Source of the DNA: a virus
Virus record (IMG/VR): IMGVR_UViG_3300028388_000898
Span: 1 to 47,540 of that record
Strand: one strand, 5' to 3'
Length of the DNA: 47,540 nucleotides
Shown here: positions 1-47,540 of the stretch, piece after piece
Layout of the letters: the number at the start of each line of letters is the position of its first letter
Position numbering within the stretch: position 1 is the stretch's first letter
Notes under the pieces: generated by a model
What the model saw: the letters and a program-made list of their open reading frames with translations, nothing else
Told to the model about the DNA's origin: nothing
The model's database searches: none
Made by a program: the position numbers and the translations under genes

Positions 1-231
1 GCCGCTGCCCCTGCCCCGGCTGCGCCCGCCGCCGCTGCCAGCAAGCCGCCTGCGCCGCCTGCTGCGGGAAACGGAGCCCCGGCTGCGGCCAGTGCACCTC
101 CTGCCCCGGCACAGGCGTCCACTGCTGCTGCCCCTCCTGGCCCGACTGCGGATGCCCCGCCTGCTGCGGCATCCCATTCTGACGCACCGCCGCCTCCGCC
201 CGCCGCTGGTGACGGGAACCCGCCGTGGTAA
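1..231 (+). CDS. DUF669-like ssDNA-binding partner protein, C-terminal part (continues from the window end)
   Basis: This is the 76-residue end of the gene that begins at 47018. Frame 1 is open from the first base to TAA at 229-231, and its product is almost pure Ala/Pro with some Gly and Ser, ending in PPW. The last 16 bases of the window equal the first 16. Merging them keeps the frame of the 47018 gene and gives a protein of about 245 residues. The tail looks like the disordered C-terminus of single-stranded DNA-binding proteins, although it ends in an aromatic residue rather than an acidic tip. The low-complexity GCC/CCT run is probably why the assembly was opened here. Confidence 0.75.
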   Translation, partial: AAAPAPAAPAAAASKPPAPPAAGNGAPAAASAPPAPAQASTAAAPPGPTADAPPAAASHSDAPPPPPAAGDGNPPW

Positions 232-289
232 CACGTTAGCAACCACGCCGCCGCTCTTAACCGGGGCGGCGGCTTCTGAGGACACAGAC

Positions 290-646
290 ATGACGACAGC
301 ACCGCCGCTGCCACCGAAAACAAACAGCCTTCCGACGGCTGTGCAACAGTTCGCAACATTGGCTGCACCGCCTCCGCCGCCGAAGGCCACAACACACCGC
401 GTTGAGCCAACGGTTAACCGCAAGGCACCAGACACCACAGTTCAACACGCGTTTGAATTGCTTGATACGTTCGACGGCGACCAGCTCGTTGACCTTGCTG
501 TGTGGATGGCTGAGCACCCGATGCCAAACGTCGACCCGGTTCGCTTGGCGATGGGACACGTCAACGCGCTGAAAGATGCCGAGCTGCTTGACTTCTTGCA
601 GCAATTGAAGGCGCAGTGCGGCGATGACATTTGGTGGCTAGCATGA
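290..646 (+). CDS. Hypothetical protein, 118 aa, downstream of the recombination ATPase pair
   Basis: The start is set at ATG 290, which follows the GAGGACA ribosome-binding motif used across this phage. The frame is open upstream to 92, but that part only mirrors the Ala/Pro repeat of the preceding gene in another frame. Residues 1-40 are Pro-rich and probably unstructured. The rest (about residues 50-118) is predicted mostly helical, with acidic residues, and ends in WWLA. It overlaps the next gene by the ATGA arrangement, so the two are translationally coupled. I do not recognise a family; its position between the Sak4/SSB pair and the nuclease suggests a replication or recombination accessory role. 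Confidence 0.7.
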   Translation: MTTAPPLPPKTNSLPTAVQQFATLAAPPPPPKATTHRVEPTVNRKAPDTTVQHAFELLDTFDGDQLVDLAVWMAEHPMPNVDPVRLAMGHVNALKDAELLDFLQQLKAQCGDDIWWLA

Positions 647-924
647 GACAACTACCTTTTGATCACCTTGCGAACTTTGAACAGTTCGCACAGCAACGCG
701 GATTCCGAAAGGACTTAGCACGCGGCGACTATGAGGTTTGCCGTTTTCTTCAGAGCGGATTGCCGCCTGTCATTCTGTATCGCAAAGAAAAGAGCGTACT
801 TGGGGTGTACTCAATCCGTTACCACCGCGAGCACAACGAATTCTTCAATGCTTGGCGACGGCATGCCGAGCGGCTTGGGCTGGCATGGCCTGAGTACCCA
901 GACGCACAAATAGTTGAGGGTTAA
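643..924 (+). CDS. Hypothetical protein, 93 aa
   Basis: Starts at ATG 643 inside the stop of the previous gene (ATGA overlap). An in-frame TTG at 631 is possible but less likely. The product is a small basic and aromatic-rich protein with no signal peptide, membrane segment or cysteine cluster. It reads as a compact alpha/beta domain (residues 5-70), with a YRKEK segment leading into a beta-like stretch. No family was recognised. It lies 3 bp upstream of the GTG start of the Cas4-like nuclease, so it belongs to the same replication and recombination operon. Confidence 0.7.
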   Translation: MRQLPFDHLANFEQFAQQRGFRKDLARGDYEVCRFLQSGLPPVILYRKEKSVLGVYSIRYHREHNEFFNAWRRHAERLGLAWPEYPDAQIVEG

Positions 925-927
925 CAC

Positions 928-1749
928 GTGGTCGCAATACCAGAACAAAATCTTCTTCGCGACAAGATTGAGCTTCAGCAAATCCCAATCGAACACCGCC
1001 CGTATCTCGGATACAGCGAGCTCGGCGACGTATGCCGCCGAAAGCTGTGGTATCGTTTTCGGTTCATGTTCAAAGAAACAATCACGCCGCGTGTGCACAG
1101 GCTGTTCAGCCGCGGACACCGCGAGGAGCCGATCGTGGTTGCCGACCTGCGTGCTGCTGGCGTAGAATGCAAAAACGTACTGGACGAACAGGTTGAAGTC
1201 ATCGGACCGTGGGGACACGTAAAAGGGCACCCGGACGGCGATGTGTTAGGTGTGCCAGACGCGCCTAAGACATGGCACAACCTGGAGATCAAGACCGCTA
1301 ACGAAAAGCGGTTCACCGAGTTCCAACGCTTTGGCGTGAAGCGCTCGAACCCGAAATACTGGGTACAGGCGAATCAATACATGGGCCACAAGAAACAGAC
1401 GCGAACGCTGTTTGTTGTGGTTAACAAGAACACCGACGAACGCCATTATGAACGCGTTGAGTTCGACAAGGCCGCGTTCGAAATGTGGGAAGGCGTGGCT
1501 GAGGAGATTATTACCGCGACCGAACCCCTCGATAAGATTGCCCACGCCCCGGAGTGGTTCGAATGCAAATACTGCCCAGCGCACGGCATCTGCTGGCAGA
1601 ACGAGCCTATTGCAGTGAGCTGTCGGTCCTGCGCCGCTGTGCACATGATGCCGGATGGCGAATGGCACTGCGGCGACTGGCCGAACAAAGGCGCAATTCC
1701 TCTTCATGTGCAGCGGACAGGGTGTAATGGATACCGTCCTCGCACGTGA
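928..1749 (+). CDS. Cas4/RecB-like PD-(D/E)XK exonuclease with predicted Fe-S cluster
   Basis: The 273-residue product carries the PD-(D/E)XK nuclease core: GHPDGD at 99-104, LEIKT at 118-122 and the QANQY motif at 146-150. It has Cys35 plus Cys212, Cys215 and Cys221, the spacing that in Cas4 and AddB nucleases holds a 4Fe-4S cluster. A further CxxC at 231-234 followed by Cys247 looks like an added zinc knuckle. Such enzymes resect DNA ends for recombination or act on branched replication intermediates. Start is GTG 928, just after the preceding stop. The helicase gene starts inside its last 23 bases, so the two are coupled and probably act together like a two-subunit resection machine. Family assignment is by motif only. 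Confidence 0.85.
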   Translation: MVAIPEQNLLRDKIELQQIPIEHRPYLGYSELGDVCRRKLWYRFRFMFKETITPRVHRLFSRGHREEPIVVADLRAAGVECKNVLDEQVEVIGPWGHVKGHPDGDVLGVPDAPKTWHNLEIKTANEKRFTEFQRFGVKRSNPKYWVQANQYMGHKKQTRTLFVVVNKNTDERHYERVEFDKAAFEMWEGVAEEIITATEPLDKIAHAPEWFECKYCPAHGICWQNEPIAVSCRSCAAVHMMPDGEWHCGDWPNKGAIPLHVQRTGCNGYRPRT

Positions 1750-3400
1750 CGGCAGTGCCGATCGCTGGTATCAGGTCGAAGCGGTAAACGGCGTCTTTCA
1801 CTGGTTCTACGAGGGCAACGGCGGCAACCCGCTCGTCGTATGCCCGACGGGAGCTGGAAAGAGTCGCATCATGGGCAGGTTCTGCCGCATGGTGTTGGAT
1901 CGCTGGCCTGATCAGGAGATACTAATTCTGACGCACGTGGGCAAGCTAGTTGAACAGGACGCTGAAGCTGTGCGCAAGTATCTGCCGGACAGCGCTGTTG
2001 GCGTGTTTAGCGCTGGTCTCGGCCTGAAACAACGTCGGCGCATAACGGTTGCCAGCATCCAAACAGCAGCGAATAGCCCGCACTATTTTCGCGGGATCAC
2101 GATCGTACTGGTGGACGAGTGCCACCGTATACCGCACAAGGCCGTCGGACAATACCGCAAGTTCTTAGACTTGTTCACGTGCCCCGTTGTGGGGTTAACT
2201 GCAACGCATTTCCGACTTGGAACTGGATATCTGCACGAAGGCGATGAACGCCTGTTTACTGGCGTATGCTACGAAGTTGACTTGCTAACGCTGGTTGATC
2301 AGGGCTATTTGTCCGACATGATTGCACGCGAACCCACAATCGAAATGAACACCAACGGCGTCCGCAAAGCAGGCGGCGACTTCGTTGTGCGTGCGCTGGC
2401 AGAGCAGCTTGACAGGGAAGAGCTTACCGCGCAGATCTGCGACGACCTTGTGCAGTACAAAGAACGCTATCGGAAATGGCTATTGTTTGCGATCGACGTC
2501 AAGCACGCTGAGCACGTGCAACACGCACTGCTGGAACGTGGCATTGTGGCCGCTGTCGTGCACTCTAAGCAGAGCAAAGGGGCCAACGATACAAGTATCG
2601 CCAAGTTCGAAGAAGGTAGTGCACAAGCGCTCGTATCCATTGAGACACTGACAACTGGATACGACTGCCCTAGCGTGGATCTTGTCGGGCTGCTACGTCC
2701 TACGGCGTCACCTGTACTACATATTCAGATGCTTGGCCGTGGGTCGCGGGTTGTGTATGCTGACGGACACATACTCGACACGCCTGAGCAGCGGCTAGCG
2801 GCTATTGCTGCTGGACCGAAACCGCACTGTATCGTCCGCGATTATGCTGGCAATATCAAACGGCTTGGGCCAATTAACGCCGTCCAGGTGCAGGCTAAAA
2901 AGAAAAAGGGTGCGGGCGAAGCAATCACGAAAGTGTGCCCAGATTGCGGGCTAATGGTCGCGGGAAGTGTGCGCATCTGCCCATCTTGCAAACATGAATT
3001 CGTCTTCAAGCAAAAGCTCAAAACAAAGGCAGGCAAAGACGAAGTTATTACCCGTAGAAAACAAGCGGAGCCGCCGAAGAAACACCGTGTTACATTGCAT
3101 GTAGACGCGGTCGCGTATGGACTGTATGTTGGGCGCTCAGGAAAACAGACGTTGCATGTTGTGTATACATGCGGTTATCAAACGTATACGGAATACAAAC
3201 TGTTCGACGCTGCGTCAACTGCATGGTTCATTTCGAAACGCTGGTGGAACGACCGCACGTTAGACAAGCGACGCGGTGTTCCTAAGACATCGCAGGAAGC
3301 GCACAAGCGCGCAATGAGCGGGGAGCTATTACCGCCGCGAGAAATTACTGTGGAACTTGGCGGCAAGTACCCGGACATTGTTAATTACAAAGTGAGGTGA
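1727..3400 (+). CDS. SF2 DEAD/DEAH-type DNA helicase with zinc ribbon
   Basis: The 557-residue product has superfamily 2 helicase motifs: Walker A CPTGAGKS at 39-46, DECH at 130-133, the motif III-like GLTAT, and a late GRGSR motif VI. After the two RecA-like domains come four cysteines as two CxxC pairs (CPDC and CPSC, around residues 405-425), a zinc ribbon, then a basic C-terminal domain of about 120 residues. The start is placed at ATG 1727, inside the nuclease gene; an ATG at 1655 would overlap more. It is a likely DNA-unwinding partner for the Cas4-like nuclease just upstream or a replication helicase. The stop is followed 3 bp later by the GTG of queD. Confidence 0.9.
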   Translation: MDTVLARDGSADRWYQVEAVNGVFHWFYEGNGGNPLVVCPTGAGKSRIMGRFCRMVLDRWPDQEILILTHVGKLVEQDAEAVRKYLPDSAVGVFSAGLGLKQRRRITVASIQTAANSPHYFRGITIVLVDECHRIPHKAVGQYRKFLDLFTCPVVGLTATHFRLGTGYLHEGDERLFTGVCYEVDLLTLVDQGYLSDMIAREPTIEMNTNGVRKAGGDFVVRALAEQLDREELTAQICDDLVQYKERYRKWLLFAIDVKHAEHVQHALLERGIVAAVVHSKQSKGANDTSIAKFEEGSAQALVSIETLTTGYDCPSVDLVGLLRPTASPVLHIQMLGRGSRVVYADGHILDTPEQRLAAIAAGPKPHCIVRDYAGNIKRLGPINAVQVQAKKKKGAGEAITKVCPDCGLMVAGSVRICPSCKHEFVFKQKLKTKAGKDEVITRRKQAEPPKKHRVTLHVDAVAYGLYVGRSGKQTLHVVYTCGYQTYTEYKLFDAASTAWFISKRWWNDRTLDKRRGVPKTSQEAHKRAMSGELLPPREITVELGGKYPDIVNYKVR

Positions 3401-3403
3401 TAC

Positions 3404-3910
3404 GTGTTAATCCGAAAACTGTTCAAATTCGAAGCGGCGCACGTTGTCCGCAACTGCGAGCGAAGCCGACGCTGCTCGTTTAACATCCACGGGCACAGTT
3501 TCATCGTGGAGCTGAAACTCGGCGCAACGGTTAACGACCTAGACCGCGCTGCAATGGTCAAGGACTTCGGCGCACTGCATGAAGTTAAGCATTTGATCGA
3601 CAAGTTCGACCATGCGTACATTCTGGGGCCAGACGACAGCGTGGACTTCCGGTCCTTCATCATGCAGCATAACGAGCGCTGGATTCAGCTGCCGGTTAAC
3701 CCGAGCGCTGAAGCGCTTGCGGTGTTGCTGTTTGGTCAGGTGTCTGCGCTGCCGTCGATGCGGGGCTTGCACGTGCACAGCGTAACAGTACACGAGACCG
3801 CGACAGGTTACGCCGAAGCATTCCATGACGACTGGCTGGCGTTTGTTGCTGCATGCGACAGCACCGACGTTATCTATTCAGAACCGGGCAAGGACTACGT
3901 CTATGAATAA
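3404..3910 (+). CDS. queD: 6-carboxy-5,6,7,8-tetrahydropterin synthase (QueD)
   Basis: A 168-residue member of the 6-pyruvoyl-tetrahydropterin synthase/QueD family. It converts 7,8-dihydroneopterin triphosphate to 6-carboxytetrahydropterin, the second step from GTP to preQ0. Visible signatures are FEAAH (zinc His13), a catalytic-type Cys24 followed by HGHSF (His29, His31), and a conserved helix with DF and D-H residues near 50-70. Start is GTG 3404. The FolE-fusion gene starts 8 bp before its stop, and QueC and DpdA follow, so the gene sits in a dedicated 7-deazaguanine operon. The C-terminal part is longer than in bacterial QueD (~120 residues). Confidence 0.9.
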
Positions 3911-4808
3911 ACACTATTTCACACACGCCGACTTGCTTGAGCGGGCGCGTCAGCTTGTACCTGATCCTCAACTGTACGCCAAAGGCGGACAGCCGCTACG
4001 TGTATACCCGATACCCCGCGGAGGCGTACCGGCTGCATACCTACTCAAAGCTGCGTCGGAAGTGTGGGCGATACATATTTGCGCCAACCCGCAAGATGCA
4101 GACGTGTTCGTTGATGACATCATCGACAGCGGTGCAACGATGGAACGGTATTGCGACCAGTACCCCGGAATCCCGTTTCTTGCTTTGGTGGACAAGACCG
4201 ACCCGGCTGACGCGGCTTTGGATTGGGTTGTGTTTCCGTGGGAAGAAACAGATGCCGCCTCGGCAGAGGAGGACATCGTTCGCCGTATGCTGCAAGTTAT
4301 CGGTGAGGACCCAGACCGTGAAGGTTTGCGGGATACACCGAAACGCGTTCTGAAAGCGTGGCGCACGTGGTTCGGTGGCTACGGGAAAGATGTTGCACAA
4401 GTCATGAAAGTGTTTGAAGACGGCGCAGACGGCTGTGACGAAATGGTACTGGTCAAGGACATCCCCGTCTTTAGCCACTGCGAACACCACATCGCGCCGA
4501 TCCTCGGTGTTGCCCATGTAGCGTACATACCAAACGGCAAGATTCTCGGTCTGTCCAAGATCGCTCGCGTTGTGGACATCTTTGCCCGCCGACTGCAAGT
4601 GCAAGAGCGGCTCACTAACAACATCGCAGATGCGTTGCAAGAGCACCTGGAACCGCTCGGTGTTGCTGTGGTTATCACAGCAGAGCACACATGCATGACG
4701 ACGCGTGGTGTTCAGATCGCAGGCGGGCGCACAACAACGTCGGCCATGCGCGGCGCGTTCCGTGACAACCCGGAGACGCGTGCTGAGTACATGGGGCTGA
4801 TTAAATAG
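3903..4808 (+). CDS. folE: Fusion: Gpt-like purine phosphoribosyltransferase + GTP cyclohydrolase I (FolE)
   Basis: The 301-residue product has two enzymes in one chain. Residues ~30-115 match the type I phosphoribosyltransferase fold: PRGG at 39-42, the PRPP loop [10 protein letters not shown] at 70-79, and a hood segment ending DWVVFPWE (107-114), very like the end of bacterial xanthine-guanine phosphoribosyltransferase (Gpt). Residues ~120-301 are GTP cyclohydrolase I: zinc site CEHH (193-196), Cys264 in CMTTRG, and the GLSK and QVQERLT motifs. FolE opens GTP to dihydroneopterin triphosphate, the QueD substrate. The start at ATG 3903 overlaps queD. The fusion suggests that guanine or xanthine salvage feeds FolE (inference). 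Both active-site sets look intact. Confidence 0.9.
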
Positions 4809-4816
4809 GGGGCAGT

Positions 4817-5509
4817 ATGAACGAAGTCATTCTTTACAGTGCAGGCATGGACAGCCATGTCCTCGCACACGCATTCCCGGACGCGCAACTGGTGTACATC
4901 GACAGCGGCGCACGCTATTCCAAGAAAGAGCGCGAAAGCATCAAACGCACGGCACCGCGTGACGTCACAGTTGTTGACGGTGTACTTGACCTTAGCCGGT
5001 ACGAACGCGAGGACGCTATTGTGCCCGCGCGAAACCTGTTGCTTGCAACGGTTGCCAGCTTCTACGGCGAGCGCATCTACATCGGGGCAACGGCTGGCGA
5101 CAACAGCACCGACAAGGACTTCGAGTTCGCGCGACTGGCAGGCGGCGTGCTGTCGCACGTGTATGACAGCCACCATTTCCCCGGTAAGGGCGAAGTCAGC
5201 ATTGAACTCCCGCTCAAGAACATGGCGAAGTCCGCGCTCGTGGAATGGTATCGCGGAGAGTTTGGCGAGGCCGACACGCTGGCAGCAACAACGTCCTGCT
5301 ATTCCAGCGACGATGGACATTGCGGCGCGTGCAAAGCGTGCCTTCGCAAGTGGCTTGCATTCGAAGTTAACGGTATCGCATTGGACAGCATGTTCGCACT
5401 AAACCCGCGTGATTGGGACGGCTGGCAGATGCTGGTCAAACAGATCCGCACGGGTACGCCGTGGCGCGGCGCAGCCGAGGACGCTGACGTTTTGTCGATG
5501 TTCGGGTGA
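4817..5509 (+). CDS. queC: 7-cyano-7-deazaguanine synthase (QueC)
   Basis: A 230-residue PP-loop ATPase: SAGMDS at 8-13 is the ATP-binding loop (variant of SGGxDS). A C-terminal zinc site is formed by Cys161, Cys169, Cys172 and Cys175. QueC turns 7-carboxy-7-deazaguanine into preQ0 using ATP and ammonia. ATG 4817 follows a GGGGGCAG ribosome-binding site. It lies between the Gpt-FolE fusion and the DpdA-like gene. The product is slightly divergent from bacterial QueC in the P-loop, and no fused glutamine amidotransferase is present, unlike the Gat-QueC proteins that make the G+ base. preQ0 (or a base derived from it by a host enzyme) is therefore the expected product. Confidence 0.88.
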   Translation: MNEVILYSAGMDSHVLAHAFPDAQLVYIDSGARYSKKERESIKRTAPRDVTVVDGVLDLSRYEREDAIVPARNLLLATVASFYGERIYIGATAGDNSTDKDFEFARLAGGVLSHVYDSHHFPGKGEVSIELPLKNMAKSALVEWYRGEFGEADTLAATTSCYSSDDGHCGACKACLRKWLAFEVNGIALDSMFALNPRDWDGWQMLVKQIRTGTPWRGAAEDADVLSMFG

Positions 5510-5513
5510 CCTC

Positions 5514-6455
5514 ATGCCCATCCGGTTTTACTTTTCAGGCGTAGAGGCCATTCAGCGAGGTTCGCCGCTCTACGATCACGTTGTTGGCTACTGTCAACAC
5601 CGCCTGCAATCGTGCCACGGTAGCTATATCAAGAACGCGTACCGCTGGATGGAGCGAGCAGTCGAACTTGGCGTTGCTAGTAATATCACAATGCTGTTGG
5701 ACTCCGGTGCGTTCACGGCGTGGAGCATTGGTAAGCCGATGCACCTCGCGCACTTGCAGCCGATCTACGAGGATATTTGGAACCGCTTTGGCGAGCACTT
5801 TGCTGAAATGTGGTTTATCAACCTGGACGTGATCCCGGGTAGCCGCGAACGACAAGCCACCGCAAAAGAGGTTGAGCAAGCGCTAATTGATTCGGACGTT
5901 AACTTCAAAAAGCTGGTTGCCGCTATCGGACCGCGTGTACTGCCCGTGTTTCACCAAGGCGAGCCGTGGGAGCGGTTAACGGCGTGCGAAGATATGTCCA
6001 GCTACGTGTGCATCTCGCCACGTCAAACGCTAGCAGAACACGTTCGGGTCGCGTGGCTTAACGATGTGTCAACACGGCACAGACCTGAAACCCGGTTGCA
6101 CGGGCTGGCAACCACCGGAGCACGATCTGTGCGTGCTTGCGACTGGTTTAGCGTAGACTCAGCGTCTTGGGTAATGGTCGGCGCGATGGGAAATATTCTG
6201 TTGCCCGCGAACGGTTGGGTGCAGCCGGTTAGCATCTCGGCCGAAAGCCCTAACACCAAAGAAGCCGGGAAGCACGTTGCCAACATGCCACCAACAACGG
6301 TCGACCACATTTCCAAGCAAGTGAAGCACTACGGCTTTGACTTGGATTGGCTTGTAAGCGACCCGGGATATCGCATGGCGTTCAACTTGCACGTCGTACA
6401 GGACGCGATCACGCGCATCGAACCGATCGCTGTGCATCAACGAGGACTCTTCTAA
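5514..6455 (+). CDS. dpdA: DpdA-like DNA guanine transglycosylase
   Basis: The 313-residue product resembles phage DpdA, a relative of tRNA-guanine transglycosylase that swaps guanine in DNA for a 7-deazaguanine. Supporting motifs are LDSGAFTAW (62-70) and NLDVIPG (103-109), each with a candidate catalytic Asp at the end of a TIM-barrel strand. A PVFHQGE strand, a CISPR segment and a HGLATTG loop follow in barrel order. It lacks the zinc-binding Cys cluster of tRNA enzymes, as phage DpdA does. The start is ATG 5514, 4 bp after queC; an upstream in-frame start would run through queC. Its stop overlaps the clamp gene start (TAATG). The neighbours strongly support DNA modification. Confidence 0.85.
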   Translation: MPIRFYFSGVEAIQRGSPLYDHVVGYCQHRLQSCHGSYIKNAYRWMERAVELGVASNITMLLDSGAFTAWSIGKPMHLAHLQPIYEDIWNRFGEHFAEMWFINLDVIPGSRERQATAKEVEQALIDSDVNFKKLVAAIGPRVLPVFHQGEPWERLTACEDMSSYVCISPRQTLAEHVRVAWLNDVSTRHRPETRLHGLATTGARSVRACDWFSVDSASWVMVGAMGNILLPANGWVQPVSISAESPNTKEAGKHVANMPPTTVDHISKQVKHYGFDLDWLVSDPGYRMAFNLHVVQDAITRIEPIAVHQRGLF

Positions 6456-7438
6456 TGCTTGACGCGTTGCAGTTTGTGAAAGGCACTGTTATTGAAAAAA
6501 GCGTCACACCGCATCTAACGCACGTACGCATCGCTGACGGTCGCGTGACGGCAACAGACGGAACTGTTACGTTGTCGGCTCCAATCGCATTGGACTTGCA
6601 AGCATTGCCACGCGCCGCGCCGTTTGTCAAGGCTGTTGCCAAGTGCAAAGACGAAGCCGCGATCTACATGACGGACAAGGGGCGGTTAGGCGTGCGCAGC
6701 GGAAAGTTTCGCGCGTATATTGAATGCCTGCCGGAGGAGCATGCGCAGATGTTTTCGCAGCCTGAAGGCAACGTTAGCGAAATCGATGCTTCGCTTCCGT
6801 TGCTGACTGTACTGCGTACTATGCTTCCGTTCATCGGAAAGGATGCTAGCCGTGAGTGGAGCAGAGGCGTTCTGCTGACGGGTAATAGTTGCTTCGCAAC
6901 CAATAACATCGTTTTGATTGAGCACTGGCTAGGGAATACAGCATTTCCAGTTCACGTTAATCTGCCTGAGAAGGCGATCAAAGAGCTGTTGCGTATCAAC
7001 AAGCCGCCAACGCACATCCAAACAACCGCGAACAGCGCGACATTCCACTATGCTGACGGAGCATGGCTGCAAACGCGGCTATACGATCTGCAATGGCCCA
7101 ACGTACGCGCGATGCTGGAAGCTGCACCGCTTTCGCAGCCCTTCACCCATACCAGCGCATTAGCTGAGGCGCTGCGCACGGTACAGGAGCTTACAGAGGG
7201 GCTTGGAGCGTATATCAAAGACGGCGTTGTTAACACATCGCGACAAGACGGCGAAGGTGCAAGCTACGACGTCGACGAACTAGCAGGCGTCGAGCTTACA
7301 GTTAACATCCAGCAAGCGGCGGCGGTGTGTGATCTTGCGCAGCAGATCGACTTTTCGACATATCCAAAGGCGATGCCGTGGCGCGGAAAAACAGCGTACG
7401 GCGGATCGGTTCGCGGGCTGTTAATGGGTATGCGTTGA
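6455..7438 (+). CDS. DNA polymerase sliding-clamp-like protein (beta clamp family)
   Basis: The 327-residue product reads like a divergent bacterial beta clamp. It has repeated beta-alpha units, a VTATDG strand near the N-terminus (residues 28-33), and a middle segment where a DGAWLQTRLYD strand leads into QWPN, as in clamps where this strand precedes the inter-domain linker. The C-terminal third carries insertions. It starts at ATG 6455 overlapping the dpdA stop and ends with TGATG overlapping the polymerase start. That coupling fits a processivity factor made with its polymerase. Similar clamp-like proteins occur beside family A polymerases in other phages. The assignment is by pattern only. 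Confidence 0.65.
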   Translation: MLDALQFVKGTVIEKSVTPHLTHVRIADGRVTATDGTVTLSAPIALDLQALPRAAPFVKAVAKCKDEAAIYMTDKGRLGVRSGKFRAYIECLPEEHAQMFSQPEGNVSEIDASLPLLTVLRTMLPFIGKDASREWSRGVLLTGNSCFATNNIVLIEHWLGNTAFPVHVNLPEKAIKELLRINKPPTHIQTTANSATFHYADGAWLQTRLYDLQWPNVRAMLEAAPLSQPFTHTSALAEALRTVQELTEGLGAYIKDGVVNTSRQDGEGASYDVDELAGVELTVNIQQAAAVCDLAQQIDFSTYPKAMPWRGKTAYGGSVRGLLMGMR

Positions 7439-9420
7439 TGCGCTTTGATAATACCGGCATGTTCTGGGACGACCCTGTGCAGGAACGCGGCCAGAAGCGT
7501 CATCGGCCTATGCCCGCCATCCCAGAAAGTACGTGGCGACCGCCACGCGAATTTCCAAACCTCAGCGCAGCCAAAGCCATCGCAGTTGACGTTGAAACAT
7601 ATGACCCAAACTTAACAACACGCGGACCCGGTTGGGGTCGTGGCGACGGGCACATTGTCGGACTCGCTATTGGGGCAACAGACGGACACCATGTTGGGAA
7701 GTGGTACTTTCCCATGCGGCATGAGGTACAGGGCGAACTTAACCTGGATGCAGCTAATGTCCTTGCGTGGGCACGCGACGCGCTCAGCAACCCCAATCAG
7801 GTGAAGGTTGGAGCTAACTTGCAGTACGATCTTGGATGGCTGCAACAAGAGGGCGTTGACGTTGCTGGTAAGCTGATTGACGTTCAGTTCGCCGAGGCGT
7901 TACTAACAGAGAAGTCGCCCGTTGCGTTGGAAGCCCTTGCTCAGAAGTACCTTAACGAAGGCAAGGACAGTCCGGAACTGTACAAGTGGTGCGACCTTGC
8001 GTACGGCGGCGGCGTTACACCGAAACAGCGTGCTAACATCTATCGCGCCCCGGTGACGCTTGTTGGCCCATACGCGGAAAGCGATGTTGACTTACCGCTG
8101 CGGCTTGCGCCAATACTGCACGAAAAAATCTGGCAGGACGGGCTCATGGACGTGTACACCATGGAGAACGGGCTTATCCGTCTCATGGTTGCTATGCGTA
8201 TGCAAGGCGTTAGCGTTGACATACCAACCGCTGAGAAGACCCGCGACCAGTTGCTCGCAGCAGAGCAAACTACGCAAAAGCGACTCGACAGGCTAGCCGG
8301 GTTCCCATGCAATGTGAACGTTAACGATGACCTTGCGCGAGCGTTCGACGCGAATGGATTGGGCTACAACCGCACAGCAGCGGGCAACCCGTCTTTCACT
8401 AAGGAGTTTCTTAACAATGTAGAGCACCCTCTCGGCGAGCTGATACGCGATGTGCGCTCGTTTTCCAAATTGCGTGGCACGTTTGTCGAGGGGTACATCC
8501 TAGACGCTAACGTCAAAGGCAAGGTCTACGGAAGCTTCCACCAGCTACGCAGCGACGACGGAGGTACACGCTCCGGGCGGTTTAGCTCGTCTGACCCTAA
8601 CTTGCAGAACATACCTAGCCGCGACCCGACGTGGGCACCTGTTATCCGCGGCATGTTTGTCCCAGATGTTGGTCACAAGCTGTGGCGCAGTTACGACTAC
8701 AGTCAGATCGAATATCGCTGTCTTGCGCACTATGCCGTCGGCGACGGCGCTGACGCGCTGCGTGCCGAGTACAACGCTAACCCGCTAACGGATTACCACG
8801 ACAAAACGCACTCGCTTGTCTTGCAGCTAACAGGCAAGGACATTCCACGCAAGCCAATCAAGAACATCAACTTCGGCGGGATCTACGGCGTAGGTAAGAA
8901 AAAGCTGATCCGCATGCTGGGCATAGGCGACACGCTAGGCCGCGAACTCTACAGTGCTTACCACCAAGCCGCCCCGTATGCCAGCGCCACGCTAGAGCAC
9001 TGCGCAGACATTGTTAACATGACGGGAGAGATCACCACTATCCTCGGGCGCAAGAGCCGGTTTGACCTGTGGGAGCCTGCCGAGTGGGACGATAAACGGC
9101 CTGCCCTTCCGTACCATGCCGCACTGAGCACGTACGGAGACATACGCCGCGCCGCAACGCACAAGGCGCTGAACAGGCGGTTACAGGGCTCTGCTGCAGA
9201 TATTATGAAGATGGCGATGCTGCGGTGTTGGGAAGACGGCATCTTCGACGCAACAGGCGTGCCGCGCCTCACCGTACACGACGAGCTGGACTTCAGCGAT
9301 CCAGGTGGCTGCGACGAAGCGTTCAACGAAATGCAGCGCGTTATGGAGACCGCGCTACCGCTCAACGTCCCTGTTGTAGCGGATTACGAAAGTGGACCAG
9401 ATTGGGGTCGCGTTACATAA
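7438..9420 (+). CDS. Family A DNA polymerase with 3'-5' exonuclease domain
   Basis: The 660-residue replicative polymerase has no 5' nuclease domain. The exonuclease starts with motif I DVET at 51-54. Polymerase motif A is YDYSQIEYR (about 418-426), with Tyr replacing the usual Leu. Motif B has RKPIKNINFGGIYG (about 470-483), and motif C is VHDELDF (about 613-619). It uses ATG 7438, overlapping the clamp stop. It is the last gene of the rightward arm, and its TAA abuts the stop of the converging tailspike gene with no spacer. If the genome contains 7-deazaguanine made by base exchange, this enzyme would still copy ordinary dGTP. Confidence 0.95.
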   Translation: MRFDNTGMFWDDPVQERGQKRHRPMPAIPESTWRPPREFPNLSAAKAIAVDVETYDPNLTTRGPGWGRGDGHIVGLAIGATDGHHVGKWYFPMRHEVQGELNLDAANVLAWARDALSNPNQVKVGANLQYDLGWLQQEGVDVAGKLIDVQFAEALLTEKSPVALEALAQKYLNEGKDSPELYKWCDLAYGGGVTPKQRANIYRAPVTLVGPYAESDVDLPLRLAPILHEKIWQDGLMDVYTMENGLIRLMVAMRMQGVSVDIPTAEKTRDQLLAAEQTTQKRLDRLAGFPCNVNVNDDLARAFDANGLGYNRTAAGNPSFTKEFLNNVEHPLGELIRDVRSFSKLRGTFVEGYILDANVKGKVYGSFHQLRSDDGGTRSGRFSSSDPNLQNIPSRDPTWAPVIRGMFVPDVGHKLWRSYDYSQIEYRCLAHYAVGDGADALRAEYNANPLTDYHDKTHSLVLQLTGKDIPRKPIKNINFGGIYGVGKKKLIRMLGIGDTLGRELYSAYHQAAPYASATLEHCADIVNMTGEITTILGRKSRFDLWEPAEWDDKRPALPYHAALSTYGDIRRAATHKALNRRLQGSAADIMKMAMLRCWEDGIFDATGVPRLTVHDELDFSDPGGCDEAFNEMQRVMETALPLNVPVVADYESGPDWGRVT

Positions 9421-11088
9421 TTACACATAACGATGACGGCGAACTCGGAGTGCGATAAAACAGTTTGCTCCGGTCAGGTTTTCAACCGTGAGTATACCGG
9501 CTGCAATGGTTACGTTGAGGCTATTCGCGGTAGCTGGCGTCGTTGTAAGGCCATTACCGCTAAGAACGCTGACGCTGTTATTGTATACAGCAATGCAGCC
9601 GCCTTTCAATGCTGTGCTGACAATGTCAACAGTTGCGTAGAAACCTGTAAGATCGATATCTGTAAAGGCAAAACTAGCCGTGTCATTGACCCAGTTGCGT
9701 TGAAAGTTCCACGAACCGTCAACGTTCTCAAGCGCACCAAAACGATCGCTAAACGCGTGGATTGTAAGATTCGGTTGACCGATGAGCGTTGTATGCGTGT
9801 TACTCTCCAATGTTCCAAGAACATTAAGTACCGCGAAACTTGCAGCAGCATCTACAGATACGAACGGCGAGGTTGTTTGGTTGAGTGCAGTATACGCGAT
9901 GTCTACACGGCACTGTTTCGATCCCGCGTCGTACTGGGCGAAAGTGCTGGCACCGCCTTTAGGCGACACGCTAGGATCGCGCGACACGCAGCCTGCTGCA
10001 TTACGAAAATCAACGCATAGGCCAACGTTCGCACTACCAGTCTGAAAATAGCACTCGGCGTTCACAGCATCGAGAACCTTATTGTTAGCAGAAGAACCGT
10101 AGACGATGGCTGTAGACCCCGCGCCTTCAAAACCGACGCCACTAATTACGCCCCCACGGATTGGCTTGAGGGCGGTGTCGTATACAATAGACTCGCCGTT
10201 CAGGTTATCGTATGCACCGCCGCGAACGTTAACATTGTCTGTCGCAATCACTAACGCGCCTTCAACGATATCGCTGCCACCACAGCCGCAGTTATCGTAT
10301 GTTATTGCGTACCCAGCCGAATCCGTTTTAAGCCCGAATTGTACAGGGCTGTCTACTTGGCACTGCGTATACTGCTCGTAGAACGCAGCAGAGCGGATTC
10401 CCGCATAACCTATAGCATTGCAGCGGATAAGAACGTGTGTATATTCGATGTGAATGTGGTTTGTGTTATCGATTGCTGGAAACGTTGTGTGACTGTGTTG
10501 AATAACGAAACCTCGCAGCGTTGTTCCGCTCACGTAGTTTGTATTGTTCAGCAGTTGCAGATACGCGGCTGCTCCGAAGACGAGAACTGATTTTTCAGCC
10601 AGCGCGGCCAATCCACTTCCAGCACCGGACATTCGCTCATATGTGAGTCCGTATAGCGTGAGCGCTTTCTCTATCTGCGTGATCGGCCCATCTATACGAA
10701 TAGTTTTGTTTGGGATACAGCACCCAACGCTTAGCTCTGCGCAATGGTGCAGCGCCACATTGAAGCCGGCTGTTTGGTCATTGCTGGCAGCGTCACCGAC
10801 TATGTACCAGTTTAGATTGAGTTCGCCATTGATGTTTCGCATAAACACGCCGTTCGCGCCCGTGGGGTCGTCCGACGACGGGATGTACAGCGCGTTAACG
10901 GTATCTGCTGCCACTTCTGCAGTAAAATTCCCGGGACGCCATGTGAAGTCGCCAGCATAACCGTCGTCAGGCGTTAGCCGTCCTATGACGCGAAATGTTG
11001 CTGTGTGTGTAGGCGAGCGAAGTTTCAACGCATCCGACAACGAACTACGCTCTACTTTGGAGGACGTTTGTGTAAGGTTAGAAGCCAT
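9421..11088 (-). CDS. Tailspike / tail fibre with beta-helix (candidate polysaccharide depolymerase)
   Basis: The 555-residue product has a short N-terminal virion-attachment part (about 1-110). A long stretch follows of repeating short beta strands rich in Gly, Asn, Ser, Thr and Val, typical of right-handed parallel beta-helix tailspikes. It ends in a beta-rich C-terminal domain (about 430-555) that may be a carbohydrate-binding or trimerisation module. It is the last gene of the leftward late operon, downstream of the baseplate genes, the usual place for the receptor-binding protein. Catalytic residues of a depolymerase cannot be named from sequence alone. Confidence 0.75.
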   Translation of the reverse strand: MASNLTQTSSKVERSSLSDALKLRSPTHTATFRVIGRLTPDDGYAGDFTWRPGNFTAEVAADTVNALYIPSSDDPTGANGVFMRNINGELNLNWYIVGDAASNDQTAGFNVALHHCAELSVGCCIPNKTIRIDGPITQIEKALTLYGLTYERMSGAGSGLAALAEKSVLVFGAAAYLQLLNNTNYVSGTTLRGFVIQHSHTTFPAIDNTNHIHIEYTHVLIRCNAIGYAGIRSAAFYEQYTQCQVDSPVQFGLKTDSAGYAITYDNCGCGGSDIVEGALVIATDNVNVRGGAYDNLNGESIVYDTALKPIRGGVISGVGFEGAGSTAIVYGSSANNKVLDAVNAECYFQTGSANVGLCVDFRNAAGCVSRDPSVSPKGGASTFAQYDAGSKQCRVDIAYTALNQTTSPFVSVDAAASFAVLNVLGTLESNTHTTLIGQPNLTIHAFSDRFGALENVDGSWNFQRNWVNDTASFAFTDIDLTGFYATVDIVSTALKGGCIAVYNNSVSVLSGNGLTTTPATANSLNVTIAAGILTVENLTGANCFIALRVRRHRYV

Positions 11089-11100
11089 ATGAGGTATTCC

Positions 11101-11718
11101 TTATACACCGAATTTAATAACAGACCAATCGCCGGAGGATTTCCGAACAAGTTTGAGCGTCGAATTTCGGACGTCAACAATAAACGGTGACGCCGCGCCG
11201 TTTATTGTGTCGCCTGCCGTGTGTGTGAGTGTGACGTTGTTAATGTCGAACGTTCCCTCGGCGTCTGAAATATAAACATAGTTCCCTGACGTAACCAATG
11301 CCGAAAGATCGATAGTCACACCACCTGCGGACGTGTCAACAATATGCCATGCCTGACTCGTCGCGTTAGCGTCAGCGGACAAGAACAAATGCTGCTCACC
11401 GCTCGTGAGGCGTTCGATCAACTTCGCGAACAGAGGCAAAGTTGCGGTCTGCCACGCGCTAGCTTCTGCGTTATAAATCTTAACAGCAGACGACAGCGTC
11501 TCCGGCGTGGCGTTGGGGTCCACCCAGATCTTCAGCGTACTAGCAGGCGCAGTTTCAGACACTTCCATGTCAAACAAGCCAGCGGCGACGAGCCCGGATA
11601 GTACGAAATCCAGCGCGGGCATCGCTCTTGTTTTAGCAAAGAATGATGTGAAGTCTGTGATGTCGCTGTTACCAGTAAGGAACAGCGCGAATTCAGTCTG
11701 TGGATTAAATACACTCAT
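11101..11718 (-). CDS. Tail fibre-associated structural protein, 205 aa
   Basis: A 205-residue beta-rich product with low charge and many Ala, Thr, Ser and Val. The N-terminal ~85 residues are partly helical. The second half, with repeated turns and an aspartate-rich stretch, looks like a small jelly-roll or fibre domain. It lies between the DUF2612-type baseplate gene and the tailspike, so it probably links the tailspike to the baseplate or forms part of the fibre. No enzyme motif or signal peptide is visible. Confidence 0.6.
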   Translation of the reverse strand: MSVFNPQTEFALFLTGNSDITDFTSFFAKTRAMPALDFVLSGLVAAGLFDMEVSETAPASTLKIWVDPNATPETLSSAVKIYNAEASAWQTATLPLFAKLIERLTSGEQHLFLSADANATSQAWHIVDTSAGGVTIDLSALVTSGNYVYISDAEGTFDINNVTLTHTAGDTINGAASPFIVDVRNSTLKLVRKSSGDWSVIKFGV

Positions 11719-11726
11719 TGCTAACC

Positions 11727-11948
11727 TCAGATAATCGATCCGGCTGCAAGGCCAGAAGCGGGGGACCCGGAGTTAACGTTGTTCGCAGCGTTGATTTCAA
11801 CCATCTGATTGTGAATACAATTAAACAACCAGTTGAAATGATACGGATTCGCCGGTCCACACGCGAACCCGTTGTCTTTAATTGCACCCGGATCTGTCAG
11901 CGTTCCCGCGTGCGCGAACTCTGTAGTGCATACTGTCATGTCAGCCAT
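11727..11948 (-). CDS. Small tail protein, 73 aa
   Basis: A 73-residue product with three cysteines and a short aromatic segment (PYHFNWLFN). It starts at ATG 11948 and sits between the DUF2612-type gene and the fibre-associated protein, with only short gaps on both sides. Neutral, Asn- and Gly-rich composition suits a tail structural component or attachment peptide. No family was recognised. Confidence 0.55.
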   Translation of the reverse strand: MADMTVCTTEFAHAGTLTDPGAIKDNGFACGPANPYHFNWLFNCIHNQMVEINAANNVNSGSPASGLAAGSII

Positions 11949-11957
11949 GCGTTGCTC

Positions 11958-12662
11958 CTATGTGTTATAAAGTGGCGTCGGGAACACGCCGCAAAAACCG
12001 CCCCAACCGTCGCCGAAACCAAACGGTGCACTGTCCGATTCATACAGCCGAAATTCAACCCCGGGAGCGACCGGCAACACCTGTTCATAGAGGTGCGTGA
12101 TTTCCATTTCGTCGTCAGTGAGCAGCCGTCCAGTGTGTACAGCAACCACACCGGGTTCCACGTCCCGTATTGTGACAGCAGAACCAAACAGCTCGGCGGC
12201 TGCGTCATGTAGCGCTTGGCGCGTGAAATCGCTGCGGTGTTTATACACCAGCGCTTTCAAGAACGCACGATACAGTTCGTCATCGGTGAATGCGTATTCG
12301 CCGCGCGACGGCGCTACACCGCAACCCCAATGCACGAAGTCGCCAGTTTCACAGAAGCCCTCGACGATGTAGCCGCGCCCTGAACATTCGCCGCCTGTGC
12401 ATGCGAAACCAAATACGGGGAGCTTCCGGCCTGTGCAGTGATCGCGAGGCCAACCCATCCAGCGTCCGATCAGCGTTAGTTGGTGACCCGTTGCAGTGTC
12501 CAGGTCAAACGCGTTAAGTATGCTGCACAGCCCATCCGCTCCTTCTTGTACATCCGTGAGCAGACGGTTAATCATCCAGCGAAGATTCGTGCTTTCCCGG
12601 TATTGTGTACGAACAAGCCCTGCGCGCTTTGTTACGAAGTCGGAAGTATCGCAGAGCGCCAT
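11958..12662 (-). CDS. Baseplate protein of the DUF2612 type
   Basis: The 234-residue product resembles DUF2612 baseplate or tail proteins, found next to baseplate J-like genes in many myoviruses. Its helical N-terminus carries a segment LDTATGHQLTLIGRWMGWPR, similar to the family's core where a length-measuring wedge domain begins. A beta-rich middle with paired cysteines (two Cys-x4-6-Cys pairs) and a C-terminal acidic strand domain follow. ATG 12662 lies 1 bp after the stop of the baseplate J-like gene, so it is preferred over an upstream in-frame start at 12692. Confidence 0.7.
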   Translation of the reverse strand: MALCDTSDFVTKRAGLVRTQYRESTNLRWMINRLLTDVQEGADGLCSILNAFDLDTATGHQLTLIGRWMGWPRDHCTGRKLPVFGFACTGGECSGRGYIVEGFCETGDFVHWGCGVAPSRGEYAFTDDELYRAFLKALVYKHRSDFTRQALHDAAAELFGSAVTIRDVEPGVVAVHTGRLLTDDEMEITHLYEQVLPVAPGVEFRLYESDSAPFGFGDGWGGFCGVFPTPLYNT

Positions 12663-12663
12663 G

Positions 12664-13587
12664 TCACACCCCGCACCCTGTGTCCGCTGCAACGTATGTC
12701 ACGCTGACGTTGTCGGCAGTGATTGAGGGCAGCTCGTTAATGTCAAATGTTAGCGGCGATGACGACACAGCGTTCCCAACATGTGCAAACTTAACGCACT
12801 CCACAGTGACGCCAGTCACTTCACGCAATGCGTTCCGAATGGTCTGCGGTGTGATAGTCATACCATTAAACAAGCGACAGCCATCACTGAGCCGTGTTGC
12901 CAGCGCGCTAGCGATTTCGCTCGCAGCCGTGGTCGAACAGTTGCACATGTCCACAGCAAGCGATATGTCTACGGCGACTTTAATCGGCGTGTCTACAGGG
13001 CGAATAAATTCTACAGTATAGCAGTAGCCGCTAGGACTAACGGTGACTAGCGTGTTGCCTGCCAGCCCAATTCCAGCCGTCGTGCTATTCCAAATAGCCA
13101 AGGCAACATCGCTATCAGTTCCGCCAACAACAGCAATCGCGATAGAATGAGCCGGAAGTCCGTTAGCGTCTGTGATCGCTGTGGCGTTTTCAATAACGTT
13201 AACCCACGTGACGCCGCTCACAGCATAGATGGAATCCTCAAGCTGACGGGTACGAATGTTTCCGCTGTTGGCATTCGTAATGCGATTTCGGTAATCTGCG
13301 TCAGACTCGCCTGTGCTACGTGTAACGCCGCGAATAGAGCCTAGGAAATCCAAGCGCACATCAACGGCAGCGTACGGATCGTACGCGTTATACACCGCCG
13401 AAGCTAGCTCCCACACTTCAGCGATCGCATCGGCACCGATGCCGTTCCACTGCCCCAGCGGAGACGCACCGTCGAGCACAATACCCGCGCCGAACTGTAC
13501 CTGTTCTGCTGCCTCAAGATCAGCAAGAATTTCAGCTAACGTTTTAAGGCTGAAGCCTGTTGCGACTACACCGTACGGGGAAGGCAT
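12664..13587 (-). CDS. Baseplate J-like wedge protein
   Basis: The 307-residue product resembles phage P2 gpJ and Mu gp47-like baseplate wedge proteins. It has the DVRLDFLGSIRGVTRSTGES region followed by DADYRNRI, the family's typical 'R..gesDeeyR.Ri' signature (about residues 78-105). A later VEFIRP segment and C-terminal beta sandwich complete it. These proteins form the wedge periphery of the contractile-tail baseplate. It overlaps the gp25-like gene by one base at 13587. Confidence 0.85.
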   Translation of the reverse strand: MPSPYGVVATGFSLKTLAEILADLEAAEQVQFGAGIVLDGASPLGQWNGIGADAIAEVWELASAVYNAYDPYAAVDVRLDFLGSIRGVTRSTGESDADYRNRITNANSGNIRTRQLEDSIYAVSGVTWVNVIENATAITDANGLPAHSIAIAVVGGTDSDVALAIWNSTTAGIGLAGNTLVTVSPSGYCYTVEFIRPVDTPIKVAVDISLAVDMCNCSTTAASEIASALATRLSDGCRLFNGMTITPQTIRNALREVTGVTVECVKFAHVGNAVSSSPLTFDINELPSITADNVSVTYVAADTGCGV

Positions 13588-13976
13588 TATACTTGTACCT
13601 CTTCATCAAAGTCTGTACGGACAGCGATGCGCAATACTTTCAAGCTGCGCTTCAACGGATCCACCTGCATATCAAATTCAATAATTTCTGCAACCCCCGG
13701 AACATCGAGGATTGCTGTCTTTAACAAAGCCTCTGCGACGTCTTGGCTAAACGGCTGAACAAAGATGCGAGTCAGCCACTCCACGCCGTCAGTGCGATCT
13801 AAAAACCATTCGCCGCGATATGCCTCAATGTGTTGACGTACACGCTGCGCAACAGCTTCCGAGTCTTCCACCAAGACAAGAACGCCAGCGACGTTGAAAT
13901 GAATGTCATAGACGTCTGGCACTTGCGCTGCGCTTGTACGCGCCATGTTCATCGCGATGCCGCAATACGTACTCAC
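13587..13976 (-). CDS. Baseplate wedge protein, GPW/gp25-like
   Basis: The 129-residue product has the size and position of gp25/W-like baseplate proteins, which initiate sheath polymerisation. An EWFLDRTDGVEWL segment (about 55-67) resembles the family's 'GE.fl....G' core, and the C-terminus is a beta strand pair. It lies between the baseplate spike and the J-like gene and overlaps both by a few bases. The start MSTY at 13976 overlaps the upstream stop; an internal Met is also possible. Confidence 0.65.
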   Translation of the reverse strand: MSTYCGIAMNMARTSAAQVPDVYDIHFNVAGVLVLVEDSEAVAQRVRQHIEAYRGEWFLDRTDGVEWLTRIFVQPFSQDVAEALLKTAILDVPGVAEIIEFDMQVDPLKRSLKVLRIAVRTDFDEEVQV

Positions 13977-14638
13977 AACCGCTTCACCTTGTCAAGCCGA
14001 TCGCGCAACGCTGCGTAATCCGACTGCTGTGTGTTATTCCACACGCCAGCCGAGGACCCTGCGCCCACTGTTGTTGTCGTGTGCGCAAGTGTATTCAGTA
14101 GCTCCCACAGTATCGTCATTAACTCTTCGCCGTTAGCGACAAACGATATCTGTCCTTGTGCATCCATCGCGAAACCGTTCACACCGTCAATACGGCCAAT
14201 GAACAGATTCTGCGTGTCGTAGTTTACGAGCGCATACGGATCGGGGTAGCCTCCCGGGAACGCCAATGCGTCCGATAAGCTGTTAAGCCTATCGGTTCGC
14301 GCTTGTTGCGGTGTTCCTGTTTCGAAATACGCGTCTCGGTCCTTGTCGTTGAACTGGACGCGTAGCTTATCTCCCGGAACAAGCGGTAACGTGAAGCAGA
14401 ACCCTCCTCCGCCGCGTACCTGTTCCACAGGTACTTCAGTTAACTCCAAAGGGTCAACGGGCTGTCCGTTAACGGTTGGCTTGTGCATCAAGCGAACGGT
14501 TGCTTGCTGCGTAGACGGATCAAATGCCACGAGCTCGCCGTATGCGTGCACGTTCATATTCGCGCGCTCGTTCTGCGCAACAAGCGGTGACGCTTCGCCA
14601 GCGACGCCGCGAGTGCCGTTGCCTTGTGCCCCGCTCAT
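13973..14638 (-). CDS. Baseplate spike / gp138-like membrane-piercing protein
   Basis: A 221-residue protein resembling the Gp138 N-terminal (OB-fold) family of baseplate puncturing proteins. The N-terminal ~25 residues are disordered. An OB-like beta domain follows (about 30-120) with a PLVPGDKLRVQF strand. A C-terminal beta-repeat and helix-rich tail then begins around DAQGQISFVANGEEL. It sits just after the hub gene, as in other myoviruses. Overlaps its neighbours by 4 bases at each end (ATGA). Confidence 0.65.
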   Translation of the reverse strand: MSGAQGNGTRGVAGEASPLVAQNERANMNVHAYGELVAFDPSTQQATVRLMHKPTVNGQPVDPLELTEVPVEQVRGGGGFCFTLPLVPGDKLRVQFNDKDRDAYFETGTPQQARTDRLNSLSDALAFPGGYPDPYALVNYDTQNLFIGRIDGVNGFAMDAQGQISFVANGEELMTILWELLNTLAHTTTTVGAGSSAGVWNNTQQSDYAALRDRLDKVKRL

Positions 14639-15474
14639 ACGTCGACCACCGTGTCGCCGTGAATACGCTCGCCTTCTAGCTCAACCGTATTGTCGCCGGA
14701 ATAGTTGCTGCCTGTATACCTCACGCTGGACACACGGTATTCTCCCGACGCACCTTCGTCGCGTAGCTTGTCGCTGTCGAGGCGCACAACGCGGTTCGGC
14801 CGAATTGCTGTGTCCAGCAATGCGCGGGCGGTAATGCCTTTATCGCTGATTGCAGGCGTGTCAATGAGCCCTGTTTCTGGTGTGAGGTCCGTCACACTAG
14901 GAATGAACCTGTCCTTCTTAACAACCTCTAGCGCACCGTTCTGAATCGACCAATAGAACCCATACGTGCGTCCAAGCTCGTCTAACGCTCTGCGCGGCGT
15001 TGTTTGGAAGGACAGTGCGCGTTGCAGCGCTGGCAGCGTTGCAAGGCCAATCGTGTCGCCAAGCGAAACGTCCGGCATGCCGAGTTCTTGAATGTCCCAA
15101 ACAATCGACTCGATACTTGCTCCGCGAGGATATGTCTTACTGATAAACCCAGTCACCTGTGACTTATCGCCGTCACCGCATTCAAGCGTCGTAACCACGT
15201 CGTCGCCTGTATACTCGTGAACAACGTCGCTGATTGTGCCAGCGAAGGCGAGTCCGAGCTCCCCGTCACCGCTGCGGTATCCAGCTAGCAATTCGACCTT
15301 ACCGCCCTCCTCCTTTAAGCGTGTACGCGTAGCGCGGCTAAGGTTGTACACCTTGATCGTCGCAGCGTTGGGAATACCGCTAACAGTCTTCTCAACATCG
15401 AAGTCAATTCGCAGGTCTACAACGTTCACGCCCATGTCTGGGAAATTCAGTTGTATGCTGCGAAGAAACTTCAT
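14635..15474 (-). CDS. Baseplate hub protein (gp27/protein D-like)
   Basis: The 279-residue product starts with a beta domain in which SGIPNAATIKVYNLSR (about 31-46) is the hallmark of phage hub proteins related to protein D/gp27. The second half includes RRALDELGRTYGFYWSIQNG, the typical LysM-like and tube-initiator region, followed by a strand-rich end. The hub caps the tail tube and holds the spike. Neighbours are the Dit-like protein upstream and the spike downstream, with 4-base overlaps, consistent with ordered co-translation. Confidence 0.75.
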   Translation of the reverse strand: MKFLRSIQLNFPDMGVNVVDLRIDFDVEKTVSGIPNAATIKVYNLSRATRTRLKEEGGKVELLAGYRSGDGELGLAFAGTISDVVHEYTGDDVVTTLECGDGDKSQVTGFISKTYPRGASIESIVWDIQELGMPDVSLGDTIGLATLPALQRALSFQTTPRRALDELGRTYGFYWSIQNGALEVVKKDRFIPSVTDLTPETGLIDTPAISDKGITARALLDTAIRPNRVVRLDSDKLRDEGASGEYRVSSVRYTGSNYSGDNTVELEGERIHGDTVVDV

Positions 15475-16532
15475 GCGATTGAAATACCTGTACTAGATGC
15501 TACTGCTTTAAGTTTTGCGAGGTACACGTTAACTTGTCCATCGCGTATCGCTTGCAGTGTTGGCGCTACTGCTTGCGCCGCGTTCTTAGGCACAGCCACG
15601 AGCTCGCCAATGTCCAACGCCGCCGCGTTGCGCAACGCGTCTGTTGCCCCCGATAGCACAGCGCCAGTCAACGCACGCTGCCCTCCTTTTGCAATATCAA
15701 CAACGAAGCGCTCTATTGCGGGATTATAGCGGAAACTGAACTCATGGCGCACGCCATTAAACACCGCGCTGAAAGCCTGCCCCGTTGCACCGTTAAGCGA
15801 CACGGTCTGCACGCTATCAACTACGCCAGCAACAGCCGTATTGATAGCCTGCGCGACATCGCTTGTGACTGTGGTCGCAGCGTCAAGAACTTCTTGCACA
15901 CGCGGCACAGCAACGCCAATCGAACGCAGATTGTTCATACCTTCGCGCGTGCTGGCATCAAGCACAGTTGCACGCAACACACTGTCGCCACGCTGCACAC
16001 TTGGCGCAGCGCGCAAATACGGCGTCATGTCGGCCGTAACACTCACGCCAACAGTTAGCGTATTAGGGAGCAATACCTCCGCACTGAGCGCAACAGCAAT
16101 GCCGCCCTTAGCTGCGCCGACTGTAATTGCACGGCTCGCACCCGCGAAGCGCACCTCTTGCAGCTCAGCCGTAAATTCCAAGACGGATGCGGTGTCCTCG
16201 CGTCGGCTGACCGTGATGCTACGGATCAGCATGCTGCGATACAACAGCAGCCCGCTCTGTACATCAAACGGCTCAAGCGTTTGTTGCAGACGCAGGATGC
16301 GCGCATACGTTTCGCTTGGCGATTCGACGCGAACAGAAGACGCTGTGCCAAGCCGCCGCCCCGCTACACCGCGAAGCGTCAGCGTACGCGGCTCAAGATA
16401 CGCGTGGTCTGAAATATCCGCGCCGCGTTCAACTGGCATGCGCGTGATATTTAACGTGGAAGTGTGCTGCTCTTCCACAACAACGTCGAGCGCAATACCG
16501 CCCATGCTTTTCGTAACGATCACGGCACCCAT
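15471..16532 (-). CDS. Dit-like baseplate/tail protein
   Basis: A 353-residue protein whose first ~150 residues look like the N-terminal domain of Dit-like tail proteins. It begins with a beta hairpin, followed by a RMPVERGADISDH motif and TLRGVAGRR, which is characteristic of this domain in myoviruses. The C-terminal part holds a second beta sandwich and ends in a short helix. Position directly after the tape measure is typical. It likely connects the tail tube to the baseplate hub. It overlaps the tape measure by one base. Confidence 0.65.
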   Translation of the reverse strand: MGAVIVTKSMGGIALDVVVEEQHTSTLNITRMPVERGADISDHAYLEPRTLTLRGVAGRRLGTASSVRVESPSETYARILRLQQTLEPFDVQSGLLLYRSMLIRSITVSRREDTASVLEFTAELQEVRFAGASRAITVGAAKGGIAVALSAEVLLPNTLTVGVSVTADMTPYLRAAPSVQRGDSVLRATVLDASTREGMNNLRSIGVAVPRVQEVLDAATTVTSDVAQAINTAVAGVVDSVQTVSLNGATGQAFSAVFNGVRHEFSFRYNPAIERFVVDIAKGGQRALTGAVLSGATDALRNAAALDIGELVAVPKNAAQAVAPTLQAIRDGQVNVYLAKLKAVASSTGISIA

Positions 16533-18964
16533 TAGCGTCCGGCCTCCGTCTGTTCATATACGCGGCGGCGCTGTGCAGCAGAGCGTAGATTGCGGTTCAC
16601 AGAATCGGCAGCGGCGTCAGGAGCTGTTTGTCCGTTCACTGTTTGGCTAACGTTTGTGGACACGTTGAACGTGTCACCGCCGCGATTGTTTGTGGTTGCG
16701 CTGGTCACGTTGCTAGCAGCCAGTGCACTCGCCGCCGCTGGTGTTGCACCGGCAACGGCGAGCTGACGCCCTAGCGACGGCTGTGCCGGTTCGTCGCCGC
16801 CAAACCAACGCGAAAACAGACCGGGCTCCTCGGCAGCGTTAGGGTCTTCGGTGTCGCTACCAAACAGCCCGCCGACAACGTCACCGACCTTGCTTACAAA
16901 GCCGGTGACCTTGCCCACCCACTCCTCGAGTCCTGCATACCACGATGTGAAAATATCCGCGATGTTGTCCCACGACAGCCATTCGCGCAGCGTGCTGGTG
17001 ATGCCCGTGAAATCAACAAAACCAAAGGTCAAGAATTTAACGACTTCGGCAGCCCAGTCAGCAAGCATGAGTGGGAAGCCGACCACAGTATCCCAGATGC
17101 CGCCGATGAATGCGGCGATGGCCTCAGTTGCTGAACCGCCGTTAGCGAGCACAACAATCGCGTCCACAAGCCCGGTGATTGCTCCAATCACAAGGTTAAG
17201 CCCCGGCACGGCCTTCCCGGCAAATTTGCCGATAGACAAAATGCCCTTTCCAATTTTAGCCGCGGACGATGCAAAGGACAGCACTGTCTTAACGCCGCCC
17301 TTTATTGCGTTGAGGAACGCTGTTATTGCCTGCCCCGCTTTGCCAGCGTTCGCCACGCCCTGCGCGAGCCCCTGTGCAAAGCCTTTAGCAAATTCAGGTA
17401 CAAGCGTAGCCAGTGCCCGCACGGGCGCGGCTACGAGCTTCAGGTAGCCCGCTAGCGTGGTAAGGGTTTTCCCGGCTGTGCCTGTGGATGCCAAGAACTT
17501 AGACAGCCCGATACCCGCTTTGCCGAGTACGCTAGTGAGCTTCACGACTGCCGCGTCAAACGCGCCCTCTCCAAACACGCCGTCAACAGCACTGCGCAGC
17601 GTGGCGATCGTTGCCTGGATTGTGTCAATAGCCCCCACAACAATTTCTTTCAGCGTGGTAAAGAACTCGACAACGCCAGCCGCCTCAGCGTCGTCCATGC
17701 CAAGCGTAAACGTCAATACGTTCTGCCATCCTTCAGCAGCGGTATCGGCCTCTTTTACAAGGTCAACAATCTCCTGCACCGTGTCGGCAACGGCTTTGAA
17801 TCCATCAAGGATTGCGTTAACTGGTCCAGCCGCGAGGGTGTACAGTGTGTTCTTGAGTTTGATCCACTTAGACGTCGTTGTCACAACGCGGCTTTCGAAC
17901 TCGCGCTGAACGCTGCCTAGTTTTGCGGCTTCGTCGGTAGCTAGCTTGAAGCCTTGTTGCAGAATTCCAATGTTCTGACCAACCTTGACGAAGTCATCGG
18001 CAAAGTCCGCCCCAACTAACTCGCTCAGGGCGCGCGATGCTGTTGTGGTGTCCAGTTCACCAAGGCGTGTGAACAACTCCAGCAGCGCTTGTTGGCCTTG
18101 TCCTGCGTCGAGCTTGGCGAGGAATTCCTGTTGCGAAATACCGACGGAATCGAACGCCTCGGAGATCTTAGCACTGTCTTTGCGCACACGGTTAGCCAGT
18201 GCGCTCACGCCACGCGCTGCGGTTTCAGGGATGACCCCAAGCGCAATGAGGCTCGCGCCAAGCCCGGACAGCTCTTCGCCTGTTACACCGAACAGTTTTG
18301 CAGAACCGGCTGCTCTGCGCGCAAAGTTAATGATCTGCTCGGCTTTGGCGTTCATGTTGTTGGACAAGTGGTTAACTGTGTCGCCAAGCGACTCCATCTT
18401 GTCTTGCGTGAGCCCCAACACATTTCGCAGCGTTGCGAAGTCTTGACCGACCTGTTTTGGGTCTATATCAAAAGCTGTGGATGCCTTACCGGCGAAGCGA
18501 GTAAACCTGTCGAGGTCGGTTGCAGCGATACCAGCTTGCGCAGCTTCAGCAACAATGTCAGCAAGGCCGGACGCAGCCAACGGAATGTCGCGGGACATTT
18601 CCCGGATGTTAGCGGACATTGCTGCCAGCTTGTCCGGGGTCAAGTCCAAGATCTTGTTAACGTCTGCCATGGAGTCTTCAAACTCACGGCCTTCGTTAAC
18701 AGCCAGCCCGCCCAACAGTCCAGTCGCTACGCCGACACGTTTTGCGACAAGACTAGCATCGGCGGCAAATGATTTGAGCGGACCGAGGGCAGACTTAACC
18801 CCGGCTGTGAACTGCTTTGTTGCAGCGCGGGCGCGTGTGGCAGTAGTGGCGAACGCGTCGACGCCTTTCTCAGCCTTGTCAACACCTCGGCGGAACTTTT
18901 CCACCTCCTGTTGACCCTCGACCTCGTAGCCGAGTATAGCAATAAGTTCGTCGACAATCGCCAC
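16532..18964 (-). CDS. Tail tape measure protein
   Basis: The 810-residue product sets tail length and may form part of the DNA-ejection channel. The N-terminal ~370 residues are helical. They include a PhageMin_Tail-like core: a NKILDLTPDKLAAMSANIREMS segment near 85-105, then an LADIVAEAAQAG stretch. Alternating coiled and hydrophobic segments follow, with Gly/Ala-rich helices around 480-660 that could be membrane-inserting. The Gly/Asn-rich C-terminus ends with a basic helix. Start is GTG 18964, overlapping the stop of the frameshifted chaperone by one base. Expected tail length by the usual ~0.15 nm per residue rule is roughly 120 nm. Confidence 0.9.
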   Translation of the reverse strand: MAIVDELIAILGYEVEGQQEVEKFRRGVDKAEKGVDAFATTATRARAATKQFTAGVKSALGPLKSFAADASLVAKRVGVATGLLGGLAVNEGREFEDSMADVNKILDLTPDKLAAMSANIREMSRDIPLAASGLADIVAEAAQAGIAATDLDRFTRFAGKASTAFDIDPKQVGQDFATLRNVLGLTQDKMESLGDTVNHLSNNMNAKAEQIINFARRAAGSAKLFGVTGEELSGLGASLIALGVIPETAARGVSALANRVRKDSAKISEAFDSVGISQQEFLAKLDAGQGQQALLELFTRLGELDTTTASRALSELVGADFADDFVKVGQNIGILQQGFKLATDEAAKLGSVQREFESRVVTTTSKWIKLKNTLYTLAAGPVNAILDGFKAVADTVQEIVDLVKEADTAAEGWQNVLTFTLGMDDAEAAGVVEFFTTLKEIVVGAIDTIQATIATLRSAVDGVFGEGAFDAAVVKLTSVLGKAGIGLSKFLASTGTAGKTLTTLAGYLKLVAAPVRALATLVPEFAKGFAQGLAQGVANAGKAGQAITAFLNAIKGGVKTVLSFASSAAKIGKGILSIGKFAGKAVPGLNLVIGAITGLVDAIVVLANGGSATEAIAAFIGGIWDTVVGFPLMLADWAAEVVKFLTFGFVDFTGITSTLREWLSWDNIADIFTSWYAGLEEWVGKVTGFVSKVGDVVGGLFGSDTEDPNAAEEPGLFSRWFGGDEPAQPSLGRQLAVAGATPAAASALAASNVTSATTNNRGGDTFNVSTNVSQTVNGQTAPDAAADSVNRNLRSAAQRRRVYEQTEAGR

Positions 18965-19556
18965 TACTGTTTCGCCTTTGCTGTTGCTCTTAGGTTGCAG
19001 ACCTCGTGCAGATCAGCGAGGTCGTCTATTGTTAGCACTGTGCACAGTTCTGCGAGGCTGCACAGCGGCGGATCCTCCATAACAGGACGAAGGTAAAAAG
19101 CCTTCGCCGCGTCTGATGTAATGGTTGGCGCAGCCCGCGCTATTTCGAGGGCGGTGAGGGCGGCTCCGCTACTTTTCGCAGGCTTGGCATTCTTGCCGCC
19201 AGCCCGTCGAAAAAATCCGCGTAATTCACCTGAATAACCCACGCTGCGACCTTGAACGCCAGCGCTACGTCATTTGCAAACGCGATGTCGTAGATCACCG
19301 GATTGTAGATGTTCTGCGTATCGCGCACCTCTGCGCACGCAGTCAGGTCGAACACGAGGTCCGCGCTGACTTGCGGGTCGGCTTGGCTGAGCGCGTGTCC
19401 AACTGAGCGCAGTACCGCAGAGTCGTTCTCCAGGTCGTCCAGCGCTTCCACCAGCGGCCCGAGCGCACGTGTCAAGCGGAAGAACAAGACGGTCGCCTGC
19501 TTCGCCGGGAGCTTATTGCAGCGGAACGTCTGTCCGCCAAATTGTTTCTCTGCCAT
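18964..19556 (-). CDS. Tape measure chaperone, -1 frameshift product (gpGT-like)
   Basis: Predicted programmed frameshift fusion. Ribosomes read codons 1-116 of the short form. They then slip back one base on T-TTT-TTC (complement 19209-19215) and continue in the -1 frame to TAG at 18964-18966, giving about 197 residues. The extension is open from 19242 and includes a basic Arg/Gly/Lys-rich start and a helical end. The extension has no good start of its own (GTG at 19242 without ribosome-binding site). Its stop overlaps the GTG of the tape measure. Slippage itself is inferred. Confidence 0.75.
19140..19556 (-). CDS. Tape measure chaperone, short form (gpG-like)
   Basis: A 138-residue protein just upstream of the tape measure. 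The start is ATG 19556, reading MAEKQF; an in-frame upstream start is less likely. It is helical and acidic, with a hydrophobic C-terminal segment around FKVAAWVIQV. Its last codons overlap an out-of-frame extension that begins at a T-TTT-TTC slippery sequence (complement of 19209-19215). Proteins with this arrangement bind and protect the tape measure during tail assembly, as lambda gpG and gpGT do. Confidence 0.8.
   Translation of the reverse strand: MAEKQFGGQTFRCNKLPAKQATVLFFRLTRALGPLVEALDDLENDSAVLRSVGHALSQADPQVSADLVFDLTACAEVRDTQNIYNPVIYDIAFANDVALAFKVAAWVIQVNYADFFDGLAARMPSLRKVAEPPSPPSK
19209..19215 (-). promoter_or_regulatory. -1 ribosomal frameshift slippery site
   Basis: Minus-strand reading gives T TTT TTC in the frame of the chaperone gene (codons GAT TTT TTC). 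Re-pairing one base back still gives Phe codons in both sites. It sits 69 bases upstream of the short-form stop, and the -1 frame is open on to the tape measure start. Confidence 0.7.
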
Positions 19557-19610
19557 TACTGATTCCTCGTCAGTGTTAGTGCGCCATCCATGGCGCGGTT
19601 TGTCCAACGG

Positions 19611-20045
19611 TTACAGGGTGTATGCGACAGCGTTCTCCACCCAGTCGTTCGCAAACAGCGTCCATTCCCGTTCCGAAGCGTTCTCACCGAATTGCGAATT
19701 CGGAGCTTGCAGAATGGTGGCTTGCGTAGCCGCACCGCCTTCGCCGTTGCCTGTGTCGGTAATGCTCACGGCAAAGTCCGAAATCAGGTTGTTGTCGATG
19801 TTGCGCTTCTTCTGCGTCAGAAGCTGGTGAGCAGCGCTTGTTGGGCTGACTTTCAGCTTGATAGTCACGCTGTTGTTGACTGGACGCGACACAACGGCGT
19901 CGCCGTCAACACCGACGACCGCGTTGCCGTCGGGTGCATTGCGTTCTACAACGATGGCGTCGTCGCCTTCCCAGAAGCCGGTAACCGGCGAGCCGTCGAT
20001 CAGGACGCTGACGTTCGCGAAAGAAAATGTTGTGAGTTGAGTCAT
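19611..20045 (-). CDS. Tail tube protein (DUF3277-like)
   Basis: A 144-residue beta-rich protein with an N-terminal strand (TTFSFANVSVLIDG), as in DUF3277 tail tube proteins that follow DUF3383 sheaths. A KLKVSPTSAAHQLL segment near 80-93 resembles the helix between the two tube sheets. It lies directly between sheath and chaperone, the normal position of the tube gene. Confidence 0.8.
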   Translation of the reverse strand: MTQLTTFSFANVSVLIDGSPVTGFWEGDDAIVVERNAPDGNAVVGVDGDAVVSRPVNNSVTIKLKVSPTSAAHQLLTQKKRNIDNNLISDFAVSITDTGNGEGGAATQATILQAPNSQFGENASEREWTLFANDWVENAVAYTL

Positions 20046-20058
20046 TGTTGTCCCCCTA

Positions 20059-21195
20059 TTAGAACGTCATGGTGTAACGGATCTCGGACCAGTGCACCGC
20101 GCCACTGTAGCGGAACCGGCACGTAATCGTCGGTGCGATGCGCTGGCGACGCTGGGCTGCGGAAATGGTAGCCACACGCGGCACAGCGATTTCCCACGGC
20201 ACCAGATCGCCGTTCGCGTTTTCGTAGTCGGCGACGAGGCCGCTGGCCGACGCACGGCTCATGATCCGCTGGATGGCTTGCACGAACTCGTTAATGCCGC
20301 GATCTGTGTACGGAATACGCGGGCGGTTCAGCATGAGGGCCAGCACTTCCTCTTCGGTACGGGTAACGATCCAGTCCGAAGCATGGATTTCGTCCAGGAA
20401 CCCGCCGTTCGCGTTGCAGCCTTCCACGAGGAACGAACGACCGCCGATGTCGATGTACGTGTTGGCGAAATTGCCCTGCGTATTGTCCAGGCCAGTACCG
20501 GGAACAAATCCGGTCACGCCTTGGATCGCCGAGGAGCTCTTGTCCACAGCAGCGATCCCAGTCATTTCCTTGAACTTGGCGGTGTACGCGGAGTCGATGG
20601 CGTCCAGGTTACGCGTGCTCATGTACGCAGCCACAGCGGCGGCGAGGTACGCGGTCGCGGTGTCGTGGTAGAAGACAGCGCTGCGCTCATACGCGTCTTG
20701 CAGTGTTGCCGCGATGCTGGTTGCGACAGCCGGGTTTTCAGTATCGGCGTCCACGCTGTCCATAAAGATCTGCTTGCGGCGAGACTCGAACCAGTCAGCG
20801 AAGTCGGTAGCCTTGGCAGCAACGTCAAACCACGTGGCGTGATGGTCCAGAGCGCCGATGTACCAGCCTGCATCATAGGCTTCGATGGCGTTCATTTCAT
20901 CCGCCACAGCGTTCAGCGGATTGGCGTAACCGATCTTCACTTGCAGCGGAGCCGGGTTCTGGCCGAACATGCGCTGCGCCATCTTATAGGCGTCTGTGCC
21001 TGTGCCCCAGTCCTCGGCGACTTCGGCGATACTGCCGTAGACCTTTGTCCTGGTTGTTGCGTCAACGGCACCGGCTGTCACATCCGATACAACACCGGAG
21101 ATGATGATCGGGACACCGAAGCCACGAATTGTCGGGAAGTTATCCTGACGTTCCAGCGTCACATTCACGACGCGAGTATAGGGTACAGTTGCCAT
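20059..21195 (-). CDS. Tail sheath protein (DUF3383-like)
   Basis: The 378-residue product matches the DUF3383 contractile sheath family. It has an N-terminal beta part (PYTRVVNVTLERQDNFPT), a Rossmann-like middle with WYIGALDHHATW near 110, and a C-terminal core with TDRGINEFVQAIQRIM and a final beta strand. Sheath proteins stack around the tube and contract on infection. Its presence is the main evidence for myovirus morphology. Confidence 0.9.
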   Translation of the reverse strand: MATVPYTRVVNVTLERQDNFPTIRGFGVPIIISGVVSDVTAGAVDATTRTKVYGSIAEVAEDWGTGTDAYKMAQRMFGQNPAPLQVKIGYANPLNAVADEMNAIEAYDAGWYIGALDHHATWFDVAAKATDFADWFESRRKQIFMDSVDADTENPAVATSIAATLQDAYERSAVFYHDTATAYLAAAVAAYMSTRNLDAIDSAYTAKFKEMTGIAAVDKSSSAIQGVTGFVPGTGLDNTQGNFANTYIDIGGRSFLVEGCNANGGFLDEIHASDWIVTRTEEEVLALMLNRPRIPYTDRGINEFVQAIQRIMSRASASGLVADYENANGDLVPWEIAVPRVATISAAQRRQRIAPTITCRFRYSGAVHWSEIRYTMTF

Positions 21196-21203
21196 GCGGC
21201 CTC

Positions 21204-21860
21204 CTATGTAAGCTGCGCCTGAAGCGCTGTTGGTGTTAACGGCACAGGCACTAACCCTGCCTGCAAGTTTCGATCGGTGTCGGTAAAGATATCGATCGTG
21301 ATCGGATCTGCCAGCTCTTGCGGAACTCGACCCAAAAATTCAAGCGTTTGTTCGGCTGGTGGATTCGTTGCGCTTCCAGGAGAGCCGGGTGCGTTATGAC
21401 GGAGCGTTGTGACGTACGCTTGCATTTCAATTTCCATCTGAACGCGAACCTGCCATGCGTTTTCGCGTAGCACCGGCAAACGCTGTGGATCCGACACATT
21501 GTGGATCACAAGCGGAAACACTAACAGTTGTCCTTCAGCAGTGTCCTTCCATGGCCGAATCGCGTTAGCCAAGTCCATCGCATTTTGCGCGTAGATGTTC
21601 AGCGACCACGTCCAGCCCAACCCGCGAACAGTGCCAATCCAACCGGGTACTTCGTCGCCCGGAGCCTCCTCGTCATACGCGGAGTTAGCTTCCACAACAA
21701 AGTCATCAACGGGGGTCACTTGCCGCGATCGCAGCAAGTTTAGCACACCATGCGCAGTGTTAGGGCGCGGTGCGCTCTCGTGTGCCTGAATGATATCGGG
21801 AAGCCCTGTGGCTTGTATCAACCAGCTACGCGTGATGTCAAACAGTGTGGTTTCGATCAC
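21204..21860 (-). CDS. Tail terminator / neck protein (gp12-like, LIC_12616 family type)
   Basis: A 218-residue protein just before the sheath. Its middle part, VTPVDDFVVEANSAYDEE followed by GWTWSLNIYAQNAMDLAN (about 50-95), resembles the LIC_12616 and gp12-like neck terminator domain. The rest is alternating strand and helix. Such proteins cap the tail tube before head joining. It overlaps the head-closure gene by 23 bases. Confidence 0.65.
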   Translation of the reverse strand: MIETTLFDITRSWLIQATGLPDIIQAHESAPRPNTAHGVLNLLRSRQVTPVDDFVVEANSAYDEEAPGDEVPGWIGTVRGLGWTWSLNIYAQNAMDLANAIRPWKDTAEGQLLVFPLVIHNVSDPQRLPVLRENAWQVRVQMEIEMQAYVTTLRHNAPGSPGSATNPPAEQTLEFLGRVPQELADPITIDIFTDTDRNLQAGLVPVPLTPTALQAQLT

Positions 21861-22233
21861 GCATCCGCCCCGCTAGTACACGATACACGCCGCCCTCTTG
21901 GCGGTCCCACATGTGAAGCACTTTGTACTCTTTGCCAGCGTACAAGACAACATCCGCAGACGCATCGCTGGTAGCCGCAGACATTGCAGTACGCGACCAC
22001 ACCAACACCGCTTCCTCAACAGCGTCGAACTCAGGGTGCTGTTGTAGCACCTCGGCAGCGTCGCCGAATTGGCGGGCATGATGTAGCGCACCAACGGCGT
22101 CGTCAACAACAGCCGTATCGGAAACCCAACGTCCGTCGACATGGCTGCCAACAGCACCGCGACGGATTTGGAATGCGGTATTACCGAGCATGTCCAAAGC
22201 GATTGCAGATGTCAGCAGAACGGGTGCGCTCAT
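21838..22233 (-). CDS. Head-tail joining / head closure protein, 131 aa
   Basis: A small mixed alpha/beta protein. The C-terminal half (VVLYAGKEYKVLHMWDRQEGGVYRVLAGRM, quoted in part: about residues 95-125) is a beta-barrel-like stretch found in neck connector proteins. It lies between the minor neck protein and the tail terminator and overlaps both. Assigned by position and shape only. Confidence 0.55.
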   Translation of the reverse strand: MSAPVLLTSAIALDMLGNTAFQIRRGAVGSHVDGRWVSDTAVVDDAVGALHHARQFGDAAEVLQQHPEFDAVEEAVLVWSRTAMSAATSDASADVVLYAGKEYKVLHMWDRQEGGVYRVLAGRMRDRNHTV

Positions 22234-22682
22234 GGCGTGCCCTCCACGACTTCGTGTGTTACCGACTGTCGCATGTTGCCAGTGTCGATCAGCGGGTTGG
22301 ACGAACCCTTGCGTGCGATCGTTGACGGCGCGTTCGGTGGATCCTTGAGGTCAACGATGGACTGCTGAATTTTACCAACGCCAAACAAGCCAACCTGATC
22401 TACAGCTTGCGATGAAGTCAGTGTACCATTGAGCACCTTGCGACCAAGGCGGTTAAGCGTGGACTTGAATTGACGCGCCGAGTCCTTCATGCCATTTCGA
22501 AAGAAGGCACGTTCGGGAATGTGCTCTTCGCCGTCAGCAGTCTCAGTGCCGTATTCGTTCCAAACTGCCTTGCTGAGCACGTGGCTATCCGTGCCTCTCG
22601 GGAAGCCGAGCTTTGTGTACGCGTTCACAGGCGCATGTAGCGGCTTTTGTGTACGGCGTTTGGATACGCGTGCAACCATCAC
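22230..22682 (-). CDS. Neck / tail completion protein (HK97 gp10-like)
   Basis: A 150-residue basic protein. IPERAFFRNG (about 58-67) followed by VDQVGLFGVGKIQQSI (about 95-110) and NPLIDTGNMRQSV (about 129-141) is the motif pattern of gp10/gpG-like neck proteins: a 'PxRPF' analogue, a helix, and a 'PLxdTGxLr.Si' strand. It lies between the DUF4054-like adaptor and head closure genes with short overlaps. Confidence 0.75.
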   Translation of the reverse strand: MMVARVSKRRTQKPLHAPVNAYTKLGFPRGTDSHVLSKAVWNEYGTETADGEEHIPERAFFRNGMKDSARQFKSTLNRLGRKVLNGTLTSSQAVDQVGLFGVGKIQQSIVDLKDPPNAPSTIARKGSSNPLIDTGNMRQSVTHEVVEGTP

Positions 22683-23152
22683 AGCGCCCGCATATGCCCG
22701 CGACTGCGACGACGCAGTGCGATGAATTTTCGGCCGTATGTACTGCGCGACAGTTCGTCTTCCGCCCCGACCATGACCTTATTCGCGGCATCACTGCCAG
22801 ATGTTGCGAGCGTGTTTCCTTTACGCTCGTGAAATTCAGTTTCAACGTCACCGACACGCGTGCGCTTAACTTGCCCGCCTGCCACTGTTTGCACACGCGC
22901 AACATCGTCAGCCAATGCCGCCGCGTCCAGGGAGCGTTGAGGCTCTCCTTCCATCCATAACGAGTGCGCAGCAAAGTACATGATCGCCATCTGGTAATCA
23001 CGCGCGAGCCACGTACTGTCCACGTGCGTTGTTGCTTCGGAAAGGGCGATCTGAACCAAACCAGAATCGACAGGCGCGAACACCGGGAACCGGACGAGGA
23101 ACAGTTCGGCGTCCGGGTCAGATCGATTAACTAAGTCTAGTTCAGTCGCCAC
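22679..23152 (-). CDS. Head-tail adaptor (DUF4054-like)
   Basis: A 157-residue helical protein. RFPVFAPVDSGLVQIALSEA (about 21-40) and the YQMAIMYFAAHSLWM helix (about 53-67) match the DUF4054 connector family, followed by an AGGQVKRTRVGD hairpin typical of the family. A glycine/arginine-rich C-terminus (RRRSRG) ends it. It follows the major capsid and the coiled-coil gene in head-to-tail order. Confidence 0.75.
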   Translation of the reverse strand: MATELDLVNRSDPDAELFLVRFPVFAPVDSGLVQIALSEATTHVDSTWLARDYQMAIMYFAAHSLWMEGEPQRSLDAAALADDVARVQTVAGGQVKRTRVGDVETEFHERKGNTLATSGSDAANKVMVGAEDELSRSTYGRKFIALRRRSRGHMRAL

Positions 23153-23161
23153 AGCCTTTCC

Positions 23162-23524
23162 TTACTTGGAAGCCGGAGCAGCCGGAGCCTTGCCCCCGTT
23201 CTGCTTCTTGGCGTCGGCCGCGTTTTGCTCTGCCTCGGCAGCGGCCTTCTTCTCGGCCCCCACCTTGGCAGCGGCTTCAGCATCCGCTTTTTCAGCGGCG
23301 GCTTTGGCCTCGGCAGCGGCCTTCTTCTCGGCCGTATTGCCGTCGTCGGCGTCCTCGCCAACGATACGCAGCGTACCGCCTTCCAACCACGCAGCAACCA
23401 CGGCGCTCTTCAGGTCGTCTTCCTGCAAGGTGCACTTCTGACCAGCGGACAGATTGACACCGGACGGCAGAATGACCTTCCCCTTGCTCGCGTTCGATAC
23501 GCGAATGACTTTGTTTTCGCTCAT
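23162..23524 (-). CDS. Small protein with Ala/Lys/Glu-rich tail near the capsid gene, 120 aa
   Basis: Start is ATG 23524, with AAGGAGAA a few bases upstream. The first ~60 residues form a small beta domain (KVIRVSNASKGKVILPSG). The rest is a low-complexity helix made of Ala, Lys, Glu and Asp with several near-repeats of EKKAAAEA. This looks like a single charged coiled coil, ending with a flexible Gly/Pro/Ala-rich end. It may be a capsid-associated or adaptor protein; no family is assigned. The repeat sequence could be prone to length variation. Confidence 0.65.
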   Translation of the reverse strand: MSENKVIRVSNASKGKVILPSGVNLSAGQKCTLQEDDLKSAVVAAWLEGGTLRIVGEDADDGNTAEKKAAAEAKAAAEKADAEAAAKVGAEKKAAAEAEQNAADAKKQNGGKAPAAPASK

Positions 23525-23534
23525 GTCGTTCTCC

Positions 23535-24488
23535 TTACACGTTATCCAGGTAGCGCACACCGCCTTCGCGGCGAATGTCCAAGCCTCCGAGGCGGAAGAT
23601 ACCCGGCACGACGTAGCGCAGATTGCGTACCTGCACCGGCAGGAAACGCAGCGGCATCGGAACGTGAGCCTTCAGCACTTCCGGCGAACGTCGATACGCG
23701 ACGACGCGCTTCGTGCTACCGGCACCGGCAGTCTCCAGGCCGCGAACGGCACGGATGGTCAGGTCGCGGCCGAAACGCATCTTCAGGATGTTGTTCTCCA
23801 TCACGTACTTGAGGAGCGTCATGTTGGTGTACGGGATGCGGGTATTGGCGAGGGCCAGATACGACGCTTCCGACAGCAACAGGGTATCCGCGAGCTCCAC
23901 GTTTTGGGAATCAATCCACACACCGGCGAGCAGGTTGTTGACATCGGACAGGATCTCGTCCGCGGTCTTGTTAACCCACAGCGGCGAAGCGGATGCACCG
24001 TTCGGCGCGGCGACTGTCGTGATGCCCGGATAGTTAATCAGCCCGTTGAATTGAGCGTCTTTGGCGCTGTTGCCGTCCGGGCGCTGACCCTTCATCAGCA
24101 GCGAGTCAGTCATTTCCTCGTACGCCCGACGAGCGGCCATCGCCTTTTCGTTGGACAGGTTGATCCCCAGCATCATCGCCTGATTGACTTCTTCGATGCC
24201 CCAGCCGTAGCCGATGCCCGCCATGTGCACACCGGACTCGAACTGACTCATGCTGACGTCAACCATCGGGATGTCGTCGCCGTGACCGCTGATGAACTCA
24301 GCTGCACCGATCTTGTCCATGGAGTAGAATGTGACGGTCTTTGCCCACGGATGCGCACTGGTGTCGACCGGCACGAGATCCGGGTACTGGATGTCGCCGT
24401 ACTGCACACGGTACACACCGGACTCCACGTGCGACGCTTGGCTCACAACGAAGTTCAGCGTGGACTGATCGTTCATGTTCAGGTTCAT
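23535..24488 (-). CDS. Major capsid protein (DUF2184-like)
   Basis: A 317-residue HK97-fold capsid candidate. It has a WAKTVTFYSMDKIGAAEFISGHGDDIP stretch near 49-75 (N-arm and E-loop region). A helix GWGIEEVNQAMMLGINL leads into NEKAMAARRAYEEMTDSLLMKG, the spine helix signature of DUF2184 proteins. The C-terminal strands include RRSPEVLKAHVPMPLRFL. It follows the protease/scaffold and decoration genes in the head gene order. A GGAGGGG ribosome-binding site precedes ATG 24488. Confidence 0.9.
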   Translation of the reverse strand: MNLNMNDQSTLNFVVSQASHVESGVYRVQYGDIQYPDLVPVDTSAHPWAKTVTFYSMDKIGAAEFISGHGDDIPMVDVSMSQFESGVHMAGIGYGWGIEEVNQAMMLGINLSNEKAMAARRAYEEMTDSLLMKGQRPDGNSAKDAQFNGLINYPGITTVAAPNGASASPLWVNKTADEILSDVNNLLAGVWIDSQNVELADTLLLSEASYLALANTRIPYTNMTLLKYVMENNILKMRFGRDLTIRAVRGLETAGAGSTKRVVAYRRSPEVLKAHVPMPLRFLPVQVRNLRYVVPGIFRLGGLDIRREGGVRYLDNV

Positions 24489-24502
24489 GTTAGCCCCTCC
24501 TG

Positions 24503-24970
24503 TTAGGCTTCGAGACGCAAGCGAACCAGTTCGCCCAGCGCTGCGTCAGTTTCGAAATACGCCTGACCGGGAAAGGCGTTGACAAGGCCAACGCCGATCG
24601 TGCCGTCATTGGCATACGTTGCCGTATCGTTCGCGGATACGATGGTTGCAGCGGTGACCCAGATCGTGCCGTTACGCAGCAACCCAACCGTTTCGCCTTC
24701 CGCGAACTGATCGGCATTGGCTGCACCGGACACCAGACCGATCTGATCCAGCACCGCTTGCGCAACAGAAACACCGGCGAAGCGATCGCCAGCAGAACCC
24801 AGTACGCAGCCGTCTTCACCGGACGTTTCGCAGGCCATGCCGAACGGGATCGGCGCGGAAGCGGCTGTGACATTGGTCTTGCTGACCACGTCGCTGATCA
24901 TGGAAGTCGCGATCATGCCGAGCTGCGCACGGCCTTGATACTGCGAGTAGGAAGTTTGCATGTTAGGCAT
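24503..24970 (-). CDS. Capsid decoration / structural cement protein
   Basis: A 155-residue protein with an N-terminal arm, a beta-rich core with many Gly, Ala, Thr and Val, and the pattern FAEGETVGLLRNGTIWV (about 89-105), as in cement proteins. It lies between scaffold and capsid. ATG 24970 has GGGAGGG at a good distance; a second Met at 24961 would be too far. It overlaps the stop of the protease/scaffold gene by 8 bases. Confidence 0.65.
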   Translation of the reverse strand: MPNMQTSYSQYQGRAQLGMIATSMISDVVSKTNVTAASAPIPFGMACETSGEDGCVLGSAGDRFAGVSVAQAVLDQIGLVSGAANADQFAEGETVGLLRNGTIWVTAATIVSANDTATYANDGTIGVGLVNAFPGQAYFETDAALGELVRLRLEA

Positions 24971-25508
24971 TGGCTTTGCCCTCCCAGCGGTTGTTCAGGC
25001 CAGTGAGCATCTCACCGTACGCCTTGTCGGCATCGGTGGTCTGCTGTTGGTTGCGGTGTGCACCGGCGAGCTGATCGCGTACCGGGTCGCCCTTGACCTG
25101 TGCGTTGTCGAACAACGCTTTCAGGTAGTCAGCACTGCGACCAGCGGTGTCCATGGACGGGTACGCTTTGGCGACGGCAGCGGCGACGATCTCGTCGTTA
25201 CTTTTGCCTTTCAGGTCGTCGTCCTTAAGTCCGAGGGCAACGCCGCGAGCCACAACGTCGGCACGCTCACGCACTTTGGCGTCCAGCGCAGCGGCATCCA
25301 GGACGTCGCCTTTCAGCTTGGCGATCTCAGCGTCCTTTTCGCCCAGTTGCTTGTCCTTGTCGGCCAGCGTTGCGGCGTGCGTGGATTTCATGGTGGACAG
25401 GGTAGCGTCGGCATCGGAGACCTGCTGTTGCAGTTTGGCGATAGCCTGTGCCCCCTGCGGAGTTACCTCGATTTCGAGGCCATCGAACATGACTTTCTGC
25501 AAGTTCAT
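24963..25508 (-). CDS. Scaffold protein from nested in-frame start
   Basis: An internal ATG at 25508 is preceded on the minus strand by AAGGAAG, 5-6 bases away. Translation from it gives 181 residues starting MNLQKVMF, the complete helical scaffold half of the protease-scaffold protein. Many phages express scaffold from a nested start in the protease gene (lambda C/Nu3 is the model). Seen: the ribosome-binding site and frame. Inferred: use. Confidence 0.6.
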   Translation of the reverse strand: MNLQKVMFDGLEIEVTPQGAQAIAKLQQQVSDADATLSTMKSTHAATLADKDKQLGEKDAEIAKLKGDVLDAAALDAKVRERADVVARGVALGLKDDDLKGKSNDEIVAAAVAKAYPSMDTAGRSADYLKALFDNAQVKGDPVRDQLAGAHRNQQQTTDADKAYGEMLTGLNNRWEGKANA

Positions 25509-26063
25509 ATCGCTTCCTTCAGTTGGGGTTGATGTGGTGTCGCCGACGCGACAATGCTTACCGGCACGGCCTTTATCGACCACTGCCAAATGATTGATTC
25601 GGATGTTGCGCTGGACAGCGCCGTATGCATGCCCGTCCGCTGTAACACCCGGAGTAAAGTCCAGGTCACAAGTATAGCCAGCGCTCAGTTCGCGCTTGCC
25701 TGCTTCCACGTCTGCGATCGCGGATTCGTCCATGAGTGCAAACGGCACAACAAGGAACTCGCCGTCACGTGCTACGCCTCCGCCTGTGATACCGGCTGCA
25801 TACTTCTTCCAGTTAGCAGCATTTACCATTTCAGGCGGATGGTTGCTCGTGATTGGACGATTGGCAAGCGTCGCCATGCTGTCTTTCGCAAACACCTCCT
25901 CTTCCGGGCGGTACACAACAACCATGTCGACGTCAGGCTTACCGACCTCAACGCCGAGGTACGTCTGCAACCCAGTACGAGCGGCGCGTACGTCTGCAAC
26001 GAGGTAGCCGTCCGCGGTACGGCGTACGCCAGTCAACTCAGCTTTATCGAACATCTGCGTCAT
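24963..26063 (-). CDS. Prohead protease-scaffold (DUF2213-like)
   Basis: A 366-residue two-part protein. Residues ~1-170 match DUF2213-type prohead maturation proteases: NRPITSNHP (candidate catalytic His) and KRELSAGYTCD (candidate Ser). The second part is a charged helical scaffold with a coiled-coil stretch (TLADKDKQLGEKDAEIAKLKG). A strong internal ribosome-binding site and ATG at 25508, in frame, would make the scaffold alone. The start at ATG 26063 overlaps the preceding stop (ATGA). A start at 26204 lies in the upstream gene and is less likely. Confidence 0.8.
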   Translation of the reverse strand: MTQMFDKAELTGVRRTADGYLVADVRAARTGLQTYLGVEVGKPDVDMVVVYRPEEEVFAKDSMATLANRPITSNHPPEMVNAANWKKYAAGITGGGVARDGEFLVVPFALMDESAIADVEAGKRELSAGYTCDLDFTPGVTADGHAYGAVQRNIRINHLAVVDKGRAGKHCRVGDTTSTPTEGSDMNLQKVMFDGLEIEVTPQGAQAIAKLQQQVSDADATLSTMKSTHAATLADKDKQLGEKDAEIAKLKGDVLDAAALDAKVRERADVVARGVALGLKDDDLKGKSNDEIVAAAVAKAYPSMDTAGRSADYLKALFDNAQVKGDPVRDQLAGAHRNQQQTTDADKAYGEMLTGLNNRWEGKANA

Positions 26064-26848
26064 ATTACAGCCTCTGCCGTACACCGGCACATGATGTCGT
26101 GACCGGGATGGCCTGTGGTCACTGGCGGCTGATCCCACCGGATCTTCTTGCCGTTGTTGCTGCGATGCGTCGGCCGTACTCGCTCGTCTTGACTTGTACG
26201 CCACACGTAAGAGGTGACCCCCGCCTCAACTTGCCGAATGCGCGAAAACGAGCTGTTCGCCTTTGCGATCTGGTCGCGAGCAATAACCTTCGCCCGGTTA
26301 CGCGACACTTTCAGCACTCGCTGCACATCGTCTACAAACGCCTTGACAGACTTGCCACCCGACGCGTAATCCAATGCAAGCTGTGCAATACGCCGTGCAC
26401 TGGTACTGCTAATGTCTTTGATCAGCTCCGCTGCGCTTGCGGCAGAACGCTGAATAGACTCGGTCAGGTCGCTGTGATGAACGAGCGCAGCGATGTCAAC
26501 GCCGATTGCTTTACGCACCGCTCGCGTCCATGCGGCGGTGTGCTGTCTTCCGGCAAGGTTTAACACAGTTCGGATCTGTGCAACGGTCGCGTTCACCAAG
26601 CTAGCGAAGTACGCTGTCATCTCTGTATTGGCCTTAGCCAAATCGTCAACCTCTGCGTCGCGTGTGTACCGGCTATGAATTGTGCGCACTGCCGGTAAAT
26701 AGGTTTCGCGCAAGTATAGGCGCATTTGTTTCAGCATGCCAAACATTGCGCGGCGATACTGAGCCTCAGCTATCAACGACGGCGCGATGCCCTGGATGCG
26801 CTTGCCTTTGGCCTTAGGATTCAGTGTTGTCAGCTGATAGCGCGGCAT
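26060..26848 (-). CDS. Minor head protein (phage Mu F / SPP1 gp7-like)
   Basis: A 262-residue head morphogenesis protein. Its C-terminus (about 200-262) is the Mu F-like domain: VIARDQIAKANSSFSRIRQ, then YVWRTSQDERVRPTHRS, and finally GHPGHDIMCRCTAEAV. The Cys and His residues of this last stretch are typical. It lies directly after the portal and is probably injected or placed inside the prohead. The start at ATG 26848 overlaps the portal by 35 bases; an ATG at 26893 would overlap more. Confidence 0.85.
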   Translation of the reverse strand: MPRYQLTTLNPKAKGKRIQGIAPSLIAEAQYRRAMFGMLKQMRLYLRETYLPAVRTIHSRYTRDAEVDDLAKANTEMTAYFASLVNATVAQIRTVLNLAGRQHTAAWTRAVRKAIGVDIAALVHHSDLTESIQRSAASAAELIKDISSTSARRIAQLALDYASGGKSVKAFVDDVQRVLKVSRNRAKVIARDQIAKANSSFSRIRQVEAGVTSYVWRTSQDERVRPTHRSNNGKKIRWDQPPVTTGHPGHDIMCRCTAEAVI

Positions 26849-28118
26849 AGGAATCTTCGCCCACCAGTTCAAGCGCAGCGTCAACGCCCGCATACGCGTC
26901 GCCCTGTTTCATGTTTTCAACAGCAAGCGCGGCGATGTACGCTGGATCAAACAGCATGGACTCAGCATAGTTCTTCCAAGCAATGGAATCCTCCTTGCGA
27001 AGCTCTGCGCGCTCTTTTGCGCTGAGTTGCCACAAGGGGTTCCAAGTGTATGCGGTATCCAGCGGAAGTCCGGCATTCGCAAGCAGGGCTGTGTCCAGCG
27101 CCCAAAGCGCGTCGGTAAGCTCGTTCTCTTGGCGGCTGGCAAGCCCGTCATAGTAGTTACGGAAGTCGCTGTCGCCGGTAGCATTAAGACCACCCGGACT
27201 TGCGCCTAAGAAACGCGTGATCGGGATGTCGGCTGCACCGGCGAGCGCTTCCAGCGACGCACGCGCAACGTCCACCACACCTGCGAACGTCATTGTCTTC
27301 TGGTCATAGTTGTCGTTGTTATCGCGGATAACCGCCTGCTGTGTGGACTTCATTTGGTGTGTCAGCTGCATGCGCTTGATCAATAGCGCCTCGGACTCCG
27401 AGTCCGACAGCATGTTAGCGAGGTCCTCGATGCCGTAGATGTCCACCTTGGCTTCTTGCAGCATTGTCGCCAGCTCGCCAACAGCGACGTCGGCGTTCTT
27501 AATCAACGGCTCAAGGCCGACAAATACCGGGTCGTCCCATCCGTCTTGAAGTTCAGCGTGTCGGCTTGGAACGTCTTTACCTCGGAACCATACGAACCGT
27601 GTGTGGTGAATAGCGTGCGGCGCGTCACCGCGATCAATCGTGTACAGCCTGCCTTTCTGGTAACGCGGCGACATTGGATCGCGGTCGTATTCTGCAACGG
27701 ACAACTCATCGCGACCTATTGGCAACAGGTACGTGAGCTGATCTTTCTGCAGCTTTGTCAGATTTAGTGGCTCACGCAGCACGTCCGGGCTTTCTACATC
27801 CATGCCAAGGTACAGCACCGCTCCGCCTGTTTGCGCAGCCAGCTTCAGCGCCTTCTCAACAGAGCGTTTCACGCGAAGATATCGCGGCTCCACATCTGCT
27901 AGCGCAACGTCGTCCCACGTGCGCCACTCACGCAGCATGTCCTCAATTGGAACGTCTACAACACGCCGCGCAGACCAGCTTGAGCGATACATACTGATGA
28001 ACGCGTCAAGATTATATTGGGGCAGTGCATACGCGGTATTGACAGCCTTGTCCTTGCCAGCCAGTCCGAGACCGGTAACAAGGTTAATAAGTCCATCAAA
28101 TAACGAAAGCCGTTTCAC
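26814..28118 (-). CDS. Portal protein (DUF1073-like)
   Basis: A 434-residue portal of the DUF1073 type. Signatures are the N-terminal MYRSSWSARRVVDVPIEDMLREWR stretch (about 43-66). GGAVLYLGMD follows, then PITRFLGASPGGLNATGDSDFRNYYD (about 304-329), the family's most conserved block. Portals form the dodecameric DNA entry ring. It follows the terminase and a small coiled-coil membrane gene. The C-terminal ~40 residues are acidic. Confidence 0.9.
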   Translation of the reverse strand: MKRLSLFDGLINLVTGLGLAGKDKAVNTAYALPQYNLDAFISMYRSSWSARRVVDVPIEDMLREWRTWDDVALADVEPRYLRVKRSVEKALKLAAQTGGAVLYLGMDVESPDVLREPLNLTKLQKDQLTYLLPIGRDELSVAEYDRDPMSPRYQKGRLYTIDRGDAPHAIHHTRFVWFRGKDVPSRHAELQDGWDDPVFVGLEPLIKNADVAVGELATMLQEAKVDIYGIEDLANMLSDSESEALLIKRMQLTHQMKSTQQAVIRDNNDNYDQKTMTFAGVVDVARASLEALAGAADIPITRFLGASPGGLNATGDSDFRNYYDGLASRQENELTDALWALDTALLANAGLPLDTAYTWNPLWQLSAKERAELRKEDSIAWKNYAESMLFDPAYIAALAVENMKQGDAYAGVDAALELVGEDSYAALSADNTES

Positions 28119-28120
28119 TG

Positions 28121-28447
28121 TCAGTGGAACCTTATCCCATTAGAAAAGAAAGACCAGATGCGCGCTCCGAATTCGTGTACAACAACAGCCGCCGCGCTCA
28201 CCATGCCAATCCATTTCATAGCTTTGCCAAGCCATCCCGACACGCGAACAAACTTCTGTACGTCGTGGTATACGTCTTTAGCTTGGCTGGCGAAACTGTA
28301 TATGTCTCCCAACCTGTCCTCATGCTGCGCATGACGTAGCTCTAGTTCTGACAACCGGCTGCTATTGTCCTCAACAAGCTCGAGGATGCGCGAGATTTTT
28401 GGATCCTCCACACGCCGCTCCCCGGTTACTTGATTTGCTTGTTGCAC
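28121..28447 (-). CDS. Small coiled-coil protein with C-terminal membrane segment
   Basis: A 108-residue product. Residues ~15-65 are a charged coiled coil (ILELVEDNSSRLSELEL), followed by a C-terminal hydrophobic helix around KAMKWIGMVSAAAVVVHEFG (about 76-95) and a short basic tail. The topology is like XhlA-type hemolysin or holin accessory proteins. Its place between terminase and portal is unusual for lysis, so a role in membrane association of packaging or lysis timing is possible. It ends 3 bases before the portal start. Confidence 0.65.
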   Translation of the reverse strand: MQQANQVTGERRVEDPKISRILELVEDNSSRLSELELRHAQHEDRLGDIYSFASQAKDVYHDVQKFVRVSGWLGKAMKWIGMVSAAAVVVHEFGARIWSFFSNGIRFH

Positions 28448-28555
28448 AACGGCAGGTCATTTGTTGATACCACGTGACGCATCCTCGCGTGTCATTTTGC
28501 CGAGCGTAGCGTAAACGTATACCGCATGCAAGAAAATCTATTTTGAAGCGGCAAG

Positions 28556-29899
28556 TTATAGCGGTATCTGTTTACTCTCTTTCCAAAACTTTTCACACGC
28601 GTAGCGAATGCTGTCTATGCAGTGGTTATTTTTGTCTTCCAGTTCGTCAAGGATTTGTTCTGTGCGTTTGTCTACTTTGTAACTGTAGCGAGCAAGCTCG
28701 CGCTGAGTGTAGATACATCTAGGATGCACAACAATGTCGAAAGACTGCAAGAACTTAATGCCTTGCTCGATACTGCCTGCGCCTTTCTTACTGGGCTTAA
28801 CTGGGATCTTCCGCGCTTTCAGAAAGCTAATGATATCGGGTCTTGCGCTATCCGCAATAAACGGCCATCGTACGTCCTGCGCTTCGGGAATATGCTGCAC
28901 CAAAAAGTCAGCAAGACGATCCAGTTCAACGTGCTTCTCATATGCCTCGTGGCTAATGTACAGCGTACGCTCGTCAACGTCTAACCACATGTGAACAGCC
29001 GCCGTCGGATCCACGCTGTAGCCAAAGTCCAGCCCGCGAACTTGACTGCGGAACTTGGCTCTGTCGTGCCATTGCGGCGTCTCGAAGTCCTCCACACGCC
29101 AACGGCTGAACACACTGGCTTGACTGCGCTCCAGGTAGCCGCCTCCCCATACATGATCCGCGAGGCCAGCATCGCGCTCGTAGTCCTCCCGCATCTCGTC
29201 AAGCATGTCCTGCTCAAGAAACGGGTTGTCGTTCCAGTTAGCTTCAATAATAGTCAGCTTCGCTGGCGGATGCTCACCACGGAACAAGGCGTCCACCGGA
29301 TCGTCAGCGTACTTCGGGTTATAGCTAAACCAAAGCTCCGTCCCCTTGGCACGCAATGTCGGTCGCAATGTACGCAGCGACGCAGCGGATATCGTTTGCG
29401 CCTCCTCCACCCAACAGCGGCGAGCGCCCTCGTACGACTTGATTGACTCGGATGTATGGTTTTGCAGGCCAATAAAATCAATACGCCCGCCGCCTGGACA
29501 CTCGATATGCGTGTTAAGGATGCGGAAGTAGCGGCTCAACCGCTGGCGTTTAATGACGTCTTCAATTAGCCGCTTGACAGATTGGTTGATTGATTTCTGT
29601 ACTTCACGTACGCATAACGAACGCAGTCCCGGGATCCGCATGTGGTCGCGTACCAACATCGCCGCAAACGTCCAAGACTTTGCGCTACCTCGTCCACCGT
29701 GCGCGACTTTGTAACGCTGCGTAGACTCTACCAGTTCGCGGAAAACTTCGGGAACGTAGACTGTGTCGTTAGCCGCTTCGGGTAGCGGACCGACGACAGG
29801 CGCGTACTTGATTGTTAACTGTGCAGCTAGTGCACGCTTATCGGCTACGCGCTGTGACGCGAGCTTGCGCGCCTTGCGTATGGCGTACGCGCGATTCAT
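28556..29899 (-). CDS. terL: Terminase large subunit (PBSX / Terminase_3-like)
   Basis: The 447-residue packaging motor has an ATPase with variant Walker A GGRGSAKS (68-75), Walker B CWVEEAQ, and a coupling SYNPK motif. The nuclease domain has GLDFGYSVDP and ADSARPD acidic residues. The start is ATG 29899, overlapping the endolysin stop (ATGA). The C-terminus has NHCIDSIRYA, the last RNase H-like acidic motif. The type is often found in headful-packaging phages, consistent with the circular map. A 108 bp gap with a small inverted repeat follows before the next gene. Confidence 0.95.
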   Translation of the reverse strand: MNRAYAIRKARKLASQRVADKRALAAQLTIKYAPVVGPLPEAANDTVYVPEVFRELVESTQRYKVAHGGRGSAKSWTFAAMLVRDHMRIPGLRSLCVREVQKSINQSVKRLIEDVIKRQRLSRYFRILNTHIECPGGGRIDFIGLQNHTSESIKSYEGARRCWVEEAQTISAASLRTLRPTLRAKGTELWFSYNPKYADDPVDALFRGEHPPAKLTIIEANWNDNPFLEQDMLDEMREDYERDAGLADHVWGGGYLERSQASVFSRWRVEDFETPQWHDRAKFRSQVRGLDFGYSVDPTAAVHMWLDVDERTLYISHEAYEKHVELDRLADFLVQHIPEAQDVRWPFIADSARPDIISFLKARKIPVKPSKKGAGSIEQGIKFLQSFDIVVHPRCIYTQRELARYSYKVDKRTEQILDELEDKNNHCIDSIRYACEKFWKESKQIPL

Positions 29900-30285
29900 G
29901 CGACGGGGTACTTGTCCCAAGGTAGTTGAAAGTGCGGTCCATCGGGAAACGTTCTCCAATCACCGCCCCATTCAATAGCAACGCCAAGTTCATCAGCGGC
30001 CTGTTGCATGGCGTCGGCGATTTTGTGGTACAGCGGCCAATCCCAGCGGACGCCGCCGTTAACATACGCGCCAAGGTCTACGGCATGCCCGGTCAAATGA
30101 CGGCTTTTGTGCGTCGTTGTTGCGCCCGCCTTAAACAGCGCTTTCTGACGTTCAGCAGTACGTGTGCCCTCAAGCACAGCGAAGTCCACTGCTGTCAGTT
30201 CAATGGCGCGCTCCACTATGCGTACAAGATCACTGTGTACGCCCTGCAACCGCTCGCGGCTGCGCTTTCCCAGTTTGAAGCTCAT
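29896..30285 (-). CDS. Endolysin, M15 family peptidase (VanY / T5 Lys-like)
   Basis: A 129-residue L-alanyl-D-glutamate or D,D-peptidase. It has the full M15 zinc set: SRHLTGHAVD with His63 and Asp70, EWGGDW with Glu105, and HFQ with His118. No signal peptide, so release needs a holin, which is encoded just upstream with a 4-base overlap. It cuts the peptide stems of peptidoglycan at the end of infection. Confidence 0.9.
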   Translation of the reverse strand: MSFKLGKRSRERLQGVHSDLVRIVERAIELTAVDFAVLEGTRTAERQKALFKAGATTTHKSRHLTGHAVDLGAYVNGGVRWDWPLYHKIADAMQQAADELGVAIEWGGDWRTFPDGPHFQLPWDKYPVA

Positions 30286-30812
30286 TGTGTGGCCCCCGTA
30301 CGTTTTGCAGAGCGGTCAACCCATTGGGTGACCAGCTTGCCGCCGACTTCCGCGGCGACTGGACCGCCGAAGTAGAACAGCAACACAACGCCGATCAGCT
30401 CGTTGTTTGCCGAGGCGTCCACGGCCAGACTGTGCGCAGCCTGCATAAATTGTTCAGCGCGTGAAATCACGACGTCGCGCACAACGCCGTCGACGGCTGT
30501 TTGGTATTTGACAACGCCGTCTGCGAACGGCGCAGCGGCTTTGAGAATCCAGGCCGCTGTGTGTGCACTGGCCCAAGGAATCGTCACAATAGCGGCGAGC
30601 ATGCGGCGCGCTAGGCGGCTTCCCGAGGTGGACTCCAGCCACGTCATGTAAGCGGCCATGACTTTATCTCGCTGCTGTGCACGCGCTTCGGCCTTCTCCT
30701 CGTCGGTGTATACCATCTTGTCCAGCGCGCTAATCGCGCCGTCAACGATGCGCTCACCAGCTTTCTGCGTGCCAAACATATTTCCCAGTACGGAAGCAAT
30801 CGCGCCAAACAT
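30282..30812 (-). CDS. Holin (3-TM family-like)
   Basis: A 176-residue product. It has an N-terminal amphipathic part and a charged EEKAEARAQQRDKVMAAYMTWLES helix (about 38-61). Hydrophobic stretches then lie near 66-85 (MLAAIVTIPWASAHTAAWIL) and 140-155 (IGVVLLFYFGGPVAAEVGG). This matches the 3-TM holin family of gene transfer agents and phages. It lies directly upstream of the endolysin. AGGAGGG precedes ATG 30812. Confidence 0.8.
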   Translation of the reverse strand: MFGAIASVLGNMFGTQKAGERIVDGAISALDKMVYTDEEKAEARAQQRDKVMAAYMTWLESTSGSRLARRMLAAIVTIPWASAHTAAWILKAAAPFADGVVKYQTAVDGVVRDVVISRAEQFMQAAHSLAVDASANNELIGVVLLFYFGGPVAAEVGGKLVTQWVDRSAKRTGATQ

Positions 30813-30835
30813 GGCATCCCTCCTTTCAGTTAAAA

Positions 30836-30865
30836 CGACGCCGCTACATCTGCGCAGCGGCGTCG
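30836..30865 (-). terminator. Hairpin with short U-run between the CxxCH gene and the holin
   Basis: Arms CGACGCCGCT (30836-30845) and AGCGGCGTCG (30856-30865) form a 10-bp GC-rich stem with a 10-base loop. On the minus transcript it is followed by UUUUA. It lies 24 bases upstream of the holin start. The short U-run suggests partial termination or an RNA-processing/attenuation point rather than a full stop. Confidence 0.6.
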
Positions 30866-30894
30866 GGTGTTGACGCGCGGTGTCGACCCCGCAG

Positions 30895-31188
30895 TCACGC
30901 TAGCTGGTGATACAGCGGCGCGGAGGCCAGCAAGCCGGGGCGGCGGGTGTACACGGGAGCATAGTTCAACACGGCTGGCATCACAACGGGGTTCGTATTC
31001 CCGGTTGTGTGGTGCAGCCCGTGGGTCGTGCCTTTGGGGTCGTGGCAGGCGGTGCACGCGATCGCGTGGCCGTCGCCGTTAACGATGCTGGTGTAGCCGG
31101 TTGCCTGTGGCTGCTGCGCCGCGTACACGGGCGACAGGAGCGTCATGGCGAACAGCGCTGCCAGCAAGATGGACAGGATGCTTTTCAT
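30895..31188 (-). CDS. Secreted small protein with a single CxxCH heme-type motif
   Basis: A 97-residue product with a clear signal peptide (MKSILSILLAALFAMTLL, cleavage after ~residue 23, VYA-A). The mature ~74-residue chain has CTACH at 45-49, the covalent c-type heme attachment motif, and several further His and Met residues (HGLHHTTGN, VVMP) that could be axial ligands. It lies directly upstream of the holin/endolysin in the leftward operon. A phage-encoded c-type cytochrome-like protein would be unusual; the motif may also bind metal or form a disulphide. No family recognised. Confidence 0.6.
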   Translation of the reverse strand: MKSILSILLAALFAMTLLSPVYAAQQPQATGYTSIVNGDGHAIACTACHDPKGTTHGLHHTTGNTNPVVMPAVLNYAPVYTRRPGLLASAPLYHQLA

Positions 31189-31236
31189 AGCGGTTCCTCA
31201 ATTGCTTGCACTTCTGTGTCAACAAGGGCGCAAGCG

Positions 31237-31425
31237 TTACCCTTGCTCGTTAAACCGTGGGCACTGTTCATCATGCGTGCACGAACACTCCGCGAGGCTT
31301 TCGTACGCTGTGCCTTCCCCGTACGGATGCGGCTCCTGCCATGCGTCGTAGAACTTGCAGCAGTGACAGGTTTCGTCAAAACCTTCCGCGTCAAGTAACG
31401 CGTCAACGCTGTCATACCCGCTCAT
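31237..31425 (-). CDS. Small Cys-rich protein, 62 aa
   Basis: An acidic 62-residue product with CHCC near residue 20, CSC near 48 and a later Cys: at least seven cysteines plus histidines, probably binding zinc. It starts inside the stop of the upstream transglutaminase-like gene (ATGA), which is why this frame was chosen over the overlapping one. Function unknown. Confidence 0.55.
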   Translation of the reverse strand: MSGYDSVDALLDAEGFDETCHCCKFYDAWQEPHPYGEGTAYESLAECSCTHDEQCPRFNEQG

Positions 31426-31907
31426 GCCGGATGCCCGCCTTCCCAGTCAGATGCACCACCGTCAATGCGGCGATATTGCACAACCTGTACTCCAGCAGCA
31501 CGTTGTCCGTTCGGCAGCGCGTAACCGCCGCGCTCCAGCTCACCTAGCGTTAACAGCTTGGGAGCCCAGCAATGCCCAAAGTACATGACGCCATCGATAC
31601 GCACCGCGAAGCCGTGGTGATCAAATGCTGCACCGTCAAACTGGTCTGTGTCCAGCATGCACTCGTACAGTTCGGCCAGCTTAAACTCAGCCATAAAGAA
31701 CAGCAGATCCAGCATCAAACGTCCGAAGCCGTCGCAGTCATCGCGTACGAAGCCGCGTGATGTGAGCTGTGACAGCGCGCCAGACCACGACTCCCACGTG
31801 CCGTACTGTTCCGCGTCCGTGGCGTATCGGTACAAAGACCACAGCCACGAGATCACGATCTTGGCAGCGGTACGCGTTCGCGGCTGCTCAATCGTCGGCG
31901 CATTCAT
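31422..31907 (-). CDS. Transglutaminase/C93-like protein, 161 aa
   Basis: The product has the ordered residues of the transglutaminase-like cysteine peptidase fold. Cys is in DDCDGFG (about 56-62), a helix follows, then His is in HHGFAVRIDG (about 97-106), followed by a strand. This resembles the second, clearer member of the fold at 44895 and may be a remote relative. It sits in the small accessory gene cluster upstream of the lysis genes. Activity uncertain. Confidence 0.55.
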   Translation of the reverse strand: MNAPTIEQPRTRTAAKIVISWLWSLYRYATDAEQYGTWESWSGALSQLTSRGFVRDDCDGFGRLMLDLLFFMAEFKLAELYECMLDTDQFDGAAFDHHGFAVRIDGVMYFGHCWAPKLLTLGELERGGYALPNGQRAAGVQVVQYRRIDGGASDWEGGHPA

Positions 31908-32109
31908 AGGGCATGGCCTCGCCGGTGATTGGGTTGGTGAGCGTTGCAGGGCGATCGGCTATGGACAGCGAGCACACGCAAGCCGGAGAAGTTGCGCACT
32001 CCGGGTCAAGCGTCGCAGCGTACGCACCGTATGGCGTTATCGGTTCCTGTGGTTGCGTCTGGCACGCGGCCAAGACGGTGACGGCAAGGATTGCCAAGAC
32101 GTGTTTCAT
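31888..32109 (-). CDS. Small lipoprotein (outer-membrane spanin candidate)
   Basis: A 73-residue product with a typical lipoprotein signal: MKHVLAILAVTVLAAC, lipobox LAAC with Cys16. The mature part begins QTQPQEP, Pro/Gln-rich as in o-spanins, and carries further cysteines. It could act in lysis with the holin/endolysin encoded about 1 kb downstream, but no partner i-spanin was recognised. It could also be a surface-exclusion lipoprotein. Confidence 0.6.
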   Translation of the reverse strand: MKHVLAILAVTVLAACQTQPQEPITPYGAYAATLDPECATSPACVCSLSIADRPATLTNPITGEAMPYECADD

Positions 32110-32163
32110 TTTGTTCCTCGTTGGTTGGTTGCAAAGGTAGCAGTTTAGCGCATGGCGTGCAAG

Positions 32164-32346
32164 TTAGCCGCGTGCTGTAACCTTCTCCCAGATCTGGTTG
32201 ATTTTGTCGTACATCGGTCGCGTGATGGTGTGGTCGTTGTCAATGCGCTCGCGCATATCCGCAATGAACTCTTGCTCCCACTGAGACATCCGGGAATCGC
32301 GTGCTTCGCAGTCGCTCACTAGCAAGTCAACGTCCTCTTCAAACAT
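32164..32346 (-). CDS. Hypothetical protein, 60 aa
   Basis: Acidic helical product. ATG 32346 lies about 7 bases after AGGAGG on the minus strand, a strong ribosome-binding site; an in-frame TTG two codons earlier is not needed. One Cys (near residue 13), no membrane segment. Unknown function. Confidence 0.6.
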   Translation of the reverse strand: MFEEDVDLLVSDCEARDSRMSQWEQEFIADMRERIDNDHTITRPMYDKINQIWEKVTARG

Positions 32347-32499
32347 TTGCAACCTCCTCGATTGATTTTAATGTACAGCGGCAATTCCACGCCATCGGAC
32401 CGCGAGGCGCGTGCTTACCAAACAGCGCGAAGTACACCGTACGCTCAGCACTTGACCACGGGATTGCAATCCGTGCAGCAAAACGGGAAGACGCCAGCA

Positions 32500-32625
32500 C
32501 TACAGCAGCCTCATGACGCCATCAAACCACTCGCCAAGCCACTCGAAGCTCAGCACGTAATACGCCTGATCCGGGTCAAGCATGATGAGGCCGAACACAA
32601 CCAGCACATAAATAAGTTCACGCAT
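32500..32625 (-). CDS. Small membrane protein, 41 aa
   Basis: A 41-residue product, one hydrophobic N-terminal helix (LIYVLVVFGLIML). Its start overlaps the stop of the upstream 44-residue membrane protein, so translation may be coupled; the ribosome-binding site on its own is weak. The pair could be lysis-related or act on the host membrane. Low certainty. Confidence 0.4.
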   Translation of the reverse strand: MRELIYVLVVFGLIMLDPDQAYYVLSFEWLGEWFDGVMRLL

Positions 32626-32752
32626 CGCAGCACCCGCTAGACGTAATGAACGCGTAGAGTATTGTCGCCGCGCTCGTTGAAATAAGAAAACCAACGCCAG
32701 CCCACCAACACCGCTCAGCCAGTGTGCACGGTTTGTGAAAGAGATCGTGCAT
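32618..32752 (-). CDS. Small membrane protein, 44 aa
   Basis: A 44-residue product with one membrane helix (VGFLISTSAATILYAFITS) and four cysteines. ATG 32752 has GGGAGG about 6 bases upstream on the minus strand. It overlaps the 3' end of the endonuclease V-like gene. Confidence 0.5.
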   Translation of the reverse strand: MHDLFHKPCTLAERCWWAGVGFLISTSAATILYAFITSSGCCDA

Positions 32753-33152
32753 GGTTATCCTCCCGGTATTGCGACGCGAACCTTGGCCGCGCTGGCATGC
32801 GCTCGGCAATGCGTTCGCGGTTGACAGCCAGCGCGGTGGCTGTCGGCGTGTAGTCCTGCCAGTGCATCGCGTCCAAGTATGCAGCGGCTCGCGGCCATTT
32901 CCACAGCGGCGTAAATCCGCGACGAGTGCACTCGGCATGCAGTTGAAAATACCGTTCGTGCAGCCAGCGAAGACGCGTACAGAAGAACGTCACGTGGCCC
33001 TTGCCTAACGTGTACGCAGACAGCGGCTCTTTACGATAGCGCTGGTAGCGGCCTTTGACAAGGTTGTTGGGAATGCGCGTCAGCTCGCGGTGCTCTGCTA
33101 ATAGATGCTGGTCACACAGTTCTTCGACGGGTACAACGTTGATTCGTGTCAC
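32715..33152 (-). CDS. Pyrimidine-dimer DNA glycosylase (T4 endonuclease V-like)
   Basis: A 145-residue protein collinear with T4 DenV from its first residue: TRIN at 2-5, DQHL at 14-17, AEHREL at 19-24 and YTLGKGHVTFF in the middle. Thr2 would be the amine nucleophile after Met removal, and Glu23 the catalytic acid. The enzyme removes UV-induced dimers and nicks the abasic site. The GTG start at 33152 is chosen because it exactly places Thr at position 2 and follows GAGGACA; an upstream GTG would add 13 residues. Unusual in phages of this size. Confidence 0.92.
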   Translation of the reverse strand: MTRINVVPVEELCDQHLLAEHRELTRIPNNLVKGRYQRYRKEPLSAYTLGKGHVTFFCTRLRWLHERYFQLHAECTRRGFTPLWKWPRAAAYLDAMHWQDYTPTATALAVNRERIAERMPARPRFASQYREDNHARSLSQTVHTG

Positions 33153-33193
33153 TTTGGTGTCCTCTTTGGTTGGTACGCCAAACACTAGCACCG

Positions 33194-33583
33194 TCAGACG
33201 TCAGGTGCAAGCCTTTTTCGCAGCCATCTGTAAAACACATCCTGCGTCACAGTGATATACGACCACGATTCGTCGACAATCAACGATGCAGGTAAGCAGT
33301 ACGCCCACGGCTTGCGGTTCTGTCGATACGCCAGTACGGGGAACCTCCCGCAGTCCATAGCTTGCTGCACACACTGTATCCACCACACGTTAACCGCCAG
33401 ACTCTCATGTCGCTTTACCTCCAAGGCAATACCGGGTATTCCCATGATGTCTGCACCTCCTTCACGCACCTGATCAAGATTGCGCGACAGCGGTTCAGGC
33501 AGCAAGTCGGCGAACTCTGCGTCTAACAGCTTACACAGCTCGCGTTCGCCGACTTGGCCTTTTGTGCGTTGCATGCGTCCCAT
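33194..33583 (-). CDS. PD-(D/E)XK nuclease (Holliday junction resolvase-like)
   Basis: A 129-residue small nuclease. KGQVGERELCKLL (8-20) provides the first acidic helix, GGADIMGIPGIALEVKRHES (about 42-61) gives the D...ExK active site, and VWWIQCVQQA is the conserved Q-containing helix. Such proteins resolve branched DNA before packaging. It lies 3 bases from the next small gene. Confidence 0.8.
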   Translation of the reverse strand: MGRMQRTKGQVGERELCKLLDAEFADLLPEPLSRNLDQVREGGADIMGIPGIALEVKRHESLAVNVWWIQCVQQAMDCGRFPVLAYRQNRKPWAYCLPASLIVDESWSYITVTQDVFYRWLRKRLAPDV

Positions 33584-33586
33584 AGG

Positions 33587-33739
33587 CTAGCGCGCTTTCC
33601 AACGCAGCCCGCACAACCAGCGGTTATCGCCTGCCGTCTTGTACACAGGCACGCCGAACAGCCGCGCAATGCACATCGAGCCGATCCGTGTGTACGTGAA
33701 CACCAGCAAATTAACGTGACGCTCGTTTTTCCATGCCAT
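33587..33739 (-). CDS. Hypothetical basic protein, 50 aa
   Basis: Start ATG 33739 overlaps the stop of the upstream zinc-binding small gene (TGATG). Basic and aromatic (RWLCGLRWKAR at the end) with two Cys. Unknown; identified by coupling and tight packing. Confidence 0.5.
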   Translation of the reverse strand: MAWKNERHVNLLVFTYTRIGSMCIARLFGVPVYKTAGDNRWLCGLRWKAR

Positions 33740-33921
33740 CAGACTTCCTCCTGTGCTGGATCCAGCCGTGCCAGCGTCATTGAGAAGATTTGGTCGCTGT
33801 GGCACAGATCGCAATACGGCGAAGGCGGTGCAGGTGGTCGATCAATGTCAGCAAAACAACAGCCAATGCACGGCGTATCCTTGTACGGGGATTGAATGAG
33901 TTTGGGCACAGCGATAATCAT
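33739..33921 (-). CDS. Small zinc-ribbon-like protein, 60 aa
   Basis: A 60-residue protein with CIGCC (about 17-21) and CDLCH (about 36-40), two CxxC pairs of a zinc ribbon. Start ATG 33921 overlaps the preceding stop. No known family. Confidence 0.55.
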   Translation of the reverse strand: MIIAVPKLIQSPYKDTPCIGCCFADIDRPPAPPSPYCDLCHSDQIFSMTLARLDPAQEEV

Positions 33922-34439
33922 GCGCGGTTCTCTGCCTCGGCGTCCCAATGCGGCGTGACGACGTATTCCGTAAATCCTTTAGGCGGCGAACTTTGATGCG
34001 CGCTGCAAGCCAAGCAAGCGTCAGGAAGGCGTGTCGCGCCTGCGATACAGTGCACGCACTTAGGACACCAGTTCGCACAGTATGGATACACGCTGTCGCG
34101 ACACGGCGTCGCGCCTGCCGGAGCGTCGTGGCAGTTAACAATGTCGACGTCCAAGTCTTCGAACGTTATGCCGACGCCAACCTCTTTCGCAGCCGCGTCC
34201 ATAAGCTCCGCTTGCAGCATCTGGTACGCACGATCAACGGCATCGCGTGCTTCGCGCAAGTCCTGCACTTCGTCGCCTTTGCCACGCAGCCCAGCGCACA
34301 ACAGCTTCTCGATTGCATGCTGTCGTGCAGGGCAGCGCACGTCGAACGCTTTCAGCACGGCATAAACGTCAACTTTGTCTGCGCCCACAGTTTGAATCTG
34401 TCGCAGGTACTTCGACCTGCTGTCGTTGAAATCAGGCAT
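33918..34439 (-). CDS. Phage protein with helical N-terminus and Cys-rich C-terminus, 173 aa
   Basis: The N-terminal ~65 residues (DVYAVLKAFDVRCPARQHAI then KLLCAGLRGKGD) match a widespread small phage protein of unknown function. The C-terminal half adds a cluster of many cysteines and histidines (CRDSVYPYCANWCPKCVHC), likely one or two zinc sites. ATG 34439 is chosen; the upstream frame opens without a good start. Confidence 0.7.
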   Translation of the reverse strand: MPDFNDSRSKYLRQIQTVGADKVDVYAVLKAFDVRCPARQHAIEKLLCAGLRGKGDEVQDLREARDAVDRAYQMLQAELMDAAAKEVGVGITFEDLDVDIVNCHDAPAGATPCRDSVYPYCANWCPKCVHCIAGATRLPDACLACSAHQSSPPKGFTEYVVTPHWDAEAENRA

Positions 34440-34452
34440 AATCAAGTCCTCG

Positions 34453-34656
34453 TCAAGTGTGGTCTTCCCAGTCCCAGAACCAGACTGGTCCGAGCATGGT
34501 AGCAAACGTTGGATGCTGTCGCAACCAGTAGCGGCCAAGGTAGCGCGTACCCTCTTCCATCAAATGCACGTCATGATAGACACCAACACGCGGCTCCATG
34601 GCACACGCAAGCCGTTTGCCGTCAAGCGGTCCGCCTTGGCAAGTGAAGCTCAGCAT
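34453..34656 (-). CDS. Hypothetical protein, 67 aa
   Basis: A beta-rich small protein with an N-terminal strand (LSFTCQGGPLDGKRL) and aromatic C-terminus (WFWDWEDH). Similar 'GGPLDG' starts occur in small phage proteins. Function unknown; sits between the HAD phosphatase and the Cys-rich gene. Confidence 0.6.
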   Translation of the reverse strand: MLSFTCQGGPLDGKRLACAMEPRVGVYHDVHLMEEGTRYLGRYWLRQHPTFATMLGPVWFWDWEDHT

Positions 34657-34663
34657 AGCAGAA

Positions 34664-35128
34664 CTAACGGTAGCCGCTCGCCAGCCGGTCAGACTGTTTG
34701 CGATGGCGGAAGAATGTCAGCGCTTGCGGCCAATGGTAGCCGTCTGTGAAGCGTAACAGTGTTCCGGCGAACTCCTCGCATCTGGCTTTATGCGGCCTGT
34801 CGTCACACAGGAAGTCGCCAGCATCGCCAAGGAAGCCCTTGTTGTGCGTGACCACGATGCGCCGCTTCAGCTCAGGCAAGTGCTCCAGTATCCAGGACAC
34901 CTTGTCCGCGTACGCTTGCGCATAACCTGTCGGCGGCTTCGTGGCGATCCATACGTCGTAGCCCATACCGATCAAACTGCGCACAGCATCCAGCGCGCCC
35001 GGTATGGGTGCAAGCCGCAAATAGATTCCGTCAAGGCATTTGACTTCGTCGCCTGTTAGGCCATGCTCGTTCATGTAGCCTTCGAAGTCAACAATAACGC
35101 CGTCCATGTCTACAAACACGCGGTTCAT
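34664..35128 (-). CDS. 5'(3')-deoxyribonucleotidase-like HAD phosphatase
   Basis: A 154-residue HAD enzyme. DMDGVIVDF at 7-15 is motif I, an ATKPP Ser/Thr-type motif II lies near 62-66, and FLCDDRP near 106-112 is motif IV. Such proteins dephosphorylate nucleoside monophosphates and are common in phages that tune nucleotide pools. The upstream 54-residue gene overlaps its start (ATGA-like). Confidence 0.8.
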   Translation of the reverse strand: MNRVFVDMDGVIVDFEGYMNEHGLTGDEVKCLDGIYLRLAPIPGALDAVRSLIGMGYDVWIATKPPTGYAQAYADKVSWILEHLPELKRRIVVTHNKGFLGDAGDFLCDDRPHKARCEEFAGTLLRFTDGYHWPQALTFFRHRKQSDRLASGYR

Positions 35129-35289
35129 TGCAGCGCCTCCCCGTTCTTGTCCAGCTCAGCTCCTGTCAGCGTGCTGTTAACCCATCCGAACTCTTGGCTG
35201 TATCGGAAGACGAGATTGTGACGGCCGAGCTTGTAATAGTGCCCGTTGTATTTCCAGCGTGCTCCGTCTGGCATAGTATACAAGCTCAC
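35125..35289 (-). CDS. Small protein, 54 aa (GTG start)
   Basis: Open frame from GTG 35289 (overlapping the upstream stop as GTGA) to TGA overlapping the next ATG. An internal ATG at 35274 would make 49 residues. The product is aromatic and beta-like, with a WKYNGHYYKLG stretch. Its perfect fit between two genes, with overlaps at both ends, supports it. Confidence 0.55.
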   Translation of the reverse strand: MSLYTMPDGARWKYNGHYYKLGRHNLVFRYSQEFGWVNSTLTGAELDKNGEALQ

Positions 35290-35489
35290 GCTCGCGCCCT
35301 CCGCCGTTCAACCACGATGGCACCGCCTCCGTGCTGAATGTAGCACTGGACGCCTCGATGCTTGTCGACAGCGTCTTGAACTTGATTGATAGTAGCGTTG
35401 CGAACAGTGAGCATGTACTGCCCGTTAGCCAACGCTTCGGATATCAGCAGATCAAGCGACGGCTGAAGGTCGTAAGCTGGAAGCGGCAT
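35286..35489 (-). CDS. Hypothetical protein, 67 aa
   Basis: A 67-residue product with an N-terminal helix, a strand around MLTVRNATI, and a basic tail (ERRRARA). It lies just downstream of the small-terminase candidate. No known motifs. Confidence 0.5.
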   Translation of the reverse strand: MPLPAYDLQPSLDLLISEALANGQYMLTVRNATINQVQDAVDKHRGVQCYIQHGGGAIVVERRRARA

Positions 35490-35492
35490 GGT

Positions 35493-36047
35493 TTAGTCCT
35501 CACTAAGTTGTTCCAGCAGCTTAGGCAGCTCTTCGATATCTTGCTGCACCTTCAAGATCTCCATAAGGTCGTTAGCCTCTTGAATGGTGAGCTTACCGCC
35601 TGCCACGCCCGCTAGAATTTGTTTGGTTGTCTGCGCCTCTATTTTACGCAATTCGCCAGACTGGCGCAACAGCGGGGATAGCACTTCCCACGCCCTATCA
35701 AGATCTGTTTGGTCCACGCGATCCTTCGCGATGCTAGTACGCCTGCCGATAGCGCGATCAAGTACACCGCGTACAACGTACTCGGCGTCCCGGATAAACA
35801 GCATGCGCAAGTCGGCGATACTTTCGGCTGTTGCGGTGTACCCCGGCTCACCAGCATTTGGGTCGTGCTCCAAGTCTCGCTCCCAGCCACGCGGGTCAGC
35901 CCTGTCGGCAGGGGCCAGCCTAGCCCGCAAGTGGGCAGGCCAGCCGCTACCGTTGTCGCTAAGCCCCTCGAACATGGCCTCCCACGCAGGCGTCTTGCAC
36001 ACGTGGTCGCGGTACTTGATTTCATCGGGTATGGTGATGTCACTCAT
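35493..36047 (-). CDS. Helical protein, candidate terminase small subunit
   Basis: A 184-residue helical acidic protein. The C-terminus (KLTIQEANDLMEILKVQQDI then LPKLLEQL, about 151-180) resembles the C-terminal oligomerisation part of some phage small terminases and their regulators. No HTH is obvious. It is far from terL (about 6 kb) but in the same leftward arm. The name is tentative. Confidence 0.4.
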   Translation of the reverse strand: MSDITIPDEIKYRDHVCKTPAWEAMFEGLSDNGSGWPAHLRARLAPADRADPRGWERDLEHDPNAGEPGYTATAESIADLRMLFIRDAEYVVRGVLDRAIGRRTSIAKDRVDQTDLDRAWEVLSPLLRQSGELRKIEAQTTKQILAGVAGGKLTIQEANDLMEILKVQQDIEELPKLLEQLSED

Positions 36048-36064
36048 ACCCGTGGCTTATAGCG

Positions 36065-36256
36065 TCAAACCTTCTTGGTGTCAATACCGTTGCGTTTGAG
36101 CGCGTACGCACAGGCAGACCGCACGCGATGCCGCGTCGCGCGTGAGAAGCCGTAGTCAAGGACAACCGGCACGAGCTTTCCTGCTGCAATAGCACGGTCG
36201 CACATGTCTTTGACAAGCATGCGTTCGTACAAGTCTTGCTCAGCTGTACGTGCCAT
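36065..36256 (-). CDS. Hypothetical basic protein, 63 aa
   Basis: A 63-residue basic helical product with alternating Arg and hydrophobic residues, no cysteine motif. It overlaps the MazG-like gene stop by 1 base. It may be DNA-binding. Confidence 0.5.
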   Translation of the reverse strand: MARTAEQDLYERMLVKDMCDRAIAAGKLVPVVLDYGFSRATRHRVRSACAYALKRNGIDTKKV

Positions 36257-36837
36257 CAGAAGTTCTTGCCGCCGTGCTTATAGGCGCGCCCCTTGTTATA
36301 TGCAGCCTTCGCCGTCATGGCCTCGCCGATGTCGTATCCGTACAAAGCCAAACGATGCAGACTGCCAACACAGGCCGCGAGGTACTGCGACGGATCAGTA
36401 TCGTGGCGCATGCACTCCAGCGCGTCGCTTAGCCCCTTGTGCGCCGATAGTATGGCGAAGAACACAGCCGCCTGATTCATGGCGTGGCGCTGCACAATGC
36501 CGCCAGACATGAACGCTTCGAACGTATCGAAGTCTGTGCGTACAGATGCCGCGTGCTCAGCCACCATTGCGTCCAGATGCATACCGACATCCCAGCCGCG
36601 AACATGGCTAACGTCAGCAATACGAATCAGCGTGTCCGCCGCCTCGCATGCCACGCCGGACAACTCCGGCAAATGGTCATCGTTCGCATTGTCCAGGAAC
36701 GCGTCGAACAGCTCCGTCAACTCACTGTGGCACAGCGCAATGATTTCTCCGTTGTTGCGTGCGTTATCCCACCAACCCTTCGACGCCGCTGTTGTGTGCA
36801 CGTCGGCTGCAAAGTTATCCCAAAGTGTTTTTAACAT
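36256..36837 (-). CDS. MazG-like nucleotide pyrophosphohydrolase
   Basis: A 193-residue protein. GWWDN at 21-25 precedes an all-alpha NTP-PPase core with Glu39 and Glu42 in SELTEL and Glu65 with Asp68 in EAADTLIRI, the paired acidic metal sites of the MazG family. Such phage enzymes hydrolyse (d)NTPs or alarmones such as (p)ppGpp. Start ATG 36837 follows GAGGGCA. Confidence 0.75.
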   Translation of the reverse strand: MLKTLWDNFAADVHTTAASKGWWDNARNNGEIIALCHSELTELFDAFLDNANDDHLPELSGVACEAADTLIRIADVSHVRGWDVGMHLDAMVAEHAASVRTDFDTFEAFMSGGIVQRHAMNQAAVFFAILSAHKGLSDALECMRHDTDPSQYLAACVGSLHRLALYGYDIGEAMTAKAAYNKGRAYKHGGKNF

Positions 36838-36847
36838 GATCTTGCCC

Positions 36848-37072
36848 TCAAAAAGTCTGCGGCTGTGCGACGCCGCGAATTGCCCACATGAACCCGGTCT
36901 GCAGATTGGTCTTGCCAATCGCCACACTACGCTGATCCAAGCCCTGCACCGCCTCGAGCTTTGCGATGTACGCTCCCACCTGTTCGGCAAGCTGTTTACC
37001 TTCGTTCATCAGAGCAATTTCGTCTTCGCTCAGTTCACGATAGCCGGTAATCTTGCGATGTTGATTATCCAC
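36848..37072 (-). CDS. acb2: Acb2/Tad1-like cyclic-nucleotide sponge (anti-CBASS/anti-Thoeris candidate)
   Basis: A 74-residue helical-hairpin protein. ITGYRELSEDEIALMNEGK (8-26) and then DQRSVAIGKTNLQTGFMWAIRGVAQP (46-71, positions approximate) match the Acb2/Tad1 hairpin family. As I recall it, Tyr11 and Lys26 are the residues that Acb2 uses to bind 3',3'-cGAMP, and both fall at the same numbers here. Acb2 sequesters CBASS signal molecules, and Tad1 sequesters Thoeris signals. The gene is early in the leftward arm, next to a DUF7220-like membrane protein. Confidence 0.75.
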   Translation of the reverse strand: MDNQHRKITGYRELSEDEIALMNEGKQLAEQVGAYIAKLEAVQGLDQRSVAIGKTNLQTGFMWAIRGVAQPQTF

Positions 37073-37325
37073 GTCTTTCGCCTTTGCGGTATACCCGCGT
37101 CTCGAATGCGTGGACTGTCCTATGCAGTCCAGCGTTAAAGAACCGCCGCCAGATGTAAGACCTGACGACGCTGACCACAGTAAACAACGCCGTCACCCAG
37201 AACGGCGACGTCTGCAGTGTTGCAAACTGTAATACGATATGCGCGTACACAAGATACGCGACGAGGAATCCAGTTGCATAATTAGCAAAGACTTCTAGTA
37301 TTGATTCTAGTTTTGTTTGGTGCAC
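37065..37325 (-). CDS. Inner-membrane protein (DUF7220-like)
   Basis: An 86-residue protein with two membrane helices (ATGFLVAYLVYAHIVLQF and VTALFTVVSVVRSYIW) and a basic C-terminus (RRFFNAGLHR). The pattern 'QTKLESI..' followed by two helices and 'RSY..RR.FN' is that of DUF7220 phage proteins, often found beside Acb2-like genes. It overlaps the Acb2-like gene by 8 bases. Confidence 0.65.
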   Translation of the reverse strand: MHQTKLESILEVFANYATGFLVAYLVYAHIVLQFATLQTSPFWVTALFTVVSVVRSYIWRRFFNAGLHRTVHAFETRVYRKGERRG

Positions 37326-37379
37326 AGTATGTCCTCATTGTCTGCATACGCTAGCATAAGCAGAACATGTTGCCAAGCG

Positions 37380-37544
37380 CTACCGCGTCAGGTCACGCCC
37401 TGCTAGTAGTGTCAGACCAAGGCCGATCACGTATACCCACCAGACAAGGCTTCCGAGTTCGTGTCCGTTGGCTTGCGCGATGTGAGATGCGACGGCTGTT
37501 GGTGTTACGGCCAATAGTATGTATCCAATGCGTTTACGTTGCAT
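37380..37544 (-). CDS. Small membrane protein, 54 aa
   Basis: ATG 37544 lies a few bases after AAAGGAC on the minus strand. The product has two hydrophobic stretches (GYILLAVTPTAVA and WWVYVIGLGLTLLAG). It is the first gene after the repeat array and precedes the DUF7220-like gene by 54 bases. Unknown role. Confidence 0.5.
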   Translation of the reverse strand: MQRKRIGYILLAVTPTAVASHIAQANGHELGSLVWWVYVIGLGLTLLAGRDLTR

Positions 37545-37572
37545 AATACGTGTCCTTTGTTAGATGACTTTG

Positions 37573-37923
37573 CAAATACACAGTACACAGCTAATACACG
37601 CCGCTTTGTGTATTTGTAACTTGCTGTTTTGGTTAGCGTATTACCCCTCACACACACTCAAATACACAAATACATTAAGCCCAGACCAATCCACGTGTGC
37701 TTATGGGGGGTGCGTGTATTTGTGTATTTGCCGCCATCCTCAAACTGTGTATTTGTAACCCATTGTTTTTCTTTGTGTATTTGCCAAATACACAAGCCCT
37801 CAAATACACACGCCCCGGTGTGTACGCTGTGTATTGGTGTGTATTTGACTTTCGTCTACCGTTTTGCACCGCCTATCCCCTTTGTGTATTTGACGTGTAA
37901 TCTTGTGTATTTGCGTGTATTTG
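37573..37923. repeat. Array of TGTGTATTTG repeats in both orientations (candidate origin iterons or operators)
   Basis: Exact or near-exact copies of the decamer are seen on the plus strand at 37607, 37713 (first base C), 37721, 37746, 37774, 37838, 37883, 37904 and 37914 (first base C). On the other strand, as CAAATACACA, they begin at 37573, 37659, 37785 and 37801. A one-mismatch copy is near 37828. Spacing is irregular, some overlap, and the array lies immediately downstream of the primase-helicase. An origin with initiator sites is my first guess; a regulator-binding array is the alternative. Confidence 0.75.
37773..37795. repeat. Perfect inverted repeat of two decamer units (23 bp)
   Basis: Arms TTGTGTATTTG and CAAATACACAA are separated by one base, giving a 23-bp near-palindrome at the centre of the array. 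It could be a dimer-binding site or a cruciform-forming origin element. Confidence 0.75.
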
Positions 37924-37950
37924 AGGTGAATGCCTAACCGCCTGCGCAGT

Positions 37951-40197
37951 CTAGCATTCCTCCTCGTACCAGAAGTGATCCACTAGCTTGTTATTCCTGC
38001 CTGCGTACTTTTCGTGTGCAACATGTTCTGTCCCATCCGACAACTCGCGTCGCAGCGCCTCGCGCATACCACCCGGAAGCCTCTGTATATTGCGTACGCG
38101 GTTCTTAATTGTGCCCCAACCAATCTTCCGACCGCCTTGCTTTTTGAGCCACTGCACACACCCACGCAGCGCGGCGTCGTAATCCCCGCTAAACATTTTG
38201 TCGCGGTAAAGTTCGGCCTGATACTGGATACTAGCCCACACGATTTTCTCAGCCCACAGAATATGCTCTGCTGTAATCGTCATCCCTTTAGGGTCATCCA
38301 TGCAGGCACGGCCGAGGGCTAGCGACTCCACGTTCATTTCCATGCGGCCTGCGATGCCTGCTTCATAGCTGCCACGTGGCAAGTCCATCGCACGCTGTCG
38401 AATACGGTTTAGCTGCGCTGTGGCGTCTGGCGACACGTGCACTCGAAACGGCGACACTACACGCTTCACGTCGGTAACGGGATCGCCGTTAACCTTGAGC
38501 GCTGCCAGCGTGGCGAGCGTGTCAGTGACGTGATTTGGAAGGGTGAGCTCGTCGGGTGTAAAGTTCGGGTCTGTTGGAGCGCGCTTGTATAGGGATACCG
38601 GGAGTATTAGAAAACGCGCTGCAAAGCCGTCTTCGATGTCTTCAATGGACACGCCGCGTAGAAGCTGCGCCTCTGTAGCTGCGCCTGCGACGACAAGGTT
38701 AGGGCTGTAGACCTGTTTACCGCCGTCGCCCTTTAGCATCCGCGTGACGTATACATCGCCCGCCATAGGCCACAGGCGAAGCCAAGCGTCCATGACGCCT
38801 GCCCTTGGGTCACCGGGCTTTTTAAGAGCCGCTAGCACCTTGCCGAATTCGTCCACGCACATAAGCGCGTCCGGGGAGTCCTTGACAGCATCTTCTAAGC
38901 CCTGCCCTGAGCCACCCAAGCCTCGCAACCCGTTCATTAGGTGCGTTGTTTCCTGCCGTTTGAAACCAAGAAATGACAGAACGCTTCTAGGACCGGATAT
39001 AAGCGTCCCCTTGCCGCAACTGTTGTCCCCGATGGCCGCTAGGTATAGGCGAGCCCGCCCGCGCCGTGTGGTGGCTACCCGCCCGCCTAGGACGTGTGCA
39101 ACAATAGCCGCTGTCGCTAGCATGGCGGATGCTTTGTTCTGCACAAAGCGTGACTTGTCTATCGCCCGCGCCAAGTCGCCCCAAGCCCCCGGAGGCGCAA
39201 GGACGTCCTCATGCAAGAGCTGGTGTTCGTGGTTGGAAATGTCGTCTTCAAATTCGTAGCTTTGCTCCGGTGCAGATTGCACGCCAAGCGACGCGTTCGC
39301 GTCGTGCACTGTGCACACGTTGTCACCGATTTGGATCTGCACCTCTTTACTAATTTCAGCGATGCCGCGTGCGTGATACTTCTGCATGTCCCAACCGTTT
39401 TCCATGCCGCGTGCGTATGCTTCCAGTTCGAATGCGTCCATGAACTTGTGGTGCGGAACATTGGGCATACTGTTCGCGTGATAGATGCGGGCTATGCGCT
39501 GACCTTCGCGACCGGGCTGGCGTGCATCGTAGAGCACAATGCCGCCTGGATCGCTGCCTTGCAGATTAGTCCAGCGGTTAGGCTTTTCCATCTTGAACAG
39601 CGCTGGATGCGCCGCGAGTACGCTTTCAATGCTGTTATAGTAGTTGAACCAGAAGGCGACGGAATGCTTGTTATTAACAACGGACTCGGCGGAGTTATTG
39701 GACGCGTACTCAGCGAGTTCCCGTTCCAGCGCTTGTTGTAGTCTCAGCCAGAAGTCCACCAGCTTTTGCGGCATAACCGTCGGGACGCGGCTACCCTCGC
39801 AGGCATAGTGCCCGCCGTCTGGGTAAGCAGAACCGGGCATGGCGTCTTGATGCGTTGGGCCAGTGCGAAGCTCAAGAATGCCTTCAAATGAAATGTAGGA
39901 GAGGGGGACCCCGTCAGGTATTTGGAAAAGCAATTTTGCGGTGTTCTGCTTGGGGCTGACGATCTGCATGTACTGCGCATCGTGGCGCATAGCTGCAAGC
40001 TCTGGCAACGTGCGCTCAATAGCTGCAACATCGTCCATGTCCACGGCGCAAGTGCTGTGATGAATAAGCCCGACGCCTGTTGCGCCATGATACGTCCTTG
40101 CAGCGTCAAACGTCATTGGGTGGTTAGGCCAATCATCGAGGAATGGCCGTTTCCCGTTTAGCGGAGTAAACGTCGCACGCGTCCACAGAGCGGTCAT
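37951..40197 (-). CDS. Primase-helicase (prim-pol-like N-terminus, DUF3987-like helicase C-terminus)
   Basis: A 748-residue replication protein. The N-terminal ~170 residues have AEP/prim-pol features: GVGLIHHS followed by AVDMDD at 51-56 (metal-binding Asp pair) and a later THQD/His segment. The second half has a P-loop GDNSCGKGT (about residue 395) and a VDEFGK Walker B region, typical of DUF3987-like helicases. Such fused proteins prime and unwind replicating phage DNA. The start codon at 40197 follows the small RHH-like gene by 4 bases. The repeat array lies just downstream. Confidence 0.85.
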   Translation of the reverse strand: MTALWTRATFTPLNGKRPFLDDWPNHPMTFDAARTYHGATGVGLIHHSTCAVDMDDVAAIERTLPELAAMRHDAQYMQIVSPKQNTAKLLFQIPDGVPLSYISFEGILELRTGPTHQDAMPGSAYPDGGHYACEGSRVPTVMPQKLVDFWLRLQQALERELAEYASNNSAESVVNNKHSVAFWFNYYNSIESVLAAHPALFKMEKPNRWTNLQGSDPGGIVLYDARQPGREGQRIARIYHANSMPNVPHHKFMDAFELEAYARGMENGWDMQKYHARGIAEISKEVQIQIGDNVCTVHDANASLGVQSAPEQSYEFEDDISNHEHQLLHEDVLAPPGAWGDLARAIDKSRFVQNKASAMLATAAIVAHVLGGRVATTRRGRARLYLAAIGDNSCGKGTLISGPRSVLSFLGFKRQETTHLMNGLRGLGGSGQGLEDAVKDSPDALMCVDEFGKVLAALKKPGDPRAGVMDAWLRLWPMAGDVYVTRMLKGDGGKQVYSPNLVVAGAATEAQLLRGVSIEDIEDGFAARFLILPVSLYKRAPTDPNFTPDELTLPNHVTDTLATLAALKVNGDPVTDVKRVVSPFRVHVSPDATAQLNRIRQRAMDLPRGSYEAGIAGRMEMNVESLALGRACMDDPKGMTITAEHILWAEKIVWASIQYQAELYRDKMFSGDYDAALRGCVQWLKKQGGRKIGWGTIKNRVRNIQRLPGGMREALRRELSDGTEHVAHEKYAGRNNKLVDHFWYEEEC

Positions 40198-40201
40198 TGC
40201 G

Positions 40202-40495
40202 CTACCCCGCGTAGTTGTTATTGAGGTTCTTGCGAACGCGCTGTCGGTCTACTTTGCGTAACCGTTTGTAGATCTCGTAAAGGCACTGACGAAGGTTGTT
40301 GTATTCGATACCGTTAGCAATCGATACCGGATCCGCCGTTTCCAATACGTCGACGCTGTCGTATTGGCGGATGCACGCACGCACGCCAGCTGACGCGCTG
40401 CCGTTTCCAATTAGTTTGGCGCGAAGCAGTTCTTTGTCCGTCAAGCCGATTGTTCTGCCGATGATTTTTTGATCGCCTAGTTGCGGGCGCGGCAT
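40202..40495 (-). CDS. Small basic protein, 97 aa, first gene of the leftward arm
   Basis: ATG 40495 is preceded by GGAGGACA, a good ribosome-binding site. The product has a short strand-like start (RPQLGDQKIIGRTIGLTDKE) and two helices with basic residues (VRACIRQYD, KRLRKVDRQRVRK), reminiscent of ribbon-helix-helix or other small DNA-binding proteins. As the first gene after the control region and just before the primase-helicase, it may regulate the divergent promoters. Confidence 0.65.
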   Translation of the reverse strand: MPRPQLGDQKIIGRTIGLTDKELLRAKLIGNGSASAGVRACIRQYDSVDVLETADPVSIANGIEYNNLRQCLYEIYKRLRKVDRQRVRKNLNNNYAG

Positions 40496-40534
40496 GGGGT
40501 GTCCTCCGGTTGGTTTATAAGGTTTGCGGAGGCT

Positions 40535-40562
40535 AGCATAACACACGTTGCGAATGCAACAA
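40535..40562 (-). promoter_or_regulatory. Leftward sigma70-like promoter
   Basis: Minus-strand -35 TTGTTG (40562-40557), 16-base spacer, -10 TATGCT (40540-40535) with an extended TGn element. It points towards the 40495 gene and the whole leftward arm. Confidence 0.6.
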
Positions 40563-40568
40563 ACAGAA

Positions 40569-40637
40569 AGCCGGGTGTCAACGCGACGGCAACCAACCAC
40601 GCCCGAGGACAAAGGCAAACCGCGCCGACACCCGGCT
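40569..40637. repeat. Inverted repeat between the divergent promoters
   Basis: Arms AGCCGGGTGTC (40569-40579) and GACACCCGGCT (40627-40637) are perfect 11-bp inverted copies, 47 bases apart. They sit between the leftward and rightward promoters, where an operator pair or looping site would be expected. Confidence 0.6.
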
Positions 40638-40666
40638 GGTCCCCAGTATACAGTTTCCAGCAGGGG

Positions 40667-40694
40667 TTGCAAACCGAGCGCGGGACGGTATACT
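40667..40694 (+). promoter_or_regulatory. Rightward sigma70-like promoter
   Basis: -35 TTGCAA (40667-40672), 16-base spacer, -10 TATACT (40689-40694). It drives the 40747 gene and probably the tRNA and downstream genes. Confidence 0.65.
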
Positions 40695-40746
40695 TGTCTG
40701 GGTCGGGGCTGTACCCGCATTGTTTAACAAAGACTGAGGAATCATC

Positions 40747-41430
40747 GTGTCCAAAGAGAACTTCGTGCTGGAACAGCTCAACGCTGGCACAGCCAAGAAC
40801 GAAATCATCACCGCGCTGGTGCGCGATCACGGACTGGACCTGCAAGGCGCGGCCAAGCTGTACACCGATACCGCACAGGCCAACGGCTTCATCATGTCCA
40901 AGGACGACAAGGCCAAGGTTGTCGCCGAGGCGCTCACCAACCACACCGCTGACGGCACCCTGAACCGCGATGCTGCCGAGGCCGATGTCATGGAAAAGGC
41001 GCACGTCACCAAGCTGACCGCAAGTTCGCTGCTGAAGAAGGCTGCTGAAGAAGCTAACATCGCATGGCCGAAGGCTACTCGCCAGGCCCGCGATCATGAC
41101 GCGATCGCCGACGTGGTCAAGCAGTGGCATGATCAAGGCGTGGAAGAAGAGCGCATCAAGGCCGGTCTGCGCGAGCACTACAAGTTCACCGAGAAGAACG
41201 TCGATGCGGCATACCGCAAGTACGGCAAGATGGCTGGCTTCCTGCAAGGTGGCGGCGGTGACCGCTCGGCCGTGATCGACTACATGGTTGCAAATCGTGG
41301 CAAGGGTCGCAAGGAGTGGATCGATGGCATGATGAAAGCCACCGACTGCAAGCTGGCGACCGCAGAAACCCGCTACACCATGTCGCTGTACTGCGAGGAC
41401 TTCCACAAGGCGGTGACCGAGCAGTCATAA
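40747..41430 (+). CDS. Early helical-repeat protein, 227 aa
   Basis: First gene of the rightward arm, GTG start at 40747, its own sigma70-like promoter. The product is nearly all helical, with several ~40-residue units of the pattern I..L....GL....A.K.Y (KNEIITALVRDHGLDLQGAAK at 18-38; similar ones near 135-165 and 175-220). The last residues of two other early proteins (43004 and 44183 genes) carry the same kind of unit. Unknown function; abundant expression and early position suggest a host-takeover or DNA-binding role. Confidence 0.75.
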   Translation: MSKENFVLEQLNAGTAKNEIITALVRDHGLDLQGAAKLYTDTAQANGFIMSKDDKAKVVAEALTNHTADGTLNRDAAEADVMEKAHVTKLTASSLLKKAAEEANIAWPKATRQARDHDAIADVVKQWHDQGVEEERIKAGLREHYKFTEKNVDAAYRKYGKMAGFLQGGGGDRSAVIDYMVANRGKGRKEWIDGMMKATDCKLATAETRYTMSLYCEDFHKAVTEQS

Positions 41431-41438
41431 CCGGACAG

Positions 41439-41502
41439 GGGCAGGCGTGGTATCCCAACTCCCAAAGTTGAAACAACACGCGCCGCGCTTGCCCCTTCTT
41501 TG
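41439..41502 (+). terminator. Structured intergenic RNA, possible terminator before the tRNA
   Basis: GGGGCA near 41439 can pair with TGCCCC near 41490, enclosing an internal hairpin CAACT...AGTTG, and TTCTTT follows. It may be a weak terminator or a tRNA-processing leader. Confidence 0.35.
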
Positions 41503-41577
41503 CTGGTGTAGCTCAGCAGGTAGAGCAGCTGATTTGTAATCAGCCGGTCGCAGGTTCGATTCCTGTCACCAGCTCCA
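41502..41577 (+). tRNA. tRNA-Thr (anticodon TGT)
   Basis: Full cloverleaf: acceptor GCTGGTG pairs with CACCAGC, anticodon stem GCTGA/TCAGC around loop TTTGTAA (anticodon TGT), T-loop GTTCGATTC, encoded CCA end at 41575-41577. It reads ACA codons. It is the only tRNA I see. Confidence 0.95.
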
Positions 41578-41580
41578 GCT

Positions 41581-41653
41581 ATTGGACAGCGTCTTGCATT
41601 TGGAAAATGATTTGCAAATCGAAACTCCGTGGTAGTGCAGGGCGCTGTCCAAT
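41581..41653 (+). ncRNA. Long hairpin element downstream of the tRNA
   Basis: Perfect 11-bp arms ATTGGACAGCG (41581-41591) and CGCTGTCCAAT (41643-41653) enclose a 51-base loop that itself contains the palindrome GATTTGCAAATC. It may be a structured RNA or 5' leader for the following membrane protein. No tRNA cloverleaf fits. Confidence 0.4.
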
Positions 41654-41683
41654 GGTTGCCAACCATTTCAACGAGGAGGACAC

Positions 41684-41923
41684 ATGTTTACGTTTGAATT
41701 TTTCTTGTTGCTGTGGCTCACTGTCGGCGGCGTATCGTCGCTGGTGTGGGTTGCAGCGGTATACACACTGGACAGCGGTTTTCACAAAGCACGCGACGGC
41801 CTTGGCCCTGCCACGTGGACAGACGTTGTGATCGCCATTGGCGGAACGCTGTTGTTCCCGATCATGTGGCTCGCGACCTGGAACATGGTGCGCGAACGCC
41901 GTGCGTACGGAGCCGTCGTATGA
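41684..41923 (+). CDS. Small membrane protein, 79 aa, upstream of queE
   Basis: ATG 41684 follows GAGGAGGACA, a very strong ribosome-binding site. Two membrane helices (FFLLLWLTVGGVSSLVWVAAVY and VIAIGGTLLFPIMWLA). It overlaps queE by ATGA, so the two are coupled, but no metabolic link is evident. Confidence 0.7.
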   Translation: MFTFEFFLLLWLTVGGVSSLVWVAAVYTLDSGFHKARDGLGPATWTDVVIAIGGTLLFPIMWLATWNMVRERRAYGAVV

Positions 41924-42600
41924 ACACACACCCGATCATGAAGCAGGACTTGCGGGCTGACGGCGTTAGCCGACCGCTTGCGATATCCGAAATCTTCAGC
42001 TCCATCCAAGGCGAAGGTCCGTTCGCCGGTCGACCCGCGACGTTTGTCCGTATGGCTGGATGCAACCTGTGTTGCTCATGGTGTGACACTGACTACGCAC
42101 CGAAAGGCCAGTTGTTTGTCGACGACATCTTGGCGGCTGTTGAGGAGCACGACGACGGGCTGGTTGTGCTGACAGGCGGCGAGCCGTTCCGGCAGGATAT
42201 CACGACGCTGGTTGCACGGCTGCACGGCATGGGGCGCGACGTGCAAATTGAAACCAACGGCACGCTGTCTATCCCAGATTTTCCGTGGGAGCTTGTGACG
42301 CTGGTTTGCAGTCCCAAGGCAGGCCGCATTCACGACGACATACGCCGCCGCTGTCGTGCCTGGAAGTACGTGTATGCACCTGAAGACCACGCGCTGCCTG
42401 TGCCTGAGGCTGCTACGCAGCGCAACGACGTCGGTCACCCTGACGACGTGCGTGCACTGGCTGGCACAATCTACGCGATGCCGCTTGATACCGGATCGCC
42501 GCAGCGTGACGAACTGGCCTTGCAGGCGGCGATCGCAGCGTGTAGGGTGCATGGTTATACATTGTGCTTGCAACTGCACAAGATCATCCGCATGCGCTGA
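41920..42600 (+). CDS. queE: 7-carboxy-7-deazaguanine synthase (QueE), radical SAM
   Basis: A 226-residue radical SAM enzyme. SSIQGEGPFAGRPATFVRMAGC (about 25-46) and CNLCCSWCDT hold the CxxxCxxC iron-sulfur motif; a TGGEPFRQ SAM-binding strand follows, as in QueE. It turns 6-carboxytetrahydropterin into 7-carboxy-7-deazaguanine, the step between QueD and QueC. It lies far from queD/queC in window coordinates, but on the circular map it is upstream in the same rightward arm. A strong terminator follows. Confidence 0.92.
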   Translation: MNTHPIMKQDLRADGVSRPLAISEIFSSIQGEGPFAGRPATFVRMAGCNLCCSWCDTDYAPKGQLFVDDILAAVEEHDDGLVVLTGGEPFRQDITTLVARLHGMGRDVQIETNGTLSIPDFPWELVTLVCSPKAGRIHDDIRRRCRAWKYVYAPEDHALPVPEAATQRNDVGHPDDVRALAGTIYAMPLDTGSPQRDELALQAAIAACRVHGYTLCLQLHKIIRMR

Positions 42601-42630
42601 ACCTCCTCCATCTTCCTTTGGTGGAACTTT

Positions 42631-42659
42631 ACCCGGCTACCCCAGCCGGGTTTTTTTTT
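42631..42659 (+). terminator. Rho-independent terminator after queE
   Basis: Arms ACCCGGCT and AGCCGGGT with a 5-base loop, then a run of nine T. It closes the queE unit; the next gene has its own promoter. Confidence 0.9.
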
Positions 42660-42668
42660 GAAATAGGC

Positions 42669-42696
42669 TTGCATTATGCCTGTCTTGCTGTATACT
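42669..42696 (+). promoter_or_regulatory. Sigma70-like promoter of the 42736 gene
   Basis: -35 TTGCAT (42669-42674), 16-base spacer, -10 TATACT (42691-42696), followed by GAAGTCATA. It resembles the promoter at 43859 in -10 and downstream bases. Confidence 0.7.
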
Positions 42697-42735
42697 GAAG
42701 TCATAGGGTAGTTGAACAGACAAGAGGACAAGACG

Positions 42736-42909
42736 ATGCGCCGCAATCATTCATGCCCACACTGCGAAAATAACAGCGTATGGAATAAGGCGCAGGACGC
42801 CGGTCGCGCTGTCTGGGTGTGCGGGCTGTGTGGACACAAAGAGCCTCGAAAAGTGCGCAAAACACAAACGCAGCGCGAACTGTCTGCTCTGATCGACGCG
42901 CTTACTTAA
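42736..42909 (+). CDS. Zinc-ribbon small protein, 57 aa
   Basis: CPHC and CGLC pairs form a zinc ribbon (about residues 7-30), with a basic C-terminal tail. ATG 42736 follows GAGGACAAGACG, the same leader as the 43920 gene. Early expression from its own promoter suggests a small regulatory or host-targeting protein. Confidence 0.7.
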   Translation: MRRNHSCPHCENNSVWNKAQDAGRAVWVCGLCGHKEPRKVRKTQTQRELSALIDALT

Positions 42910-42949
42910 AAAAAAAAAACTTGAGATCCTAATCAACAGACACCATAAT
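42908..42949 (+). promoter_or_regulatory. Sigma70-like promoter with A-tract of the 43004 gene
   Basis: A run of 12 A (42908-42919) immediately upstream acts like an UP element. -35 TTGAGA (42921-42926), 17-base spacer, -10 CATAAT (42944-42949). Leads to the 43004 gene. Confidence 0.65.
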
Positions 42950-43003
42950 GAACTCATGGGCGGCAACAACCAACCGTCCAAGACCAACACAGAGGACACT
43001 GCA

Positions 43004-43552
43004 ATGAAAGACGCCAACATCAAAACGTACAGCAACCGTTCCAACGCACTGCGCGCACTGCGCAAGGTTGTTGACAAAGACCCGCGTGACAGCGTTGATA
43101 ACTACGACGCACGCGAAGTGGGTGGCCGCTGGTTCTACGTGCTCAACAGCGTCGCAGACGTTTACGACAACACCGGCTACGAGTATTGCCCGCATTGCGG
43201 TGTGCACCTTAGCAACGGTATCGACACGTACGAAGCGCAGCGCGGTGACCATCGCCCGCTTAACACGAAGTACGACCACACCTGCCTCGGCTGTGGCGAG
43301 GAATTCGGCAACAAGCTGAAAGCCGCTGCACCCAAGGACGGCGATCTGGTCAAAGAAGGCAAATGGCAGAAACACGACCACAGCAGCGTCGCACACGGCA
43401 GCGTGAAGACCACCATCTTCGGCATCTGCAGCCAGAACGCTGAGCTGTCGCGTGGTGAGATGATCGCGCTGCTCGTCGACAGCGGTATCGCCCTTAACTC
43501 CGCACGCAAGGGCTACCACCTGTGGAAGCGTGCACAGCAAGAGCAGAAGTAA
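43004..43552 (+). CDS. Early protein with zinc ribbon and shared C-terminal helical unit, 182 aa
   Basis: ATG 43004 follows GAGGACAC. Order: basic N-terminal helix (SNALRALRKVVDKD), a middle with CPHC and CLGC (about 62-65 and 93-96, a zinc ribbon), and a C-terminal unit RGEMIALLVDSGIALNSARKG..W that matches units in the 40747 and 44183 proteins. It is followed by a GC-rich hairpin at about 43569-43582. Unknown role. Confidence 0.75.
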   Translation: MKDANIKTYSNRSNALRALRKVVDKDPRDSVDNYDAREVGGRWFYVLNSVADVYDNTGYEYCPHCGVHLSNGIDTYEAQRGDHRPLNTKYDHTCLGCGEEFGNKLKAAAPKDGDLVKEGKWQKHDHSSVAHGSVKTTIFGICSQNAELSRGEMIALLVDSGIALNSARKGYHLWKRAQQEQK

Positions 43553-43604
43553 CCACTGCCAGCGGGGCCACGCGCCCCGCTAACCGCTACAAGAGGACAC
43601 CGCT

Positions 43605-43862
43605 ATGCACCCGGCACTCTGCGACGATTGGAGCCGCGTAAACGAGCTCTTAGAGCAGCTACCGCACACCGACAAAACGTACTGGATCCTGCGACGCTGC
43701 AAAGACAACCTCTTTGAGTGGGATCTTGTCAAATGCCGCGTATACGACGGGCACCCCACGTACTGCCATCCGTATCAAGGAACCTTGTCGCGATATCCTG
43801 CCTTCTGGGAAGGCTACCTCAAGCAACTGATCGATTTTAATTCTTTGCGCAAACATGGTTGA
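43605..43862 (+). CDS. Early small protein, 85 aa
   Basis: ATG 43605 follows AGAGGACAC. Aromatic product (many Trp and Tyr) with two Cys, no membrane segment. The -35 of the next promoter overlaps its stop. Unknown. Confidence 0.65.
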   Translation: MHPALCDDWSRVNELLEQLPHTDKTYWILRRCKDNLFEWDLVKCRVYDGHPTYCHPYQGTLSRYPAFWEGYLKQLIDFNSLRKHG

Positions 43863-43886
43863 CACGTCTGTTTCGTCGTGTATACT
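43859..43886 (+). promoter_or_regulatory. Sigma70-like promoter of the 43920 gene
   Basis: Consensus -35 TTGACA (43859-43864), 16-base spacer, -10 TATACT (43881-43886). The TTGACA overlaps the stop of the previous gene. Confidence 0.75.
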
Positions 43887-43919
43887 GTAATCATACCAAC
43901 ACGCAAAGAGGACAAGACG

Positions 43920-44153
43920 ATGAAACCGCGCAAGCATCACAGACTGTGCGTTCAACGCAATCTGCACGCAAACTTCGGACACGGGGAATGGTTTCGTATC
44001 GAGGAGTACCAAACGCACGAAGACGCGGTATCCGCGGCCAATACGCTGCGCTTAGCGAACCCAGACGAACGTTATCGTGTGTACAACGGCAGCATCGTCA
44101 GCTACGACACAGGCCGTGGACGCGCTGCGTATATTAACACGGGTATGGACTAG
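43920..44153 (+). CDS. Early small basic protein, 77 aa
   Basis: ATG 43920 behind GAGGACAAGACG. Basic N-terminus (PRKHHR) then a small alpha/beta fold with EEYQTHEDAVSAANTL and a strand-like YRVYNGSI. Similar small early proteins are common; the family is not recognised. Confidence 0.65.
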   Translation: MKPRKHHRLCVQRNLHANFGHGEWFRIEEYQTHEDAVSAANTLRLANPDERYRVYNGSIVSYDTGRGRAAYINTGMD

Positions 44154-44182
44154 CTGGACGCGTACGCGATTGATACACTAAC

Positions 44183-44791
44183 ATGGACAAATATGCAGAC
44201 GTCAAACGCCAGCGACCGGCACACGAAGCCAACGATTGCGCCGTGATCGCGCTGGCACTGGTCACAGGCCAAGAGTACAGCCTTGTACATGCAATGCTTC
44301 AACAATACGGGCGCAAGGACGGCAAAGGCACACAACGCAACGCACAAAACGAAGTTTTGAAATGTCTTGGCTTTCACTATGTTGTCCATAAGCCGTTGCA
44401 GCCCAACGGGCACAGATATTCGCCGTCCACGGTTAAGCATTGGGTCAACCCCAAGAAAAAGTATCTGGCGTATGTAGCAGGGCGCGTGCTCGCAATCGTC
44501 GACGGCGTTGTGCAGGACTGGACGCACGGCGGTCGCCACCGCATTCGCCAGATCGTTGAGGTCGCGCCAGTTGGCGAGCCGCTGGCAGCCAAAGTCGTCG
44601 ACAGCCTTGCAAATGTACCGCTGCCGAAACCCGGCACGGTACAGGCGCGGATAGAGGCTTTGGCAGAAGAAAACGACCTGTACTACTGGTCGCGCGAGGA
44701 AGCAATCGTCTTCTTGGAAGATGCGGGGATTAACCGTAACAGTGCAGCCAAGGGGTTCGGAATTTGGATGCGCAAGGCGGGTTATCGTTGA
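44183..44791 (+). CDS. Papain/C39-like cysteine peptidase with shared C-terminal unit, 202 aa
   Basis: The N-terminal ~115 residues have EANDCAVIALALVTG (Cys around residue 19 at the start of a helix) and a YLAYVAGRVLAIVDG strand pair near 93-107, a pattern of C39/papain-like proteins found in many phages; the catalytic His may be in KHWV. The C-terminal ~45 residues (EEAIVFLEDAGINRNSAAKG) match the unit of the 40747 and 43004 proteins. No clear ribosome-binding site precedes ATG 44183. Confidence 0.65.
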   Translation: MDKYADVKRQRPAHEANDCAVIALALVTGQEYSLVHAMLQQYGRKDGKGTQRNAQNEVLKCLGFHYVVHKPLQPNGHRYSPSTVKHWVNPKKKYLAYVAGRVLAIVDGVVQDWTHGGRHRIRQIVEVAPVGEPLAAKVVDSLANVPLPKPGTVQARIEALAEENDLYYWSREEAIVFLEDAGINRNSAAKGFGIWMRKAGYR

Positions 44792-44816
44792 GATAGATGA
44801 TCAGCTGCGTTATACT
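44788..44816 (+). promoter_or_regulatory. Sigma70-like promoter before the transglutaminase-like gene
   Basis: -35 TTGAGA (44788-44793, overlapping the stop), 17-base spacer, -10 TATACT (44811-44816), then a GGAGG ribosome site at about 44829-44833. Confidence 0.65.
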
Positions 44817-44838
44817 GAAGGTGTCAACGGAGGATGCC

Positions 44839-45302
44839 ATGGATATTTCGACAATTTTGCTGGACTGTTAGGTGTAGCGCAGACGATCGCGCCTATGTGG
44901 GGCGATCTTAAAGCGGTTGACTACGTTGACCAGTACATTGACCGCGCTGTGGTGTATGCCATGGACGACTCGCGCAACCACTGGCAGACGCCGTACGAGA
45001 CAGAACTGCGTCGTCGTGGGGACTGCGAGGACTACGCAATCGCGAAGGCAGCGGTATTACACGCAGCGGGATACGACATCAAGCTGTTACACGTGACAAC
45101 ATCATCTGGCGAAGCACACATGGTTGCAACGGTCAGCATCCAGGGTGTACAGTATGTGCTAGACAACGTTGCGGACACACAGAAGCTGAGTAACCGCGAT
45201 GACCTTAGAATCAATCTGGTGTATGTTACGCAAGACGGCTTGACGTATACACCAAGCGTAGAGGACAGCTACTATGACAAAACTGTTACTTCAGCTGAGT
45301 GA
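44839..45302 (+). CDS. Transglutaminase-like cysteine peptidase (C93/BTLCP type), possible frameshift at the start
   Basis: The frame encoding the enzyme is open from upstream to 45302. It shows WQTPYETE then RGDCEDYAIAK (catalytic Cys), EAHMVATV (His) and YVLDN (Asp), the three residues of the fold in order. The first Met of that frame is at 44895 (135 residues) and has no ribosome-binding site. The good site GGAGG is followed by ATG 44839, but this opens only 10 codons in a different frame. Either a sequencing or natural frameshift lies near 44870, or the gene starts at 44895. A promoter lies just upstream. Confidence 0.7.
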
Positions 45303-45474
45303 CGGCACGTTGCTCGAACAGGCACCGGATAACGGGCTTCATGGTCCGGCATCCTGTGCAGGCTGTTACTTCAACCCGGAAGGAACATCGCGTTGCGAGC
45401 TTCCCGGCGAATACGCTGCGCTGCCGGAAGTGTGCGCAAGCATGGGCACTGTGTTCCAGGAGGCAGACGTATGA
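45274..45474 (+). CDS. Small Cys-rich protein, 66 aa
   Basis: ATG 45274 follows GAGGACAG, inside the end of the transglutaminase-like gene. The product has SCAGCYF (about 27-33), a further SRCEL (about 39-43) and a VCASM Cys, suggesting a small zinc site. Its stop overlaps the next start. Confidence 0.65.
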   Translation: MTKLLLQLSDGTLLEQAPDNGLHGPASCAGCYFNPEGTSRCELPGEYAALPEVCASMGTVFQEADV

Positions 45475-45770
45475 GCACGCGATTCATTGCGCAGTACGGA
45501 AACATCGGCGCACGCACGTCGTTAAGAATCATCCCGGTTAACGGCACTGCGTCCGTCGATGTGTCGACCCCGCCAGACTTTGACGCGGAGCACGTTGACT
45601 GGATTGTGCGTGTGCTGGAAGACTACGAAGCGCAGATTGCCACGTTGCGGAAACGTGTACACGCACTGGACAACTCGCTAATCGGCATGGACTTCGCGCA
45701 TGTCGAACGTCGCATGCTCGGCAGTATGCGCGTTGACGGTACAACAACAGGCCGCTTTCCGGCGAAATAG
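45471..45770 (+). CDS. Hypothetical protein, 99 aa
   Basis: ATG 45471 overlaps the previous stop (ATGA). N-terminal beta part followed by a helix with a coiled stretch (VRVLEDYEAQIATLRKRVHAL, about 46-66). No known family. Followed by a candidate promoter (-10 TATGCT with extended TG at about 45790-45798) for the recombination genes. Confidence 0.6.
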   Translation: MSTRFIAQYGNIGARTSLRIIPVNGTASVDVSTPPDFDAEHVDWIVRVLEDYEAQIATLRKRVHALDNSLIGMDFAHVERRMLGSMRVDGTTTGRFPAK

Positions 45771-45790
45771 TGTGTTGCATAGCAGCGTTT

Positions 45791-45798
45791 GTTATGCT
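45791..45798 (+). promoter_or_regulatory. Weak extended -10 promoter of the recombination operon
   Basis: TGTTATGCT-type element with only a poor -35 (TGTGTT). It shares TGTTATGCTA with the leftward promoter at 40535. It precedes the 45832 gene. Confidence 0.4.
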
Positions 45799-45831
45799 AC
45801 GCTCGCTTCACCAACCTAGAGGACGTGTCTA

Positions 45832-46212
45832 ATGGACATCAAAGAACGCTTTCGCGTATGGCGCGAAATGGCCGCAAAGTTGAAGCGGCTCAAAGCCGAT
45901 GAAATGACGGCGCGTAAAAGCATCGTCGATGAATTCTTCCCCAACGCCAAAAAGGGCACAAGCCGCGTCACCGCTGCAGACTACGAGCTGAAGTGCGTTG
46001 TCAAGTACAACGCTAGCGTAGACACAAGCGTTCTGCTTGCGATCAAAGACACGCTGACTGCTGAGGAGCGCGCCTGCATTGAATGGAAGCCGTCGCTGAA
46101 GGAAGGCGCGTACAACAAGCTGTCGCAAGAACAACGGGCGCGTCTGGCTGAGGCGGTTACGTTCAAACCGGCTAGTCCGGCGCTGGAAATCACCCCACTG
46201 GAGGTCGAGTAA
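45832..46212 (+). CDS. Hypothetical protein upstream of the Sak4-like ATPase, 126 aa
   Basis: A mostly helical charged protein. The C-terminal part around WKPSLKEGAYNKLSQEQRARLAEAV (about 90-114, shown in part) resembles small phage proteins that precede AAA_24/Sak4 genes. ATG 45832 follows GAGGAC. Its stop overlaps the ATPase start (TAATG), so a recombination-accessory role is likely. Confidence 0.65.
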   Translation: MDIKERFRVWREMAAKLKRLKADEMTARKSIVDEFFPNAKKGTSRVTAADYELKCVVKYNASVDTSVLLAIKDTLTAEERACIEWKPSLKEGAYNKLSQEQRARLAEAVTFKPASPALEITPLEVE

Positions 46213-47018
46213 TGGCCGTCACACTGGCAAGCGTTGCGCCAACAAAGCACGCGAATCCACCCCGTTTCGTCTTGCATGGCGGGGAGAAGGTCGGTAAATC
46301 CACGTTCTTCTCTCAAGCTCCCGGGGCGATCTTTGTACGCACCGAGGACGGCCTGAACGGCATCGATGCCGCCGCCTTTCCGGTTGCTAACACGTACCTG
46401 GACGTGATCGAAGCGTTCAGCGCTTTGGACAGCGCTGAGCACAATTACAAGACGCTGATTGTTGACTCTGCTGACTGGCTTGAACAGCTCATCTGGGCGC
46501 AAGTGTGCAGCGACCACAATGCCAAATCGATCGAGCTCGCGGGCGGCGGTTACGGCAAGGGGTACACCTTCGCCTTGGACTACTGGAAGCAGGTCATTTC
46601 GTGGCTTGACTACCTAAACAAGAATCGCAACATGGCGATCGGCGTCATCTGCCACAGCGTCGTGATCCCGTTCAACGACCCGGAGCATGAGCCGTACGAT
46701 CGGTACGAAATGAAGCTGCACAGTACCAAAAAGCAACGCGGCGCACGTGACATGCTGCTGGAGTGGGCAGACATCATCGGCTTCGCACGCAAACCAATCA
46801 TTGTGACCAAGAAGGAGGATACCACACAGAAGCCCGGAAAAGACGGCGCTCCCAAAGTGGCACGCGCCATCGCCACCAACCAATCCAATGAGCTGTGCCT
46901 TGTTGGTTCGCCTGCGTACGTCGCAGGCAACCGCTATAGCTTGCCCGAAAAGATCCCGCTCAATTGGGCGGATTTCCAAGCTGCGTACATCGCCGCAACA
47001 ACACAGGAGACGAAATAA
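46212..47018 (+). CDS. Sak4-like recombination ATPase (AAA_24, RecA-like)
   Basis: A 268-residue single-domain RecA-like ATPase. HGGEKVGKST (22-31) is Walker A, TLIVDSADW (81-89) is Walker B. Sak4 proteins anneal or exchange DNA strands and usually work with a phage SSB encoded next door; here that is the DUF669-like gene, which overlaps its stop (TAATG). ATG 46212 overlaps the previous stop. Confidence 0.85.
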   Translation: MAVTLASVAPTKHANPPRFVLHGGEKVGKSTFFSQAPGAIFVRTEDGLNGIDAAAFPVANTYLDVIEAFSALDSAEHNYKTLIVDSADWLEQLIWAQVCSDHNAKSIELAGGGYGKGYTFALDYWKQVISWLDYLNKNRNMAIGVICHSVVIPFNDPEHEPYDRYEMKLHSTKKQRGARDMLLEWADIIGFARKPIIVTKKEDTTQKPGKDGAPKVARAIATNQSNELCLVGSPAYVAGNRYSLPEKIPLNWADFQAAYIAATTQETK

Positions 47019-47540
47019 TGCCTGCCATTCCTGGAGGTCCTATCAACACCGCCGAAAGTGCGGATATGCGTCAACCCGGAGGCGTCCTGCCCCCGCACAA
47101 ATACGTCGTTATGGCCGTGAGCTCCGAGGACAAGAAATGGGGTACGGGCACCGCGCTGTCATACCGCATGGAAGTTCAGCAGGGCAAGTTCAAGGGGCGC
47201 AGTGTCTATAACAACATGGCGCTCGTCAACGACACACCGAAGACCGTGCAGATCGCGCGCGAAGAGTTCGCGACCATGACCCGCGCCATCTTCGGCCAAG
47301 ACTACCAGATTACCGACAGCGAGCAACTGCATGACCGTCTGTTTGTGGTGGAAGTCGACGTCATCCCTCCGGGTGCGGAAGGCAACAAGAAGCCGCAGAA
47401 CAAAATCGTCGGCTATGAAGTGCACGACGCTTCCAAGGACTACGGTGACCCGTCGGACGACTACGTGCCGCCCGCTGCTGTCGAGCAGACGGCCAGCGCT
47501 GCGCCTGTAGCCCCCGCCGCCCCTGCCGCTGCCCCTGCCC
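47018..47540 (+). CDS. DUF669-like ssDNA-binding partner protein (N-terminal part, truncated by the window end)
   Basis: The gene starts at ATG 47018 and runs off the window; it continues at position 1. The first ~150 residues show KYVVMAVSSEDKKWGTGTALSYRM then KFKGRSVYNNMAL, the OB-like pattern of DUF669 proteins, which accompany Sak4/AAA_24 ATPases. After residue ~145 the chain becomes an Ala/Pro repeat. About 245 residues in all when joined. Likely the phage SSB for recombination and replication. Confidence 0.8.
   Translation, partial: MPAIPGGPINTAESADMRQPGGVLPPHKYVVMAVSSEDKKWGTGTALSYRMEVQQGKFKGRSVYNNMALVNDTPKTVQIAREEFATMTRAIFGQDYQITDSEQLHDRLFVVEVDVIPPGAEGNKKPQNKIVGYEVHDASKDYGDPSDDYVPPAAVEQTASAAPVAPAAPAAAPA
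47525..47540. repeat. 16-base terminal overlap with the window start
   Basis: The last 16 bases are identical to bases 1-16. Merging them keeps the open frame of the DUF669-like gene. This is the signature of a circular assembly with a short overlap, or of a low-complexity repeat. Confidence 0.8.

Follow-up and report, generated by a model that had tools for sequence, protein, structure and literature searches.

The decamer array and its surroundings

The DNA analyzed here (the window) spans 47,540 bases and makes up the whole of one IMG/VR virus record. On the minus strand it encodes a 748-aa protein that combines a Prim-Pol domain with an AAA+ helicase, and the gap from the stop codon of this gene (37951) to the start of a 54-aa ORF (37544) is filled by an array of short repeats with the word TGTGTATTTG (Table 1). 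No convincing gene overlaps the array, and 27 bp separate its last site (37923) from the Prim-Pol stop codon, in agreement with the initial annotation, which had placed the repeats in non-coding DNA immediately downstream of a primase-helicase.

Table 1. Coordinates of the array, its repeat units and other features of the window
Feature	Position	Strand	Comment
Decamer array (Y)GTGTATTTG	37573..37923	both orientations	Proposed iteron origin
Exact TGTGTATTTG, start positions	37607, 37721, 37746, 37774, 37838, 37883, 37904	+	
Exact TGTGTATTTG, start positions	37573, 37659, 37785, 37801	-	
Variant CGTGTATTTG, two copies	37713, 37914		
Variant AATGTATTTG, one copy	37667	-	
Variant TGTGTATTGG	37828		
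Decamer pair overlapping by 2 bp	37713..37730	+	8-bp step
23-bp palindrome TTGTGTATTTG-C-CAAATACACAA	37773..37795		Exact around one central base
TTTGGTTA octamer	37628..37635	+	Only copy in the record, inside the array
Prim-Pol/AAA+ helicase, 748 aa	37951..40197	-	Proposed initiator; PF09250, PHROG 3022, model
97-aa basic protein	40202..40495	-	Directly upstream of Prim-Pol; possible alternative binder or regulator
54-aa ORF	37380..37544	-	Start 29 bp from array end; first ORF past the proposed origin
DUF7220 protein	37065..37322	-	Near the proposed origin
MazG-like pyrophosphatase	36256..36987	-	Near the proposed origin
NT5C-type nucleotidase	34664..35125	-	Near the proposed origin
PDDEXK endonuclease	33194..33580	-	Near the proposed origin
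Terminase large subunit	28556..29956		8 kb from the array
Family-A DNA polymerase	7378..9417		
Separate helicase	1655..3397		
QueC-like protein	4817..5506	+	PF06508, E 4.6e-13
tRNA-Thr (TGT)	41502..41577	+	Near the gene-orientation switch
Shared record ends, 16 bp GCCGCTGCCCCTGCCC	1..16, 47525..47540		In Pro/Ala-type coding sequence

Eleven exact copies of the decamer were found in the array, seven on the plus and four on the minus strand. When one mismatch was allowed, a search of the whole 47.5-kb record gave 14 matches, all of them within the array, so that both the earlier count (at least 13 copies in two orientations within some 350 bases) and the remark that the decamer was not noticed in the rest of the record stand. 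Looser spellings yield 13 YGTGTATTTG and 14 TGTATTTG cores, and the overall number of sites can be put at 11-15. Such density is not expected by chance, as had been proposed: a first-order Markov model predicts 0.0007 exact copies per 351 bp and 0.09 per record, and shuffled sequence contains 2.75 matches with at most one mismatch per window (maximum 7) versus the 14 observed. An unbiased scan for dense 9-mers detected no second array of this kind in the record.

The palindrome described previously is confirmed, and consists of two head-to-head decamers 1 bp apart (37774-37783 on the plus strand and 37785-37794 on the minus strand). Positions 37715-37730 are a perfect inverted match of positions 37659-37674, forming a 16-nt inverted repeat. 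The spacing of sites is irregular, from 8 to 54 bp with some 8-bp and 10-bp steps, the spacers are unrelated to each other, and no clear helical phasing was seen among the sites. The units of 10 bp, their two orientations and this spacing agree with the earlier view that the locus is not a CRISPR array. We rejected that possibility because CRISPR loci have regular direct repeats of ~23-50 bp that alternate with unique spacers about as long. The predicted fold energy of the array is below that of shuffles (z -3.6), the inverted repeats being mostly decamer pairs. The description of the region as AT-rich needs tempering: its AT content (~57%) exceeds that of the record (~44%), but only moderately. 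The cumulative GC skew has its minimum near 39 kb, where third codon positions keep their sign; the minimum therefore follows gene orientation, and the GC-skew plot, suggested earlier as a check, is uninformative and was rejected as evidence for an origin.

The Prim-Pol protein and its neighbor

In the 748-aa protein the Prim-Pol domain (PF09250) occupies residues 10-143, and the protein matches the DNA primases of PHROG 3022. The AlphaFold2 model, built with 58 sequences, has a mean pLDDT of 62, with most of the helicase part at 75-97. The latter contains an AAA+ module at residues ~336-669 that matches MCM helicases (VIA Z 18.5, with 269 residues aligned at an rmsd of 3.5), and some alignments with MCM continue through the MCM winged helix to residue 747 (330 residues, rmsd 4.9). 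Judged from this model, the C-terminus (~673-745) is probably a winged helix, since residues 673-743 show the winged-helix-like order helix-helix-helix-strand at low model confidence (pLDDT ~48-72).

The catalytic AEP aspartates D53 and D55 are common to all 57 aligned relatives. In contrast, the motif-II histidine column (residues ~80-101, where the local alignment is uncertain) has His in 57 of 57 relatives and Tyr in the record. The lysine in SPKQNTAKLLF may take the place of this histidine. As the histidine appears to be missing and the lysine is only a possible substitute, catalytic competence of the protein is uncertain.

The 97-aa protein encoded directly upstream gave no significant database match and no recognized domain, and its single-sequence model has a pLDDT of 47; inspection by eye suggests a possible RHH fold. 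In most relatives the corresponding slot holds a gene for a small HTH protein.

Arrays beside Prim-Pol genes in related phages

No close relatives of the record were found, either by DNA in the phage collection or by Prim-Pol in viral or genome contigs. Searching by related polymerases brought up 16 records whose Prim-Pols are distant, with 16-21% identity across the alignment. In some of them, dense arrays of quite different words were observed directly 3' of Prim-Pol, GGGGATAGG in locus L130 and ATTCCATCT in locus L134. Using an alignment of the distant Prim-Pols, we recovered 79 IMG/VR loci and compared 400-bp segments at twelve offsets with dinucleotide shuffles. The array score counts a 9-mer with one mismatch, so that weaker arrays escape.

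By this test, short-word arrays occur in 24 of the 66 Prim-Pol 3' flanks (the record included) versus 0-10% at the eleven other offsets. These samples of the family lack phylogenetic independence; removal was limited to near-identical flanks. The highest score belongs to the record itself (29 versus a shuffle maximum of 6). Within the same loci, arrays are present in 10 of 32 Prim-Pol 3' gaps versus 14 of 194 other intergenic gaps (p = 0.0004), a weaker contrast that points the same way; at least one array counted among the latter, in L143, actually abuts Prim-Pol, the gap there being probably split by a spurious ORF. Looking in related phages, as proposed in the initial annotation, showed a comparable cluster at this position, with a different word, in about a third of them.

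The words are lineage-specific. Most arrays hold both orientations, 9-12-bp steps are common within clusters, and many arrays of relatives surround an AT-rich core. The array of the record is the densest among them, yet it has no clear core of this kind: its most AT-rich 50-mer is 70% AT versus mostly 74-96%, and in many cases 80-96%, in array-bearing relatives. Approximately two thirds of the Prim-Pol 3' flanks of relatives have no array by this test, and a clear array was not seen in Septimatrevirus Ab26, Escherichia phage Seurat and phage 9g. The array is therefore not obligatory, as most flanks, including those of Ab26 and the Queuovirinae examined, show none by this test. In a few relatives, dense arrays lie kilobases from Prim-Pol, namely TTGTTTACC in L163 (~3.6 kb 3'), TAACGAATA at 15931-16174 in L123, and TAACTTATT at 2134-2543 in L121, and the origin may move away from the initiator gene in some lineages.

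Just 5' of Prim-Pol, most array-bearing relatives (loci L143-L211) encode a small conserved HTH-like protein with the approximate consensus GIPFYWLRKF..G...NPSVNRVQ.LYEFLTG. A small HTH protein before Prim-Pol is also annotated in Ab26 and Me-ZS1.

Conservation of sites in the GGGGATAG lineage

Arrays of GGGGATAG are present in Variovorax phage VPv64, Pseudomonas phage PSASB_03 and Stenotrophomonas phage Bhz54 (L215, L216 and L231). Like the array of the record, they hold both orientations and lie directly at the Prim-Pol 3' end, beginning at the stop codon; they differ from it in the word, in their AT-rich centre and in the Prim-Pol, which is of the type with the NrS-1 HBD. The Prim-Pols of these three phages, of Pseudomonas phage Baskent_P4_1 and of Stenotrophomonas phage ytsc_ply2008005c share 96-97% identity with L130 as the query. 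Although the Prim-Pols of the phages compared are about 96% identical, the intergenic region of Bhz54 has drifted: its sites retain 93% identity to ytsc_ply2008005c and 95% to VPv64, whereas the spacers retain 65% (p = 1.4e-5 and 2.5e-6, respectively). This difference indicates, from sequence comparison, that the array sites are under selection in the GGGGATAG lineage. A dyad, CCTTGGTGGCTAAGG, recurs on the flanks of the AT-rich core in members of the GGGGATAG group (L215 ~5310-5470; L130 960-1145); being absent from Bhz54, it is probably not essential.

The same decamer in a distant Prim-Pol phage

We scanned 2.9 million viral contigs blindly for pairs of decamers no more than 30 bp apart. 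Of the 42 loci recovered, most were AT-rich and unrelated; the Prim-Pol profile picked out L004 and L037, which belong to the same phage. Its array lies 3' of Prim-Pol, with five TGTATCTG nearer the gene and four GTGTATTTG at the far end. The Prim-Pol of L004 is only 21% identical to that of the record, and its helicase part is the least similar among the 57 relatives. In contrast, its C-terminal 95 residues are the best match to those of the record among the same 57 (shuffle p 0.026), and the pattern I[KR]NR.R in the C-terminal domain is found only in the record and L004 among the relatives compared. The two proteins give a hint that the C-terminal domain of Prim-Pol may read the decamer. The small protein encoded upstream of Prim-Pol in L004 is HTH-like and looks unrelated to the 97-aa protein of the record.

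No exact match to the head-to-head form of the decamer was found in the viral contigs, and a relaxed scan with TGTGTATYTG added no further Prim-Pol phage. Dense clusters of TGTATYTG were seen in L237 (588-705) and L242 (~3393), with no Prim-Pol nearby in the stretch examined.

Comparison with known systems

Repeats bound by an initiator helicase and located 3' of its own gene are known from SCCmec and SaPI elements. In SCCmec, Cch2 has been shown to bind repeats downstream of the helicase gene via its C-terminal domain, and for SaPI Rep the repeats 3' of the initiator helicase gene and binding by the C-terminal domain have been described (PMC7581432). The record resembles both in having multiple short specific repeats directly 3' of an initiator-type helicase gene. 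However, the SaPI and SCCmec initiators are helicases of another type and not AEP Prim-Pol fusions, and the elements are not free phages; the 13-15 sites of the record have a different sequence and are putative binding sites.

An origin 3' of a Prim-Pol gene is known from pRN1, where it was placed genetically and is a stem-loop of ~100 nt without iterons; the authors also proposed stem-loops for phages (BIP-1) (PMC4234260). In pRN1, as in the record, a small protein gene precedes the gene for a Prim-Pol/helicase protein with a winged helix (probable in the record), and the origin or array lies 3' of the latter. The record differs in having an array, and neither a centroid fold nor an inverted-repeat search revealed a long pRN1-like hairpin in it. 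Phage P4 alpha, cited in PMC4234260, is one protein that primes, unwinds and binds origin repeats via a winged helix. The P4 alpha/ori pair resembles the proposed single-protein initiator of the record. The primase of P4 alpha is of the Toprim type, and the P4 repeats differ from those of the record in sequence and placing.

A comparable fusion of AEP polymerase and ring helicase is found in Nitratiruptor phage NrS-1 (PMC7102993, PMC8718748), and an alignment profile that includes the Prim-Pol of the record matches NrS-1-type primase chains. The primase gene of NrS-1, unlike that of the record, is directly followed on its 3' side by neither a gap nor an array. The Prim-Pol of the record appears to lack the motif-II histidine of the 57 aligned relatives and has no detected PF22763 helix-bundle domain (at E 0.01 only the Prim-Pol domain was found), which is present in L130. 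The NrS-1 polymerase recognizes the primase octamer TTTGGTTA (PMC8718748), whose single copy in the record would fall within the array by chance with a probability of ~0.6%. In the NrS-1 genome (AB746912) we found one exact copy, at 17198, 147 bp past the Prim-Pol stop codon; PMC7102993 gives two copies, located centrally in the genome. The octamer was rejected as a general feature of the arrays (4 in 66 flanks versus 2.25 expected), and its presence inside the array of the record is possibly a coincidence.

A candidate replication origin

The initial annotation had offered either an iteron-type origin or a multi-site operator, and this proposal is supported, the comparative evidence favoring the origin: arrays recur 3' of initiator-type Prim-Pol genes while their words change by lineage, the sites outlast the spacers in one lineage, and the word of the record recurs in a second Prim-Pol phage. 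On these grounds the array is probably an iteron origin used by the adjacent Prim-Pol, whichever protein reads the word. That Prim-Pol itself reads the decamer directly is about as likely as not.

Under this proposal, the array would be the replication origin of the phage, and the Prim-Pol/helicase encoded immediately upstream would bind the double-stranded decamers by way of the winged helix at its C-terminus. Because the sites face both ways, two of them head to head, they could gather several Prim-Pol copies, from which AAA+ rings would assemble. The rings would open the DNA, the AEP domain would prime on the spot, and the phage's own family-A DNA polymerase would then extend the primers.

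The closest competing explanation, which overlaps the preferred one, keeps the origin and assigns binding to the small protein encoded upstream, which would load Prim-Pol much as lambda O and RSF1010 RepC load their helicases. The presence of a small HTH protein before Prim-Pol in most relatives fits this arrangement. The equivalent slot in pRN1 also encodes a DNA-binding protein, orf56 (beside the Prim-Pol orf904), but it is described as a repressor (PMC4234260). Since the 97-aa protein of the record has no recognized domain and a poor model, and the decamer is common to L004, whose small protein looks unrelated, we regard a small binder as unlikely, if still the strongest competitor.

The main rival outside replication is a multi-site operator, at which a DNA-binding protein of the phage, such as the 97-aa one, would control transcription past Prim-Pol or of the small genes starting at 37544. 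The array does lie upstream of same-strand genes, and a small protein of DNA-binding type, HTH-like in L004, is encoded beside Prim-Pol in most relatives. However, no sigma-70-like promoter was found in 37250-38050, 13-15 sites in 350 bp exceed the usage of common operators, and the array position tracks the Prim-Pol 3' end while the genes beyond it vary between annotated relatives. The operator reading therefore appears rather improbable.

Direct and inverted short repeats also occur at plasmid centromeres, but a partition, packaging or other non-replicative protein-loading site is very improbable here: it is beside Prim-Pol genes that the arrays recur, no partition genes were found among the proteins scanned (a part of the proteome), and the terminase gene is distant. 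Chance or neutral expansion of repeats without function, for which the close 8-bp and 10-bp steps might speak, can be practically dismissed, as slippage does not account for the irregular spacing, the two orientations or the lack of similarity among spacers, the sites outlast the spacers in the GGGGATAG lineage and the position recurs.

Returning to the origin used by Prim-Pol, a wider scheme can be put forward tentatively. A large phage family with fused AEP Prim-Pol and MCM-like helicase might employ a one-protein initiator, whose winged helix would read lineage-specific iterons 3' of its own gene, with word and reader co-evolving; TGTGTATTTG would be either convergent or retained in two very distant members, and the array might double as a priming site. 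If true, such an initiator would take the place of the stem-loops that have been suggested for phages of the Prim-Pol type. On how these phages choose their start site, the work on NrS-1 yielded a recognition octamer without a proven origin and the models based on pRN1 invoke stem-loops. The recurrent array provides a concrete, testable candidate origin across dozens of genomes. Culturable phages of Variovorax, Pseudomonas and Stenotrophomonas are among them, and many natural pairs of word and reader become available for decoding initiator specificity. In the literature searched, whose coverage is incomplete, we found no earlier description of iteron arrays beside Prim-Pol genes.

Other features of the record

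Two further observations concern the record as a whole. The 16 bp shared by its ends may reflect a circular genome or an assembly broken in a repeat. The QueC-like protein is possibly the product of a 7-deazaguanine pathway gene in a phage; the Queuovirinae (Seurat, 9g) are among the distant Prim-Pol relatives.
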